A stretch of DNA of 64,000 bases, taken from NCBI RefSeq assembly GCF_036711975.1, contig NC_091975.1, forward strand, positions 5,768,501-5,832,500, in the 5' to 3' direction. Both the position numbers and the translations under genes were made by a program. Positions 1 to 64,000 of this stretch are shown in pieces; the first letter of the stretch is position 1, and each line of letters opens with the position of its first letter. This DNA comes from Onthophagus taurus (lineage: Eukaryota; Arthropoda; Insecta; Coleoptera; Scarabaeidae). Below the pieces are notes generated by a model. The model ran no database searches and was not told the origin of the DNA. It worked only from the letters and a program-made list of their open reading frames with translations.

Positions 1-282
1 GGTTTAGTAAACGTATAGAGACAATAGGTGGAGGTAAAACAAGGTAACAAATCAACTAAGATCTGACAAAAAGTCGCGCCGAAGGAATTCCATTTAGCGC
101 GGGCTAATGAATTTCAAGTCCAGGTGTATATCACTTCGAATTGGATTCCTCGAGTATATTGCCGACGATAAAGCGCGCCTTAATGGTTATTAGATTTAGT
201 CGCGGCATTTCGAAAATTGGACGCCTCAATCGTACATATACCCATAGGCCAATTTGAATCTTACAATTGCTTTTCACCGCAG

Positions 283-3200
283 AATACGTAAAGATCGTCG
301 TCATTCCTAAGGGATCTAGAAATATTATAGTAGACGAAAAAGCTCCCTCCGTCAACACAATCGCCGTCAGCGATGAGGATAATAAGTATTATTTAAATGG
401 AGAATTGTAAGTTAAAAATATCTTTTGATTTTATTCTAATACTATTTTTTAATTATTTAGTACCGAAGTTGTTGATGGCGAAAAGGATTTTGGGGGAGTT
501 GAAGGAATGTACACTCATCCAGAACCGGGTAAAGAATTATTAGAAATTCATGGACCGCTTAAGAAAAATTTAGTGGTATACGTAAGTATAGCAACTTATT
601 ACATTCATTTCTTTTCGACCATATTTTTATGAAATTAAAAGATGAAACTTTAATAATCAAGAGAATCGATTCGGGAACTTGTTTTGTGGTAGATGTCAAT
701 GTAAAGCAAAGTGTCACAAGTAGTGAATTAACTGGAGCTTCACCAAAAGTTTCAAAGTGTAATGAGCTACATGTACCTTGTGCTTTGTAAGTTGAGAAGT
801 CCCGTCTCGTTCCTTTCCTTCCACATTGACGAAACGCTTAAAGCCGAAACTTTGAAATTAAATTCACCTGCAGGTGGAAAAAGTATAACGCGATTTAAAA
901 ACTATTACTTCTCTTCTTCCCCGGAAATAGCATAGAGAGCAATTAGCCGGGATTCAGGTACTGCAGAACCATAACCATTATCCAGTTAGAAAGCTTCCCG
1001 TTCTCTAATAATCGCGACTCGCGACACTAAAAGTTAACGTTTATGGAATTGATACGACTAATGAAATTGAAGTAAAACACGTAGTGGTTTTCCGCCAAAT
1101 TGGCTCGTTCGGGTTTGTTATTGTTACAATTCGTTAAATTGTTAAAACAATAACGACGTGACGAACAGGACTTGGCTCTCACGTTGTCGTTGCGTTCTGC
1201 AGTCTGAGGCGTCGTAAACGCTCGGAAAAGAGCCCTAAGGTGACAGTTCAACGCATTATCCGTCAGCGAGGTCTGCATAAATCACGCAGCTACGTCGTAA
1301 CTCAAACTCGTAATATTACATGGAGATATATAATAAATTTTGACACGTCCTATCAAGGCGTGAAATGACTACTCCAAGAGGATAATTCTTAAATCTAACA
1401 CTTCCGCCATTAAATCAACTACAAATTTACGGTATAAATTTTATACAGAGAATGAATTTCACTTAAAATGAAGTATAGAAAAATATATTTTCATAGAAAC
1501 CTGGGCGTACCTACTTACTTTGTCCCACATAAAATAAAATTAAACATGTCTGAATATTTCTTGTTCTAGGTCTAATGTTAGTTCTAGTTTTACACTAGCA
1601 CTATCACTAGAACTAACACAAGACCTAGAACTAGAACTAGAATCATTCGGGTTTAGCCGTCTTAAGAGACGTGCGGCTAAACCCGAATGTTTCTAGTCCT
1701 AAGTCTAGTGTTAGTTCTAGTGATAGCGCTGAATATTTCTGCTTCTAGGTCTAGTGTTAGTTCTACTTTTCGTTCAATAAACATATATATACCACCACAA
1801 TCTAGCGCTGACTAATAATTAATACTAGAACTAACACAAGACCTAGAACTAGAATCATTCGGGTTTAGCCGTCTTAAGAGACGTGCGGCTAAACCCGAAT
1901 GTTTCTAGTCCTAAGTCTAGTTCTAGTGATAGCGCTGAATAACAATTAATACTAGAACTAACACTAGACTTAGGACTAGAAACATTCGGGTTCTAGTGAT
2001 AGCGCTGAATAACAATTAATACTAGAACTAACACTAGACTTAGGACTAGAAACATTCGGGTTTAGCCGCACGTCTCTTAAGACGGCTAAACCCGAATGAT
2101 TCTAGTTCTAGGTCTTGTGTTAGTTCTAGTATTAATTATTATTCAGCGCTAGATTGTGGTGGTATATATATGTTTATTGAACGAAAAGTAGAACTAACAC
2201 TAGACCTAGAACCAGAAACATTCAGGTTTAGCCGTGATTCTCTTAAGACGACCGAAAACTCAGGGTTATCATAAGAAATAAGTGCAGGGAGAGTGCAAGT
2301 GCATAGTAGTTTCGTAACTATGGTTACTGCATTCATATATTGCGAGTGATATGAAATTGCCGGTATAAAAAAAGGCAGAGGGGTCTTTAAAGGAGGTGAA
2401 TTGATCGTGCGTCGTTCCAGAAGGAATTTAAAGCACTTACGCTTAACAAGGTCTGTCCGAAATCACCTAAAACCGTTGATCAACTCAACGACCAAGGAGC
2501 CGTCGTTCCTCAAACCGAGAACCGGAACATGCCTTGTGTAGAAAGGTCCGACGCCCAATCTAATAAAGCCCTAACATAAAATTGAAACAAAATCGAATTT
2601 GTCATACTTCATTAAGCCGTGTATCTATCTCGGAAACGTCGGGCGAAGCCGTAAATTCGTCGTACGTATACACGTCATTACATCTCGGAACGAAACCGGG
2701 TCCTATAAAGTGCAACAAACTGTGTATTATACGTACACTTCAACGAGGGTTTTGTATTGGAAACTTTAAAATCTGTAATAATACGTATTTATCAAATAAC
2801 ATAACGTGAATAGAAGAGAGATATAATAGAAGAGGAAGCAGGTATAAAAGGCGACCACCCCAATTACGTTTAAGATACGAAATAGAAATGCGAAAGACGA
2901 GGTCGTCATTAAGGCATAATGAAGAAGAGTACCGCTCCAATTCTACTCGTATCTGGAGCACTCCCATCGGCGCAATTGTTCCTCGAGCATTCCACCAAGT
3001 CCTTACATCCTTACATTTCATATAAGAACGAGATTAAATCACAATTTTTGAAATAATTTTTTCTTTACTAGGTTGTTTTTTATCAAGCAGAAAACGTCGG
3101 ATATTTTTATAATTACGCAGAACCATCTCTTCATTCAAATTATCAACCCCATTATCATTGGGAATTTTTAGAATGGAACGATTGCTCCGTGAGATGCGGA

Positions 3201-4055
3201 GGAGGGACGCAATCTTCAGAACCGAGTTGTGTTGAAGAAAAAGCTGGGAGAGTTTCCGACACGTTTTGTCACAACATGGAAAAGCCTATTGCGATGGTAA
3301 GAAGATGTAATGACGCACCATGCAAAGTGAAGTAAGTTAATTAATAACAAAATTAATCACAATTTAATAACAAAAAAACTAATTTTAGGTGGAGAACCGG
3401 AAAGTGGAGTAAATGTACGGCTTGTAAAAACCAATCGGGTATTAGAGTTCGTGAAGTTGAATGTGTAAGAGAAAATCCAATTAGTGGAGCTGATGATATC
3501 TTAGTGGAAGATACTTTTTGTCCCCCTCCGAAACCAGGTACAAGAGAACTTTGCGACGCCCAGAAATCGTGTACGAAAAAGCGCGAAATCGAAAACGAAA
3601 TTCCTTCTTACATACTCCGCGAACTTTGGTATCAAACAATCGTCGATTACGTTAACGCCGATTCAGCTGTAAGAAGAAGCATAATGAGCGCTCCACGTAC
3701 GATGAGGACAATTAATCGAGATTTAAAACGTCACCTTCAAAAATCTCTCAGCACCAATCCCGATGAATGTCTTAAACTTCCGATGCGCACCAATCCAAAG
3801 AAAGAGAAGCAATTAAATAAAGGCGATTTACACGTGGGGACAATTATTCAAGATCGTATTCCAAACGACGAACTTAAACTGATTGAAATTCCATTGAAAC
3901 AATTAGGGGTTTCAATGAACATCTCAGATTCGGTGTTTGAGAGTTTAGGAGAACAGGTTCCTGATACTTTAGATTTTGAACATAAAAGAGTTTGTACTGG
4001 AAAACAAGCGGCTGATAAATTAACAGCTGCGGCTCATATGAATAATACAATATAA
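283..4055 (+). CDS. ADAMTS-type metalloprotease, 3' part (5' exons lie before the window)
   Basis: Proposed join 283-406, 461-581, 3072-3331, 3389-4055; phases agree at every junction and give 389 residues to the stop. The first two exons match the ADAMTS spacer of the downstream paralogue (around IPKGSRNI and YYLNGE). The third carries a TSP1 repeat (EWNDCSVRCGGG) and the fourth a second, divergent one (WRTGKWSKCTACKN), followed by about 160 residues rich in K, R and D/E that resemble no TSP1, PLAC or CUB module I know. ADAMTS enzymes are secreted and act on extracellular matrix; the catalytic part is outside the window, so activity cannot be judged. A poly(A) signal follows the stop. The gene lies head-to-tail with a complete ADAMTS gene at 14828-41351, so a tandem duplication is likely. 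The spacer is cut by a 54-base intron here but is one exon in the paralogue. Confidence 0.88.
582..3071 (+). other. Large intron of the first ADAMTS gene
   Basis: This 2490-base intron separates the spacer exon from the first C-terminal TSP1 exon, with consensus GTAAGT donor and AG acceptor. Positions 1556-2250 are filled by CTAG-rich stem-loop repeats. An open frame at 629-790 ends exactly at a donor-like GTAAGT, but its phase does not fit the flanking exons. I see nothing else recognisable. Confidence 0.6.
1556..2250. repeat. Cluster of CTAG-rich stem-loop repeats (MITE-like)
   Basis: Three copies of a 46-base near-perfect palindrome (1644-1689, 1856-1901, 2053-2098) have stems GGGTTTAGCCG / CGGCTAAACCC around a CTTAAG centre. 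A degenerate fourth begins near 2219. Each is flanked by arms built from CTAG-rich words such as CTAGTTCTAGGTCTAG. The third copy is inverted relative to the first two, so the block is itself an inverted duplication. It lies in an intron. The same arm words recur near 25.62-25.85 kb and 37.81-37.87 kb, which suggests a dispersed non-autonomous element. Confidence 0.75.
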
Positions 4056-4087
4056 AATTAATTTTTAAATTTATTTTTATATTTTTA

Positions 4088-4093
4088 AATAAA
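4088..4093 (+). promoter_or_regulatory. Poly(A) signal AATAAA of the first ADAMTS gene
   Basis: A canonical AATAAA lies 33 bases after the stop codon, in an AT-rich 3' UTR. Confidence 0.6.
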
Positions 4094-4659
4094 GTATTTT
4101 TTGAAACTGAAAATGATTTTTGAACAAGAGAATACCCATCCGTCTCATTGTATTCAGACTATTTGTTTTAGAAAATTACTCAAGAGCGAGTTCACGGAGA
4201 ACCGTCATAAGGAAAATGTATAACTGGTTTACGTAGACGTCCTGTGCATTTCAGATGCTTCTGTCAGAATGCATCTCGTATTGTTTATTCAGCGTCGGGA
4301 GGGTTGATTGTAGGTCTTTCGTAGCTTATGAATCCCCGGACGCCTTTATGGTTATAATAAGAATAAAAAACCATTTCCATTCTTACCGCAAAGACGAAGT
4401 GGTTTTTCCTACCTACAAGATACCACACCCTTCGCAACCTAACAAAACAATTTGTATGAATAATGCAGCTACTCTCTCTTGAATATCTCTCGATTACATA
4501 GAAATAGTGTACCGACGCCAATTAAATTGAGAGAGTTAAAAGCATTCCTGTGTTACAATTATTTTTCAACGCGAAGGTTATCCTTAAAAATGAGCAAAAT
4601 GAGACACTGCTCCTTGAAATACATTTATATTTTTCCGCAAGATTGTACAATATATACCA

Positions 4660-4815
4660 TTAAAACTCGTCGCTTCCACAGTAGCATATCGTCAACAGAA
4701 TAGTTGGAATAGCCACTGCCAATATCATTATATGTGCCATAGCTTGACAACTCAGCGGACGTCCTGCCTCACAGCAACATTGACAATCTGGTTCTTTATC
4801 CGCTTTACAACCCAT
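4660..4815 (-). CDS. Cys-rich single-helix membrane microprotein A (51 aa)
   Basis: A complete intronless ORF of 51 codons, too short for usual gene finders. The first 25 residues are hydrophilic with five cysteines, three of them adjacent (CQCCCEAG); then comes one hydrophobic helix (about residues 26-45) containing LAVAIPTILL, and a short tail with two more cysteines (YCGSDEF). Microprotein B at 8774 has the same order and a nearly identical helix start (LGVAIPTSIL), which is the main reason to believe this ORF. It is the only member on the minus strand, and a satellite array separates it from the others. No known family was recognised. A single-pass membrane protein is inferred from hydrophobicity alone. 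Confidence 0.6.
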   Translation of the reverse strand: MGCKADKEPDCQCCCEAGRPLSCQAMAHIMILAVAIPTILLTICYCGSDEF

Positions 4816-7047
4816 TTTATCACGAAAAATTTTTTGATGGAGTGTTTCTTAAAAATAAACGTCACATTAAACATCAATCAAAAAAAATCGCAACACACTT
4901 GATATTAACGAAATGAAATATCAAATATAGTATTACAATAAATTAAAGTGCAATTACGCGTAGCTCAAATCAGTTCATATCGAAAATGTCAACCAAATTT
5001 GTACAATTGGATTAATTGCAAATTCATTGGATCTGAATATTGCATTAAATTCTGTACCTATATTAAACTAAACCCATAATCGACGCAGTGAAATTAATAG
5101 TTTCACAAAGCAATTTGGAAAATGGAAAATTCGATTAATTGGTAACGAGACAATTTTTTCGGTCGATTTCCTACGGCGACACCCGAAGGAACGTTTTCAG
5201 TTCGATTGAATTAATCCGGGGAATATGATTTTCCATCGTTAAGTTCGGGATTAAATAGTTTTGCAACGAACGTGGTTTATTGCAAAATTTCGCCGCCTTT
5301 AAAAGTGTTTTAAAGCGAGGCGTAGTTGCAAACGGGTTCCGCTTTTAATCCCGCGTCCCATTCGCTATTTATTTATACGATGTTTTACATGCATAATTAC
5401 CGTTAATTGAGTACTAAGTGCGATTGGAATTGTATCACGTACGCCTGAAAGACCTCAGCTCTAATATATGCTAAGTCGGACGAGGCCCGTGTCGATTGTC
5501 ACTATTTCTAACAGGTGGGGACCTCGTTTACGTAATTGGTTTATTAAAACGACCGAAATTAAAGAAAAATTAATAACATCTCAATCGTTTCGGTTTGTTT
5601 AACGGTTCTTTACAGAGTATGTACATCCAATTCGACACGTTGATATATTCGCGCCCCATCAATATTTATGAGATCCGTTGTAACGCCAAAACTGCCCCGA
5701 TGCGGTCTATAGTTATACCGCGTAATAACAGGCATTACCATGAAATACGGGAGGCGCAGGTCGGATCTCGCCTGAATATTATCGTCAACGGACGTTTAGC
5801 GCAGCGCCTTGATACGAAAATTGGCCCACCAACGATTAAATGTCTGCAATTTGCCGCAGGAAAAGTAGTTCAACGCCAGTAACTAAGCCATCAAACCAAC
5901 ATAATCGCATAAAAACATCTACTACAAATAAAATCCAAGACTTGTACAAGACTCTTGAGTTGGTCGCTTCGTTGCACCTCCTCACAAAAATACGACATTT
6001 TAAATAACCTTTCGAGTGACAATACCTACAGCAAGTACTCGCCCGGGGGCAGTTTCCGGTTTGAAATTGCACGTTCTACATAATAGTAAGCGTTCTCTTT
6101 ATTCTATGGTCCAGTTACCGTTACCCCAGCAATGAAAGGCCTCACTTTATATAATAGCAAGAAAGACTTTCAAATATATTCTTCTTTTAATATTAAAGAA
6201 GTTGTTTACCAACTAAATAGAACTAAACTAAACCAAATAGAAATTACAGAAATTTCCCAATTAGTTTATAAAGGAATTATAATCAGAATTATTGTGAGAA
6301 TTATGTTGAGAACTACATCAAGAACTTATCGATCCTCTATATATCTATAAATCTGATTAATTGAGTTGAGAGATTAGTATTAGTTTCCGGGTAGTTCAAA
6401 ATATCTCCCTTATATCTTAGCAAACAGCTTCGGATTTATACGTTAAGGAATTTATTTAATACTAAGATCTAAACTCGGAACGGTTTGAGTAGTCGCCCGA
6501 GCAATGATTCGGTCCAATAAATTCTCAATGTCAGAAGCCGGGGCCGCACATCTGTTTGTATTTAATGAATGGACAGCTGTCTGCGAACGGGACGATTTAA
6601 AAGATTTAATCAAACATGAATCACGATGAAAATTACTACGAACTCGGCCCGGGGGGCACAGCTCGCGATCTATTAGCGTTCTGGGAGATTTTGCAATTCG
6701 GGCTAATCCACCCGAAATCTCAAATCTTGACAGACGAATGAGTCAGGGACTGGATTTTGTCATGGTTTTAATTGAGACTACTTTGAACGATTTAACTTTT
6801 TTTTTTCTTTTTAGACACGATTCTTGTAACCAATTAAATCTAAACCTATATTAATCTCGTTTCATTTACATTAGATAAAATTAATATGTTCTATTTAGAT
6901 TAAAAACACACCCAATTTATCAACCAATTTCTATTCGACAACGTTTAGTCTAGATTTCAATTAAAGTGGTCAAAAACGAGTTCGATAATAAGGCCAGAAG
7001 AATCTTTATGCAAAAGAGTAAAATAAAAAGAGTTAAAAAAAAATAAA
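4816..7047. other. Intergenic, no gene recognised
   Basis: AT-rich DNA between microprotein A and the satellite array. Short open frames, the longest being 95 codons ending at 5882, have no signal peptide, homology or splice context I can support. An isolated more GC-rich stretch occurs at about 5460-5900. Confidence 0.4.
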
Positions 7048-8612
7048 AATTCTATGAAAAAAGATCTTACATAAAATATTGTAAAATTACGCTTTTTTGG
7101 GTATTTCAAAAATGTTAAAATATCGCCTATAATTTATTTTTAGGAATTAAACGACGAAATATATCACAAATTAAAGCTAAAAGATTCTATTTTATGATAA
7201 AATATAATAACAGATAGGATTGGTTATAAAAATTCTATGAAAAAAGATCTTAAATAAAATATTGTAAAATTACGCTTTTTTGGGTATTTCAAAAATGTTA
7301 AAATATCGCCTATAATTTATTTTTAGGAATTAAACGACGAAATATATCACAAATTAAAGCTAAAAGATTCTATTTTATGATAACATAGAAAACAAACAGT
7401 GTTAATTATAGAAATTTTCAAAAAAGAAGGTTAAACAAAATTCTAAAATGAGGTTGTATCTAATAAATAACAAATAGGATTGGTTATAAAAATTCTATGC
7501 AAAAAGATCTTAAATAAAATATTGTAAAATTACGCTTTTTTGGGTATTTCAAAAATGTTAAAATATCGCCTATAATTTATTTTTAGGAATTAAACGACGA
7601 AATATATCACAAATTAAAGCTAAAAGATTCTATTTTATGATAACATAGAAAACAAACAGTATTAATTATAGAAATTTTCAAAAAAGAAGGTTAAACAAAA
7701 TTCTAAAATGAGGTTGTATCTAATAAATAACAAATAGGATTGGTTATAAAAATTCTATGAAAAAAGATCTTAAATAAAATATTGTAAAATTACGCTTTTT
7801 TGGGTATTTCAAAAATGTTAAAATATCGCCTATAATTTATTTTTAGGAATTAAACGACGAAATATATCACAAATTAAAGCTAAAAGATTCTATTTTATGA
7901 TAACATAGAAAACAAACAGTGTTAATTATAGAAATTTTCAAAAAAGAAGGTTAAACAAAATTCTAAAATGAGGTTGTATCTAATATATAACAAATAGGAT
8001 TGGTTATAAAAATTCTATGAAAAAAGATCTTAAATAAAATATTGTAAAATTAAGCTTTTTTGGGTATTTCAAAAATGTTAAAATATCGCCTATAATTTAT
8101 TTTTAGGAATTAAACGACGAAATATATCACAAATTAAAGCTAAAAGAGTCTATTTTATGATAAAATATAATAACAAATAGGATTGGTTATAAAAATTCTA
8201 TGAAAAAAGATCTTAAATAAAATATTGTAAAATTACGCTTTTTTGGGTATTTCAAAAATGTTAAAATATCGCCTATAATTTATTTTTAGGAATTAAACGA
8301 CGAAATATATCACAAATTAAAGCTAAAAGAGTCTATTTTATGATAAAATATAATAACAAATAGGATTGGTTATAAAAATTCTATGAAAAAAGATCTTAAA
8401 TAGAATATTGTAAAATTACGCTTTTTTGGGTATTTCAAAAATGTTAAAATATCACCTATAATTTATTTTTAGGAATTAAACGACGAAATATATCACAAAT
8501 TAAAGCTAAAAGATTCTATTTTATGATAACATAGAAAACAAACAGTGTTAATTATAGAAATTTTCAAAAAAGAAGGTTAAACAAAATTCTAAAATGAGGT
8601 TGTATCTAATAT
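7048..8612. repeat. Satellite array with two unit lengths (about 183 and 260 bp)
   Basis: Seven tandem copies begin at TCTATG (7051, 7234, 7494, 7754, 8014, 8198, 8380). Spacings are 183, 260, 260, 260, 184 and 182 bases. The longer unit carries an extra module of about 77 bases (it includes AGAAGGTTAAACAAAATTC) that the short units lack. Copies are almost identical, so the array was made or homogenised recently. Each copy contains the word AAATTAAAGCT, which also occurs in other arrays of this window. It ends 160 bases before microprotein B. Confidence 0.9.
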
Positions 8613-8773
8613 TAGAAGAAAATTGCGAAGCTTCATAGAAACTGTCAATTGAATCAACTGTCAATTAATAAATGAGTGATGATAACATCAATTTCCCACC
8701 AAATTATTTGTATATTTAGTTTAAAATTAATAAAAATGGTATAATCAATAATAAAAATCTTCAAATTGGAAAA

Positions 8774-8911
8774 ATGGTATCAACTGCTAAGTGCGCATGT
8801 CCTTTAGAAGAATCCAAATGTAAACCTCAACGGATCGATTACATAATCTTAGGTGTTGCAATTCCAACGAGCATACTTGTATTACTATGTTGTTGTAATT
8901 TTTCCAAATAA
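8774..8911 (+). CDS. Cys-rich single-helix membrane microprotein B (45 aa)
   Basis: A complete intronless ORF of 45 codons. The N-terminal 21 residues hold three cysteines (CAC and SKCK), residues 22-41 form a hydrophobic helix starting IILGVAIPTSIL, and the helix ends in three cysteines before a short polar tail. An AATAAA overlaps the stop, as expected for a very short transcript. The helix matches microprotein A on the other strand, and three similar ORFs follow within 1.1 kb, so chance is unlikely. Function is unknown. Membrane insertion is inferred; the cysteines could be acylated, metal-binding or disulphide-linked, which the sequence cannot decide. Confidence 0.65.
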   Translation: MVSTAKCACPLEESKCKPQRIDYIILGVAIPTSILVLLCCCNFSK

Positions 8912-9156
8912 AACTTAATAAAAGCTGAAATAAACCGAGAATAAAAAGTATAATTAAAACGTATTCAGTTAAAATGAGAGTAATAAAAAAAATGTATCAA
9001 AGCCTTCCTCGTTAAAATCATACGTCAAAATCGTTTTGACAACAAAATCATCAAAAAATCTTCATGCTTTCAACGTTCATTATCATTTAAATTCGATATC
9101 TAATTCGCGGTGCTAAATTAAAAAATTATTTGTCGATTCTCGATCACTAACAAATT

Positions 9157-9348
9157 ATGGTTGAAGATGTGAAATGCGGAATGTACCCGCCATGCAAGAC
9201 GGGTACAAAATATGATTTTCTACTTTTTGTTTTGGCTATTTCTTCGACCATAGCTCTGGTATATTTCTTGGGTGAAGGTGGTGGTGGTGGTGAAGGTGGT
9301 GAAGGTGGTGAGAGTGCTCCGCCTGCCGAAGAAGAGGCAGCCGAATAA
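9157..9348 (+). CDS. Single-helix membrane microprotein C with Gly/Glu-rich tail (63 aa)
   Basis: A complete intronless ORF of 63 codons. Residues 1-20 are polar with two cysteines (KCGMYPPCKTG), residues 21-38 are a hydrophobic helix (FLLFVLAISSTIALVYFL), and the tail is a Gly/Glu repeat encoded by GGT/GAA codons followed by an acidic Ala/Glu end. Members D and E share the pattern CG, then T-x-D or a close variant, then a helix with S at mid-position. The tail comes from a GGTGGTGAA microsatellite and is absent from the paralogues, so it is probably a lineage-specific extension. Function is unknown. Confidence 0.68.
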   Translation: MVEDVKCGMYPPCKTGTKYDFLLFVLAISSTIALVYFLGEGGGGGEGGEGGESAPPAEEEAAE

Positions 9349-9534
9349 TGAAATTAATCGGTATTAAAACAAAGATATCCGTGAATAATTTATGTAATGC
9401 TATCAAAATTGTGATTAATAAATAATTTTTTTAATAATTTATTTTTGATAATTCTTATTAATGATTTTTGAATGATTGAAAATTATTTCAATTTCCATAA
9501 TAATATGAAAAATACTATTGGGGAAAAAGAAATT

Positions 9535-9669
9535 ATGGACCAAAAAGCTATAAACACAATAGAAGGAAATAAAATAAAGAAATGTGGACCACCAACTCAA
9601 GATATAGCTGTTTTTTGTATTTCGATGAGTATTATAATATTAACGGTAACTTTATGTACTGATTATTAA
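9535..9669 (+). CDS. Single-helix membrane microprotein D (44 aa; start uncertain)
   Basis: The ORF is open from an ATG at 9472 (65 codons), with in-frame ATGs at 9505 and 9535. I chose 9535 because it gives 44 residues, the length of its neighbours; the extra upstream residues have no counterpart in them. The polar N-terminus ends KKCGPPTQD, and a hydrophobic helix follows (about residues 24-41, AVFCISMSIIILTVTL). It aligns with members C and E over CG, T-x-D and the helix. Intronless and AT-flanked. Function is unknown. Confidence 0.58.
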   Translation: MDQKAINTIEGNKIKKCGPPTQDIAVFCISMSIIILTVTLCTDY

Positions 9670-9847
9670 ATTAAATTCAATTAAAAATTGTTTTGATTAA
9701 TAAAATTATTGACACATTTTTTGTTTATTTTTTTTGTAAATTGTCAAATTAATATTTGAATATAAAGTCGAAATTTTAGTGTATTAAAATTACCTGAAAT
9801 AAAAATTTCAGTACTATTATTAATTAATAAACCACGCAAATAATAAA

Positions 9848-9985
9848 ATGGGTAAAGTAGAAGAAATTCCGAAAATTAATTGCTGCGGAGATAAAATTGG
9901 ATGCCAAGCTTTGACGCGAGATTCGATTGTATTTCTTGTAACGTTATCATCGGCTTTCTTAATATATTACCTGTTAACAAAATGA
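9848..9985 (+). CDS. Single-helix membrane microprotein E (45 aa)
   Basis: A complete intronless ORF of 45 codons. The N-terminal 25 residues contain three cysteines (NCCGDKIGCQ) and TRDS, followed by a hydrophobic helix (about residues 26-43, IVFLVTLSSAFLIYYLL) and a final TK. It shares CG, T-x-D and a mid-helix SS with member C. It is the last of four ORFs packed into 1.2 kb on one strand, each with its own AT-rich spacer, so they are probably separate transcription units made by tandem duplication. Function is unknown. Confidence 0.65.
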   Translation: MGKVEEIPKINCCGDKIGCQALTRDSIVFLVTLSSAFLIYYLLTK

Positions 9986-12900
9986 TATCAAGATAAGCAA
10001 ATTATATAATTATCTTATCCATTATTATTTTTTGTAATTATATCTAATAAAAAGTATGTTTTAGTGCTGAATCTGGTTAATAAGAACGTTATTTTCTTTT
10101 TTCCATATAATGCAAAAGCGTTAATACAAATTACACCCACGTTGGTCGCGTTATAACCACACGAGTCACATTATTCAAGTTGTTATTGTTCTTGGGGAAA
10201 TTGCCTTTTCGGCGACCATTGCATAAACCCATAAATTTTTCCGAAGCAAAAGAAAATAACATAAAAATGAAATTCTTATTAAAAACATCGAAATGTTGTA
10301 AGCGACGGGAAAACGGTTAAGTTATAAATAGATTAGTTTATGAACCAAGAAACATTGAATCATTTATTCCCAAACAATTTACAATTCGTTGTGCCAGAAA
10401 AACTTGAGAATTCGGGCGCCAGTATTTGTACGAGTCAGTCATAAATATTAGCGTCGACAAGCGCGTAATAGCATCCATTTTACGACATTTAAAACATGCT
10501 TAAGCGAGCACCAAGTTGCTGGGTACAAATAAATAATTTATCAATGCGTGCTCGTTAAATTTTGAAATGTTTATTTACATTGACGTAAACATGCTGTTCG
10601 AAAAACAACCAAATCTCAATTTCAAAGTTAATTAATTTAAATCTCTTTTTGTTTAACTGTATTTGGTAACGGAAATCGGTGGGAACTTGATGGGAATTTG
10701 GGTCGATTTTGCGTCAGAGATTTTCCTAGTAATAATTAACAAGTTTAACACGAGTAAAATGCGCGAAATACATACAACTAGATACGTGAGCGTGCCAACG
10801 CGCGAATTTTTCACTGTTTCAATATCACGTCCGCACTCGACCGATAGAAATATCAATTAAAAACAGGTCGCGGCCCACGGACGATCACGTAAGAGAAATT
10901 CTTCGAAATGGTTCACGAACAATCAATTATTGTCGCCATTTATGATTGATTTATTCTTACTCCAAATCCATTTAGGATAACGGAAGTCCAACACTTCTAG
11001 TCTAAATCTAACACTTCAACTCCAACACTCATTGTACTTTCAACGATAACAACCATTCAAATCGAACACAACAAGAAAACAACTTTTTCTATACATATAA
11101 TTTTTATTTTTAAAATTTTCCATGATGATTTCTAGCTTTCCCGGTATTCCCCAAACACAAAACCCCCCATTGTTTCCGAACGACATCGACGTCTCGTGAG
11201 AGCCGTAACCGAAAACCGTACAAGATGCCACGAGATACACTCGAAATATCAAATTTCACCCGGTTCTACTGTAACGGCACTCACAAGACAAGACAAAACC
11301 AGACGCAGGAAGCCCACCGAGACGGTTATGACGTCCACCTACTTTGCGTTTAAGTTAATTACGGACTTAGATGTCCCGGACGAAGGCATAAACTACAAGG
11401 TAACCAGTAATGCACCCGAGAAAGGCGAGCAGTTATCGTTCGGGTACCGGCTTTATGTCTCAATAAGTTACCCCTTGACTATGTTTACGGACACTCGAGG
11501 ATTACCAAACCTCAAATTACCCTTTGGATAATTATTTCGACAAGCTATATAAAACTTATTTTGTTATCTGAGATAAGTAGAAAATGTAGAATTTAGTTGA
11601 ATTAAAAAAATTATTCTATGTTAATGAAATTCTTATTGAAATAAATTCCAAATAAGCTCAACAAATATAGCATAAAATTTATTTTAGTTACGGACGCAAT
11701 ATACATTAAATACATACGAATTTATGAAGAGAATTTCAAAAACTTCAGGCATCTCATAAGACTCAAAATATAACTAACTCTTGGTTATCAACCATTTAAT
11801 CCAATCTCATTCTCATTTCAATCCAATGCTAATTATGATGTGGTTAGATTTGTGTTAGATGTAGTGCGGAAGATTTTAGTTTGTTTTAGATATTAATGAG
11901 ATTGGGTTGGAACGTTTTGGATTGGATGGAAGTGAGGGTGAGGTTGAGTTGATTTAGATGAAAGTTTGACAGAAATAAGTTGCGGATAAAGTTGGATGAT
12001 AGTGAAGTTTTTAGATGCATGGAGTTGCGGTTGAGTTAATTGAAGTCGGATGAAAATTTGGAATTGCTATGTTTGCCTGAGAAAACAGAATTATCTGAAA
12101 TTAAGATTTTACTTAAATGTAATTAGTTGAGTTGGGTTGGGTTGGGTTACATGAAAAAAAACTCACCGATGACTTCTTTTTTCTTTACATCAATGCGCCT
12201 TTTTGCCAACTCTATCAATGTTAAAAGTCTTCAACCTAATTTTGCTACAATTCCACCTCAATATCACGTTGTTGTTAACTCTGCACAACGCAGTGCGTAC
12301 CTTATCTTAAACTAATTAATGCAACAAAAAGAAAATTTAGATTAAATCGGAAATAATTAAATTGGAGAGATATATTTAGTCTGGCAAATGAAATTGACTA
12401 GACTCAACAACCGGAATAATTGAACTAAGCATAATACGTTAAATTTACAGTATCGTATGGTTTCGACAGCTGCCACAACTTTGTATATCAAATTACTTGA
12501 CCAAAGACCTTGAACTCTACTTTAATGATACTAATTTAAGTCTAAACTTGACAAACAAAAAAAAATTCATCGCGTGTTGAATCAAGGAGACCTCCCGTTC
12601 TTCAGAGCACATTAGAAGAGCCCAAAGATTACTCCTTACTGACAAAAAGAAAACACCGGGATGTAATTAGCTCAGTTACGTTTCCATCACCTTATTTGTT
12701 TCTTATTTTATCATCTCTTCTTCCTCTTCGGCTCATCCTTCTTTCGTCTCGTTTTATTATTCACCTTCTTCTTCACATCCTCATTTTTTTCGTTTTAAAC
12801 TTTTTCTTCTTCGTCTTCTTCGGCGGTCTTCTTCTGACCATTGTTGTCTTTTACTGGTGAGTCGGCGGCACGTTCCCAAAACGAGCACGACGTCTCTGGC

Positions 12901-14827
12901 CATGAACCGGGTCGTCTCGTCGCGGCACTCTCAAAAGGCGAGGACGAGCCGACGGTGGCAGTGCTGAGCTGCTTTTCTACCGGCTGCGGCAACAGTTGCG
13001 AACGCACCTCGTCCGAAATAGCGCCCAACGATTCTTACCGTCTTCTAAAATCTCTTCGTTACGAAATGTTAAATAATCGTTGAGAACATCTTAAAGATTT
13101 TTGCGGTTTTTTTCATTTTGCGATTTTATTACAATCCGATTGCTAATCAGGATTGAGTATTAGAATAAGATTTTTTTTGTTTTTGATAGAGAGATTGAAA
13201 GAGGGGAATTCTCTGTATCTCTCCGGTAACACGAAGAAAACCAATCGCGACAGTGACAGTGACGCCGAGGAAGTGGCCCAAATCGGAAACAATGGACGTG
13301 TTTTGATTATCGTATTGATATGAAATTTATTGTGATTGAAATTAGATTAGTGTAAAGTTAAAAACATCTTTGTGTGTGCGTTTTATTTTGGGAAGATTTT
13401 TTTTTGGTAAATCATTGTACACAAACAGTTAATTATACAACGGGTTTAAATCCAACATTTACTTTTCTAATCACCGGGTTTCTTTTACTATCTCATTAAC
13501 AACTAAGTGATCAGGTGGGCAGTAATTTAATATTTAAATAACACTTCCTGTCCGCTTATACGAATATCATATTGCGTCATTCGAAACGTTTCAAATAATA
13601 TTCCATTCTGCACTTGATAATCTTGTGATTATTATTATTTTTTTTTGTGCAATTTTATTGTTACAAATTTTCTGTTTGCTCATCACCAACGTGATAAATT
13701 GACCATTATTCGAATCGTTGCATTGTCAAAAGTGTAAAAGCCGTGACAATCACGCATCATTCGTCGCAATTTCATAAACTAATAATAATTTATTTTTGAT
13801 AATAAATCAAAATATTTGTATAGAAATATTATATAGTAAGATTTTGGCAAAAATCCAAATTGAAGGGAAACCAATTGAGACGATCTAATAAGATTGTCGA
13901 TATGAAAAATCTTCGATTTTAGTGGAGATTGAGAAAACAATCCGAGAGGGTACTAAAAAGTTTGCAAACTGGAATTAATTTGGAATGTTGCCAAAAGAAA
14001 ATAGAAAGATTATGAAAAATTATTTATTTATTAATTTAATTTTAACTTATTTTATGCAATTTATCCCTACATTTATCACAGAGGCATTGTTGCATGTCTA
14101 CGTCCAATTTGGATAAGATTCAAGTCACTTTGTTTGATTTTTTGGTTGAGTCACCGACAATAAGCAGTAATTGTCCACCTATGTAATAATAAGTGCTACA
14201 TTATATCATCATAAATCACAACGAAAATCATTAATTAAAAATGAAATTTATCCGTAAATTGTGAGCGCATAAAACGAGTTTATTTATTGAACCACATAAC
14301 TTGAACGAGAAAAGCAAGTATCGTCCACGTCGATACAATTAGAAAGCCGATAATTTAAAGTAAACGTCGAAAGTGTCCGACTAATATTATATACAACCCT
14401 AGAATTGAACTCTGGGCTGTAAAATCCGGAATGCCGGACAGTTGAATACATCTATAAAACATTATTTTAGATACGATCCAAGTAAAGGGTCATAATTTAA
14501 ACCTATTGACAAGAAATTGTAACGATCCCTTTCATTTTTTTTTTTTTTTGATATATTTTTTTATGGTGAACAATTTCATACCAAAATTACAAATGCATAG
14601 CATTAATTATTCACGTTATTTCAGTGCAGCAATATTAACACGTATTTTATGTGAGCCAACCCGAAATATAACATGAACATATTGCAAAGTTGAACGTTTA
14701 ATAACTAACCGTTTGTGTGCAATCAAAATAAATTAGTTGCTATAATCACGTGACAACGTAACAATTTTAATTTATTTAGTGATGATTCGTAAAATGAATA
14801 TCAAAAGGGTGTAGGAACAACAAGAAA
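9986..14827. other. Intergenic region upstream of the second ADAMTS gene
   Basis: No coding exon recognised in 4.8 kb. Open frames at 11196-11531 (111 codons) and 12795-13083 (both strands) lie in slightly GC-richer islands but lack signal peptides, conserved motifs or splice context. The 12.8-13.3 kb island could be a promoter or 5' UTR exon of the ADAMTS gene, but nothing shows this directly. A short (TTGGG)n stretch is at about 12130. Confidence 0.4.
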
Positions 14828-17800
14828 ATGTTATCGCAAACTGTATGGATTTGCTTCGTTTCCACTTTGATTTTGGTTAAACCTCATCTAAGCGCAGCCG
14901 GGTTTTATAAGGGTAAGAATAAGATATAATTAAATATTCTTTCGTTTTAAAATTAAATTAAAAATACATAAAACCTGTCTCATAAACGTTTTATAACTCA
15001 ATAACTTAATCAATTATATTTTTACGATAACTGTTCGTAGAAAATGGGAAAAAAATCTTGGTCGCATTAGCATTCGTCTGGTTTGTTAGAAAACAGCCGT
15101 CAACATAAATCTAGAATTTTCTACGCCATTTTTAATAGTCGATTATTAATCGAAACGGGTGTGTTTAAATTACAAAGAAAGAATCAGGAAAAAAATAACT
15201 ATCCGCTTGCATAACGCGTAAATTATCGCTTTGGGCGGAGTCGCGTTTGCATATAAACACGTAAACAACTTCAAACGATCAAAGGCGAGTTTTTCACACC
15301 GTAATTTATGCCATTACCCTATCCCGAGGTGAATTGTGGGCCCCACCAGTGACCAATCAGAGTACAAGAGGTGTTTCCTGCGACGTTTCATCACGTTTTC
15401 CCATTCGCCGTTTTCTGTTAACCTGACATTTTTCACCATGATCTCAATTGGGGACAGATCCTCAAGAAGGAACTCCCGGATTCCTTTCTATTAATAAGAC
15501 CATTTATGCTGCTAATTAAAGAAGCCTATTGCTGTATTTACTGCCGACTCTATAAATACTTCGGGGGCACGTCGGTTTCGGAGTGTCCCGTTTCAGACGC
15601 TTTGCCAAACCTAAAACACTTCGAAATCGTTCGCGATTAAAAGTACTTTCAAGGGCCTACATCAATGATTAGTCAAATTTTATATATAATATTAACTTTT
15701 TTTCAATTCAAGTTCCACTTCGCACTTTAACTTAGTTAAAACTACCGGTTTCGATTTAAACAATCTTCAGGATAATATTTCATTTGACTGAAATCCTGTA
15801 TTCGCTATATTCTGTGTTAACAGAAAGTTGCAGATAGGTTCTCGCTGTATTATGTGTTATCTAGTTTTAGATGTAACATGTTTTGATTAAGATGCTCCGA
15901 AGATGTCAGAATGTTCTCTGGTATATTGACCGACTACCAGGTTGGTTATCCACATAGATCTAGGTCCAGATCAACGTTTTCAGCTCAATACTCTAATTCT
16001 TCGAAGACTGGTTGTGTCAAAACCTAGAATTTTGACTGATTAAAAATTTTCTGACTGCATCAAATATTCGGTAATAATTCTACAAACAGTATTCTTTCCA
16101 CATCTTAGCTCCATTAACTTCATTCCCACCGTTCTTAGTTACTGCTTTATTCTCTTTGTTTCTGCCTTCAGCTTTACTTCGACCTTCAATGAGTCTATTA
16201 CCTGGGTTTTGCGCCTCTTCATCACCTATTCTATGACTTTGCATTCCAGCTCCATTTTGGAAAAAAAGGTTAGGATTTAAGAAATCAAACTTTTTTAAGG
16301 TTATAAAGTAAGATTTAACCTTTATTTTGTTGAAAATTTTAAGTTTCTGAGTTTTCGTTTCGTTGATTTAAATTTTAAACTTAATCTAAAACTGTTAATT
16401 TTATATAAAATGTGTCTGGTCTATTGTTTAGTCTATTAAAAACGATATCTTTCAGCAGTTCATGTTATTCAAAGGGTCAATTTGCTCAGCACGATTATCG
16501 ATTCCTGTAAAGCTTTTCAGGTTTCAAAAGATTTTTGTTCAAACGCATAATTGAATAGTTGTTCATTTTCCACTAACAAATTTTGCATGTTGTGTCCATT
16601 AAAACAAAAATGTAATGCAGGTATTATAACTTCTAGTTTATTTTGAATATCCCCATTTTTTTGTTATAATTTCTCTGGCAGTTTATGTGGCCATTATAAT
16701 TTCTATTAAAGTTATTACTTATCCTTGCGTCGTTATGTGTAGACGATTTATCTTCAGAAGGTAGTGGAGATAACCATCTACTCGGAAGATAAACCTGGCT
16801 TATGCTTCAATAAACTCAAATCTCCATTTTAATTCAATTGAATGAAATGAATTTTACCATAAATTAAAACTTATTACAATTTTTGAATTTAATTTCATGC
16901 ACTTATATCGATGATGTAAACTGTAGATTGTATTTAAGCCGTTCCAAACTTATATTTATGATAAAGGAAATTATAAACCATTTAAAATAATAACTTCCCC
17001 AAACTTTTATAACGTAAAGGAAGATAAGTTCGTTTAAGTTATTAAAAGATTTGAAAATCGGGAATATATATATAGAGAGAGAGTTTTCGATTCATTTTCA
17101 TTTTCGGTAGAATGAACGGTTAAATTGATTGAGTTAAAATTAATGGAAGAGACGATCTCAAAAGGAGCAGTAAAGCCGAGACTAATTGAGTGGAAATTCG
17201 AGGAAACACTGCGGAAAAATGCGAAGAACAAGACGACAGGGATTTGAAGGGAGGAAATATTCGTTTTAAAGATACGTTTTAATTCTGTTAATTATAAATA
17301 ATTCCGTTGATTATAAAAAAATGGAAAATGACGAGTTTTATGTTTGAAAAGGACGCGGATATTGTGGAAATATTTGGGCGCCTGGCGCCCGCGATTAAAC
17401 CAAATAGTCATTAGCCGTTTAAATATTTATATTTTCGGACGGTTTGTTTTGTTCGAATTCGTTAGCAAGATTCCTACGTATTTTTGTCTGGTTGCTAAGA
17501 ATTCGGGTCACCGAGAGAGGACTTTTTAATAACCACTTTATGACGGCTAAAGAAACGCTCGGTCCCTCCCATTTATTAGCTAAATTAGCTCAGTAAATTT
17601 CACAGACTTTTGGGCCCTATTAAGTAATATTGCTAAAGCTCACAATTTATTACCCTCTTCATCTAAAATTATACATCATCGCAAAAGGATTAAACTTCCT
17701 TTCGTTTTATTTTCGTAAAAATATTACATCAAGGGTAATTGCTAATATTTTAACGATTTATGTTAGTAATTTTCGGAGACATACATTTTACTAGCTAAAA

Positions 17801-20800
17801 TGTAAAGATCATCGTTGATAAATAAACCTTGAAAAAAGAAACATCGAACATTCTCCGGATTATATTTAGAAATTCTTCAAGCTTAGTTACATCTACGACG
17901 ACTTTAGAAAATCAGATAATACCCATACCATGTTCACAAAGACGACGAACACGAGGAGTAGCAGTACAAAGTAAAGTGTCTCGGAGTTACTAAATCAAAT
18001 TTTACAAACCCTTTGAAAAGAACAAAACTATACCGTAAATTCGTCCTCCACTTACATTAACGTCAATTAAAAGGTCGCTAAGCTGCGATTTACGAGCAGT
18101 AAAATTAATTAAAATTTCAACAAAAACGCAATTCAAATCGTGATCATAAAAGTAACGAACGTCCGTGGCGGCTTCACGTTATATTCAATTTTAGAACTTT
18201 TTTTCCATCTTTTTCTGCGTCGTCCCATGTATAATGCAGTTTCTTGGATAAGAAAACGAAAACCGGCTACCACGTAATATTTATGAGTCGTATTAACATC
18301 GCGTAACTGCGTGTTGTCTGTATATTTAATTTCTATGACGGTTCTTCTAAGTAATTCTAACCTTAGAAGGTTTGCTTAGGGATAAATAAAAAAATTTTTA
18401 AAGATTCGAAAATCTTATTAGTGTTGACAAGAAAATAAATCTTGATAAAACCCACTTAAACAATTTGATTTATACCTTTCATTTAAGAAAAAAACACACA
18501 CCCATCTAATGGATTTAAGGCGCTATATGCAAAAGCCGGTCTATAGAAGCTGTCTCTTCTTTGCCCTTTTAGAACGACCGATGGTATTATTCAATAACGA
18601 TTATCCTCGATAAATTGTCGCTTTCACGCAAACTAAACACTATACTTCTTCGCGCTTCGAGATTCGCTGCCTTCAGGAAGCAGTTTCCTTCTATATAGCG
18701 GAGTGGGTTCTTTAAGCTAGGGTTCTTCATACTCTCTTGAACTTATTACACCGAGCTAAAACTTGTATAATCTTTTTTTTGTCGGTCACGCCATGTTGTA
18801 TTTCTGCAACTCAATACTTAATGACCACCAGCCTCGGCAACTCCCATTCCTGGTTTAGAACGGCGTTTTCCACGGTCCGCCGATCTCCTGCTACCACTTG
18901 GAGGCCATTGTGGGAGTTACAAATCTCTGGACAGCGTTTAATTGGTGTTAAGACCGTGTGAATAAGTAATAAGATTGCAAATTTATGTATTAAGATCTTT
19001 TCTAAGCTTAAAAGCTTTCTAACGAATTTCTCGAAACGCATAAATAGGATGTAGTTAGGTTTTGTAATCTAATTGAAGTCTAAATCTCCTTCTTTAAAGA
19101 GAAATAAACATTAATTTTTTAAATATTTTAAAAAATTTTCATTAGATTAGGTGTTTAATTAATATTAGGTTAAAACAAAAAATATTTTCTTACAAAATTA
19201 CTGAAAAAAAAAAGTTTTGAAGCACCATCGATACAAAACTTAAATGGATTTCAAGAATGCGCGACTTGATATCATATCGTATACCAAAACGAAGCAGTTA
19301 TCAGCTATATTAAGACTAATTAAGCCGAGGTAGCTTGCGGCCGAATGGATACCAAAGCTGATTTTAGGGATGCGTGCTTAATTAAGCTGAGGTTACTTGT
19401 GGCTGAGGCACTACATTGATACCTAAAGTCAAGTTGGAATACAAGATGAAATTTTACACTAAGATTACAGTTGATGATAGTCTCCAAGCTGCAGAGGTAG
19501 CTTTGTATTGTACCACTGTGCTCTATTCTGATCTTTCATTAAAAATGAGGAAATCAATATTAATAAAATATTATGAAAAGCATAATCTAAAATCTGGATC
19601 TACCTATATATGTTGCTAAAAACCCTACACGCCACCGCATTCAAAGAATTCCAATTGGATCTTCTACATTATACCAAAAACAACTATTAGTACAAAAAAA
19701 AAGTTGTTACTTCTAAAGCATGTAAAGAAAATTATATATCCTTTGTAACGCTTTCCGGGTTTTCCCTTTATTGTTGGAATGGTCGGACGTAATCGATATC
19801 AGTATGCAATTAATCTTGAGTTACTCAAGCAATGATAATTCACTCATCAACTATTGGCTAGCCATTCCTTGATGTTTGGCACAAATTACAACCCGTCTTC
19901 CAACTATCCATAATTAACGTCAAACAAATAGAGGTGCTAAGTTGGGTTCAATCATGAAATATTATTTTGATAATAATTTGTATCAACGTTATGATTCTGG
20001 TTAATGATTAAATGATTTTAAACAGCATATTTTAATCATTTTCTGTGATGACTACAAAAACACTGTAAGAATTTAATATGGATTGGATATAACTTTATGG
20101 CGGTTCTGTTGAGATAAATAGTATCTGTTCTTTTGGGCAAAAAACAGATCTGAGTTAAGAATATTGCTAACGATGCCAATAGTTATCATTAACCCTTTGT
20201 GTCCCGACGGTACTTTAAAGTACCGGTAGTTTTAAACACTCATTTTAAAAAGAAAGCATTGAGCTTTAATTTAAAATAAGTCTCATTCCTTTATTTCAAT
20301 AAACACGGCTTCCAGAAATTTTTAAATTAGCATCATTTTTGACACTTATAGGTTATACGAAAATGTAAATTTTGTTTGAACATTCTTTTTCTCAATATTT
20401 TTCCAATCCAACCCAACAATTATTATACATCATTTGAAAGAAAAAGCTTTGAGCTTTAATTTCAAATAAGTTTCATTCCTTAATTTCAATAAATACGGCT
20501 TTTAGGAGTTTTTAAATTTGTTTCATTTTTGACACTTTTAGGTTATACGAAAATGTAAGTTTTATTTCAACATTCTTTTCTTAATATTTTTCTGATCCAA
20601 CCCAACGATTATTATAGATCCTTTTAAAGAGAAAGCTTTGAGCTTTAATTTAGAATAAGTCTCATTCCTTAATTTCAATAAACACGGCTTCCAGAAATTT
20701 TTAAATTAGCATCATTTTTGACACTTATAGGTTATACGAAAATGTAAATTTTGTTTGAACATTCTTTTTCTCAATATTTTTCCAAACCAACCCAACAATT

Positions 20801-23800
20801 ATTATACATCATTTTAAAGAGAAAGCTTTGAGCTTTAATTTAAAATAAGTTTCATTCCTTAATTTCAATAAATACGGCTTTTAGGAGTTTTTAAATTAGC
20901 ATCATTTTTAACACTTTTAGGTTATACGAAAATGTAAGTTTTATTTCAACATTCTTTTTCTTAATATTTTTCTGATTCAACCCAACGATTATTATAGATC
21001 ATTTTAAAGAGAAAGCTTTAAGCTTTAATTTCAAATAAGTTTCATTCCCTAATTTCAATAAATACGGCTTTCAGGAATTTTTAAATTAGCATCTTTTCTG
21101 ACACTTTTAGGTTATACGAAAATGTAAGTTTTGTTTCAACATTTTTTTTCGTAATATTTTTCCAATCTATCCCATCAATTATTATACATCATTTTAAAAA
21201 GAAAGCTTTGAGCTTTAATTTAAAATAAGTTTCATTCCTTAATTTCAATAAATACGGCCTCAAGGAATTTTTAAACTACCATCTTTTTTGACATTATACA
21301 CACATACTCTTTTTCTCAATATTTTTCTAATTCAACCCAACGATTATTATACAACGATTTAAACAGAAAGCTTTAAGCTTCAATTTAAAATAAGTTTTAT
21401 TTCTTAATTTCAATAAACACGGCTTCTAGGAATTTTTGAATTAGCATCTTTTTTGACACTTACAATTAGATTATGCAAAAATGTTAGTTTTTGCTCAATA
21501 TTGCTGTAGCTACAGGTCTGATAAATAAATATTCAAATTTACTGCGTCCACGAAAATGTCGTGGCGGAACTTCAAAGGAAAGAGGAAGTTGTGGAAACTG
21601 TTCTGCCAAAGCTAGACCCCACTCAAAATGTACTGCGTTTATTTATGTTGTAATGAAAGAAAGATCTGTTTTTCTGAATATCATAATGTGATTTACCTAA
21701 AGCAAGCGTTACTTATTTTCTAACGTCATAAAGAATGTATTATTTTTATATTGACAATAAAAGTTTTTGTTTACTGCAACATCACTAAAATATATTTTAT
21801 AATACCTGATGGTACTCTCAAGTACCATTATCCCCCTGGAATGGGGGATTGCATGTTTTGCTCAAATTGATTCCAAAGGCCTTCACTGAGTGTATTTTGA
21901 TAGCGTTTTAATTCTGTCACAAAGTTTCAACTTCTTGGGACACAAAGGGTTAAATAATAATCGTAATAAAAAAAATTTAATTTTATGTTATAGAGTTTTG
22001 TTCGAGATCGATCAGTTTCACACATGGTAATTGAGCCTTTAAGAAAGAACAACGGTTAATGGTCGGCTCGATTCAACACGCAACCATTAGCATTCTCCGT
22101 TTATTGGATTGACACGAGTGGTCGCTTAACGAACAACTACTTGTCAAATAGATACCATCACCGGTTGTTGAATATAAATTATTAATCGTTTACAAATTAT
22201 GTTTAAATAATAATAACTTTAAATACAGATCGAAAATTAATAGGAAATCAAATATTATTAGATCATAACGATTTTATATTGAAGGTTGTGCATTAACTGA
22301 AATTAATGTTAGGTCGTTTAATAAGGAAAAATGATAACTTTATCACACCTGCCCATACGAATTAGTCGATTTGCATTCGCCTAATTGAGACCACACGTTT
22401 ATCATAAAATTAACACCGACCACGAACGCTCAAGTCGAGTCGATTTATCGAGGATACTTCGATGCTGTCGTTAAGTTAATTAATGTTCCGGCGTACAGGT
22501 AATTACGTTCGTTTGATATATAAATATAAAGAGAATATAAAAACCTTTTCGAACCGCAGAGAGCGCAACCATAGAAGGAACCTTTAATTGCCACAAACAA
22601 TTACAAATAAATGATTGAGAGTCAAAACGATTTGTACTGCTTGTGCCGGGTTATTTATGGCATCTACTATGTTGGTGTAAGTTTGCGACACGAGTTAATG
22701 GTTTGGAGTGGTTATATGGTTTAGGTATTGATGCAATAGTGGATATACATTGTACAATTCCCCTTGCGTAAAAATTATTTTAATTGATTAATAGACATTC
22801 ATTAAAAAGCTCTTTCAAATTTTTTAAGCTAACTTCATTAAAATTGAATGTCCCATTGTTTGTGGAATTCAACTGAAACTACAATAAACCGTTATTGTTT
22901 CGAAATTTAGAATCCTCTAATCGCATCTGTGAATTGATCGAAATATTATGAGAAAATGTATTTCATGTAACTACACGTTAAGTTAAAAGTGGCAATTAAA
23001 ACACAAACACGCTATCGTAAATCTCAAATAGACGTGTTGTGTGCAAGTTTACGCCTCGATTGCTATTGGTAACGGTTTAAGTATCTGGATAGTTATTGGA
23101 TAAGTAAAGTTATTGCTTGAACACGCTACATAGTTGTAAAATTTTTAAATCAACCATATTAGATAAAAAAAGTAATAAGAATTTAGTTGGTAAGTTAATG
23201 AACGAAACCTTTCATAGTTATAAATTGGCGTTTCAAATGTGATAAATTTCCTTGTTAAAAGGTCAACAATAGATTGATAGCTAGTATGACATCGGCTTCT
23301 TGGGCGTTTAATGGCGCAGAAATCGCAACCGAGTGGACTTATCACTCCCCTGACCATAAATATGCGGATCTCGGCTTCCTTTACGTTGTCGTTGCGTAAG
23401 ATTTATCTACGTATCGCCGTAAACCAACACCACGTTTTTGCATAACGCGGTATTTACCTCTCAAGAACGTTAAACCACAAGTATGTGAAGAACTCAAACG
23501 ACAAAATTTTCTTATAGGATTGGGTTTATTCCCATAAAGAGAAAACAATCAGACTTCAGTTACATCTTTAAAGACCCTTACACACGCGATGTTGAAACGA
23601 CTTCATCGAGTTTGATGTAAACGATTTACGGTTCCATAAATGATTCATATAAATAAAGTGGAGACGTAAAAGTCTAATGGGGGGGGCGCCCCCTTGGAAA
23701 ATCATCGACGTCGCGTCGTCGGTTCTTATTTACGACTAGAACGCAGCCGGAGAGTAAATCAGCGACTAACCGCCCGACGACCAGGGCTCATGAATACGCG

Positions 23801-26800
23801 GCAAAGTATGGCAAAATGCGCTTTGCATTTCAAATCGGCGTCTACCATTGTTGTCTGGCAGATGCAGGCGCCCCGTCGGAGATGATGAACGCGTACCCGA
23901 TGTCCACTAAATTAAATCGCCTCGTTGTTGTTACGCCCCTCTCATTAATATTTACAATCGGCACTTTTAATCCCATCCCCATATCAACAAATTATCATTA
24001 TTACAAAGCTTTATAACACATCTACAACATAAAACGAATTATTGTATCTAAAAGAAACAATATGTCAACAAAAACATGAGTCTTACTAGTTTCGACTAAT
24101 AGCCATCTTCAGAGACCGGCGAGACGATAGCAACAAACCGCCCAACAACAAACTTTTTCCTTTATATTTCCACCTACTTCTAGGGCCCATATCTTTGTTA
24201 TTTAGAAAGATAGCGAAAAACTAAGCACACGGTTGGAAAGCTTGGTCTTTTCTCTATTAAACCGAGTTTTCGTCCGCCGATATGTTGATAATAAGAGCAA
24301 GAAAAAATAAGAAACGTCGCACTGCATTCAATTTACCTTAAAATTACCAAACTTCACGGCCTTGTGCAGCCGTTACCAGACGAAAATGTAATAAATGGTT
24401 TACATATTCGGAAAGAGTTGACCTTGGACTATCTTATTCCGAGTTTTCGTCCGTCAATATCTGTCGTCGTCTGTAAAAAAAACGCTCCGGAAAAAGAGCC
24501 TACAGTTGGCAACAAACTTTACCTTTGTATTTCCATCTACTTTTCGGACGGATATCTTTGTTACTTATAACGCTAGCGAAAAACTAAGCACACGGTTGGA
24601 AAGCTTGGTCTTTTCTCTATCATAAACCGAGTTTTCGTCCGCCGATATGTTGATAATGAGAGCGCGAAAAAAATTAGGAAAGTCGCGCTGCATTCAATGT
24701 ACCTCACAATTACCAAACTTCACGGCCTTGTGCAGCCGTTACCAGATGGAAATTTAATAAATGGTTTACATATTCGAAAAGAGCTGACCTTGGACTATCT
24801 TATTCCGAGTTTTCGTCCGTCAAGATCTGTCAGCGTCTGTCAAAAAAACGCCCCTGAAAAGGAGCCTACAGTTGGCAACAAACTTTACTTTTGTATTTCC
24901 ATCTATGTAATTTTCGGTCGGATATCTTTGTTATTTATAACGCTAGCGAAAAACTAAGCACACGGTTGGAAACCTTGGTCATTTCTCTATCTTAAACCGC
25001 TATTTTCCTCCGCCGATATGTTGATAATGAGAGCAAAAAAAAAATAAGAAACGTCGCGCTGCCACGAATTTTTGCCGAGGCTAAACCACGCTTGGGTCAA
25101 TAACTCTCTTATATGACGGGGAGAAAACTCTAGAACTATGTTCATCTTATGGGAAATTTTCTGCTCTTTTCAACGGTATATAACACATCTCAATCACACG
25201 TTTGCACAATCGTTTTTCAGCCCAGCAACAAACTTTCCCCTTGTATTTCCGTCTACTTTTCGGTCCAATATTTTCGTTATCTAGAAAAATAGCGAAAAAT
25301 TTGCAGCCCTTATTAGAAGGAAATTTAACAAATGGTTTACATATTCGAAAAGAGCTAACCTTGGCCTGTCTTATTTCGAGTTTTCATTTACAGACGCCGT
25401 CAATATCTGCCAGCGTCTGTAAAAGAAACGCACCTGAAAGACAACCTACAGGTAGCAGAACGCAATCACTTCTTACCCTAACTTTCTTATTTGGTGAAGG
25501 AAAAATTGGAACAATTCATTTCTAACTTCATTTCATGTTGACAGATAATTTTTCATTCACTCTTAATTTATTTAAAACCGTTTAAAAACATATAAGTACG
25601 AAGGCTTTCACGGCCGGTGTTAATAAAACTAAAACTAACACTAGCACTATCACTACAACTAACACTAGACCTAGAACTAGAAACTTTCGGGTTGAGCCGT
25701 GCGTTTTTTGAAAAAATGTTTGACGTTTCGGGTGCCATGTTGCAACCTTCTTCAGAAAACAAGTTGGAAGCAAACCCGAAAGTTTCTAGTTCTAGGTCTA
25801 GTATTAGTTCCAGTGATAGTGCTAGTGTTAGTTCTAGTTTTAGTTTTACGTTTAGAAACATGTTAAACTGTTCAAAAAGGAAAGATTATTTCATGTTACA
25901 CCTATTTTATCAGAATCTGGAAGAATTTGAGTGATTTTAGACTCGAATTGTTAAATTGTGTTTTGATGGTTTTGAATCTGGTAACGTTTGCATTTTAACT
26001 CAGTTCATCAATTTAAAAAACGCGTATGCAAACGCGTAAGCGAAGTGCGTCGGACACCGTTGGAAAGAGCAGAAAATTTCCCATAAGATGAATATAGTTC
26101 TAGAGTTTTCTCCCCGTCATACAAGAGAGTTAGTTATTGACCTAAGCGTGGTTTAGCCGCGGCAAAAATTCGTGGTTTAGGTAGTTCATAGTCAGAAAAA
26201 AGGATTGTGCAAACGTGTGATCACAGTGTGTCACACATCGTTGGAAAGAGCAGGAAATTTCCCATAAGCTGAATATAGTTGTAAAGTTTTCTCCCTGTCA
26301 AATAGGAAAGTTATTAGTGCAAGAAATATTTGCGTGTTTTTATCGGTAGGGGCTTTTTCAGGTGGATTTTTCTTACAGACGCTGATAGATATTGGCGGAC
26401 GAAAACTCGGAATAAGATAGTCCAAGGTCAGCTCTTTCCGAATATGTAAACCATTTATTGAATTTCCATCTGGTAACGGCTGCACAAGGCCGTGAAGTTT
26501 GGTAATTCTGAGGTAAATTGAATGCAGCGCGACGTTTCTTATTTTTTCTTGCTCTTATTATCAACATATCGGTTTATGATAGAGAAAAGACCAAGCTTTC
26601 CAACCGTGTGCTTAGTTTTTCGCTATCTTTCTAGATAACGAAGATATGGGCCCTAGAAGTAGGTGGAAATATAAAGGAAAATGTTTGTTGCTGAGCGGTT
26701 TGTTGCTATCGTCTCGCCGGTTCTTCAGAGACTAGCTTTTAAGAAGCAATAGTAGATTAAAATATCAAGTTTACATTATTAAAATTCTTTAAAGTTATAA

Positions 26801-29800
26801 GATAGATGAATACAAATACTGATAAAATGGATTTTGAATATAATTCTCCACAAAAATATTGAGTCTATTTACAAATAAATTGAAATTGAGTAACTTTCAT
26901 AAATAGAAAATTAATTTATTCATGGTGTTAATACAACATCGAGAATCCAATAAAATATTAAACGGTTAGTTTCCGATTTAATCAAAAGATAATTTAAGGA
27001 TATATGGTAATTGATCAAAAATTAAAGCGTCGATTTAATATCGAGATATGTTTCTGTTAATTTCAACCTCATTACTAAAACATCGTGTATACATCAAAGG
27101 ATTCGTTTATGCAAATGTAATACCATTTTACGTTGCGTTATAAAAATTTAAAAGCACCTCTTATCGCGCCATTATCCAAGGTTCCAAATATTTTACGGCC
27201 CGAATTTACATCGGGACGTCGACATTCTTTTGACAAGGCATAAACACAACGGTGTATTAGTGTTATAAAGCTTAGGCGACTGGTATAGAGACGTAAAAGT
27301 GTAAAATATCTCGTCGAGACACCGCAGGTGATTTCCATTTTAATTCGACGGACGTTTCCAGAACCGTCACATAAAAATGATATTGTTTAGAAAGCTAAAC
27401 ATCAAAAGAAGCCCGCCGCTATAAACGAGCCCGTAAAACTAAAGTTTAAACTATTTTACTTTAATCTTTACACACGAACGAAGCGAAATTGGTTTATTTA
27501 TAACTTCATTTTCACGGATTATTCTTTTTATTTTAAGGGTCTTATTTCTTGTTTGAACTTGCATTTTAAGTTAGGAAGTTTCATTAAATCTGATTTTTGA
27601 ACCCCATAATTTATTGTAAACAAGTCGAGTTGAATCAAACCTATAGCATCATATCTCAAAAACTAATTGAGATAAAATAACGAGATAAGAAGCGTTTTGA
27701 AGCAAATATAATCATTATTAATTGTGTCGAGAATTATTTTAGAATTTCTACAATTCTCGATGTTACGTTTATTTGAATCCAAACCCATAATTTATTGTAA
27801 CCAAGTTGAATTGTATCAAACTTGTAGCATCATATCTCAAAAACTAATTGAGATAAAATAACGAGATAAGAAGCGTTTTGAAGCAAATATAATCATTATT
27901 AATTGTGTCGAGAATTATTTTAGAATTTCTACAATTCTCGATGTTATGTTTCTTTGCATCCAAACCCATAATTTATTGTAACCAAGTTGAATTGTATCAA
28001 ACTTGTAGCATCATATCTCAAAAACTAATTGAGATAAAATAACGAGATAAGAAGCGTTTTGAAGCAAATATAATCATTATTAATTGTGTCGAGAATTATT
28101 TTAGAATTTCTACAATTCTCGATGTTATGTTTATTTGCATCGAAACCCATAATTTATTGTAACCAAGTTGAATTGTATCAAACTTGTAGCATCATATCTC
28201 AAAAACTAATTGAGATAAAATAACGAGATAAGAAGCGTTTTGAAGCAAATATAATCATTATTAATTGTGTCGAGAATTATTTTAGAATTTCTACAATTCT
28301 CGACGTTATGTTTATTTGAATCCAAACCCATAATTTATTGTAACCAAGTTGAATTGTATCAAACTTGTAGCATCATATCTCAAAAACTAATTGAGATAAA
28401 ATAACGAGATAAGAAGCGTTTTGAAGCAAATATAATCATTATTAATTGTGTCGAGAATTATTTTAGAATTTCTACAATTCTCGATGTTATGTTTATTTGA
28501 ATCCAAACCCATAATTTATTGTAACCAAGTTGAATTGTATCAAACTTGTAGCATCATATCTCAAAAACTAATTGAGATAAAATAACGAGATAAGAAGCGT
28601 TTTGAAGCAAATATAATCATTATTAATTGTGTCGAGAATTATTTTAGAATTTCTACAATTCTCGATGTTATGTTTATTTGAATCCAAACCCATAATTTAT
28701 TGTAACCAAGTTGAATTGTATCAAACTTGTAGCATCATAACTCAAAAACTAATTGAGATAAAATAACGAGATAAGAAGCGTTTTGAAGCAAATATAATCA
28801 TTATTAATTGTGTCGAGAATTATTTTAGAATTTCTACAATTCTCGATGTTATGTTTATTTGAATCCAAACCCATAATTTATTGTAACCAAGTTGAATTGT
28901 ATCAAACTTGTAGCATCATATCTCAAAAACTAATTGAGATAAAATAACGAGATAAGAAGCGTTTTGAAGCAAATATAATCATTATTAATTGTGTCGAGAA
29001 TTATTTTAGAATTTCTACAATTCTCGATGTTATGTTTATTTGCATCCAAACCCATAATTTATTGTAACCAAGTTGAATTGTATCAAACTTGTAGCATCAT
29101 ATCTCAAAAACTAATTGAGATAAAATAACGAGATAAGAAGCGTTTTGAAGCAAATATAATCATTATTAATTGTGTCGAGAATTATTTTAGAATTTCTACA
29201 ATTCTCGATGTTATGTTTATTTGAATCCAAACCCATAATTTATTGTAACCAAGTTGAATTGTATCAAACTTGTAGCATCATATCTCAAAAACGAATTGAG
29301 ATAAAATAACGAGATAAGATGCGTTTTGAAGCAAATATAATCATTATTAATTGTGTCGAGAATTATTTTAGAATTTCTACAATTCTCGATGTTATGTTGA
29401 TTTGAATCCAAACCCATAATTTATTGTAACCAAGTTGAATTGTATCAAACTTGTAGCATCATATCTCAAAAACTAATTGAGATAAAATAACGAGATAAGA
29501 AGCGTTTTGAAGCAAATATAATCATTATTAATTGTGTCGAGAATTATTTTAGAATTTCTACAATTCTCGATGTTATGTTTATTTGAATCCAAACCCATAA
29601 TTTATTGTAACCAAGTTGAATTGTATCAAACTTGTAGCATATCTCAAAAACGAATTGAGATAAAATAACGAAATAAGAAACATTTTGAACCAAATTTCTT
29701 AATAATCAATTGAATTGAAAATTAATTTCAGTCTTACAATTCTCGATGTTATGATCTTTTGAATGCAACCTAAGATGAAGGATAATAAAATTGGATTATT

Positions 29801-32800
29801 TTCATCAAATGAAATTAATGTATACTGATCTGTTGTTTTATTTATTTTATGTTGTGTATATTTAGCAAAAATAAAGTTATTACGGGTTATATAAATATAT
29901 TTTATGTTTCATTTGATTTTCATCGACTACAAAACAGAGAAACTACAAAACAAAATCCGTTCTAAATTCCCTCCAAATCAAACGAGCTTCAGTAATAAAT
30001 ATTTCATGTTCGTGGATTTAGTCGTGTGACAGTCGTTTCACCTGTTCGTTTTCAAAACAAACAACATTGATACAGTGGGCGAAACGTCGCGTGTGGGCAC
30101 AAAATACACGAAGCCGTTTTAAAATTTTTTTCGCAATCCATTCATCTACACCAGACTAATTATAATTTGTAAATGCGTCTCCCGCCCACATTAGGTATAC
30201 AAAGCGAGTCCTCTACTTAGTTTTATTAGATTATTTCGTACAGCACACCGTGTTCGTAGGTGGACGGGGGCGAAATCACGCATTGAAACCTAAATGTTAA
30301 TCCTCTATTCTCCGATCGCAAACATAGACGTAGAAATCTGTTCGAACCAAATTCACGGAACGAAATGGTTGGAAACTTGAAATCGTAACGACGACACGCT
30401 TAGTTAACTTCTCTTATATATCTCTTTGTTAACGTCTCGATAAATCGCGATAATTGTTATGGGAAATTCGCGATCCGGGCCATAAGGCGATCCCGAGTAT
30501 AGTAAATTAACCGCAAAATGCAAACAGCTCCGTGCGGAAAACTTGTTCTCTTCGGAGTTTTGAAAGAATCCATTCATGGCAAGGCGCCTCTGAGGGAGGT
30601 CACTTTATATTCATGAAGTAATATATGCGACAGAGTGAAAAGAAGATCTCTTTTAATGTTGTAAAACGAAAATATTTAATGGAAAAAAATACTCAGTTAA
30701 AAAGCAAGTCTTATTTCTTTCACACCACACACCAGAGGACATCTGAATAATTTATTGTTTCGCGTGGAAACAAAGCAATCCTCAGTTTGGGGTTGCTTCC
30801 TACAAAAGGGTGTTAGACCACCTCTCTACTACTGCCCTTATCCCAGCAGCCGATTTCCAGGTTATTTATTCATTCGTCGCTCCGGCAAACTCACGACTTT
30901 TACGGTCCTTTAGCGTCCGATCGAAATGGGAAAGAACTTAACACAGTTTCGTCAACCTTCAATCTCAGCGCAAATCTCCGTCAGCGATATTTTTCGGCGC
31001 GGTTACTAATTGCATAATCACCGGTTAAAACGTTGTTATTACAGCCAGGTTGTTGGTTAAATCTTAGTACCTCCAATTAATAAACGTGGAGATCGGAAAT
31101 TGATAAGGAAGTCGCCGGAGGCCGCAAACCAATTAATTTATCCTCCAACGGACAATCTTCGTTCGCTCGCGTCGCTGTTATTATTTTCTTCTTCTCATCT
31201 GAACCGGTTTCAAAAATCCGTTAGAACAAAATTATAGGTGTACATGGAAAATTGCTTCGGCTTAATTGCAACCGAACTGTACACGACATCTTGGCTAATA
31301 CCAGAAACGTTTAAGACAATCTCGATTTATTTTATTTAATTCACCATCTCAATTAAGAGAATCTTAATGTCGATTATAAATTTAAGTTATCTGATATTTT
31401 ATTTCAGGATTATACACAAATAGAATTGAAGAAGCACATCTTGCAGTCCCAAAAAAATTATCACCGAGTGGAAAAATATCGCACGATTTAAGAAGCACCC
31501 ATGATGATGGAACGGTACATTTCAACGTTACAATTGGAGAAGATGAGCACCTTCTCATACTCGAGCCATCGAAACAATTCACATCTCCTGGATTAATTAT
31601 AGAAAGACATAGAAGAGAGGTTCATTTGCGCACGATTCCAAAAAAAGATTTCGTTGATTGTCATTATCAAGGATATATTTATGGGCAACCTAATTCTAGG
31701 GTTGCAATTTCGGCTTGTAACGGATTGGTAATGTATAACGATTTTTTTAACCCAATAAACTTATCACAATATACCTCACATTTTCGATTATTGTTTGACA
31801 CAATAAGACTACAAAACAATCCTTAAAAAAAACCATAAAAAAGTTCAAAATACAAATTGCACTCTCGCTTGCTCGATTGCCCATCCGTTTTTCGTGAATA
31901 TTCCGGGGTGCTTTGTTGGGTTCGGGGCACAAAAACAGGGGTTGATTGTCCATGTATCGATTCGTGTATATGAACGATTAGTGGGCATTCGTAATTCGTG
32001 CCATATCGTTATCAGAATCGATTACTTTTTTTTAAGGCTGGGATTATCCATACGGAAAATGGAAAGTATTTCATCGAACCGCACCATCACCATTCAAGAA
32101 AAATACAACCCGGACATCCGCATGTGATTTATAAAAGATCCGCGTCGGTTTCTCATCATCAACATCACGCGAAGAAAAAAAGGAAACGAAGAAAGAGGAA
32201 ACAAATTCAAAATTGCGGTACTCGAGAACCAAAACGGATGACTGAGTAAATTATTATTACCTTTTAATCTAAAATTATTATTTTCTTTAATAAATATAGA
32301 TTAGAATGGCAAAAACAAATCGGAAAGGTTCGGGTACAAGAGAGAAGACACAAACACAAACCGAAAATTACGTTCGATTCCGTTAAACAACACCATTTAA
32401 AAAAACACAAATATCGAAAGTTAAGAAATACTCGATCGGTGAGTAAAGCTAGATACGTGGAAGCTCTTTTAGTTGCCGATACATCGATGATTGAGTTTCA
32501 CGATTACGAGGGCGAAAAAGAAGGCGTGGAAACGTACCTGTTGACGATCATGAACATGGCAAGTATTAAACGTTAATGAGTTGTGTGTTTTTTTCTCTCA
32601 ACGCTCGATATGTTAATCGCCAATTATCGCAGCGGGACGCTGTCATTATCTAGAAACGATTATCTCGACTAATGGGGTCGTAATTTGCACGACTTTATGC
32701 CTTGACAATAGTTTTTAGACAAGGAGGAAAAGGCGCGTCAATTCGAAGGTTTTGAATGTTAACGAGTACATTCGTCAATATCGCCAATTACTACAAGACC

Positions 32801-35800
32801 TAACGAGATATCATAAGATTTTTTTTCTCTCTCGTTTAATCGATCTTAATTCATTTACATCCTGGTTTCGCCCTTGGTGGTATTCAAATACCATCTTAAT
32901 ACATTTCTAAATATCGTTACGAAAAAATCCCAAAAACATAACACTTTTATTGATTTCTAAAATATTTATGTAAACTACTCAACAAAATACCTTTAAGAAC
33001 CCTATAAAAGCGTTGTGACCAACGAGATAAGAGACCTTTATTCGCCATTGTCGTTCGCGTAAATTTAAAGTTAAAATATTAAAAGGAACAGCCGCATGAA
33101 ACTCGTCCAGAGAATGGCTTCTTCGCATGCAACGAGCCTATAAGAATCAGTATCCAGTAGCTAGTTTGCCTTAAAAGACCAGTGGCGACGAATTCTCGCG
33201 AACTGCTTGCATCTGATTTGTGTGATTTGCATGTGAAGCAGCTTCTAAATTGGGATACGATCGTATCTTAGTTTTAACTGCACGCAGAGTTTCAGTCTTA
33301 TTGATCTTAATTATTTTATTTATCTTATTATCAGGTATCTTCGTTATATTCCGATCCAAGTATTGGAAATTTTATAAAAGTATCCGTCGTAAAAATAATT
33401 CTAATAGAAGACCAACAAGCACAACCTGAACTTAACGTAACAACTAACGCCGATATGACACTAAAAAATTTTTGTAAATGGCAAAAAGGGATGAATCAAA
33501 AAGGTGATAATCACCCTCACCACCACGACGTTGCAATCTTAGTAACAAGAAAGGATATATGCGCCAGAAAAAACGTTCCTTGTAACACTTTGGGTGTCGC
33601 TCACGTTGGAGGAATGTGCGACAGTGACAAAAGCTGCAGCGTTAACGAGGATAACGGAATTACTTTGGCCCATACGATCACCCACGAAATGGGGCACAAG
33701 TAAGTCTTGCACGCGAAAATAAAGTTGAGGAAGCGAGTTATAATAATAAGGGATTCGCACAAACGCTCGTACGAGGTAATTTTTGAGCATTAAGAAGGTA
33801 TTCGTAGACGGCGTTTTGGCGAGAACCCATTTGCAATTTCGGATTAGGCACCCGTAAAGTAGTATTACAGTCGCTTTAAAGCTTTAGTTATTGTTATGTT
33901 TTCGACGAAAAAGAAATTTTCATCCAACATTTTACATTATTCGAATTTATTACCACTTTTTCAGTTTCGGTATGTATCATGATACTGATAAAATCGGATG
34001 CAAAGGGAAAATTGGACGTAAATTACATATTATGACGCCAAGCTTTGAAGCTGATACCGTTGAAGTTAGTTGGTCAGAGTGTAGCAGAAGGGATGTTACT
34101 AATTTTTTAGAGTAAGAATATTTATTTATGTTATTATAATTTTCCACTCCTCATTTTACCCACTTCATATATTATATCACATCATAGAAGCAAAAATGAC
34201 ACTACTTGCAGAACACTACATTTAGCAACTTACATACTGCTAATGAAAGACTAAGTACTGCTAATAAAGGACTAGCTACTGCTTGCAAATGACTAGATAT
34301 TTCTGGCAGAACACTAGATACAATTGGCATAGATCTAGATACTGGTAATTAAAGACATCTCTTAATGATAACATCAACAGATTCTCTTTACTATATGGGG
34401 AGTGGAAATAAATAAGAAACATTGATGTAAAACATATTTAATTTTTGTAATTTTTATTTTGTAGTAAAGGTTTAGGTGAATGTTTAAAAGATGAGCCTAA
34501 AGCAGATAATTATAAATACCCCCCACTTCCCGCGGGGGCAATGTACGATAGTGAAGTTCAATGTCGACTTCAATTCGGTGATTATGCAGTTAAAGTTTGC
34601 ACCCCACCAGAAGAAATTTGCTCGAGACTTTGGTGTCAGGTGAATGGTACTTGTACCACTCAACTTAGACCAGCAGCAGCAGGAACGAAGTGTGGAAAAC
34701 ATATGGTAAACATTTTAAATAATTAAATGTTATTTTATTGTTTTTATATTTTGTTTAGTGGTGTGAAGACTTGAAGTGCGTTAAAATAATGGAACCACCG
34801 AAAGCAATCGATGGTGGTTGGGGTGATTGGAGTCCATGGAGTGAATGTTCGCGAACATGCGGTGCAGGAGTTGCGATAATGCAAAGGGAATGTGACCATC
34901 CGAAACCAGCGGCGGGTGGAAAGTTTTGCGTTGGGGAGAGACGTCGTTACAAGATTTGCAACGCGAATTCGTGTCCTGGCGATCAGCCGACATTCAGGGC
35001 GACCCAATGTTCTAGCTTCAACAACAGGACGCACGAGGGACGGAAGTACTCCTGGGTTCCTTACTTCGATCAAGGTGCGAACCGCCTCCATCAATTAAAG
35101 TTTAATTTTAAGTGCACCCGCGGAACGAGACGACGGCAAACTTCGTCGAAACGTGTAATTGTCAGCAGTAAATTTCGGCTCGTATTTCGAAGACATGCAC
35201 ACCGGCAGTACATTAAATTCAATTACGAAAGTCACGCAAACGACACCAGCTGTAACACGAAGACGTCAGATTTCTCATTTTACTTTATAACAATGAAAAA
35301 ACTGATTTTAATTGTATTAATAGAAGGTAATCTAATTAAAGACAATCTTGTAATAACTTCTGTCGGATCGTGTACATGTTTGAAAAGTTTGCAGGTAGCG
35401 TGTTGAGCATACGTCAAAACGTTGGAAAGAGAAAAGCTTTGTTAGATTGAGAACGGTTGGGGTGGAGGGTTTGGGTCTTTCACTCCGGGAACTTATCGAT
35501 GTAATAACGGCGCCAACAGGAAATTTATGCCAGAAGAAACAATGCAGTGCACATGTTATGCCACGTACGTCGCCCGACACATTAATTATTAATAAGGGGA
35601 GCTCTTTAAAGTTGGTCATAAATTAGGCGCGCCGTTTGCCGACGACTTACGACCGCTTGTCGGTAAACCAGCGGCGGGCGGGCAGCGTGGCGTTAAAGAA
35701 AGAATTCTTCTCGGCGGTGATTTATGAGGAGACCCCGCGACTCTCGAGACGCCCACCAACTCTCACCGCGGCTCCTCTCTTTCGATAATTCTCCTAAAGC

Positions 35801-38800
35801 CCTACAAGTGACGTCGTACGTGGGCTTAAACATCGTGTTTCAAAATAATCGCGATCATAAATTCGCAAGATTCACACCTCCCTATATCTATACCACCTGT
35901 ATACGCATGTTTACAATAGTATTAACTCATAAATAATTTCGTTTTTAGATGAGCCATGTGAATTATATTGCAGCGACATCAATGATACTGTAATTGTAAG
36001 CTGGGGAGTTGCTTTAGATGGAACGCCTTGTAATGTAGGAAGGAGAGATATTTGCATTTCTGGAATATGCAGAGTAAATTAATTAAAATTTTATATTTTT
36101 AATTAAAATTATAAACGTGATTCATTTTGTAGAAAGTTGGTTGTGATTGGACGGTAGATTCAGATGCAGAAGAAGATGTTTGTGGGATTTGCCAAGGTGA
36201 TGGTACAAAATGTAGGATAATTAATGGGATTTATAAGAAGCAAGGACAAGGAAATGATTACATAGAAATCCTATCGATTCCAACCGGATCAAAAAATATT
36301 CGCATCGAAGAAATGGATTATTCCGAAAATTACATCAGCATAGGAAGCGTATTCGAAGACAGATTCTTTTTAAATGGCAGAAGACATATCACTTTACCCG
36401 GTGAATACACAGTAGCTGGGACGCAAGCTTTGTACGAAAGGGATAATGAGTTGGAGAAAATTAGAATTCCCGGCCCGATAAAAGAACCTATTTTGGTATA
36501 CGTAAGTCAATTCATATTCATTTTAAGCTCAAAATAAGATTTAAATTAATTTATTATATCATTAAAGTTTTTTTAGAGGAAACGAGACTTGCATATAAAC
36601 TAACTAATTGCGAGCGTAAACAGGGTTACCAATGCAACGAGAGCGTAATTCAATTAAACAAAGTGTTGTCCTCGAAACGAATGGTATAAAAAGAGGTCCG
36701 GGTGACTGGGAAAACGTTTAATTTAGCGGAGTTCCTAAAATCTCCTTTTAGTAGCGACTAATGTGTCCAAACTTTTCAACCCTAAAACGTCCCAGTTTTT
36801 TTAAGCTTCGGGAACGAATTCGTGGATCATCAATTGATTAATTTTCCGGTTTAAATTGTATAATTTAACTTAAACAACTCCATTTTGTACACGAAGTAAA
36901 AGGGTATTTCGATAAGCATCAACAATAAACCTTGTACGTAAGCCCTTTTAAGGTACTGACCTTCTTATTGCTTTATTACCGGGCGATCTTCAAGTAACGT
37001 CACGAAACTATTATGCGAACAAAGCGTTCATTGTGTACCACCGTTCACGTTTACCCGTAATTTATCAAGAAACATAATGGAACGAAAGGATTTATCGTTG
37101 ACTTATACACAACACTATTACTTTTCCTATATAAATTAAATCTAATTTGAAATAATTTGAATATTTTTATTTTTCGTAGATTGTTTTTCGTGGTAAATCG
37201 AAAAATCCAGGTGTAAAGTACCAATACACTCTATCAGGTTATGAAGATCCAGAAAAGCATCTTCAGTATGAATGGCAACTAGGTGACTGGACTCAATGTT
37301 CGGTTACTTGTGGAGGCGGCAAACAGTTTCGAAAATCCATCTGCAGGGAATCTTTATCGGGACCGGTGACGTCGTTCGACGATGTCACATCAACCATTGT
37401 CGCCGAATCTTTTTGTTCGCGCGATGCTCAACCGGACACCGAAGAAAGAAGTTGCAAGGATGAACCGTGTCCTTCACATTGGTGGGTTGGACCGTGGCAA
37501 TCTTGTCCCGTCACATGTACCAACAAAGTAAGAATAAAAAAAAACTTTTACCTTAAAAACGCTTTATTAAGAAGTTAAACTGGTAACTCGATATTAAAAC
37601 CATAATTTTACTCTGTCCCACTGAATAGTACAGCATATCATGACATTTAGGTTACTTCGAAGTATATTGGGGTGTATCAATGTAATATATACCGGGAATT
37701 TCATATAATTCGCAACATATATATGCACTTCCACTGTCCCACATAAATTGTAACATAGCTTAATAAAAATATGCAACATAGTGATATCTTATGCTAACTA
37801 GCGCTGCTTAGTCACTAGTTTCTAGTTCTAGGTCTAGTGTTATATTAGTACTAGTGTTAGTCTAGTTTTATTTGCCATACACATTTTTCTGCTCCCTGCA
37901 GAGTGGGGTTTACTGCAAACTCTGATGCATGGTAATTATCGAAATAACATTTTTTAGTATCTTTGAAATGTATTATATTACTAGGTGTTGACATAACATG
38001 ATTTTTGCCCAGTGCTATAAATGTCATAGCACTCAAGTAAATTCCTTTATCTACGAACTGGATTGAGGTGTTTAACCCTTTGTGTCCCAAGAAGTCAAAA
38101 ATTTTAAAACTTTGTGACAGAATTAAAGCGTTATTAAAATACACTCAGTAAAGGCCTTTGGTATCAATTTTAGCATAATATGCAATCCCCCCATTCGAGG
38201 GGGGTAATGGTATTTGAGAGTACGATCAGGCATTAAAATATGGAAAAATAATGAGAAAAAAATGTTTAAATAAAACTTACATTTTCGTGTAACCTAAAAG
38301 TGTCAAAAAAGATGCTAATTTAAAAATTCCTGGAAGCCGTGTTTATTGAAATTAAGGAATGAAACTTATGATAAATTAAAGTTCAAAGCTTTCTCTTTAA
38401 AATGATGTATAATAATCGTTGGGTTGGATTGAAAAAATATTGAGAAAAAAATGTTTAAACAAAACGTACATTTTCGTATAACCTAAAAGTGTCAAAAAAA
38501 AATGCTTATTTAAAAATTCCTGAAAGTCGTATTTATTGAAATTAAGGAATGAGACTTATTCTAAATTAAAGTTCAAAGCTTTCTCTTTAAAATGATGTAT
38601 AATAATCGTTGGGTTGGATTGGAAAAATATTGAGAAAAAAATGTTTAAACAAAACGTACATTTTCGTATAACCTAAAAGTGTCAAAAAAAATGCTTATTT
38701 AAAAATTCCTGAAAGTCGTATTTATTGAAATTAAGGAATGAAACTTATTTTAAATTAAAGCTCAAAGCTTTTTCTTTAAAATGATGTATAATAATGGTTG

Positions 38801-41351
38801 TGTTGGATCACAAAAATGTGGAGAAAAAAAATGTTTAAACAAAACTTACATTTTCGTATAACCTAAAAGTATCAAAAAAGATGCTAATTTAAAAATTCCT
38901 AAAAGCCGTATTTATTGAAATTAAGGAATGAGACTTATTCTAAATTAAAGCTCAAAGCTTTCTCTTTAAAATGATGTATAATAATTGTTGGGTTGGATTG
39001 AAAAAATATTGAGAAAAAAAAAGTTTAAACAAAACTTACATTTTCGTATAACCTAAAAGTGTCAAAAAAGATGCTAATTTAAAAATTCCTGCAAGCCGTA
39101 TTTATTGAAATTAAGGAATGAAACTTATTTTAAATTAAAGCTCAATGCTTTCTCTTTAAAATGATGTAGAATAATTGATGGGTTGGATTAAAAAAATATT
39201 GAGAAAAAAAAATTTGAAATAAAACTTACATTTTCGTATAACCTAAAAGTGTCAAAAAAGATGCTAATTTAAAAATTCCTGAAAACCGTATTTATTGAAG
39301 TTAAGGAATGAAACTTATTTTAAATTAAAGTTTAAAGCTTTCTTTTTAAAATGATGTATAATAATTGTTGGGTTGGATAGAAAAAATATTGAGAAAAAAA
39401 TGTTTAAGCAAAACTTACGTTTTCGTATAACCTAAAAGTGTTAAAAAAATGCTAATTTAAAAATTCCTGAAAGCCGTATTTATTGAAATTAAGGAATGAA
39501 ACTTATGATAAATTAAAGTTCAAAGCTTTCTCTTTAAAATGATGTATAATAATCGTTGGGTTGGATTGGAAAAATATTGAGAAAAAAATGTTTAAACAAA
39601 ACGTACATTTTCGTATAACCTAAAAGTGTCAAAAAAAAATGCTTATTTAAAAATTCCTGAAAGTCGTATTTATTGAAATTAAGGAATGAGACTTATTCTA
39701 AATTAAAGTTCAAAGCTTTCTCTTTAAAATGATGTATAATAATCGTTGGGTTGGATTGGAAAAATATTGAGAAAAAAATGTTTAAACAAAACGTACATTT
39801 TCGTATAACCTAAAAGTGTCAAAAAAAATGCTTATTTAAAAATTCCTGAAAGTCGTATTTATTGAAATTAAGGAATGAAACTTATTTTAAATTAAAGCTC
39901 AAAGCTTTTTCTTTAAAATGATGTATAATAATGGTTGTGTTGGATCACAAAAATGTGGAGAAAAAAAATGTTTAAACAAAACTTACATTTTCGTATAACC
40001 TAAAAGTATCAAAAAAGATGCTAATTTAAAAATTCCTAAAAGCCGTATTTATTGAAATTAAGGAATGAGACTTATTCTAAATTAAAGCTCAAAGCTTTCT
40101 CTTTAAAATGATGTATAATAATTGTTGGGTTGGATTGAAAAAATATTGAGAAAAAAAAAGTTAAACAAAACTTACATTTTCGTATAACCTAAAAGTGTCA
40201 AAAAAGATGCTAATTTAAAAATTCCTGCAAGCCGTATTTATTGAAATTAAGGAATGAAACTTATTTTAAATTAAAGCTCAATGCTTTCTCTTTAAAATGA
40301 TGTAGAATAATTGATGGGTTGGATTAAAAAAATATTGAGAAAAAAAAATTTGAAATAAAACTTACATTTTCGTATAACCTAAAAGTGTCAAAAAAGATGC
40401 TAATTTAAAAATTCCTAAAAGCCGTATTTATTGAAATTAAGGAATGAGACTTATTCTAAATTAAAGCTCAATGCTTTCTTTTTAAAATGATTTAAAATGA
40501 GTGTTTAAAACCACCGAAACTTTAAAGTACCATCGGGGCACAAAGGGTTAAATATAAATTTTGTAAGCCCATAGAACTGGATCATTGTTCTGATCCTCTG
40601 CTTTTTGGGTATGGACGCTATATTGCAGAAACGTATGTGACAAAACAAAGGTGGTGGTCTTTAGGCTCATGTTTCGGTGTACCATGTGTTCATAACGAAA
40701 TAATCCCAAATGGGCGAAGTATTGTATCAATCATCAAACGCCTAAAACGTCGCCGCATGTTGAACTTTAAGATATCTAAATCGTTCATGTTAACATTTAA
40801 TTTATATTTCCCACTTATTAGATAAAATCAATATAACTAATGGGAATGACTGTAATAAAAAAAGGCACATAAAACATTCTTTTGTCTGCATAACAATGAC
40901 ACGTTGATTCACGAGCAGATAACGCTAGTTCAGGGAGTAGTTCTTCAACCTTCTCGGAATCAACCCCTCGGTAAAATTCAAAGGGAAGTGTCATCCGTTT
41001 CGGTTCGTCTCTAAACAAACAACGACCCTATCTCAAATGTACATTAACCATAGAGGAGGGGTAGTTTCCACTTTTCTTTTACCTCTTGAGTATTTACTTT
41101 TGATCGTAAACAGTAGATAAATAACAAAATTCGTGACATCTATCAACAAAGTTATTAATATTGATACTAAAATCAACCCTTACTTGAAAACTTTCTACTT
41201 TCAGGGTGTTAAGCAATATCTACGACGAAGTGTGATGTGTGTCGACGGTCAAGAGATGGCGTTGGCGGATAAATTTTGCGACGCCGGAAGTCGTCCTTTA
41301 GAATATAAACACTGCGGCCATCTGCCCGTGTGTCCCGAAAGCTTTAGATGA
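14828..41351 (+). CDS. Complete ADAMTS-type secreted metalloprotease (976 aa, 12 coding exons)
   Basis: Join 14828-14912, 31408-31727, 32037-32245, 32300-32558, 33335-33699, 33965-34111, 34465-34705, 34759-35074, 35949-36073, 36133-36501, 37180-37527, 41205-41351; phases agree throughout. Order: signal peptide (1-24), M12B propeptide with a very basic, His-rich stretch (about 155-200), furin-type RNTR ending at residue 250, reprolysin domain with the complete zinc site HEMGHNFGMYHD (408-419) and a Met-turn IMTP, disintegrin-like region, TSP1 ([12 protein letters not shown]), Cys-rich region, spacer, and two further TSP1 repeats. All catalytic residues are present, so an active extracellular-matrix protease is expected. 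The start is the signal-peptide ATG; its exon joins in phase to the propeptide across a 16.5 kb intron. Intron 4 is GC-AG. The paralogue ends at 4055. Confidence 0.92.
14913..20188. other. ADAMTS intron 1, proximal part
   Basis: No exon seen. Around 15.70-16.80 kb there are degraded repeats, including a TTTCG...CTTCAG motif near 15748-15770 and an imperfect hairpin at 16746-16797 whose arms read TTTATCTTC / GAAGATAAA. Around 19.32-19.42 kb lie two copies of a CCGAGGT..GCTTGCGGCCGA word that also forms a minisatellite at 54.1-54.5 kb. Confidence 0.45.
20193..21949. mobile_element. piggyBac-like non-autonomous element 1, filled with 190 bp satellite
   Basis: The element is bounded by inverted ends CCCTTTGTGTCCC / GGGACACAAAGGG and flanked on both sides by TTAA (20189-20192, 21950-21953), the target of piggyBac transposases. 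Most of the interior is a roughly 190 bp satellite, about six copies with AGCTTTGAGCTTTAATTT. Near the right end (21530-21720) a degraded frame encodes a Cys-rich stretch ([16 protein letters not shown], then frame-shifted [12 protein letters not shown]) that resembles the C-terminal zinc-binding region of piggyBac transposases. I infer a transposase-deleted derivative whose middle was replaced by tandem repeats. A second copy, in the opposite orientation, is at 38076-40547. Confidence 0.8.
20230..21470. repeat. 190 bp satellite inside piggyBac-like element 1
   Basis: About six tandem copies, period close to 190 bases (for example AGCTTTGAGCTTTAATTT near 20250, 20440 and 20630). Copies diverge at scattered positions and the last is shortened. 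The reverse complement is the same family as the array at 38240-40500. Confidence 0.88.
21954..24100. other. ADAMTS intron 1, middle part
   Basis: No exon or clear repeat recognised. A GC-rich palindromic run of 8 G followed by CGCCCCC lies at 23679-23693 in otherwise AT-rich DNA. Confidence 0.4.
24104..26735. mobile_element. Foldback element with long, internally repeated inverted arms
   Basis: The left end (CTTCAGAGACCGGCGAGACG) is matched by the reverse complement near 26710-26730. The arms pair over about 400 bases at the outside (GGGCCCATATC, the CCAACCGTGTGCTTAG block, then a CACGGCCTTGTGCAGCCG block) and again further in (25077-25180 with 26058-26175). The left arm carries about three direct copies of a unit near 360 bases, each with an open frame containing [18 protein letters not shown]. 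This is typical of foldback transposons. I see no transposase. A CTAG-rich MITE sits in the loop. Confidence 0.7.
25620..25855. mobile_element. CTAG-rich inverted-repeat element nested in the foldback loop
   Basis: Arms of about 68-75 bases (25625-25692 and 25774-25848) are near-perfect inverted repeats made of CTAG words and ending in TTTCGGGTT / AACCCGAAA. The 81-base loop contains GACGTTTCGGGTGCC. The arm vocabulary matches the stem-loops at 1556-2250, so it is probably the same superfamily with a different loop. Confidence 0.7.
26736..27592. other. ADAMTS intron 1, no feature recognised
   Basis: Unique-looking AT-rich sequence between the foldback element and the 181 bp satellite. No exon or repeat seen. 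Confidence 0.4.
27593..29768. repeat. 12-copy, 181 bp satellite array in ADAMTS intron 1
   Basis: Twelve copies with CCCATAATTTATTGTAA at about 181-base steps (27604, 27784, 27964 and so on to about 29592). The inner copies are almost identical; the first and last diverge, as expected for array edges. Each unit has a dyad CGAGAATT / AATTCTCG around a 17-base loop and the word TGAGATAAAATAACGAGATA. A 66-codon open frame in it is a by-product of the repeat. Confidence 0.93.
29769..31407. other. ADAMTS intron 1, distal part
   Basis: No exon, repeat array or element recognised; the acceptor TTTCAG at its end leads into the propeptide exon. Some GC-richer patches (for example about 30.5 and 31.1 kb) could hold enhancers, but that cannot be judged here. 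Confidence 0.4.
32559..33334 (+). other. GC-AG intron 4 of the ADAMTS gene
   Basis: The donor reads ATG|GCAAGT and the acceptor TTATCAG|GTA. With GC as donor the protein runs on as TIMNM then [11 protein letters not shown], the expected ADAMTS catalytic-domain sequence. No GT at this position keeps the frame and motif. Apart from the donor base it is a consensus junction, as usual for GC-AG introns. Confidence 0.85.
34190..34370. repeat. Short degenerate minisatellite in ADAMTS intron 6
   Basis: About six degenerate copies of a 26-28 base unit built around ACTAG and ACTGCTAAT or ACTTGCAGAAC, between the catalytic and disintegrin-like exons. Copies differ at several positions. Confidence 0.55.
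37528..38071. other. Start of the last ADAMTS intron, with a CTAG-repeat fragment
   Basis: No exon seen. At about 37805-37870 there is a fragment of the CTAG-rich arm (TTCTAGTTCTAGGTCTAGTG) without its palindromic core. Confidence 0.5.
38076..40547. mobile_element. piggyBac-like non-autonomous element 2, filled with 190 bp satellite
   Basis: Ends CCCTTTGTGTCCC and GGGGCACAAAGGG are flanked by TTAA on both sides (38072-38075, 40548-40551). It is the same family as the element at 20193-21949 but reversed: its left end matches that element's right end, including a block with a C-run / G-run hairpin. The interior is about 12 copies of the 190 bp satellite. No transposase remnant was found in this copy. 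It lies in the 3.7 kb last intron of the ADAMTS gene. Confidence 0.8.
38240..40500. repeat. 190 bp satellite with a 1.14 kb higher-order duplication
   Basis: About 12 copies of a 190-base unit, each with TTTAAAATGATGTATAATAA or a close variant and CATTTTCGTATAACCTAAAA. The block from about 38345 reappears nearly base for base from about 39482 (offset about 1137 bases, six units), including private variants such as GTTGTGTTGGATCACAAAAA. The array therefore grew by duplicating six units at once. Confidence 0.85.
40552..41204. other. Last ADAMTS intron, distal end
   Basis: No feature recognised between the piggyBac-like element and the terminal exon; the acceptor is TTTCAG at 41204. Confidence 0.4.
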
Positions 41352-41606
41352 GCTTGCTTTGAACAAATCGAAAAGGATTCTTTTATTTCCAATGCTTCAG
41401 CGCTGAAAACTAACCCAAAAAACGTAAATAACGTTAAGGATAATTGAAGAAGACTGAAAAAGCGAGATAATAAAAAAATAAGAAAATAAGAATATAAGAA
41501 AAAGATGGTATTTTTTATTTATAACTTAAAATTAATAGAAGTAGTAGAAAAAAATCTTAACTAATAAAAAAAAATGTAGTTGTACTAATGAATATCTTTT
41601 TTTAAT

Positions 41607-42315
41607 TCAGTAATTTGTAAAACTTCCCCACATTAAATCTAATAAAGGATGAGGACATTCTTTTAATAAACCATCATCGCATGATTCTTCTAAAAAAATA
41701 TTTCCTATTTCCACAACTCCCTCACTCCTTCAAAAAAAATTTATTATTAAATCTAAATAAATAATAATTAAGTACTTACAAAAAAACCTCCGAAAGTAAA
41801 TCCTTCACCAAAGATTTTCCTTTAAAAGGAACAAATTGTTTGGCTTCGCAAACCATTCTTTGCACGCAAGCAGTTCCATTTAAACCATATCTACAAATAA
41901 AATCTTAATTTTAATTAATTTTCGATGTAAAAATTAATAAAACCGATCAAGTGAAGTTGAAATATCATTAAACAACGCCCGCCTGTGAACTCGGTGACCT
42001 ATAAGTCGCCTAATAACACTCGTATCTTGTGGAAGGGGGTGCGGACAATCGAATTCGTGAAGAAATTGTACCCCTTTTGGCACTTTTTGCATAAGAATTT
42101 TTACATAAACGACCGTGTACTAAAGAGACTCAATTTAATAAAATAAAAAAAAATAAATTTATTTATGTTCATACCACAAAGTTAGCACCTTTTGGAAAAC
42201 CTAAATACCGCCTTTTTCTTGTAAGAATATTAGAAGTTTTTAATGTAAATTGAGACCCCATCACATCAAAATAAAAAAGATATAAAATGATGAAAGAATA
42301 AATTTTTTTTGGCAT
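41607..42315 (-). CDS. DM4/DM12 domain secreted protein, complete (182 aa), unit i
   Basis: Complement of join 41607-41727, 41780-41890, 41944-42119, 42175-42315. Exon 1 encodes a signal peptide and the motif RKRRYLGFPKGANFV. Exon 2 has VPKGVQF...FDCPHPLP. Exon 3 carries YGLNGTACVQRMVCEAK with the family's Cys-x5-Cys, and exon 4 the second pair (ESCDDG...ECPHP). This is the usual layout of the arthropod DM4/DM12 family: small secreted proteins of unknown function with an R/K-R processing site near the start. The gene converges on the ADAMTS gene, with 255 bases between the two stops. Upstream lie two related units (ii, iii) that lack normal 3' exons. Its exon 3 acceptor phase also fits the exon 2 donors of both. 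Confidence 0.88.
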
Positions 42316-42471
42316 GGTAAAGCTAAATTTTTAAAACACTGGCTATACATTTTTAGGTGTGTCGTTTTATATGAACTAAACTGTTTGTTAAATTCATTTG
42401 GATCATTTTTAAGAGGTTGTTTTTAAAATTGTCTTTAAAATCAATATTTGTAAAAAGAATAATAAAATTAC

Positions 42472-43431
42472 CCGTCTAGAGAAGTTGAAATATCCTCAAA
42501 TAATTGTCTTCGGTGTATTTTATGTCCATGTTTGAATCGTTTAAATAAAGAAGTATCAGTTGGTAAAGGAAAAGGGACATCAAACTCAGTTAACCATTGA
42601 ATACCCTTAGGAACTTTCTTCATTAAAACTTTTACGAAAACAGCTTGGTACTGAAATCGGTTACAAATCGATTATTACAAATCAAGATTTGACTAAAAAT
42701 ATAACTTTTCAATGACATTTTTTATTGTGTATTTAATAAAAGAAAAATTTTATGTAAACATTCAAAAATTTTAAAAGTTTAAGAATGTCTACAAAATCGA
42801 ATCCTAGGAATAATTTTATGAAACATTCATTAATTATCAATGATTATATCAGCTTTCCAATTAAAGTTACCATTTTGAAAAATCACTTTTAGATTGGAAG
42901 ATATAAATGATTGAAGTTGTAATTTTAACAATTCAATTTAAACGTTATATTTAAAAATTTGTGGAAAATCGAATTGTACGAATAATTTTATGAAACATTA
43001 ACAAGTTATCAACTATTGTTAAAGCTTTTCAATAAAAGTTTTTATTTTGTAAAATCACTTTTAGGTTGAGAGATGTAAATGTTTGAAGTTGATCGTAATT
43101 TTAATAATTCAATTTAAGCACTATATTTAAAAATTTTTGGAAAATCGAATCGTACAAATTTATGAAACATTCACGAATTATCAATGATTATATTAGCTTT
43201 TCAGTACAAATTTCCGTTTTGAAAATTCACTTTTAGATTATGAGATAAAAATTTTTAAAAATAAATTGAACGCACCACAAAATTAGCTCCTTTTGGAAAT
43301 GTTAAATACCGTTTTTTCCTGGAAAATACATTTTCTCGATTTTTTACCGTCGATTTATTATCAACACAGAACAGATTCTCTAAGAATAATAATAAAAAGA
43401 TTAACGTAAACAATTTTGAATGGAAACTCAT
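42472..43431 (-). CDS. DM4/DM12-type 5' two-exon unit without 3' exons, unit ii
   Basis: Complement of join 42472-42650, 43276-43431. Exon 1 encodes a signal peptide (IFLLLFLENLFC) and RKKRYLTFPKGANFV; exon 2 encodes VPKGIQWLTEFDVPFPLP and FEDISTSLD, close to unit i. The exon 2 donor (GACGG|GTAATT) is intact and in phase 2, but no cysteine exon follows in the 156 bases before unit i starts; reading on without splicing meets a stop at once. Either the transcript splices over unit i's first two exons into its exons 3 and 4, or the gene lost its 3' half. The open frame and intact splice sites favour a working unit. Its 625-base intron holds a three-copy repeat. Confidence 0.7.
42790..43262. repeat. 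Three-copy, roughly 175 bp repeat in the intron of DM unit ii
   Basis: Copies begin near 42793, 42965 and 43140 at AAAATCGAAT. Each continues with TTTATGAAACATT and later TCACTTTTAG; the third is partial. They are clearly diverged, so the array is older than the others in the window. Confidence 0.75.
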
Positions 43432-43698
43432 TTCACTTGTAGCGAATGTAATAAGGTATTGACTGAGTATCGATCGAAATAAGAATTTATTGAAAATATA
43501 AAGTCTGTACTTTGTTTACCCTAGTAATTTGTATGGGGACGTTTATTACAACAACTCTGAGTAATGTAGACATGAAAGAACGATAATGGACATACAATAC
43601 ACTCTGTTTAACCATCGCTAATATCCCGGTACTGTTATTTCGTGGTAAAAAAGATTTTTTATTCGATTCGTTTTTAGATTTTAAACCGTCGATTTACT

Positions 43699-44290
43699 TT
43701 ATTTTGCTTTTACGAACTTTTCTGGTTCTTGAATTTCCCTTTGACGTCGACTATTACCATTTAGACGGTATCTGCAGATGCAATTTCCTATATATAACGA
43801 ATAAATTTTAGATGTACCGCCCCTTTACCTTCTCAAAATAGAAAAAAAATTTAAGTTTAAGAGATATCGAAAGATTTCCATTTATATTAACTAGATAGAA
43901 AACTATTTAAATAAATACCCATCAAGTCCTCGGATTAATCTTCTCTTCATATCGTTTCGTTCGATTGTGTGCTTTTTAACCCTGCTATGAAAGTATTTAA
44001 ACGGCTCCAAATTAAATGGTAATGGAAATGGAACGTCGAATTCTTCCGTAAATTGTATACCGGGCGGTGCTGATTTCATTAGTGCTTTAGCTAATACGAG
44101 TTGTAGCTACAAAAATGTTTTATTTTATTAATTAATATTGAATAATTAAATAAATTCGTACCACAAAGTTGCTTCTTTCAGGAAATAATAAAAATCTTCT
44201 CTTTCTAAACAAGAAATCCTTTTTGTTGATACCATTTAGAGCAAAAATTTGAATAACAATAATCGAAATAAAAACAAGCGTGGTTTTCAT
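43699..44290 (-). CDS. DM4/DM12-derived protein with a cysteine-free third exon (129 aa), unit iii
   Basis: Complement of join 43699-43771, 43919-44106, 44162-44290. Exon 1 encodes a signal peptide (TLVFISIIVIQIFALNG) and RKRRFLLFPERSNFV; exon 2 encodes APPGIQF...FDVPFPLPFN. The proposed exon 3 starts YRLNGNSRRQREIQEPEK, aligned with YGLNGTACVQRMVCEAK of unit i at the same phase, but both cysteines are gone and a stop follows after 23 codons. An AATAAA lies just downstream. It could be a protein that has lost the DM4/DM12 disulphide core, or a decaying gene in which exons 1 and 2 still splice to unit i. The open frame and intact splice sites argue against a simple pseudogene. Confidence 0.6.
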
Positions 44291-44539
44291 GATGGAAAGT
44301 TTTAAAATAACTCGACTTAAAAAAAAGAAAACTTTAAAAGCGTTGTTAATTACATATTTAAATATTGAGTGGAAAAAAACGAAAGTAGGACCGGAGTTGT
44401 TTATTTCATTTAGGTATCAACTTGAATCAGTCTTGATTATTTTTAATAAAATAAAGATTATTCATTATAATCCGGCTCTGACCAAAAAGTGTTAATTTTA
44501 AAATTTATTTTACAACGAACTTAATCCAATTAAAACTTG

Positions 44540-44785
44540 CTATCTCGTCATTCCATCCACAAACATTTCGTAAACCCATAAAACGCAATTTATGATTGTG
44601 CATTTCGCATCCGTTGGTTTCATTGAAATAGTCGTAGATTTATGGTTCGTCATTGTTGTAACATCTCGTAAACGAAACGTTCCAGTATTATTCGTTCGCC
44701 GGTGAATGTAACAGTAATTTTTCTCGAGGATCCTCTCGTCATCTACGGCTTTGCCGCATTGATTGAATGTTCCGTTTCCGCTCAT
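44540..44785 (-). CDS. Unidentified ORF (81 codons), uncertain
   Basis: An open frame with a balanced codon mix and four cysteines (NQCGKA, KNYCYIH, AKCTIINC) but no signal peptide, helix or motif I recognise. The upstream sequence (44786-44990) is GC-richer than its surroundings. It may be a fragment of a degraded gene or chance. Confidence 0.22.
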   Translation of the reverse strand: MSGNGTFNQCGKAVDDERILEKNYCYIHRRTNNTGTFRLRDVTTMTNHKSTTISMKPTDAKCTIINCVLWVYEMFVDGMTR

Positions 44786-45184
44786 CAGCGTTGATAATCT
44801 CGCGAAATGATCCTCAATAACTCCGCTCGGGTTGCAGACGAAACTCGACCATATATACTATGAAACGGCGTAACGTTGAAAACGCGTTCAGGATCCGGCC
44901 CCGAAACTCGGTTTCACAGAGTTCTGACAGCTAAGGCCTTATCTTGCATCCTCCTCGTTTCGTCACAACCAATACATCATCGACAAAGTTGCTGAAATGT
45001 CAAAGCTTCCAACCAATTTTATATTAATGTGAAACTTAAAACTTTATAAATTTTAAAATTACAATTAAAGATCCGTCAATATCAAGGCGGTCCAAGACAA
45101 TGTTTTTTGGCATTATTTAAGAAGACTCCATAAACGTTCCCAAAACATAACGGAATCACCAATTCCAAAAAAATTTCTTAAAAA

Positions 45185-45522
45185 AAAATCTCGGCACAAA
45201 CAGGATGTTCGCATTTGGCACCTGCTGTTTGTGATGCTGAAGAATGTCTTGATGATAGTATTCAAAGGCTCAATATTTTACATCACTCTAAAATAGAAAA
45301 TGAGGAATATTTCTGTTTATTAGAAAAGGCGTACGCGACTCACAGAGAGTTTTTAAATAATATTATTTCACCGCCTTCCATTAATGGTATAATTTCAAAA
45401 TATCCTGTAATTTTTAATAATAAAAGTGTACGCTGACATTTTAAAAAATTGACCGATGTGGATCTTAGTACCAAGTCACAAGTTTTGGAAAAAAGGCAAG
45501 ACAATATATTAAATTTTGGACT
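45185..45522 (+). pseudogene. Unidentified coding fragment interrupted by a LINE
   Basis: From about 45188 a frame runs through SIQRLNILHHSK and ISKYPVIFNN, breaks at one TGA (45435-45437), and continues (KKLTDVDLSTKSQVLEKR) to the LINE insertion at 45522. Beyond the LINE, at 47141, a frame continues as LRTTFIRSDEI. It reads like a conserved protein fragment without introns, so a retrocopy or mobile-element gene is possible. I do not recognise the family. Confidence 0.35.
45508..45522. repeat. Target-site duplication of the LINE, left copy
   Basis: The 15 bases ATTAAATTTTGGACT here recur exactly at 47126-47140, marking both ends of the insertion. Confidence 0.85.
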
Positions 45523-47125
45523 TCGGAAGGGAAGGGGAGTAATCGACAACGTGTACGTGTTGAAGCATCTGGCAGATAGAGAGCTGGATAAGAAGGGAGG
45601 GAAATTGTACGCCCTATTTATAGATTTGAAGGCGGCTTTTGATAAGGTGGATAGGGGAAAGTTGTGGGAGGAGATGGGGAGGAGGGGGATCACGGAACAC
45701 CTAATTGCGAGAGTGAAGGAAATATACATGGAGACTATGGCTAGGATAAAAGTGGGAGATAAGCTGAGCGACGTGTTCTGGACGACGAAGGGACTGAGGC
45801 AGGGATGTCCGCTGAGCCCAAGTCTGTTTGCACTGTATATGGCGGACCTGGAGGATAGATTGGGAAAGGGTTGGTGGTGGGAGGTAGAAAGATGCATATG
45901 TTAGCATACGCGGATGACATCGTGGTCATGGCGAGAGAAGCGGCGGAAATGAAAGATATGATAAAGACATTGGAAAGATATTTTAGGGGGAAGGGGCTGG
46001 AAGTGAATGTGGGGAAGACAAGGATGATGAAGTTTTGTAAGGGTGGGAGAAAAAGAACAGAAAACTGGAGATGGGAGGCAAAAGAAATCGAGGAGGTTAG
46101 GGAGTATACTTACTTGGGGTATGTGTTCAGGGAGGACAACAGGGAGGGGTCGCATGTGATAGCTATGGCAAAAAAGGCGAATAAGGTGATGGGACAAGTA
46201 TGGGGTTGGGGGCAGCGAGGAAGATTATGTTTGAAGGCCTGGTTAGCAGTGTGATGATGTATGGAGCAGAGGTATGGGGATGGAGAGAGCAGGCAATGCT
46301 GGAGGACGTGCAAGCTATATACTGGAGATGGGTGCTTGGGGTGGCAAGAGAAACACCGGGGTATATAGTGAGGGAAGAGGTAAAGGTGGATAAGGTCAGA
46401 ATGGAGGCGGGCAGGAGAGCAGTGAAATATGAAGAAAGAATAGAAGGGAGGCCAAACTGTGGGATCTTGGGGGAGTGTTGGAGGGAAATTAGAGAGGGAA
46501 AGATCAGACATGGGAAAGGAGACAGAGACAACTATTATAGACGAGCGGGCTACTCGGTAACTGAGATAAATAGTAGACGAAGGGTGGGTAGGGAGATGTG
46601 GAGGGAGTTGAGAGATAGGGACCGAGATGTGCAGCGACAGGAAAGAAGGACACAAATAAAGGAGGGGAGGTATAACGAAAGGTACAGGGACATAATAACG
46701 GAGGGGCTGCCTAGATACTTGTTATTGGAAGGAGATGAGGAAGGGAAGAAGTTGGTGGCTAGGTTCCGTTGTGGAAACGAGGAGAGAGCTAACAGATACT
46801 GGATGGCGGATGAGGAGAGGTGGTGTAGGCTATGCAGGGAGGAATGGGAAACGTTGGAACATATGTTGAATGGGTGCAGTGAGTTGAGGGAGGAGGAGTT
46901 GGATCGAGGGCAAATCTTAGGAGAGGGGGGAGAGGGGAAACGATGGATGAGAATGGTTGTGGGGGTAAGGAGACAAAGGGAAGGATGAGGGGATGATTGG
47001 GCCGTGGAGCCGAGGGTATGGAAATGGCGGAAGAGGGTGAAAATAATATACTAATAATATATATATTAAAATGTATTAAGGGGATAAATATTGTAAATAT
47101 TAAAAACAATAAAATGCTTATTATT
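45523..47125 (+). mobile_element. 5'-truncated non-LTR retrotransposon (LINE), frameshifted
   Basis: Reverse-transcriptase blocks appear in order: RKGRGVIDNVYVL, FIDLKAAFDKVDRGKLW, GLRQGCPLSPSLFALYM (45523-45870), then after a frameshift LAYADDIVVMA with the catalytic Asp pair and TRMMKF (45880-46200). After a second shift in a G-run near 46205 the frame encodes the C-terminal part with WCRLCREEWETLEHMLNGC, ending at 46988. The 3' end has AATAAA and a (TTA)n tail. The 15 bp target-site duplication defines the ends, and the 5' end is cut inside the RT domain, as is common for LINE insertions. Two frameshifts make it inactive. The Cys-His end suits jockey/R1-type elements, but I cannot place the clade. 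Confidence 0.88.
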
Positions 47126-47140
47126 ATTAAATTTTGGACT
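47126..47140. repeat. Target-site duplication of the LINE, right copy
   Basis: Identical to 45508-45522. It follows the (TTA)n tail directly, and host sequence resumes at 47141. Confidence 0.85.
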
Positions 47141-47939
47141 GAGAACTACATTTATTCGGAGTGATGAGATAACCGCAGAAAATAAGGATAGACTAACTTT
47201 AGAAATTATTGCTAGACCTTGCTAGACATTTCAAGGAAAAAATAGGCGACATCCTTCATAAGTTTAAGGTACACCAATATCTGTCAAATTTACTTTAACT
47301 TAAAATTTTTAGAAGTTTTTAGCGTTTATTTTAGAAATATAACATAAAAGAAATTGAGACGAATGTTGCAATCTTAACTCCTTGTGTAGTCCAAATAGGT
47401 ATGAAAACAGTCTTTGTTAAAATGATAAGCGTTATTTATGTTTTGTTTTTTTTCAGGCGTAAATTTTACAGTTTTTTTTTGAAAAAAAGCAAGTTTAATA
47501 TCAATAATCTATTGAATGCAGTGGAATTATGTTTTGCTCTGTATTTTATATTAAATACTCAGTATCCCAAAACAATAACTGGACTGCTAGAAACTGTACA
47601 ATATTATTTTTTTTAAATTCAATAAAATGACATCCCTTTTAATGAAGTTAAATAATCTGGAGCTCAATGCTATATATTCCAAACAATCAACGGTTTAGTA
47701 AGAATAATCCTTAAATTTAATTTTGTGTTAACTCTGCCTTTCTGAGTCAATAGGAATTTTCGAGGTCAAGGGTGATTTTTTTTGTATAACTTTATTAACA
47801 GTGACAATTACATTGTAATTGTACTTGACAAAATTTCAAATTCAACTAATTAAAGCAAAATACAATATGAAAATAAAGTTATCAATAATAGAGTAATAAT
47901 ACTAATAATTAATTAATTAATTAACATACACAGAAAGAA
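47141..47939. other. Intergenic, no gene recognised
   Basis: Starts with the continuation of the interrupted coding fragment (about 47141-47210). The rest is AT-rich with only short spurious frames. Confidence 0.35.
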
Positions 47940-48756
47940 TTAATAGTTCGGATTTTTCATTCGCTCTAATATGATATTTCTTTCTCGATGAATCTCCTCG
48001 ATTTTCTTTTTATCCAAAAACAGTTCTTCCTCCGTTGTATCTAATACAATATCCTCATCCCCGGCTCGATACCTCTAAATCATAAAAATTATTTTTTTTT
48101 TATAGAGATTATCCAGAAATGACGTGTACAACGGAAGACCACAAGTACCTTGACCAAAAATATGATGATTTAACTCATTTTCGCCTGTTGTACACACCTG
48201 TATATTAATTTTACCTCAAATCGTTCTATCGTTAATCGTTGAAAATCATTGCTCCACTTCACCAATATGTCATAAATCGAATGAATGATTTTTAACATTT
48301 TTACATCGTTTGTTGCCCCAAATAGATTTGAAATCGGTCTTTTACAATCACAAGGAAGTGAGTCATATTTAATCGACCACTTATTATATCTATACCATAA
48401 CGAGCAATAATATTTCCTGTTTTTTCCGATGTTTTCGACGACTTGCGATGGGGTGAATCGAAATTTGATTTTTTTGTGGTTAAAGTCCAAAAAGAACAAC
48501 CCCGGAAAATTAAAAAATGACTCCTTGTTACCTTTCTCTAACTCGTAATATTCCTCAAAGAATCTCTCCCTTTTCTGCTCGCGCTCCAACTCCATTTTAC
48601 GCCTATTCTCGCGATTTCGTTGTATTAATTCCTCTAAAAACACAGATATTATTAAAAATTTCGAATGAATCGAATTAAATAAAGGCATAAAATAAACTCA
48701 CCGACTTCCTCATTGGGGGCTGTGTAACGATACAGATATGAGTCACTACTAGACAT
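47940..48756 (-). CDS. Intact gene of unknown function (202 aa), left arm of an inverted duplication
   Basis: Complement of join 47940-48074, 48215-48633, 48702-48756, with consensus splice sites and matching phases. The protein starts MSSSDSYLYRY, then has a very charged, probably coiled-coil stretch (about residues 20-55, ENRRKMELEREQKRERFFEE), a middle part with five cysteine/tryptophan landmarks (YYCSLWYRYNKW, LPCDCKRPISNLF), and an acidic, helical C-terminus (LDTTEEELFLDKKKIEEIHR). No signal peptide or membrane segment; probably intracellular. I do not recognise the family. A damaged copy in the opposite orientation lies at 49751-51437; conserved coding differences between them support this frame. 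Its exon 2-3 intron keeps the empty sites of both transposons found in the other copy. Confidence 0.75.
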
Positions 48757-50243
48757 TATTTATTAAACAAAATTTGTCTTAATTCTTTGATTGCTAAAAT
48801 AAGAATATTAAGTCTAAGAAACAAGGCATCTGAAAATATATGTTGTAATCTCAACTAGTTTAGTGAAAATAACTTTACTTTTAAGTTTATTAGACTTATT
48901 TTGTGCGTGGGTATAAATTAAACAATTTGATGTTAGGATTTAATACGAAAATGCATGGTTAACATTGATTGTGACGTCACAAGAAGTGAGGTCACATCGA
49001 AACTTTAAAGTGATTTTTCGGTAAGTTCTACACTTTTCCGCATTTTTTTATTATTAACGCCTTTTTTGGGCCATTTCCCATCGAATTGTTTATTTATAGC
49101 CAATAAGCGCAAAATAAATCTAATAAACTTAAAAGTAAAGTTATTTTCACTAAACTTGTTGAGATTACAACATATATTTTTGGATGAAATGCTAAACCGA
49201 AAAGATTTCAGAATGACGAAATTAAACTTGAAACGAGGGATGGGATTAAAGCGCACATGTTGAAACTTAGAAAGCAATTTTCGTTTAATTATTCTCAAAA
49301 GAAAATAATTATTTAAAGAATTGAGGTTTGAAAGAAACGTACCTGTTAAACACACGATGGTTGGTTTTCGTTAGAGGGTTTATTGTGCCAGCACAGGACT
49401 TTTGTATGCAAAAACAACTTTTTAATAAAAGTTTAAAAAAAAAGAATCCAGTTTACCTAATTCTTTAGTGAAATAAATCTTAAATTTGACTTTTACTCGT
49501 CGACAATTGATAAATTGTAACAAAAGAAAAATTAAGGAAATTTTAAACAGCACGTTAAAAAGTCGATTATTATTTATTCTACGTTAAAGATTTATATTAA
49601 AACTTAATTTGTTGAGGTTAATTCGATTTAAGTATTAAATAATAGATGTCGCTGTTTTGTTGACACAGTTAAGACATAAAATGACAGATGTCAATTTAAT
49701 ATTTTTATTTTAACAATCAAAGAATTAAGTCAAATTTAGTTTAATAAATAATGTCTAGTAGTGACTCTGATCTGTATCGTTACACAGCCCCCAAAGAGAA
49801 AGTCGGTGAGTTTATTTTATTCCTTTATTTAATTCGATTCATTCGAAATTTTTAATAATATCTGTGTTTTTAGAGGAATTAATACAACGAAATCGCGAAA
49901 ATAGGCGTAAAAAGATCAAATTTCGATTCACCCCATCGCAAGTCGTCGAAAAGATCGGAAAAAACGACAAATTTTATTGCTCGTTGTGGTATAGATACAA
50001 TAAGTGTTCGATTAAAAGTAACTCATTTCCTTGTAATTGTAAAATACCGATTTCAAATCTATTTGAGGCAACAAACGATGTGAAAGTGTTAAACATCATT
50101 AATTCGATTTATCACATATTGGAGCAATGATTATCAACGATTATTGCAAGAACGATTTGAGGTAAAATTAATATACAGGTATCCCGAAATGACGTGTACA
50201 ACAGTCGAAAATGAGTTAAATCATCATATTTTTGGTCAAGGTA

Positions 50244-50577
50244 TAGTTCGTTTTTTTTCTATAATACTTGTCAATGTAAATTTTTTAGGGTTTCTGTTGG
50301 TATTATCTAGGATATTTCCATAACTAAATAGTTGAGGTTAAAATACTAATCAATTTTTAGATAAATACGATTTTAACAAAGTACATATTTATTGTAAAAA
50401 CGTGCTAAAAAGTAATTAAATAAACAAAACACCTTTTCTCTACCTTTTCTTTTGAAATGACGAAAGCTCAAACGTCAGTGTGACATATCTATTTCAAAAC
50501 ATGATAAAACAAAACTCCCTGTTAATTTTGCCAACTATATAACAATTTGACAGGTATTATAGAAAAAAAATGAACTA
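50244..50577. mobile_element. MITE with TA target duplication (mariner-type), 334 bp
   Basis: Terminal inverted repeats of about 30 bases (TAGTTCGTTTTTTTTCTATA and the reverse complement of AGAAAAAAAATGAACTA) are flanked by TA (50242-50243 and 50578-50579). The intact gene copy on the other strand reads straight through as GGTCAAGGTACTTGTGG near 48143-48160, an exact empty site. TA duplication is the mark of Tc1/mariner elements. There is no ORF inside. Confidence 0.85.
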
Positions 50578-50600
50578 TACTTGTGGTCTTCCGTTGTACA

Positions 50601-51244
50601 GGGTGTCCATATTTCGATGGGTTTGCAGGGTATCTCAGTTGTTATGAAAGATAGAAAGTTGCGGCTTTCGCGAACTTGAGCTACTTTTTTGTGAAATTTA
50701 CAATGGCGCAAACCAAATTTTCATAGCCCTCTTCGTTTTTGATATACAGGGAGTGTTTGAAATTTACGATTTTCAGACACCTGCTGTATCTCGGCTATCC
50801 GGAAACTTAGTAAAAAAGTAAAAACGGGTTCTAATAGATTTTTTCACGTGGAATCCAATGGTGCACGTAGAATTTTTCTAGTCATCACGGTTTTTGAGTT
50901 ATAAACAGTTAAGTATTTTAAAAGTTGAATATTCAGTATTTGAGTTGTATTTATAACTCAAAAACCGTGGTGACTAGGAAAATTCTACGTGCACCATTGG
51001 ATTCTACGTGAAAAAATCTATTAGAACCCGTTTTGACGTTTCCGGATAGCCGAGATACGGGAGGTGTCTGAAAATCGTAAATTTTGAAACACTCCCTGTA
51101 TATCAAAAACGAAGAGGGCTATGAAAATTTGGTTTGCGCCATTGTAAGTTTCACAAAAAAGTAGCTCAGGTTCGCAAAAGCCGCAACTTTCTATCTTTCA
51201 TAATAACTGAGATACCCTGCAAACCCATCGAAATTTGGAGATCC
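50601..51244. mobile_element. Near-palindromic foldback element, 644 bp, TGTACA target duplication
   Basis: Two arms of about 300 bases (50604-50907 and 50951-51238) are near-perfect inverted repeats around a 43-base loop. Ends read GGGTGTCC and GGAGATCC. TGTACA occurs on both sides (50595-50600, 51245-51250) but once in the empty site of the opposite gene copy. It would form a long hairpin RNA if transcribed. No protein is encoded. Confidence 0.82.
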
Positions 51245-51437
51245 TGTACACGTCATTTCCGGACAATCTCTATATTAAAAAAAAATAATTTTTATGATTT
51301 AGAGGTATCGAGCCGGGGATGAGGATATTGTATTAGACACAACGGAGGACGAATTATTTTTGGATAAAAAGGAAATTGAGGAGATTCATCGAGAAAGAAA
51401 TATCATGTTAGAACGAATGAAAAATCCAAACAATTAA

Positions 51438-52745
51438 TTATTTTTTCTGTGTAAGTTAATTTTATTAATTTTATCAAAAATTAATAAATACGTCGATAAT
51501 GTTTCTAAATAATAATTATCATTAAAAATTATTTTAATTATTTGATATTAATAAGTTTTTGTGTCTCTAAATAATAATTATCATTAAAAATTATGTTTAA
51601 GATAAAAGTTAGATTACAAAAAGAATTTCTATTTGATTAATAAAGTATAAAAAAGGATGGAAGATGTTTTTCATTATCACTCATATGTTCATTTCATGTT
51701 CAACCCTGACGAAGGAGGAAATATGGGCAATGGAGTCGGTCGGTTTCGTCGCAAATAGGTACACCGAGAAATCCTCATCCCAATCCAATTGCTAGAGATA
51801 AATTGAGCGGGTAAAACGTCATTTTCCAGCGACAACACATTTCCTTGCATACGATGAAATCGACCAAATTTATTCATAAACTGAAATCCTTGAACTGATT
51901 TGAAAATATAGACAGTGCTCTTAAAAAGATTAAGCATACATAATTTGACGATCTGAAGCACCAGAAATAACCTCATAATGAACTACCTTGAATTACAACT
52001 TTAACTTTGTTTTACTTGCTCTTAAACAATCATTTTTTATCTAAACTTTTTTGGATTTTTGGCATAAAAAAGAAACAATAGAGTGTTTGAAAAGTACTTT
52101 GGAGAGCGCATTCTCGCTTTGTAGTACCTATAACCATTGAAATGGGGATCACTTAGACATCAGAGACGCAAAAGTGTATCTCCTGATCTTTTCAGCTCAT
52201 TTTTGTGAGGCAATATTAAATATAAAGATAACGATGAAAACACCCACTCCGGATGTCATCGAAAGCAAAAATTTCATGAGTTTCATCGAGTTTTGCAAAC
52301 TGCTACTTCACTTAATATAAAACATCACCCAACCCAACTCTCACTTTCTTTTCTTATCAAATAATCTCGAGTTTTTTACTCACTCATTTTAAATTAAATT
52401 AAAATTATTATAATATTTAATGAAAAAAATGCAATTCACGCAATTAATCCTATCTTAGTCGACCTTTTTGTGCAAACATTACTGTTGAATGTTTAAGCAG
52501 GAAATTATCGATCTAGTTATCACCATATTCACCGAACGGCACATCATCTCATAAGAACAGTTCAGGCACCTCTTGCACGGATCCACTGGATATTAATTGC
52601 AGGAATAAACAGTTACGGTTATGGACTTAACGTCGTGCGAAGAAGCAAAGAGCAAGTCACGATATTTGCGTATAACGTAATAGAGAAGATTATAAAAATC
52701 AATCCGTGCAAATAAAAAGAATTAAAGTAAAAGTACAAGCCAAAG
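51438..52745. other. Intergenic, no gene recognised
   Basis: AT-rich. A minus-strand frame of 95 codons (51689-51976) starts with a hydrophobic stretch, but the rest matches no family I recognise. A GC-richer patch lies at 51700-51850. I see no repeat array. Confidence 0.35.
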
Positions 52746-53433
52746 ATGATTAGTTTATTTAAATTTAGTGTAATTGTTTTATTATTAATTATAATCAATT
52801 CCGGCTTCTGTGAAGAAAAAAATCATAGTAGAGTGAAAAGGAAATTGGTTTTTAATAAAAGTATGAGATTTTTTGTAAGTACAAAATATTTTGATTTTTA
52901 TATTTTAAATTAAATTAATTTAAACATTTTTTTTAGTCAAGAATAAACGGTAAAGATAACGTTATTAAATGGAATACCTTTATTGCACATGGTTGGGGAT
53001 TCCGTATCAATTTTGAGTTACCTGATTCTTTACCTAAAAGACATAGATTTTTTAAAAGAGATATTCATAACGAAATTGAAAATGTTCCAACAACGTAATT
53101 TATTTTAAATAAACAATAATAAATTTATTAAGTAAATCTTTTTAGATGGGGTAAACAAGGATTTGCATGCATGTTGAAATATCTTTGCGAAATAACAGCA
53201 AGAATAAGATCATCAGATCAATGTGGAATATTTTGCGAAATAGGAATTTTAATAGCAGAGTAAATTAAATTTTTAAATACATATAAAAAGTTAATAATTA
53301 ATAATAATAAATTACTTGTAGATCAACGGGAACTGACGCTTCATTTTTAAGATCATTAACATCCAACTGTGAAAAATACAAAGAAAAGTGCCCATATCCG
53401 TTCGAACACATGATTCCAACAAGTGAAGTATAA
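52746..53433 (+). CDS. DM4/DM12 domain secreted protein, complete (170 aa)
   Basis: Join 52746-52874, 52937-53094, 53146-53259, 53322-53433, phases consistent. Exon 1 encodes a signal peptide (IVLLLIIINSGFC) and the basic motif RVKRKLVF. Exon 2 ends in a basic stretch with HRFFKRD. Exon 3 holds CMLKYLCEITA (Cys-x5-Cys) and exon 4 NCEKYKEKCPYPF, the second cysteine pair. Four exons, short introns and the same phases as the other family members here. Function of the family is unknown; secretion is inferred from the signal peptide. It lies in tandem with the gene at 53674. Confidence 0.87.
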
Positions 53434-53673
53434 TAGTAAACCTCTTTTATTATTTACCAAGTAAATAAACCTGTATATATCGAAAACCGCTACGTTAAAT
53501 AAATACGCTTTTGTATATTTACCCATCCTTTTTATTTCTTATTGGTAAGTGACGCAACACGCAACGTTTCAGTGTTTACTCAAAAAATTAGAGCGAATTC
53601 TTCGAGTATTCAAAAGCAGTTCGTTTCTTATATTCAAAAGATACGTATCTCCATATTAGATATTTATAAAAAG

Positions 53674-54836
53674 ATGAAATCATCTCCAATTTTAATTTTA
53701 TTAATTATAATAATTAAAAGTTTTATAACAACCTATGGAGAAGATTTAGATTCGAAAGACGTTCTTCAAAGACGAAAGAGATGGTTAGTTTGGGAAGATG
53801 GAATTAATTGGGTTCAAGTATGTATAAAAAAATGATAAAATTAGAGTTTTATTTTTCAATTTCTTTTAGATGGTAATTGGTATTGGTCTCCCCGTCGATG
53901 TTCCTCATCACAGTGTCACGTGGGGTGTCGTTTTTAGAAGTTATTATCTTCTTCCAACTAATGCTAGTCAATTCACAAACCCTTTAGCTTATAATGATGT
54001 ATCTAGAAAGAAAAGAACCCCGACAAGATGGGATTTATATTCAGCTTTAGAATATTTTTCAGAGAGGTACACATTTTAAAACATTGTAAATAAAATATTA
54101 ATCAATATAATATAATCTACAATGTTATAGAGATAGTAGCCGAGGTCATTTGCGACCGAGGCTCTACAACCTACTTTATTAAAAAGATAATACTCGAGGT
54201 CGCTTGTGGCCGCGGCTTTAGAATCTACACGGTTAAAGGAGTAATAACTGAAATCGCTTGCAGCCGAGGTTCTACAATATCGTAGAAAGAGCAGCTGAGG
54301 TTGCTTGCGGTCGAGGCTTTGGAATGTACTCCCTTAAAGATCTACTTCCTTACTAAAGTTTATCCTTTTAACCGAGGTACAATAATTTAAAATGTTATTA
54401 AGATACTACCCGAGGTCACTTGCGGGCGAGGCTCTACAACCTACCCTGTCAAAGATTATGAAATATACTAAGCCCATCATTTTCGATTCATATTTTCTTT
54501 TTCTAGTTCTGGATTAGGTAACGGTCGAGCTTGTTTATTACGATCAATTTGCGAAATTTCATCAACTCCTTTAGAAACAAGAAATGGGTTATTATCGGAA
54601 ATTCTCCATTTACTCCTTACGTAAGTCATTTAAAAATTTATATACATACATAATTTTATTTATTTGATATATTTAGTCCATCATCAACTGAAGAAATTCC
54701 TATATCCCATAGTGACCACGAATATTGGGCAGCGGAGAAATTGGGAAAAGAAACTGAAAACTGCGCGATCCTCTTTCCCGAGTGTTCCGGAAGCTTGGTG
54801 GCGCGGTTTACGAGACTAGCGAAAGGATTTATGTAA
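53674..54836 (+). CDS. DM4/DM12 domain secreted protein, complete (204 aa)
   Basis: Join 53674-53817, 53870-54066, 54507-54620, 54677-54836. The frame is open from 53542, but 53674 is chosen because it begins a signal peptide (ILILLIIIIKSF). Then come RRKRWLVWEDG, an exon starting MVIGIGLPVDVP and ending with the basic RKKRTPTRWDLY, the core ACLLRSICEISS, and a last exon with ENCAILFPECSG. Exon lengths 197 and 114 are close to those of the convergent gene at 55407-56680 (197 and 111), and the second exons align residue for residue (LPTNA, RKKR), so these two are sister paralogues. Intron 2 contains a GC-rich minisatellite. Confidence 0.87.
54125..54460. repeat. GC-rich minisatellite (about 53 bp units) in a DM4/DM12 intron
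   Basis: Five to six degenerate copies of a unit with CCGAGGTCGCTTGCGGCCGA or a close variant, followed by GGCTCTACAACCTAC and an AT-rich spacer with AAAGA. The GC-rich half has a short dyad (GGTCGC-TT-GCGGCC). Related words occur at 19.32-19.42 kb. Confidence 0.75.
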
Positions 54837-55406
54837 TAAATTGCCAAGGAATAAAGCGAATTATGCTCGGGAACGTCCAGGTTTATTTCTGGGATTTGAA
54901 ATTGGGCTGGGTGAATAGAAAAACGACCCTTTTTTCCCTCCAACTTAAAAGAAAGAACCGTGAGCCGGGTTTTATCCCCATTGCGAAAATAAAAAGGGGG
55001 TACCGCCGTGTATTTGCGGTTAGGTACCCCACGGCTTACCTCGAAATCCCTTAATTTTATGCGAGCGACCCGTTCGAGTGGAACCTTCCAACCTCGTCGT
55101 TTGGAGATTCAATTTACGTAGACAGAATTGGGTCAAATCGTTCGCGGATTTTGTCAAACTGGGAGGGATAGTTTGGGATAGTAACCAACCTCCGATCTAG
55201 TTACGGGGAGAATTAAGGGTTATTTTTTTAATTAAACGTCCATTTGGGGTGACAGGAGACGTCGGGCTTTCCAGCACCCTTTGTTAAGGCTTAATTAATT
55301 GAAAGGGGAATTTTAAAAAATGGGGTTGAAAAATCTCTTTGATGTTTTTTTTTTGTATTTCCATAAACCTTTATTTAATATAATAAGTTTATTTTATATT
55401 TATATC
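54837..55406. other. Spacer between convergent DM4/DM12 genes
   Basis: 570 bases holding both 3' UTRs. A GC-richer stretch (54840-55060) carries a 90-codon frame in another phase of the upstream gene; I see no support for it as a gene. An AATAAA for the minus-strand gene lies at about 55373. Confidence 0.4.
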
Positions 55407-56680
55407 TTAATAAATTTTTGAAAATAAATCTGCGAAATTAAAGCTGCAATCTCCAAAGAAACGATGGCACGTGCCCTCTGCTTCTCGTCCAATACGATGG
55501 GCTGCTAAATACTCATTATCCGCGTGATGATTAATGTCCTCCTTTGTGGTCGAGGGCCTAAAAAAGAAAAGAAACCCAACGAGACAATAAACCTTGCGTC
55601 GTAAATCGTAACAAAAGCTCTATTACGTGAACAGGGTGTGCAAAAGTTCGCCCATCAGACTTTGTTTCGTGTTTAGGGGTGTGTCGGCGAGTTCACAAAT
55701 CGTTCTTAACACGCACGACCTTCCACCAATTCCCTTCCTTAAAAAAATACTTAAAATAATTAATAAAATTTTTTTATTACTTACAATTCGGCAATTTCTG
55801 ATAAAATGTCGTAGACATCCCATCGTAACATCATTGATCGCTTCTTTCTTCGAGTGTAAATCACCCCGGGATTCGTGTAATCCGTAGCGTTAGTTGGCAG
55901 TAAAAAAGAAGCTTTAAGGATGTGGCCGATGGCTATAGCGTAGTCGTCTAAATCGATCGGCAAACCAACACCTAAAATATACTAAAAGAAAGTAGAAATT
56001 TAAATTTCCTTCTATTCCTATAAAACGTTGTTTTGCTTTTAGTTTCATCGAAACAAACCGATGTAATTTACGTGCCATAAATTCTGATTTTAATACCGTA
56101 CGGTGTCGCAAACATGTGCTGCCACTATGTAGGCCGTTTTATACACCCCGAAGAGGAGGAAAGAGAGGAGGAGGAAACTTCGGGGTCCATGCAAAACAGT
56201 GGTGGCGTTATGGAGTGTACTACATCCACAACCCGTCCGCGATTTCAATAAAAATGCGACACGAACCGGTCGATATATCTCTTTGGAAAGCGACACGAGC
56301 AAAAGAGGATTCGATGTCGAGAGAAACGCGAGATTGCCCGTGCAAATAAACTCGATCTTGTACTAGGGTTTATTCGCAGAACTGATTGGCAACAATGGGG
56401 AAAGGGGAACGTTCTGATCCTCTCGATTCCCTATCGTCAATCTACCATGAGTACCATTTAACTAGAACGTATTTCCAACCACTCGAAAACTTCCGTATCT
56501 TCTACTCAAGTTATAACAAACGAAAAGGTTTTAAAACACTTTTTAATGATTTACCTGAAGTTTTGTTACTTTCCCCGGATAAACCAACGCCCTTTTCACC
56601 TTCAATGTTTTTCCATTTCCACAATCAACCACAATCAACCCACATAATAAAAGAATTAAATTCAACAATGTGTACCTCAT
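55407..56680 (-). CDS. DM4/DM12 domain secreted protein, complete (194 aa)
   Basis: Complement of join 55407-55557, 55627-55737, 55785-55981, 56555-56680. Exon 1 starts with a signal peptide (LLNLILLLCGLIVV) and has KVKRALVYPGK. Exon 2 begins YILGVGLPIDLDD; its acceptor is the CTTTTAG nine bases upstream of a nearer TTTTAG, because only that one keeps frame and matches the sister gene's MVIGIGLPVDVP. Exon 3 has the core SCVLRTICELAD, and exon 4 TCHRFFGDC. It converges on the gene at 53674-54836, 570 bases between stops. Function is unknown; a small secreted protein is inferred. Confidence 0.85.
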
Positions 56681-57184
56681 TGTTGTAACGAAACGTTTCC
56701 TCACAGAACAACCGTTCAAAACGTGGTAAGCGGCTAATTGTTTTAATGATGTAGTAGGAATTTCTTAGTGCTGTTAATGAGTATACTAAGAATTGTTTGC
56801 TTATTTTATTATAACTAAAACCGTTCGTTAAAACCACTAAAAAATCCATTTTTTCTTTGTTCCATTTATTTAGTAATGAAAAATGTAAGGATTAACCATG
56901 GGGATTTTGTAGGTTGAAAAATAATTCTACACGCTATAACACCGTAGGAATTATTCAAACTGTCAAACTGAGGGTTCAAACACACGCGAAAACCCTCTTT
57001 TTTGCGTCAGTTATTTCATCCCCTTGTTTTTAGCCACCAGCTTGTTTCGGTATTCCTCCGGGAAACGCGCCAAACATTTTTAACCAGTTTCAACTAATTT
57101 GAAGCAATTCCAACTCGACCCAATCGGAGGAATGACAAAAAATCGGACAGTTTGATAATAAAAATAAACGATGAAGGATTCAAG

Positions 57185-60100
57185 ACACTTCATCGGCGTT
57201 AATTTTTGGTAAAATTCAAAAAATCATACTTGCCTTAATTGTAGGAATAAGAAAAAGATTTATATGTTAAAGTACAGCTTAAAATCTCTTCTTTAAAATG
57301 ATGCATAAGAAGTTATATATTTGATATATTAATTTATGAGAAAATAATTTTTGAAGAAACATTTGTAAAGAAAACTTGGAAAAAAATTCAAAAAATCATA
57401 TCTGCTTTAATTGTAGGATTTATAAAATGATTTATGTGTTAAATTAAAGGTTAAAATCTTCTCTTTAAAATGATGTATAAGAAGTTATATGTTTGATACA
57501 TAAATTTATGAAAAAATATAATTGTAAAGAAAAGTTGGGTTATAGAATTAAATTAAGCTCAAAAAATCTTATCTGCTTTAATAGTACGATTTATAAAAAG
57601 ATTTATATCTTAATTTAAAGCTTAAAATGTCTTCTTTAAAATGGTTTATAAGAAATTGTATGTTTGATATATAAAATTTGGAGAAAAAAAAATCATTGCA
57701 AAAGAAGTTGAGTTGACGAACTAACTTAATTTCAAAAAACCTTATCTTCCTTATTTGTAGGAATTATACAAAGATTTATATATTAAATTAAAGCTTAAAA
57801 TCTCCTCTTTAAAATGATGCATAAGAAGTTATATGTTTGATACATAAATTTATGAAAAAATATAATTGTAAAGAAAAGTTGGGTTATAGAATTAAATTAA
57901 GCTCAAAAAATCTTATCTGCTTTAATAGTACGATTTATAAAAAGATTTATATCTTAATTTAAAGCTTAAAATGTCTTCTTTAAAATGGTGTATAAGAAAT
58001 TGTATGTTTGATATATAAAATTTGGAGAAAAACATTTTTGAAGAAATCATTGCAAAAGAAGTTGAGTTGACGAACTAACTTAATTTCAAAAAACCTTATC
58101 TTCCTTATTTGTAGGAATTACAAAAAGATTTATATATTAAATTAAAGCTTAAAATCTCCTCTTTAAAATGATGTATAAGAAGTTATATGTTTGATACATA
58201 AATTTATGAAAAAATATAATTGTAAAGAAAAGTTGGGTTATAGAATTAAATTAAGCTCAAAAAATCTTATCTGCTTTAATAGTACGATTTATAAAAAGAT
58301 TTATATCTTAATTTAAAGCTTAAAATGTCTTCTTTAAAATGGTGTAAAAGAAATTGTATGTTTGATATATAAAATTTGGAGAAAAAAATTTTTGAAGAAA
58401 TCATTGCAAAAGAAGTTGAGTTGACGAACTAACTTAATTTCAAAAAAACCTTATCTTCCTTATTTGTAGGAATTATACAAAGATTTATATCTTAATTTAA
58501 AGCTTAAAATGTCTTCTTTAAACTGGTGTATAAGAAATTGTATGTTTGATATATAAAATTTGGAGAAAAAAATTTTTGAAGAAATCATAGCAAAAGATAT
58601 TGAGTTGACGAACTAACTTAATTTCAAAAAACCTTATCTTCCTTATTTGTAGGAATTATAAAAAGATTTATATCTTAATTGAAAGCTTAAAATGTCTTCT
58701 TTAAACTGGTGTATAAGAAATTGTGTGTTTGATATATAAAATTTGGAGAAAAACATTTTTGAAGAAATCATTGCAAAAGAAGTTGAGTTGACGAACTAAC
58801 TTAATTTCAAAAAACCTTATCTTCCTTATTTGTAGGAATTACAAAAAGATTTATATATTAAATTAAAGCTTAAAATCTCCTCTTTAAAATGATGTATAAG
58901 AAGTTATATGTTTGATACATAAATTTATGAAAAAATATAATTGTAAAGAAAAGTTGGGTTATAGAATTAAATTAAGCTCAAAAAATCTTATCTGCTTTAA
59001 TAGTACGATTTATAAAAAGATTTATATCTTAATTTAAAGCTTAAAATGTCTTCTTTAAACTGGTGTATAAGAAATTGTATGTTTGATATATAAAATTTGG
59101 AGAAAAAAATATTTGAAGAAATCATTGCAAAAGAAGTTGAGTACGAACTAACTTAATTTCAAAAAAATCTTATCTTCCTTATTTGTAGGAATTATACAAA
59201 GATTTATATATTAAATTAAAGCTTAAAATCTCCTCTTTAAAATGATATATAAGAAGTTATATGTTTGATACATAAATTTATGAAAAAATATAATTGTAAA
59301 GAAAAGTTGGGTTATAGAATTAAATTAAGCTCAAAAAATCTTATCTGCTTTAATAGTACGATTTATAAAAAGATTTATATCTTAATTTAAAGCTTAAAAT
59401 GTCTTCTTTAAAATGGTGTATAAGAAATTGTATGTTTGATATATAAAATTTGGAGAAAAAAAAAATCATTGCAAAAGAAGTTGAGTTGACGAACTAACTT
59501 AATTTCAAAGAAACCTTACCTTCCTTATTTGTAGGAATTACAAAAAGATTTATATATTAAATTAAAGCTTAAAATCTCCTCTTTAAAATGATGTATAAGA
59601 AGTTATATGTTTGATACACAAATTTATGAAAAAATATAATTGTAAAGAAAAGTTGGGTTATAGAATTAAATTAAGCTCAAAAAATCTTATCTGCTTTAAT
59701 AGTACGATTTATAAAAAGATTTATATCTTAATTTAAAGCTTAAAATATCTTCTTTAAAATGGTGTATAAGAAATTGTATGTTTGATATATAAAATTTGGA
59801 GAAAAAAAAATCATTGCAAAAGAAGTTGAGTTGACGAACTAACTTAATTTCAAAAAAACCTTACCTTCCTTATTTGTAGGAATTACAAAAAGATTTATAT
59901 ATTAAATTAAAGCTTAAAATCTCCTCTTTAAAATGATGTATAAGAAGTTATATGTTTGATACATAAATTTATGAAAAAATATAATTGTAAAGAAAAGTTG
60001 GGTTATAGAATTAAATTAAGCTCAAAAAATCTTATCTGCTTTAATAGTACGATTTATAAAAAGATTTATATCTTAATTTAAAGCTTAAAATGTCTTCTTT

Positions 60101-60330
60101 AAAATGGTGTATAAGAAATTGTATGTTTGATGTATAAAATTTGGAGAAAAAAAAATCATTGCAAAAGAAGTTGAGTTGACGAACTAACTTAATTTCAAAA
60201 AACCCTTATCTTCCTTATTTGTAGGAATTATAAAAAGATTTATATGTTAAATTAAAGCTGAAAATCTCCTCTTTAAAATGATATATAAAAAGCAATATGT
60301 TTGTTCTATAAATTTAGAAGAAAAACTAAT
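57185..60330. repeat. Satellite array with about 350 bp dimeric units
   Basis: About nine dimers, each of two related halves of 170-180 bases: one with AAAATCTCCTCTTTAAAATG and TACATAAATTTATG, the other with AAAATGTCTTCTTTAAAATGG and ATATATAAAATTTGGAG. Dimer spacings are 345-360 bases. Two neighbouring monomers of one type occur near 58450-58750, a local rearrangement. Both halves contain TTTAAAATGRTGTATAAGAA, close to the box in the piggyBac-borne satellite. The same family resumes at 62440. Confidence 0.9.
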
Positions 60331-61374
60331 TTGAAGTAGTTACAACTCGGCCCAATCAAAAAAAGACAGACACTGATAACAAAAAACAATATGATGAAGG
60401 ATTGAGGCCACTTCATCGGCGTGAACTTTTCAAGACGAACTTTAACATGTCGTAGAATCGTAGTTTGTCTACTCTGGAAAAGTTTCTTTTGAAAGGGAGG
60501 GCTTGAGAGGACCCGTCGATATTCCTCTAATGAGATTTGCGGAATCGAGATTTATGGGGCCCTCGAGTTTTTTCCCAACCGCTCGGTGGCCACTTGTGCC
60601 CTTAACCGGGACCTCTTCAACGGCGAGTTTTGAGAACAAAGCGCGAATTCCGCGGTTTACGGAAAGTTTCCCGCTCAATATTTAAATGGGTCACGTTTTA
60701 ACGCGACCGTAATGGGTCCTTAGGAATAAACGAATCTTAAAGTATTATTATAAAGAAAATAATAAAATGTTACACAACTTTTTTATCTTTTATTACATGA
60801 TCAACATAGGCATGGTTAAGTTAGAAGATATAGACATAGCGTGACCTAATTTAAAGCGACATCCACTTGTAATTCTAACACGTTGTGTAGATTTAATTAT
60901 CTAAGGTATAACTAGAAGAGCAAACTAAAAATTGTTACAGTTAAAACTCCACTAGGTCACGTTTTTTATTAATACCGTTACATTTTCAATTAAGTTAAGT
61001 GTAACATACATTAATTTAATTATTTTTTAATTAAACTTAAAACGACTTTTGGGTTATACAATAATACTTAAATGCTAAGTGGATTTTTATATAAACTCAA
61101 CTGTATAAATTCTGCATTTATCTAAACCGAACTAGTTTTAACAAATCACCTTTTAATTTTAGTTAATTAAAACACGCTCGTGAAAAAATTAAAATGTCGA
61201 GGACTCTTAAAATCTCGTTACGTGAGCCTATCCAAATATGAAGACGTTTAATTTACCGTTGAGCTTAGTACGTGCTGGTTTCTCACTCTGGTGTGTTACT
61301 GTTATTACAATTAGCGTGAGGTATCCACCAATAAACCTACAGTTCATCGCAGGCAAACAACAGATTTAACCAGA
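60331..61374. other. Intergenic between satellite and DM4/DM12 gene
   Basis: No gene recognised. A GC-richer patch at 60480-60710 has 60-70 codon frames on both strands without support. The rest is AT-rich. Confidence 0.35.
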
Positions 61375-62352
61375 ATGTTGTACAAAAGATTATTTTTATG
61401 TTTAATCCAGTTGTATTTATTAACAATGTCGAGTACAGAAGATATTATCTCGGAAAATCGTAACGGATCCGATACGATTTTATCAAGAAGGAAAAGATAT
61501 TTAGTATTTCCCGAAGGAAGTTCATTACAATTAGGTAAGTAGTAATTTTTTTTCTTCGCCTTATATTGTATAAAGAATTTTTTAGTTTGTGAATATGTAT
61601 GGCCGATAGTTGGTCAACCAAATATTTGGGTATTAGCAATTTCAGCTGCTTTAGCTTGGCAATTACCAAGTAAACCAGAACATTTCGGTTTATTAAAGAA
61701 GTTAAAGAAAGAAGGAGAAAAGCGAATAGATAAATTTACAAAACAAAATCAATTAATTACATATCAAAAGAATCCAATTTTACCTTTAATTCCAAACACA
61801 CCTTTAACGCAACAAAACTTCATCCCATGGAATTACAACACCTTTTACACAAATACAACTTATAACCCACCTTGGTATGCTAAAGAGTGGCGAAAACCGT
61901 ATCAAAAAATCAAATATCAAAAGAAACCATATTTATACGATGAAACCAATTATTATAACCATCCTTTATATACCAGATTACATAGGATTAGTAGAAGAGG
62001 ATTATATCCCAAAATAGAACACTTTCTTACAGCGTAAGTTTTTTATTTAATTTAGATTTAATTTTATTTATTTTAAATGTATTCGCTCTCCTTAAAAAAA
62101 AGTTGTTTTTTGAATCACTTAGTGAAAAATCTGAAGAACCCTTCTGTGATACCTAAAGTGATTTTCGTATCGTGGCCATAAAACGGTCTCCGGTCGAAGT
62201 AATAAAAGTTTACTGTCGCGTAACCATAACGTAATTATTTCCAGGCAAAAGAAAGATGGCAAAGCATGTCTGTTAAGGGCACTGTGCGAAGTCAATAGAT
62301 ATCCCGAGGGAAAAGGCTCTTTCATACAGGAGATCATAAAAACCATATTCAG
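61375..62352 (+). CDS. DM4/DM12 domain secreted protein, 3' end beyond the window
   Basis: Join 61375-61534, 61586-62033, 62245-62352, then a donor AG|GTAATA leading into satellite DNA; the last coding exon is not in the window. Exon 1 encodes a signal peptide (RLFLCLIQLYLLTMSS) and RRKRYLVFPEGSSLQL, the classic family motif. Exon 2 is 448 bases against 158-197 in the other genes. After WVLAISAALAWQLPSKPE it inserts about 110 residues rich in K, Y, N, Q and P (LITYQKNPILPLIPN, YNPPWYAKEWRKPY). Exon 3 holds the core ACLLRALCEVNRYPE. 173 residues shared in layout with the family plus the insert make it the longest member here. Function is unknown. Confidence 0.82.
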
Positions 62353-62439
62353 GTAATAAAAATATAATCTCGAAAATCAAAGTAACTACTTGAAAAAAAA
62401 GGTCTCCTTGTTATTATATATACCATAATAATTTAAACA

Positions 62440-64000
62440 ATCATATCTTCTTTCATTGTAGGAATCATAAAATAATTTATACCTTAAATTAAAGCTGAAA
62501 ATGTCTTCTGTAATATAATTTATAAGAAACTGTATGTTTGATGATAAAATTTGGAGAAAGAATTTTTTGAAGAATTTGTCAAAGAAATTGGGTTGTGTTC
62601 AAAAAATCATATCTCCTTTAATTGTAGGGACTACAACATGATTTATATATTAAATTAAAGCTTAAATTGTCTTCTTTAAAATGATGTATAAAAAGTTATG
62701 TTGGATATAAAAATTTAGGAGAAAATAATTTTTGAAGAAATAGTTCTAAAGAAAAGTTGGGTTGGAGAATTAAATTCAATTCAAAAAAACCATATTTCCT
62801 TTAAATGTAGGAGTTATAAAATGATTTATATCTTAAATTAAAGTTTAAATTATCTTCTTTATAATGATATATAAAAAGTTATATGTTTGATATAAAAATT
62901 TAGGAGAAAATAAGATTTGAAGAAATAGTTGTAAAGACAAGTTGGGTTGGAGAATTAAATTCAATTCAAAAACCATATTTCCTTTAAATGTAGGAGTTAT
63001 AAAATGATTTATATCTTAAATTAAAGCTTAAATTGTCTTCTTTAAAATGATGTATAAAAAGTTATATGTTTGATATAAAAATTTTTGAGAAAATAATTTC
63101 TGAAGAAATAGTTGTAAAGACAAGTTGGGTAGGAGAATTAAATTCAATTCAAAAAACCATGTTTCCTTTAAATGTAGGAGTTATAAAATGATTTATATCT
63201 TAAATTAAAGCTTAAATTGTCTTCTTTAAAATGATGTATAAAAAGTTATATGTTTGATATAAAAATTTTGGAGAAAATAATTTCTGAAGAAATAGTTGTA
63301 AAGACAAGTTGGGTAGGAGAATTAAATTCAATTCAAAAAACCATATTTCCTTTAAATGTAGGAGTTATAAAATGATTTATATCTTAAATTAAAGCTTAAA
63401 TTGTCTTCTTTAAAATGATGTATAAAAAGTTATATGTTTGATATAAAAATTTTTGAGAAAATAATTTCTGAAGAAATAGTTGTAAAGACAAGTTGGGTAG
63501 GAGAATTAAATTCAATTCAAAAAACCATGTTTCCTTTAAATGTAGGAGTTATAAAATGATTTATATCTTAAATTAAAGCTTAAATTGTCTTCTTTAAAAT
63601 GATGTATAAAAAGTTATATGTTTGATATAAAAATTTTGGAGAAAATAATTTCTGAAGAAATAGTTGTAAAGACAAGTTGGGTAGGAGAATTAAATTCAAT
63701 TCAAAAAACCATATTTCCTTTAAATGTAGGAGTTATAAAATGATTTATATCTTAAATTAAAGTTTAAATTATCTTCTTTAAAATGATATATAAGAAATTA
63801 TATGTTTGATATAAAAATTTAGGAGAAAATAAGATTTGAAGAAATAGTTGTAAAGACAAGTTGGGTTGGAGAATTAAATTCAATTCAAAAAACCATATTT
63901 CCTTTAAATGTAGGAGTTATAAAATGATTTATATCTTAAATTAAAGTTTAAATTGTCTTCTTTAAAATGATGTATAAAAAGTTATATGTTTGATATAAAA
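62440..64000. repeat. 181 bp satellite array, runs past the window end
   Basis: At least eight tandem copies, period about 181 bases, with TTAAAGCTTAAATTGTCTTC, TTTAAAATGATGTATAAAAA and CAAGTTGGGT. It is the same family as the array at 57185-60330, but monomeric and more uniform. It lies inside the third intron of the DM4/DM12 gene, whose last exon must be beyond 64000. Confidence 0.9.

Follow-up and report, generated by a model that had tools for sequence, protein, structure and literature searches.

Five clustered short open reading frames between two ADAMTS-like genes of Onthophagus taurus are probable unannotated genes for single-helix microproteins

Five short open reading frames, ORFs A to E, found in the 64,000-nucleotide stretch of Onthophagus taurus DNA analysed here (the window, which lies on a 17.4-Mb contig of a genome totalling 290.8 Mb), are probably real, unannotated and intronless genes for single-helix microproteins, located between two ADAMTS-like genes and originated, in all probability, as old tandem duplicates. 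That the cluster consists of real and unannotated microprotein genes, perhaps restricted to this lineage, appears likely from the frames themselves, their clustering, the context of their start codons, their coding bias and the similarity between pairs of the encoded peptides.

ORFs B (8774-8911; 45 aa), C (9157-9348; 63 aa), D (9535-9669; 44 aa counted from the ATGG start at 9535) and E (9848-9985; 45 aa) lie head-to-tail on the plus strand, non-overlapping and separated by spacers of 178-245 bp, within 1,212 bp in total, and ORF A (4660-4815; 51 aa) is located on the minus strand. If counted from its first in-frame ATG (9472), which is followed by A, ORF D has 65 codons. Each of the five frames specifies one 17-residue hydrophobic stretch with a mean Kyte-Doolittle value of 2.29-2.64, preceded by 19-28 residues that contain 1-6 cysteines and separated from the stop by 2-6 residues in A, B, D and E and by 25 in C. 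The N-terminus of A carries six cysteines, including a CCC, and its helix is followed by a 6-residue tail; B has three N-terminal cysteines and a CCC at the helix end; C combines a CGx4C N-terminus and a helix with a 25-residue Gly/Glu-rich acidic tail, and in E the CGx4C N-terminus is followed by a helix that runs to the C-terminus, the helices of C and E being devoid of cysteines. Inspection by eye revealed CG as common to C, D and E (as CGP in D), CGx4C as common to C and E, T-x-D in D and E with K-Y-D in C, a serine at mid-helix in C, D and E, and VAIPT in the helices of both A and B. The original prediction of four intronless ORFs of 44-63 codons arranged head-to-tail in 1.2 kb, each with a polar Cys-containing N-terminus and one hydrophobic helix, with CG, T-x-D (K-Y-D in C) and mid-helix Ser recurring in C, D and E and with a B helix resembling that of a fifth ORF at 4660-4815, is thus confirmed in all these points, the A-B resemblance being also unmatched in the control comparisons described below. 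An AlphaFold2 model of E, built from the single sequence, consists of one helix (residues 16-44; mean pLDDT 80.9).

The claim that such a repeated architecture in neighbouring ORFs is not expected by chance was borne out by shuffled DNA and by the genomic background. A strict filter asked for 40-70 aa, a helix of at least 1.9 with 10 or more residues ahead of it, including a Cys, and a start codon context of purine at -3 with G at +4. It retained four ORFs in region 8601-10060; out of 3000 dinucleotide shuffles, 2996 contained no such ORF and four contained one, figures that are optimistic since the filter was written after the peptides had been seen. Without the start context the real region still yielded four ORFs, and 84 of the 3000 shuffles gave one and a single shuffle gave two; dropping the Cys requirement as well left the real count at four, with 148 shuffles giving one and 4 giving two. 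The fairer test is a 304-kb background from the same genome, comprising both strands of the window, its 200 kb of flanks and 40 kb from four other contigs: only seven ORFs passed the strict filter there, five of which are A-E, ORF A included, and no second site in the 304 kb presented two such ORFs within 1,250 bp. When start context and Cys were both dropped 50 ORFs passed, and one other locus (L025) reached four; two of its ORFs have an exact second copy there, which is the pattern of a repeat array.

Coding signals point in the same direction. All five ORFs start with ATGG preceded by A at -3; a purine at -3 with G at +4 is found in 9.6% of 522 intergenic ATGs, so that its occurrence in five out of five has a chance probability of about 8e-6. 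In a codon model derived from 3727 codons of hand-picked frames taken as neighbouring genes, the ORF frame scored above both other forward frames in all five cases. The codon signal of A and B is weak, as one of the reverse frames slightly outscores the ORF frame in both. The codon scores of A, B, C, D and E were reached by 12, 19, 0, 4 and 7, respectively, of 152 control ORFs, which come partly from the same intervals as the background model. The GC content of the ORFs is 0.28-0.48; it falls to 0.15-0.26 in the spacers surrounding B-E, and the DNA next to A has 0.26-0.33. Together, these features support the view that A-E look coding, beyond chance.

The relationship among the five peptides was assessed against a control set of 44 further helix-encoding ORFs from this genome, L025 being left out; this set provided 946 control pairs and 400 random sets of five. 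The sum of the pair scores of A-E has a z of 4.7 versus segment-wise shuffles, the maximum in the 400 control sets being 3.10. Pair A-B (score 54) was reached by none of the 946 control pairs, C-E (46) and A-E (44) by one each and D-E (36) by nine; the scores of B-D (31), B-C (28), C-D (25), A-D (24), B-E (19) and A-C (12) were reached by 31, 62, 112, 136, 292 and 632 control pairs, respectively. For comparison, four unrelated real helices, drawn from two adjacent proteins of presumably receptor-like and synaptotagmin-like nature, scored 14-31 in their six pairs, with a z of 2.25 for the set versus shuffles. C, D and E alone gave a z of 3.79 (1/2000 shuffles reached it), and the likeness resides mostly in the helix (1/2000 shuffles), the N-termini alone being marginal (reached by 104/2000). 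At the DNA level no pair of ORFs was clearly alike, the pair scores being reached by 11-168 of 200 shuffles. Relatedness is thus supported for A-B, C-E, A-E and D-E, and the scores of the six pairs left do not clearly exceed the controls. Since these four pairs connect all five ORFs, A-E are probably old tandem duplicates, which would have kept their architecture upon a fast divergence of sequence. The notion of one family, as put forward by the original prediction, is therefore supported in part, by the four of ten pairs that beat the controls, and does not extend with the same clarity to the remaining six.

The likeness could alternatively reflect convergence on the single-helix architecture by microproteins that emerged independently and de novo from A/T-rich spacer, an origin that we regard as unlikely. 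Thymine-rich intergenic DNA is widely able to encode transmembrane domains in yeast, according to the accessible text of PMC7005711, and a de novo origin would fit ORFs without clear DNA similarity, six of ten pairs not clearly above controls and the lack of homologues in the protein searches. However, dinucleotide-matched shuffled DNA yields no such set of ORFs, the ORFs are richer in GC than the spacers, and the score of A-B, C-E or A-E is attained by no more than a single one of the 946 control pairs. A different arrangement, compatible with coding and related ORFs and also rather improbable in our judgement, would place B-E on one polycistronic mRNA, like tal/pri, Sarcolamban and sloth1/2. 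The common strand and the short spacers of B-E speak for it, and in Drosophila single transcripts are known to encode related single-helix peptides, as far as the available sections of PMC9681215 describe; the sloth1/sloth2 ORFs are, however, only 5 nt apart in the same account, far closer than B-E, and A lies on the opposite strand. Against a polycistron also argues the presence of AATAAA, on the plus strand, no more than 90 nt after every stop of B-E: at 8917-8922, 5 nt past the B stop (with more copies at +17, +28 and +70), at 9417-9422 (68 nt past C), at 9699-9704 (29 nt past D) and at 10046-10051 (60 nt past E). This four-out-of-four occurrence, which also counts in favour of B-E being genes, was reproduced by 38/2000 shuffles, and 278/2000 had the motif in all four spacers when these were considered whole. 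Neither AATAAA nor ATTAAA was found within 180 nt of ORF A.

That A-E are no genes at all, being open by chance or pieces of a repeat, a virus or a decayed gene, seems improbable. Short ORFs are common, and B is preceded at a short distance by a satellite array whose end is at 8542; on the other side stand the shuffles, the 304-kb background, the start context and the codon bias, together with a DNA search in which region 8611-10060 matched only itself in the genome (very common words being skipped) and with the lack of any confirmed match to viral contigs for A and C.

Upstream of these ORFs the motif CNAAATT, suggested by a Drosophila testis element, occurs on the plus strand at 8699-8705 (B), 9113-9119 (C), 9404-9410 (D) and 9769-9775 (E), and is absent upstream of A. 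Its presence upstream of all four B-E was reproduced by 9/2000 shuffles; the upstream regions of B-E have 40 common 7-mers versus 27.9 expected, which lies within the shuffled range (10-50) and thus indicates no general excess of upstream motifs. The published TCE of testis-specific genes is ATCAAAATTT or CTCAAAATTT near the start, as given in the accessible part of PMC3439415. Exact copies of ATCAAAATTT or CTCAAAATTT are absent from the window. Allowing up to one mismatch, the element is found upstream on the own strand of D (9402-9411) and E (9799-9808), and the window contains 81 matches versus 67 expected, a count that 8/100 shuffles reach. The published TCE is therefore not clearly enriched in the window, the cluster does not conform to a TCE-type testis promoter, and CNAAATT can be taken as a weak lead only.

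Relatives outside the cluster were sought at several levels. In a collection of 5.77 billion proteins no candidate shared three words with B alone, and the A-E alignment retrieved eight word-sharing candidates, none at E <= 10; this search depends on 5-residue words in common and considers up to 100 of them, so that distant relatives could be missed. As a positive control, ATP23 from another contig of the same genome retrieved 557 proteins at E <= 0.001, the best among the 120 matches listed being an Onthophagus taurus protein identical over 255 aa, and insect proteins are therefore present in the collection. Pfam returned no family for any of A-E at E <= 10 and NCBIfam no match; C had no confirmed match in prokaryotes. 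A PHROGs match for A (E 0.24) is at chance level and was rejected, as was Photosystem II protein M (E 4.3; A-E alignment against solved structures), which was taken as chance. A literature search in a library with few subscription papers and no preprints found no paper on an A-E family. The original prediction that no named family resembles the cluster holds for Pfam, NCBIfam and the 5.77 billion proteins, and has to be qualified by the fact that small single-helix microproteins are a well-described class, as the accessible text of PMC4359375 indicates, so that it does not imply a new kind of protein.

In the own genome, a peptide search with a strict first pass, which distant paralogues could escape, matched A, B, D and E only to themselves and C also to one weak relative on another contig, C1 (E 1.15). 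The matching peptide (L026 1498-1692, corresponding to C1:2458980-2459141, minus strand) is a tiny single-helix frame beside the ATP23 gene; it may be a last exon, since the open frame continues upstream of its ATG. Its Gly/Glu tail is like that of C, the full-length score being reached by 20/2000 shuffles; upon removal of the tail 1837/2000 shuffles reach the score, and helix and N-terminus are unlike those of C. A search with the C1 peptide retrieved itself, C (E 0.77) and a match on a further contig, C7 (E 0.19; 46% over 28 residues, in a 91-aa frame). Neither the C1 nor the C7 match was counted as a family member. With a loose filter, a single additional hydrophobic ORF was detected in ten kb beside the C1 locus.

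The Mst(3)CGP genes of the Drosophila testis (Mst84D, Mst87F) are clustered and encode proteins of Cys-Gly-Pro repeats, which are not known to contain a helix. Like A-E they are tiny clustered genes, and CG is present in C, D and E, with CGP in D; A-E differ by their helix and by a window in which the TCE is not clearly enriched. Membership in the CYSTM (cysteine-rich transmembrane module) family, PF12734, was rejected given that A-E match no Pfam profile at E <= 10. CYSTM proteins are, as predicted for A-E, very small, Cys-rich and tail-anchored, with 5-6 cysteines in the helix, 3-4 of them consecutive, and an acidic residue next, according to the sections of PMC10217909 available. The CYSTM pattern was likewise discarded: B shows CCC at the helix end without an acidic residue after it, the CCC of A is N-terminal and the helices of C and E are Cys-free.

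By architecture (fewer than 100 codons and one predicted transmembrane helix; 44-63 codons in A-E) the five peptides belong to the class of transmembrane smORF peptides, as an apparently undescribed family. In Drosophila 32% of annotated smORFs have one predicted transmembrane helix, and several smORF peptides are located at mitochondria, as stated in the accessible text of PMC4359375 and PMC11674832 for the former and of PMC4359375 for the latter. Both groups share the size and the single helix (PMC4359375, PMC11674832, in part); translation has been detected for many Drosophila smORFs, whereas A-E, for which no homologue was found, are known here from their sequence. The Sloth1/Sloth2 and Sarcolamban loci resemble the cluster in comprising neighbouring, distantly similar single-helix peptides; Sloth1/2 (79 and 61 aa, 27% identity) act on respiratory complex III, and these loci are multicistronic, with Sloth1/2 ORFs 5 nt apart and human orthologues, again as described in the available sections of PMC9681215. 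In contrast, A-E are spaced, have AATAAA after each of B-E and have no known relatives. On present evidence they do not constitute a new kind of system.

Tail-anchored proteins are defined by having one helix no more than about 30 residues from the C-terminus and by the lack of an N-terminal signal peptide, and A-E comply with 2-6 (C: 25) residues after the helix and 19-28 before it. What is proposed here on transcription, translation, topology, partner and tissue is inferred. Each of A-E would be a tail-anchored protein: a C-terminal helix without signal peptide leads, by the general logic of such proteins, to post-translational insertion, since a helix so close to the stop leaves the ribosome only after termination. 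The short Cys-containing N-terminus would then reside in the cytosol, as judged from helix position only, and A-E could act as small accessory subunits, their helix packed alongside a larger membrane protein and their juxtamembrane cysteines free for acylation, disulfides or metal binding. Characterised smORF peptides usually regulate canonical proteins, according to the accessible text of PMC11674832, and by analogy A-E may likewise be regulators of canonical proteins. Expression in male reproductive tissue has a somewhat less than even chance in our estimate, guided by the precedent of novel dung beetle genes recruited to this tissue, as reported in the available part of PMC8382682. More doubtful still, it can be speculated that A-E form a scarab-restricted and so far undescribed family of tail-anchored microproteins with Cys motifs, maintained in tandem between duplicated ADAMTS-like genes, encoded under their own promoters and contributing interchangeable subunits to a membrane complex in one tissue, for which male reproductive tissue would be the foremost candidate. 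If A-E are translated, annotation would have missed five genes in a beetle whose other proteins are in public collections, and one locus would illustrate the ways in which transmembrane microproteins arise and diversify within a lineage, be it through duplication or through repeated de novo origin. Clustering combined with start context may also reveal microprotein genes without detectable homologues.

On either side of the cluster lie plus-strand ADAMTS-like frames, the first set between about -4.3 and 4.05 kb and the second from 31.4 kb onwards. Frames directly upstream of the window, on the same strand, contain reprolysin propeptide, reprolysin and ADAMTS cysteine-rich domains, and are followed by frame 3357-4052 (plus), whose TSP1_ADAMTS match is barely over the cut-off (24.0 vs 23.8 bits) and which has a 41% identical relative 18 kb upstream. 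A 123-aa ORF at 3684-4055 was rejected as a further small gene, being the end of this longer ADAMTS-like frame. The second set comprises propeptide, reprolysin, TSP1 and ADAMTS spacer frames, and each set presumably forms one gene, as suggested by order and strand. Accordingly placed between them, the cluster could sit in a 5' intron of the second gene, and ORF A, 605 bp beyond the stop (4055) of the first ADAMTS-like frame and on the opposite strand, may overlap the 3' UTR of the first. Between about -14 and -6.6 kb, a listing of frames suggests similar, putatively ADAMTS-like ones on the minus strand.

The satellite array between A and B (7043-8542) consists of 183/260-bp units and ends about 230 bp before B. 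It is one of eight longer tandem arrays in the window, whose repeat units measure about 165-190 bp or 260-379 bp; the others are located at 20232-21462, 24146-25062, 27603-29768, 38244-40505, 42793-43239, 57215-60331 and 62598-64000. Repeated frames with an RRKRxLxFPEG-like motif, or their likely continuation, were found at 43255-43515 (minus), 44132-44416 (minus), 53503-53832 (plus), 56543-56764 (minus), 61315-61539 (plus) and 61546-62034 (plus); four of the six (43255, 53503, 61315 and 61546) had no Pfam match at E <= 0.01, and we presume a resemblance to the DM4/12 insect family. A reverse transcriptase frame at 45437-46985 (RVT_1, E 9.2e-18 for 45437-45901) probably belongs to a non-LTR element and lies in a stretch with a strong G-over-C skew, of 0.457 at 46-48 kb.
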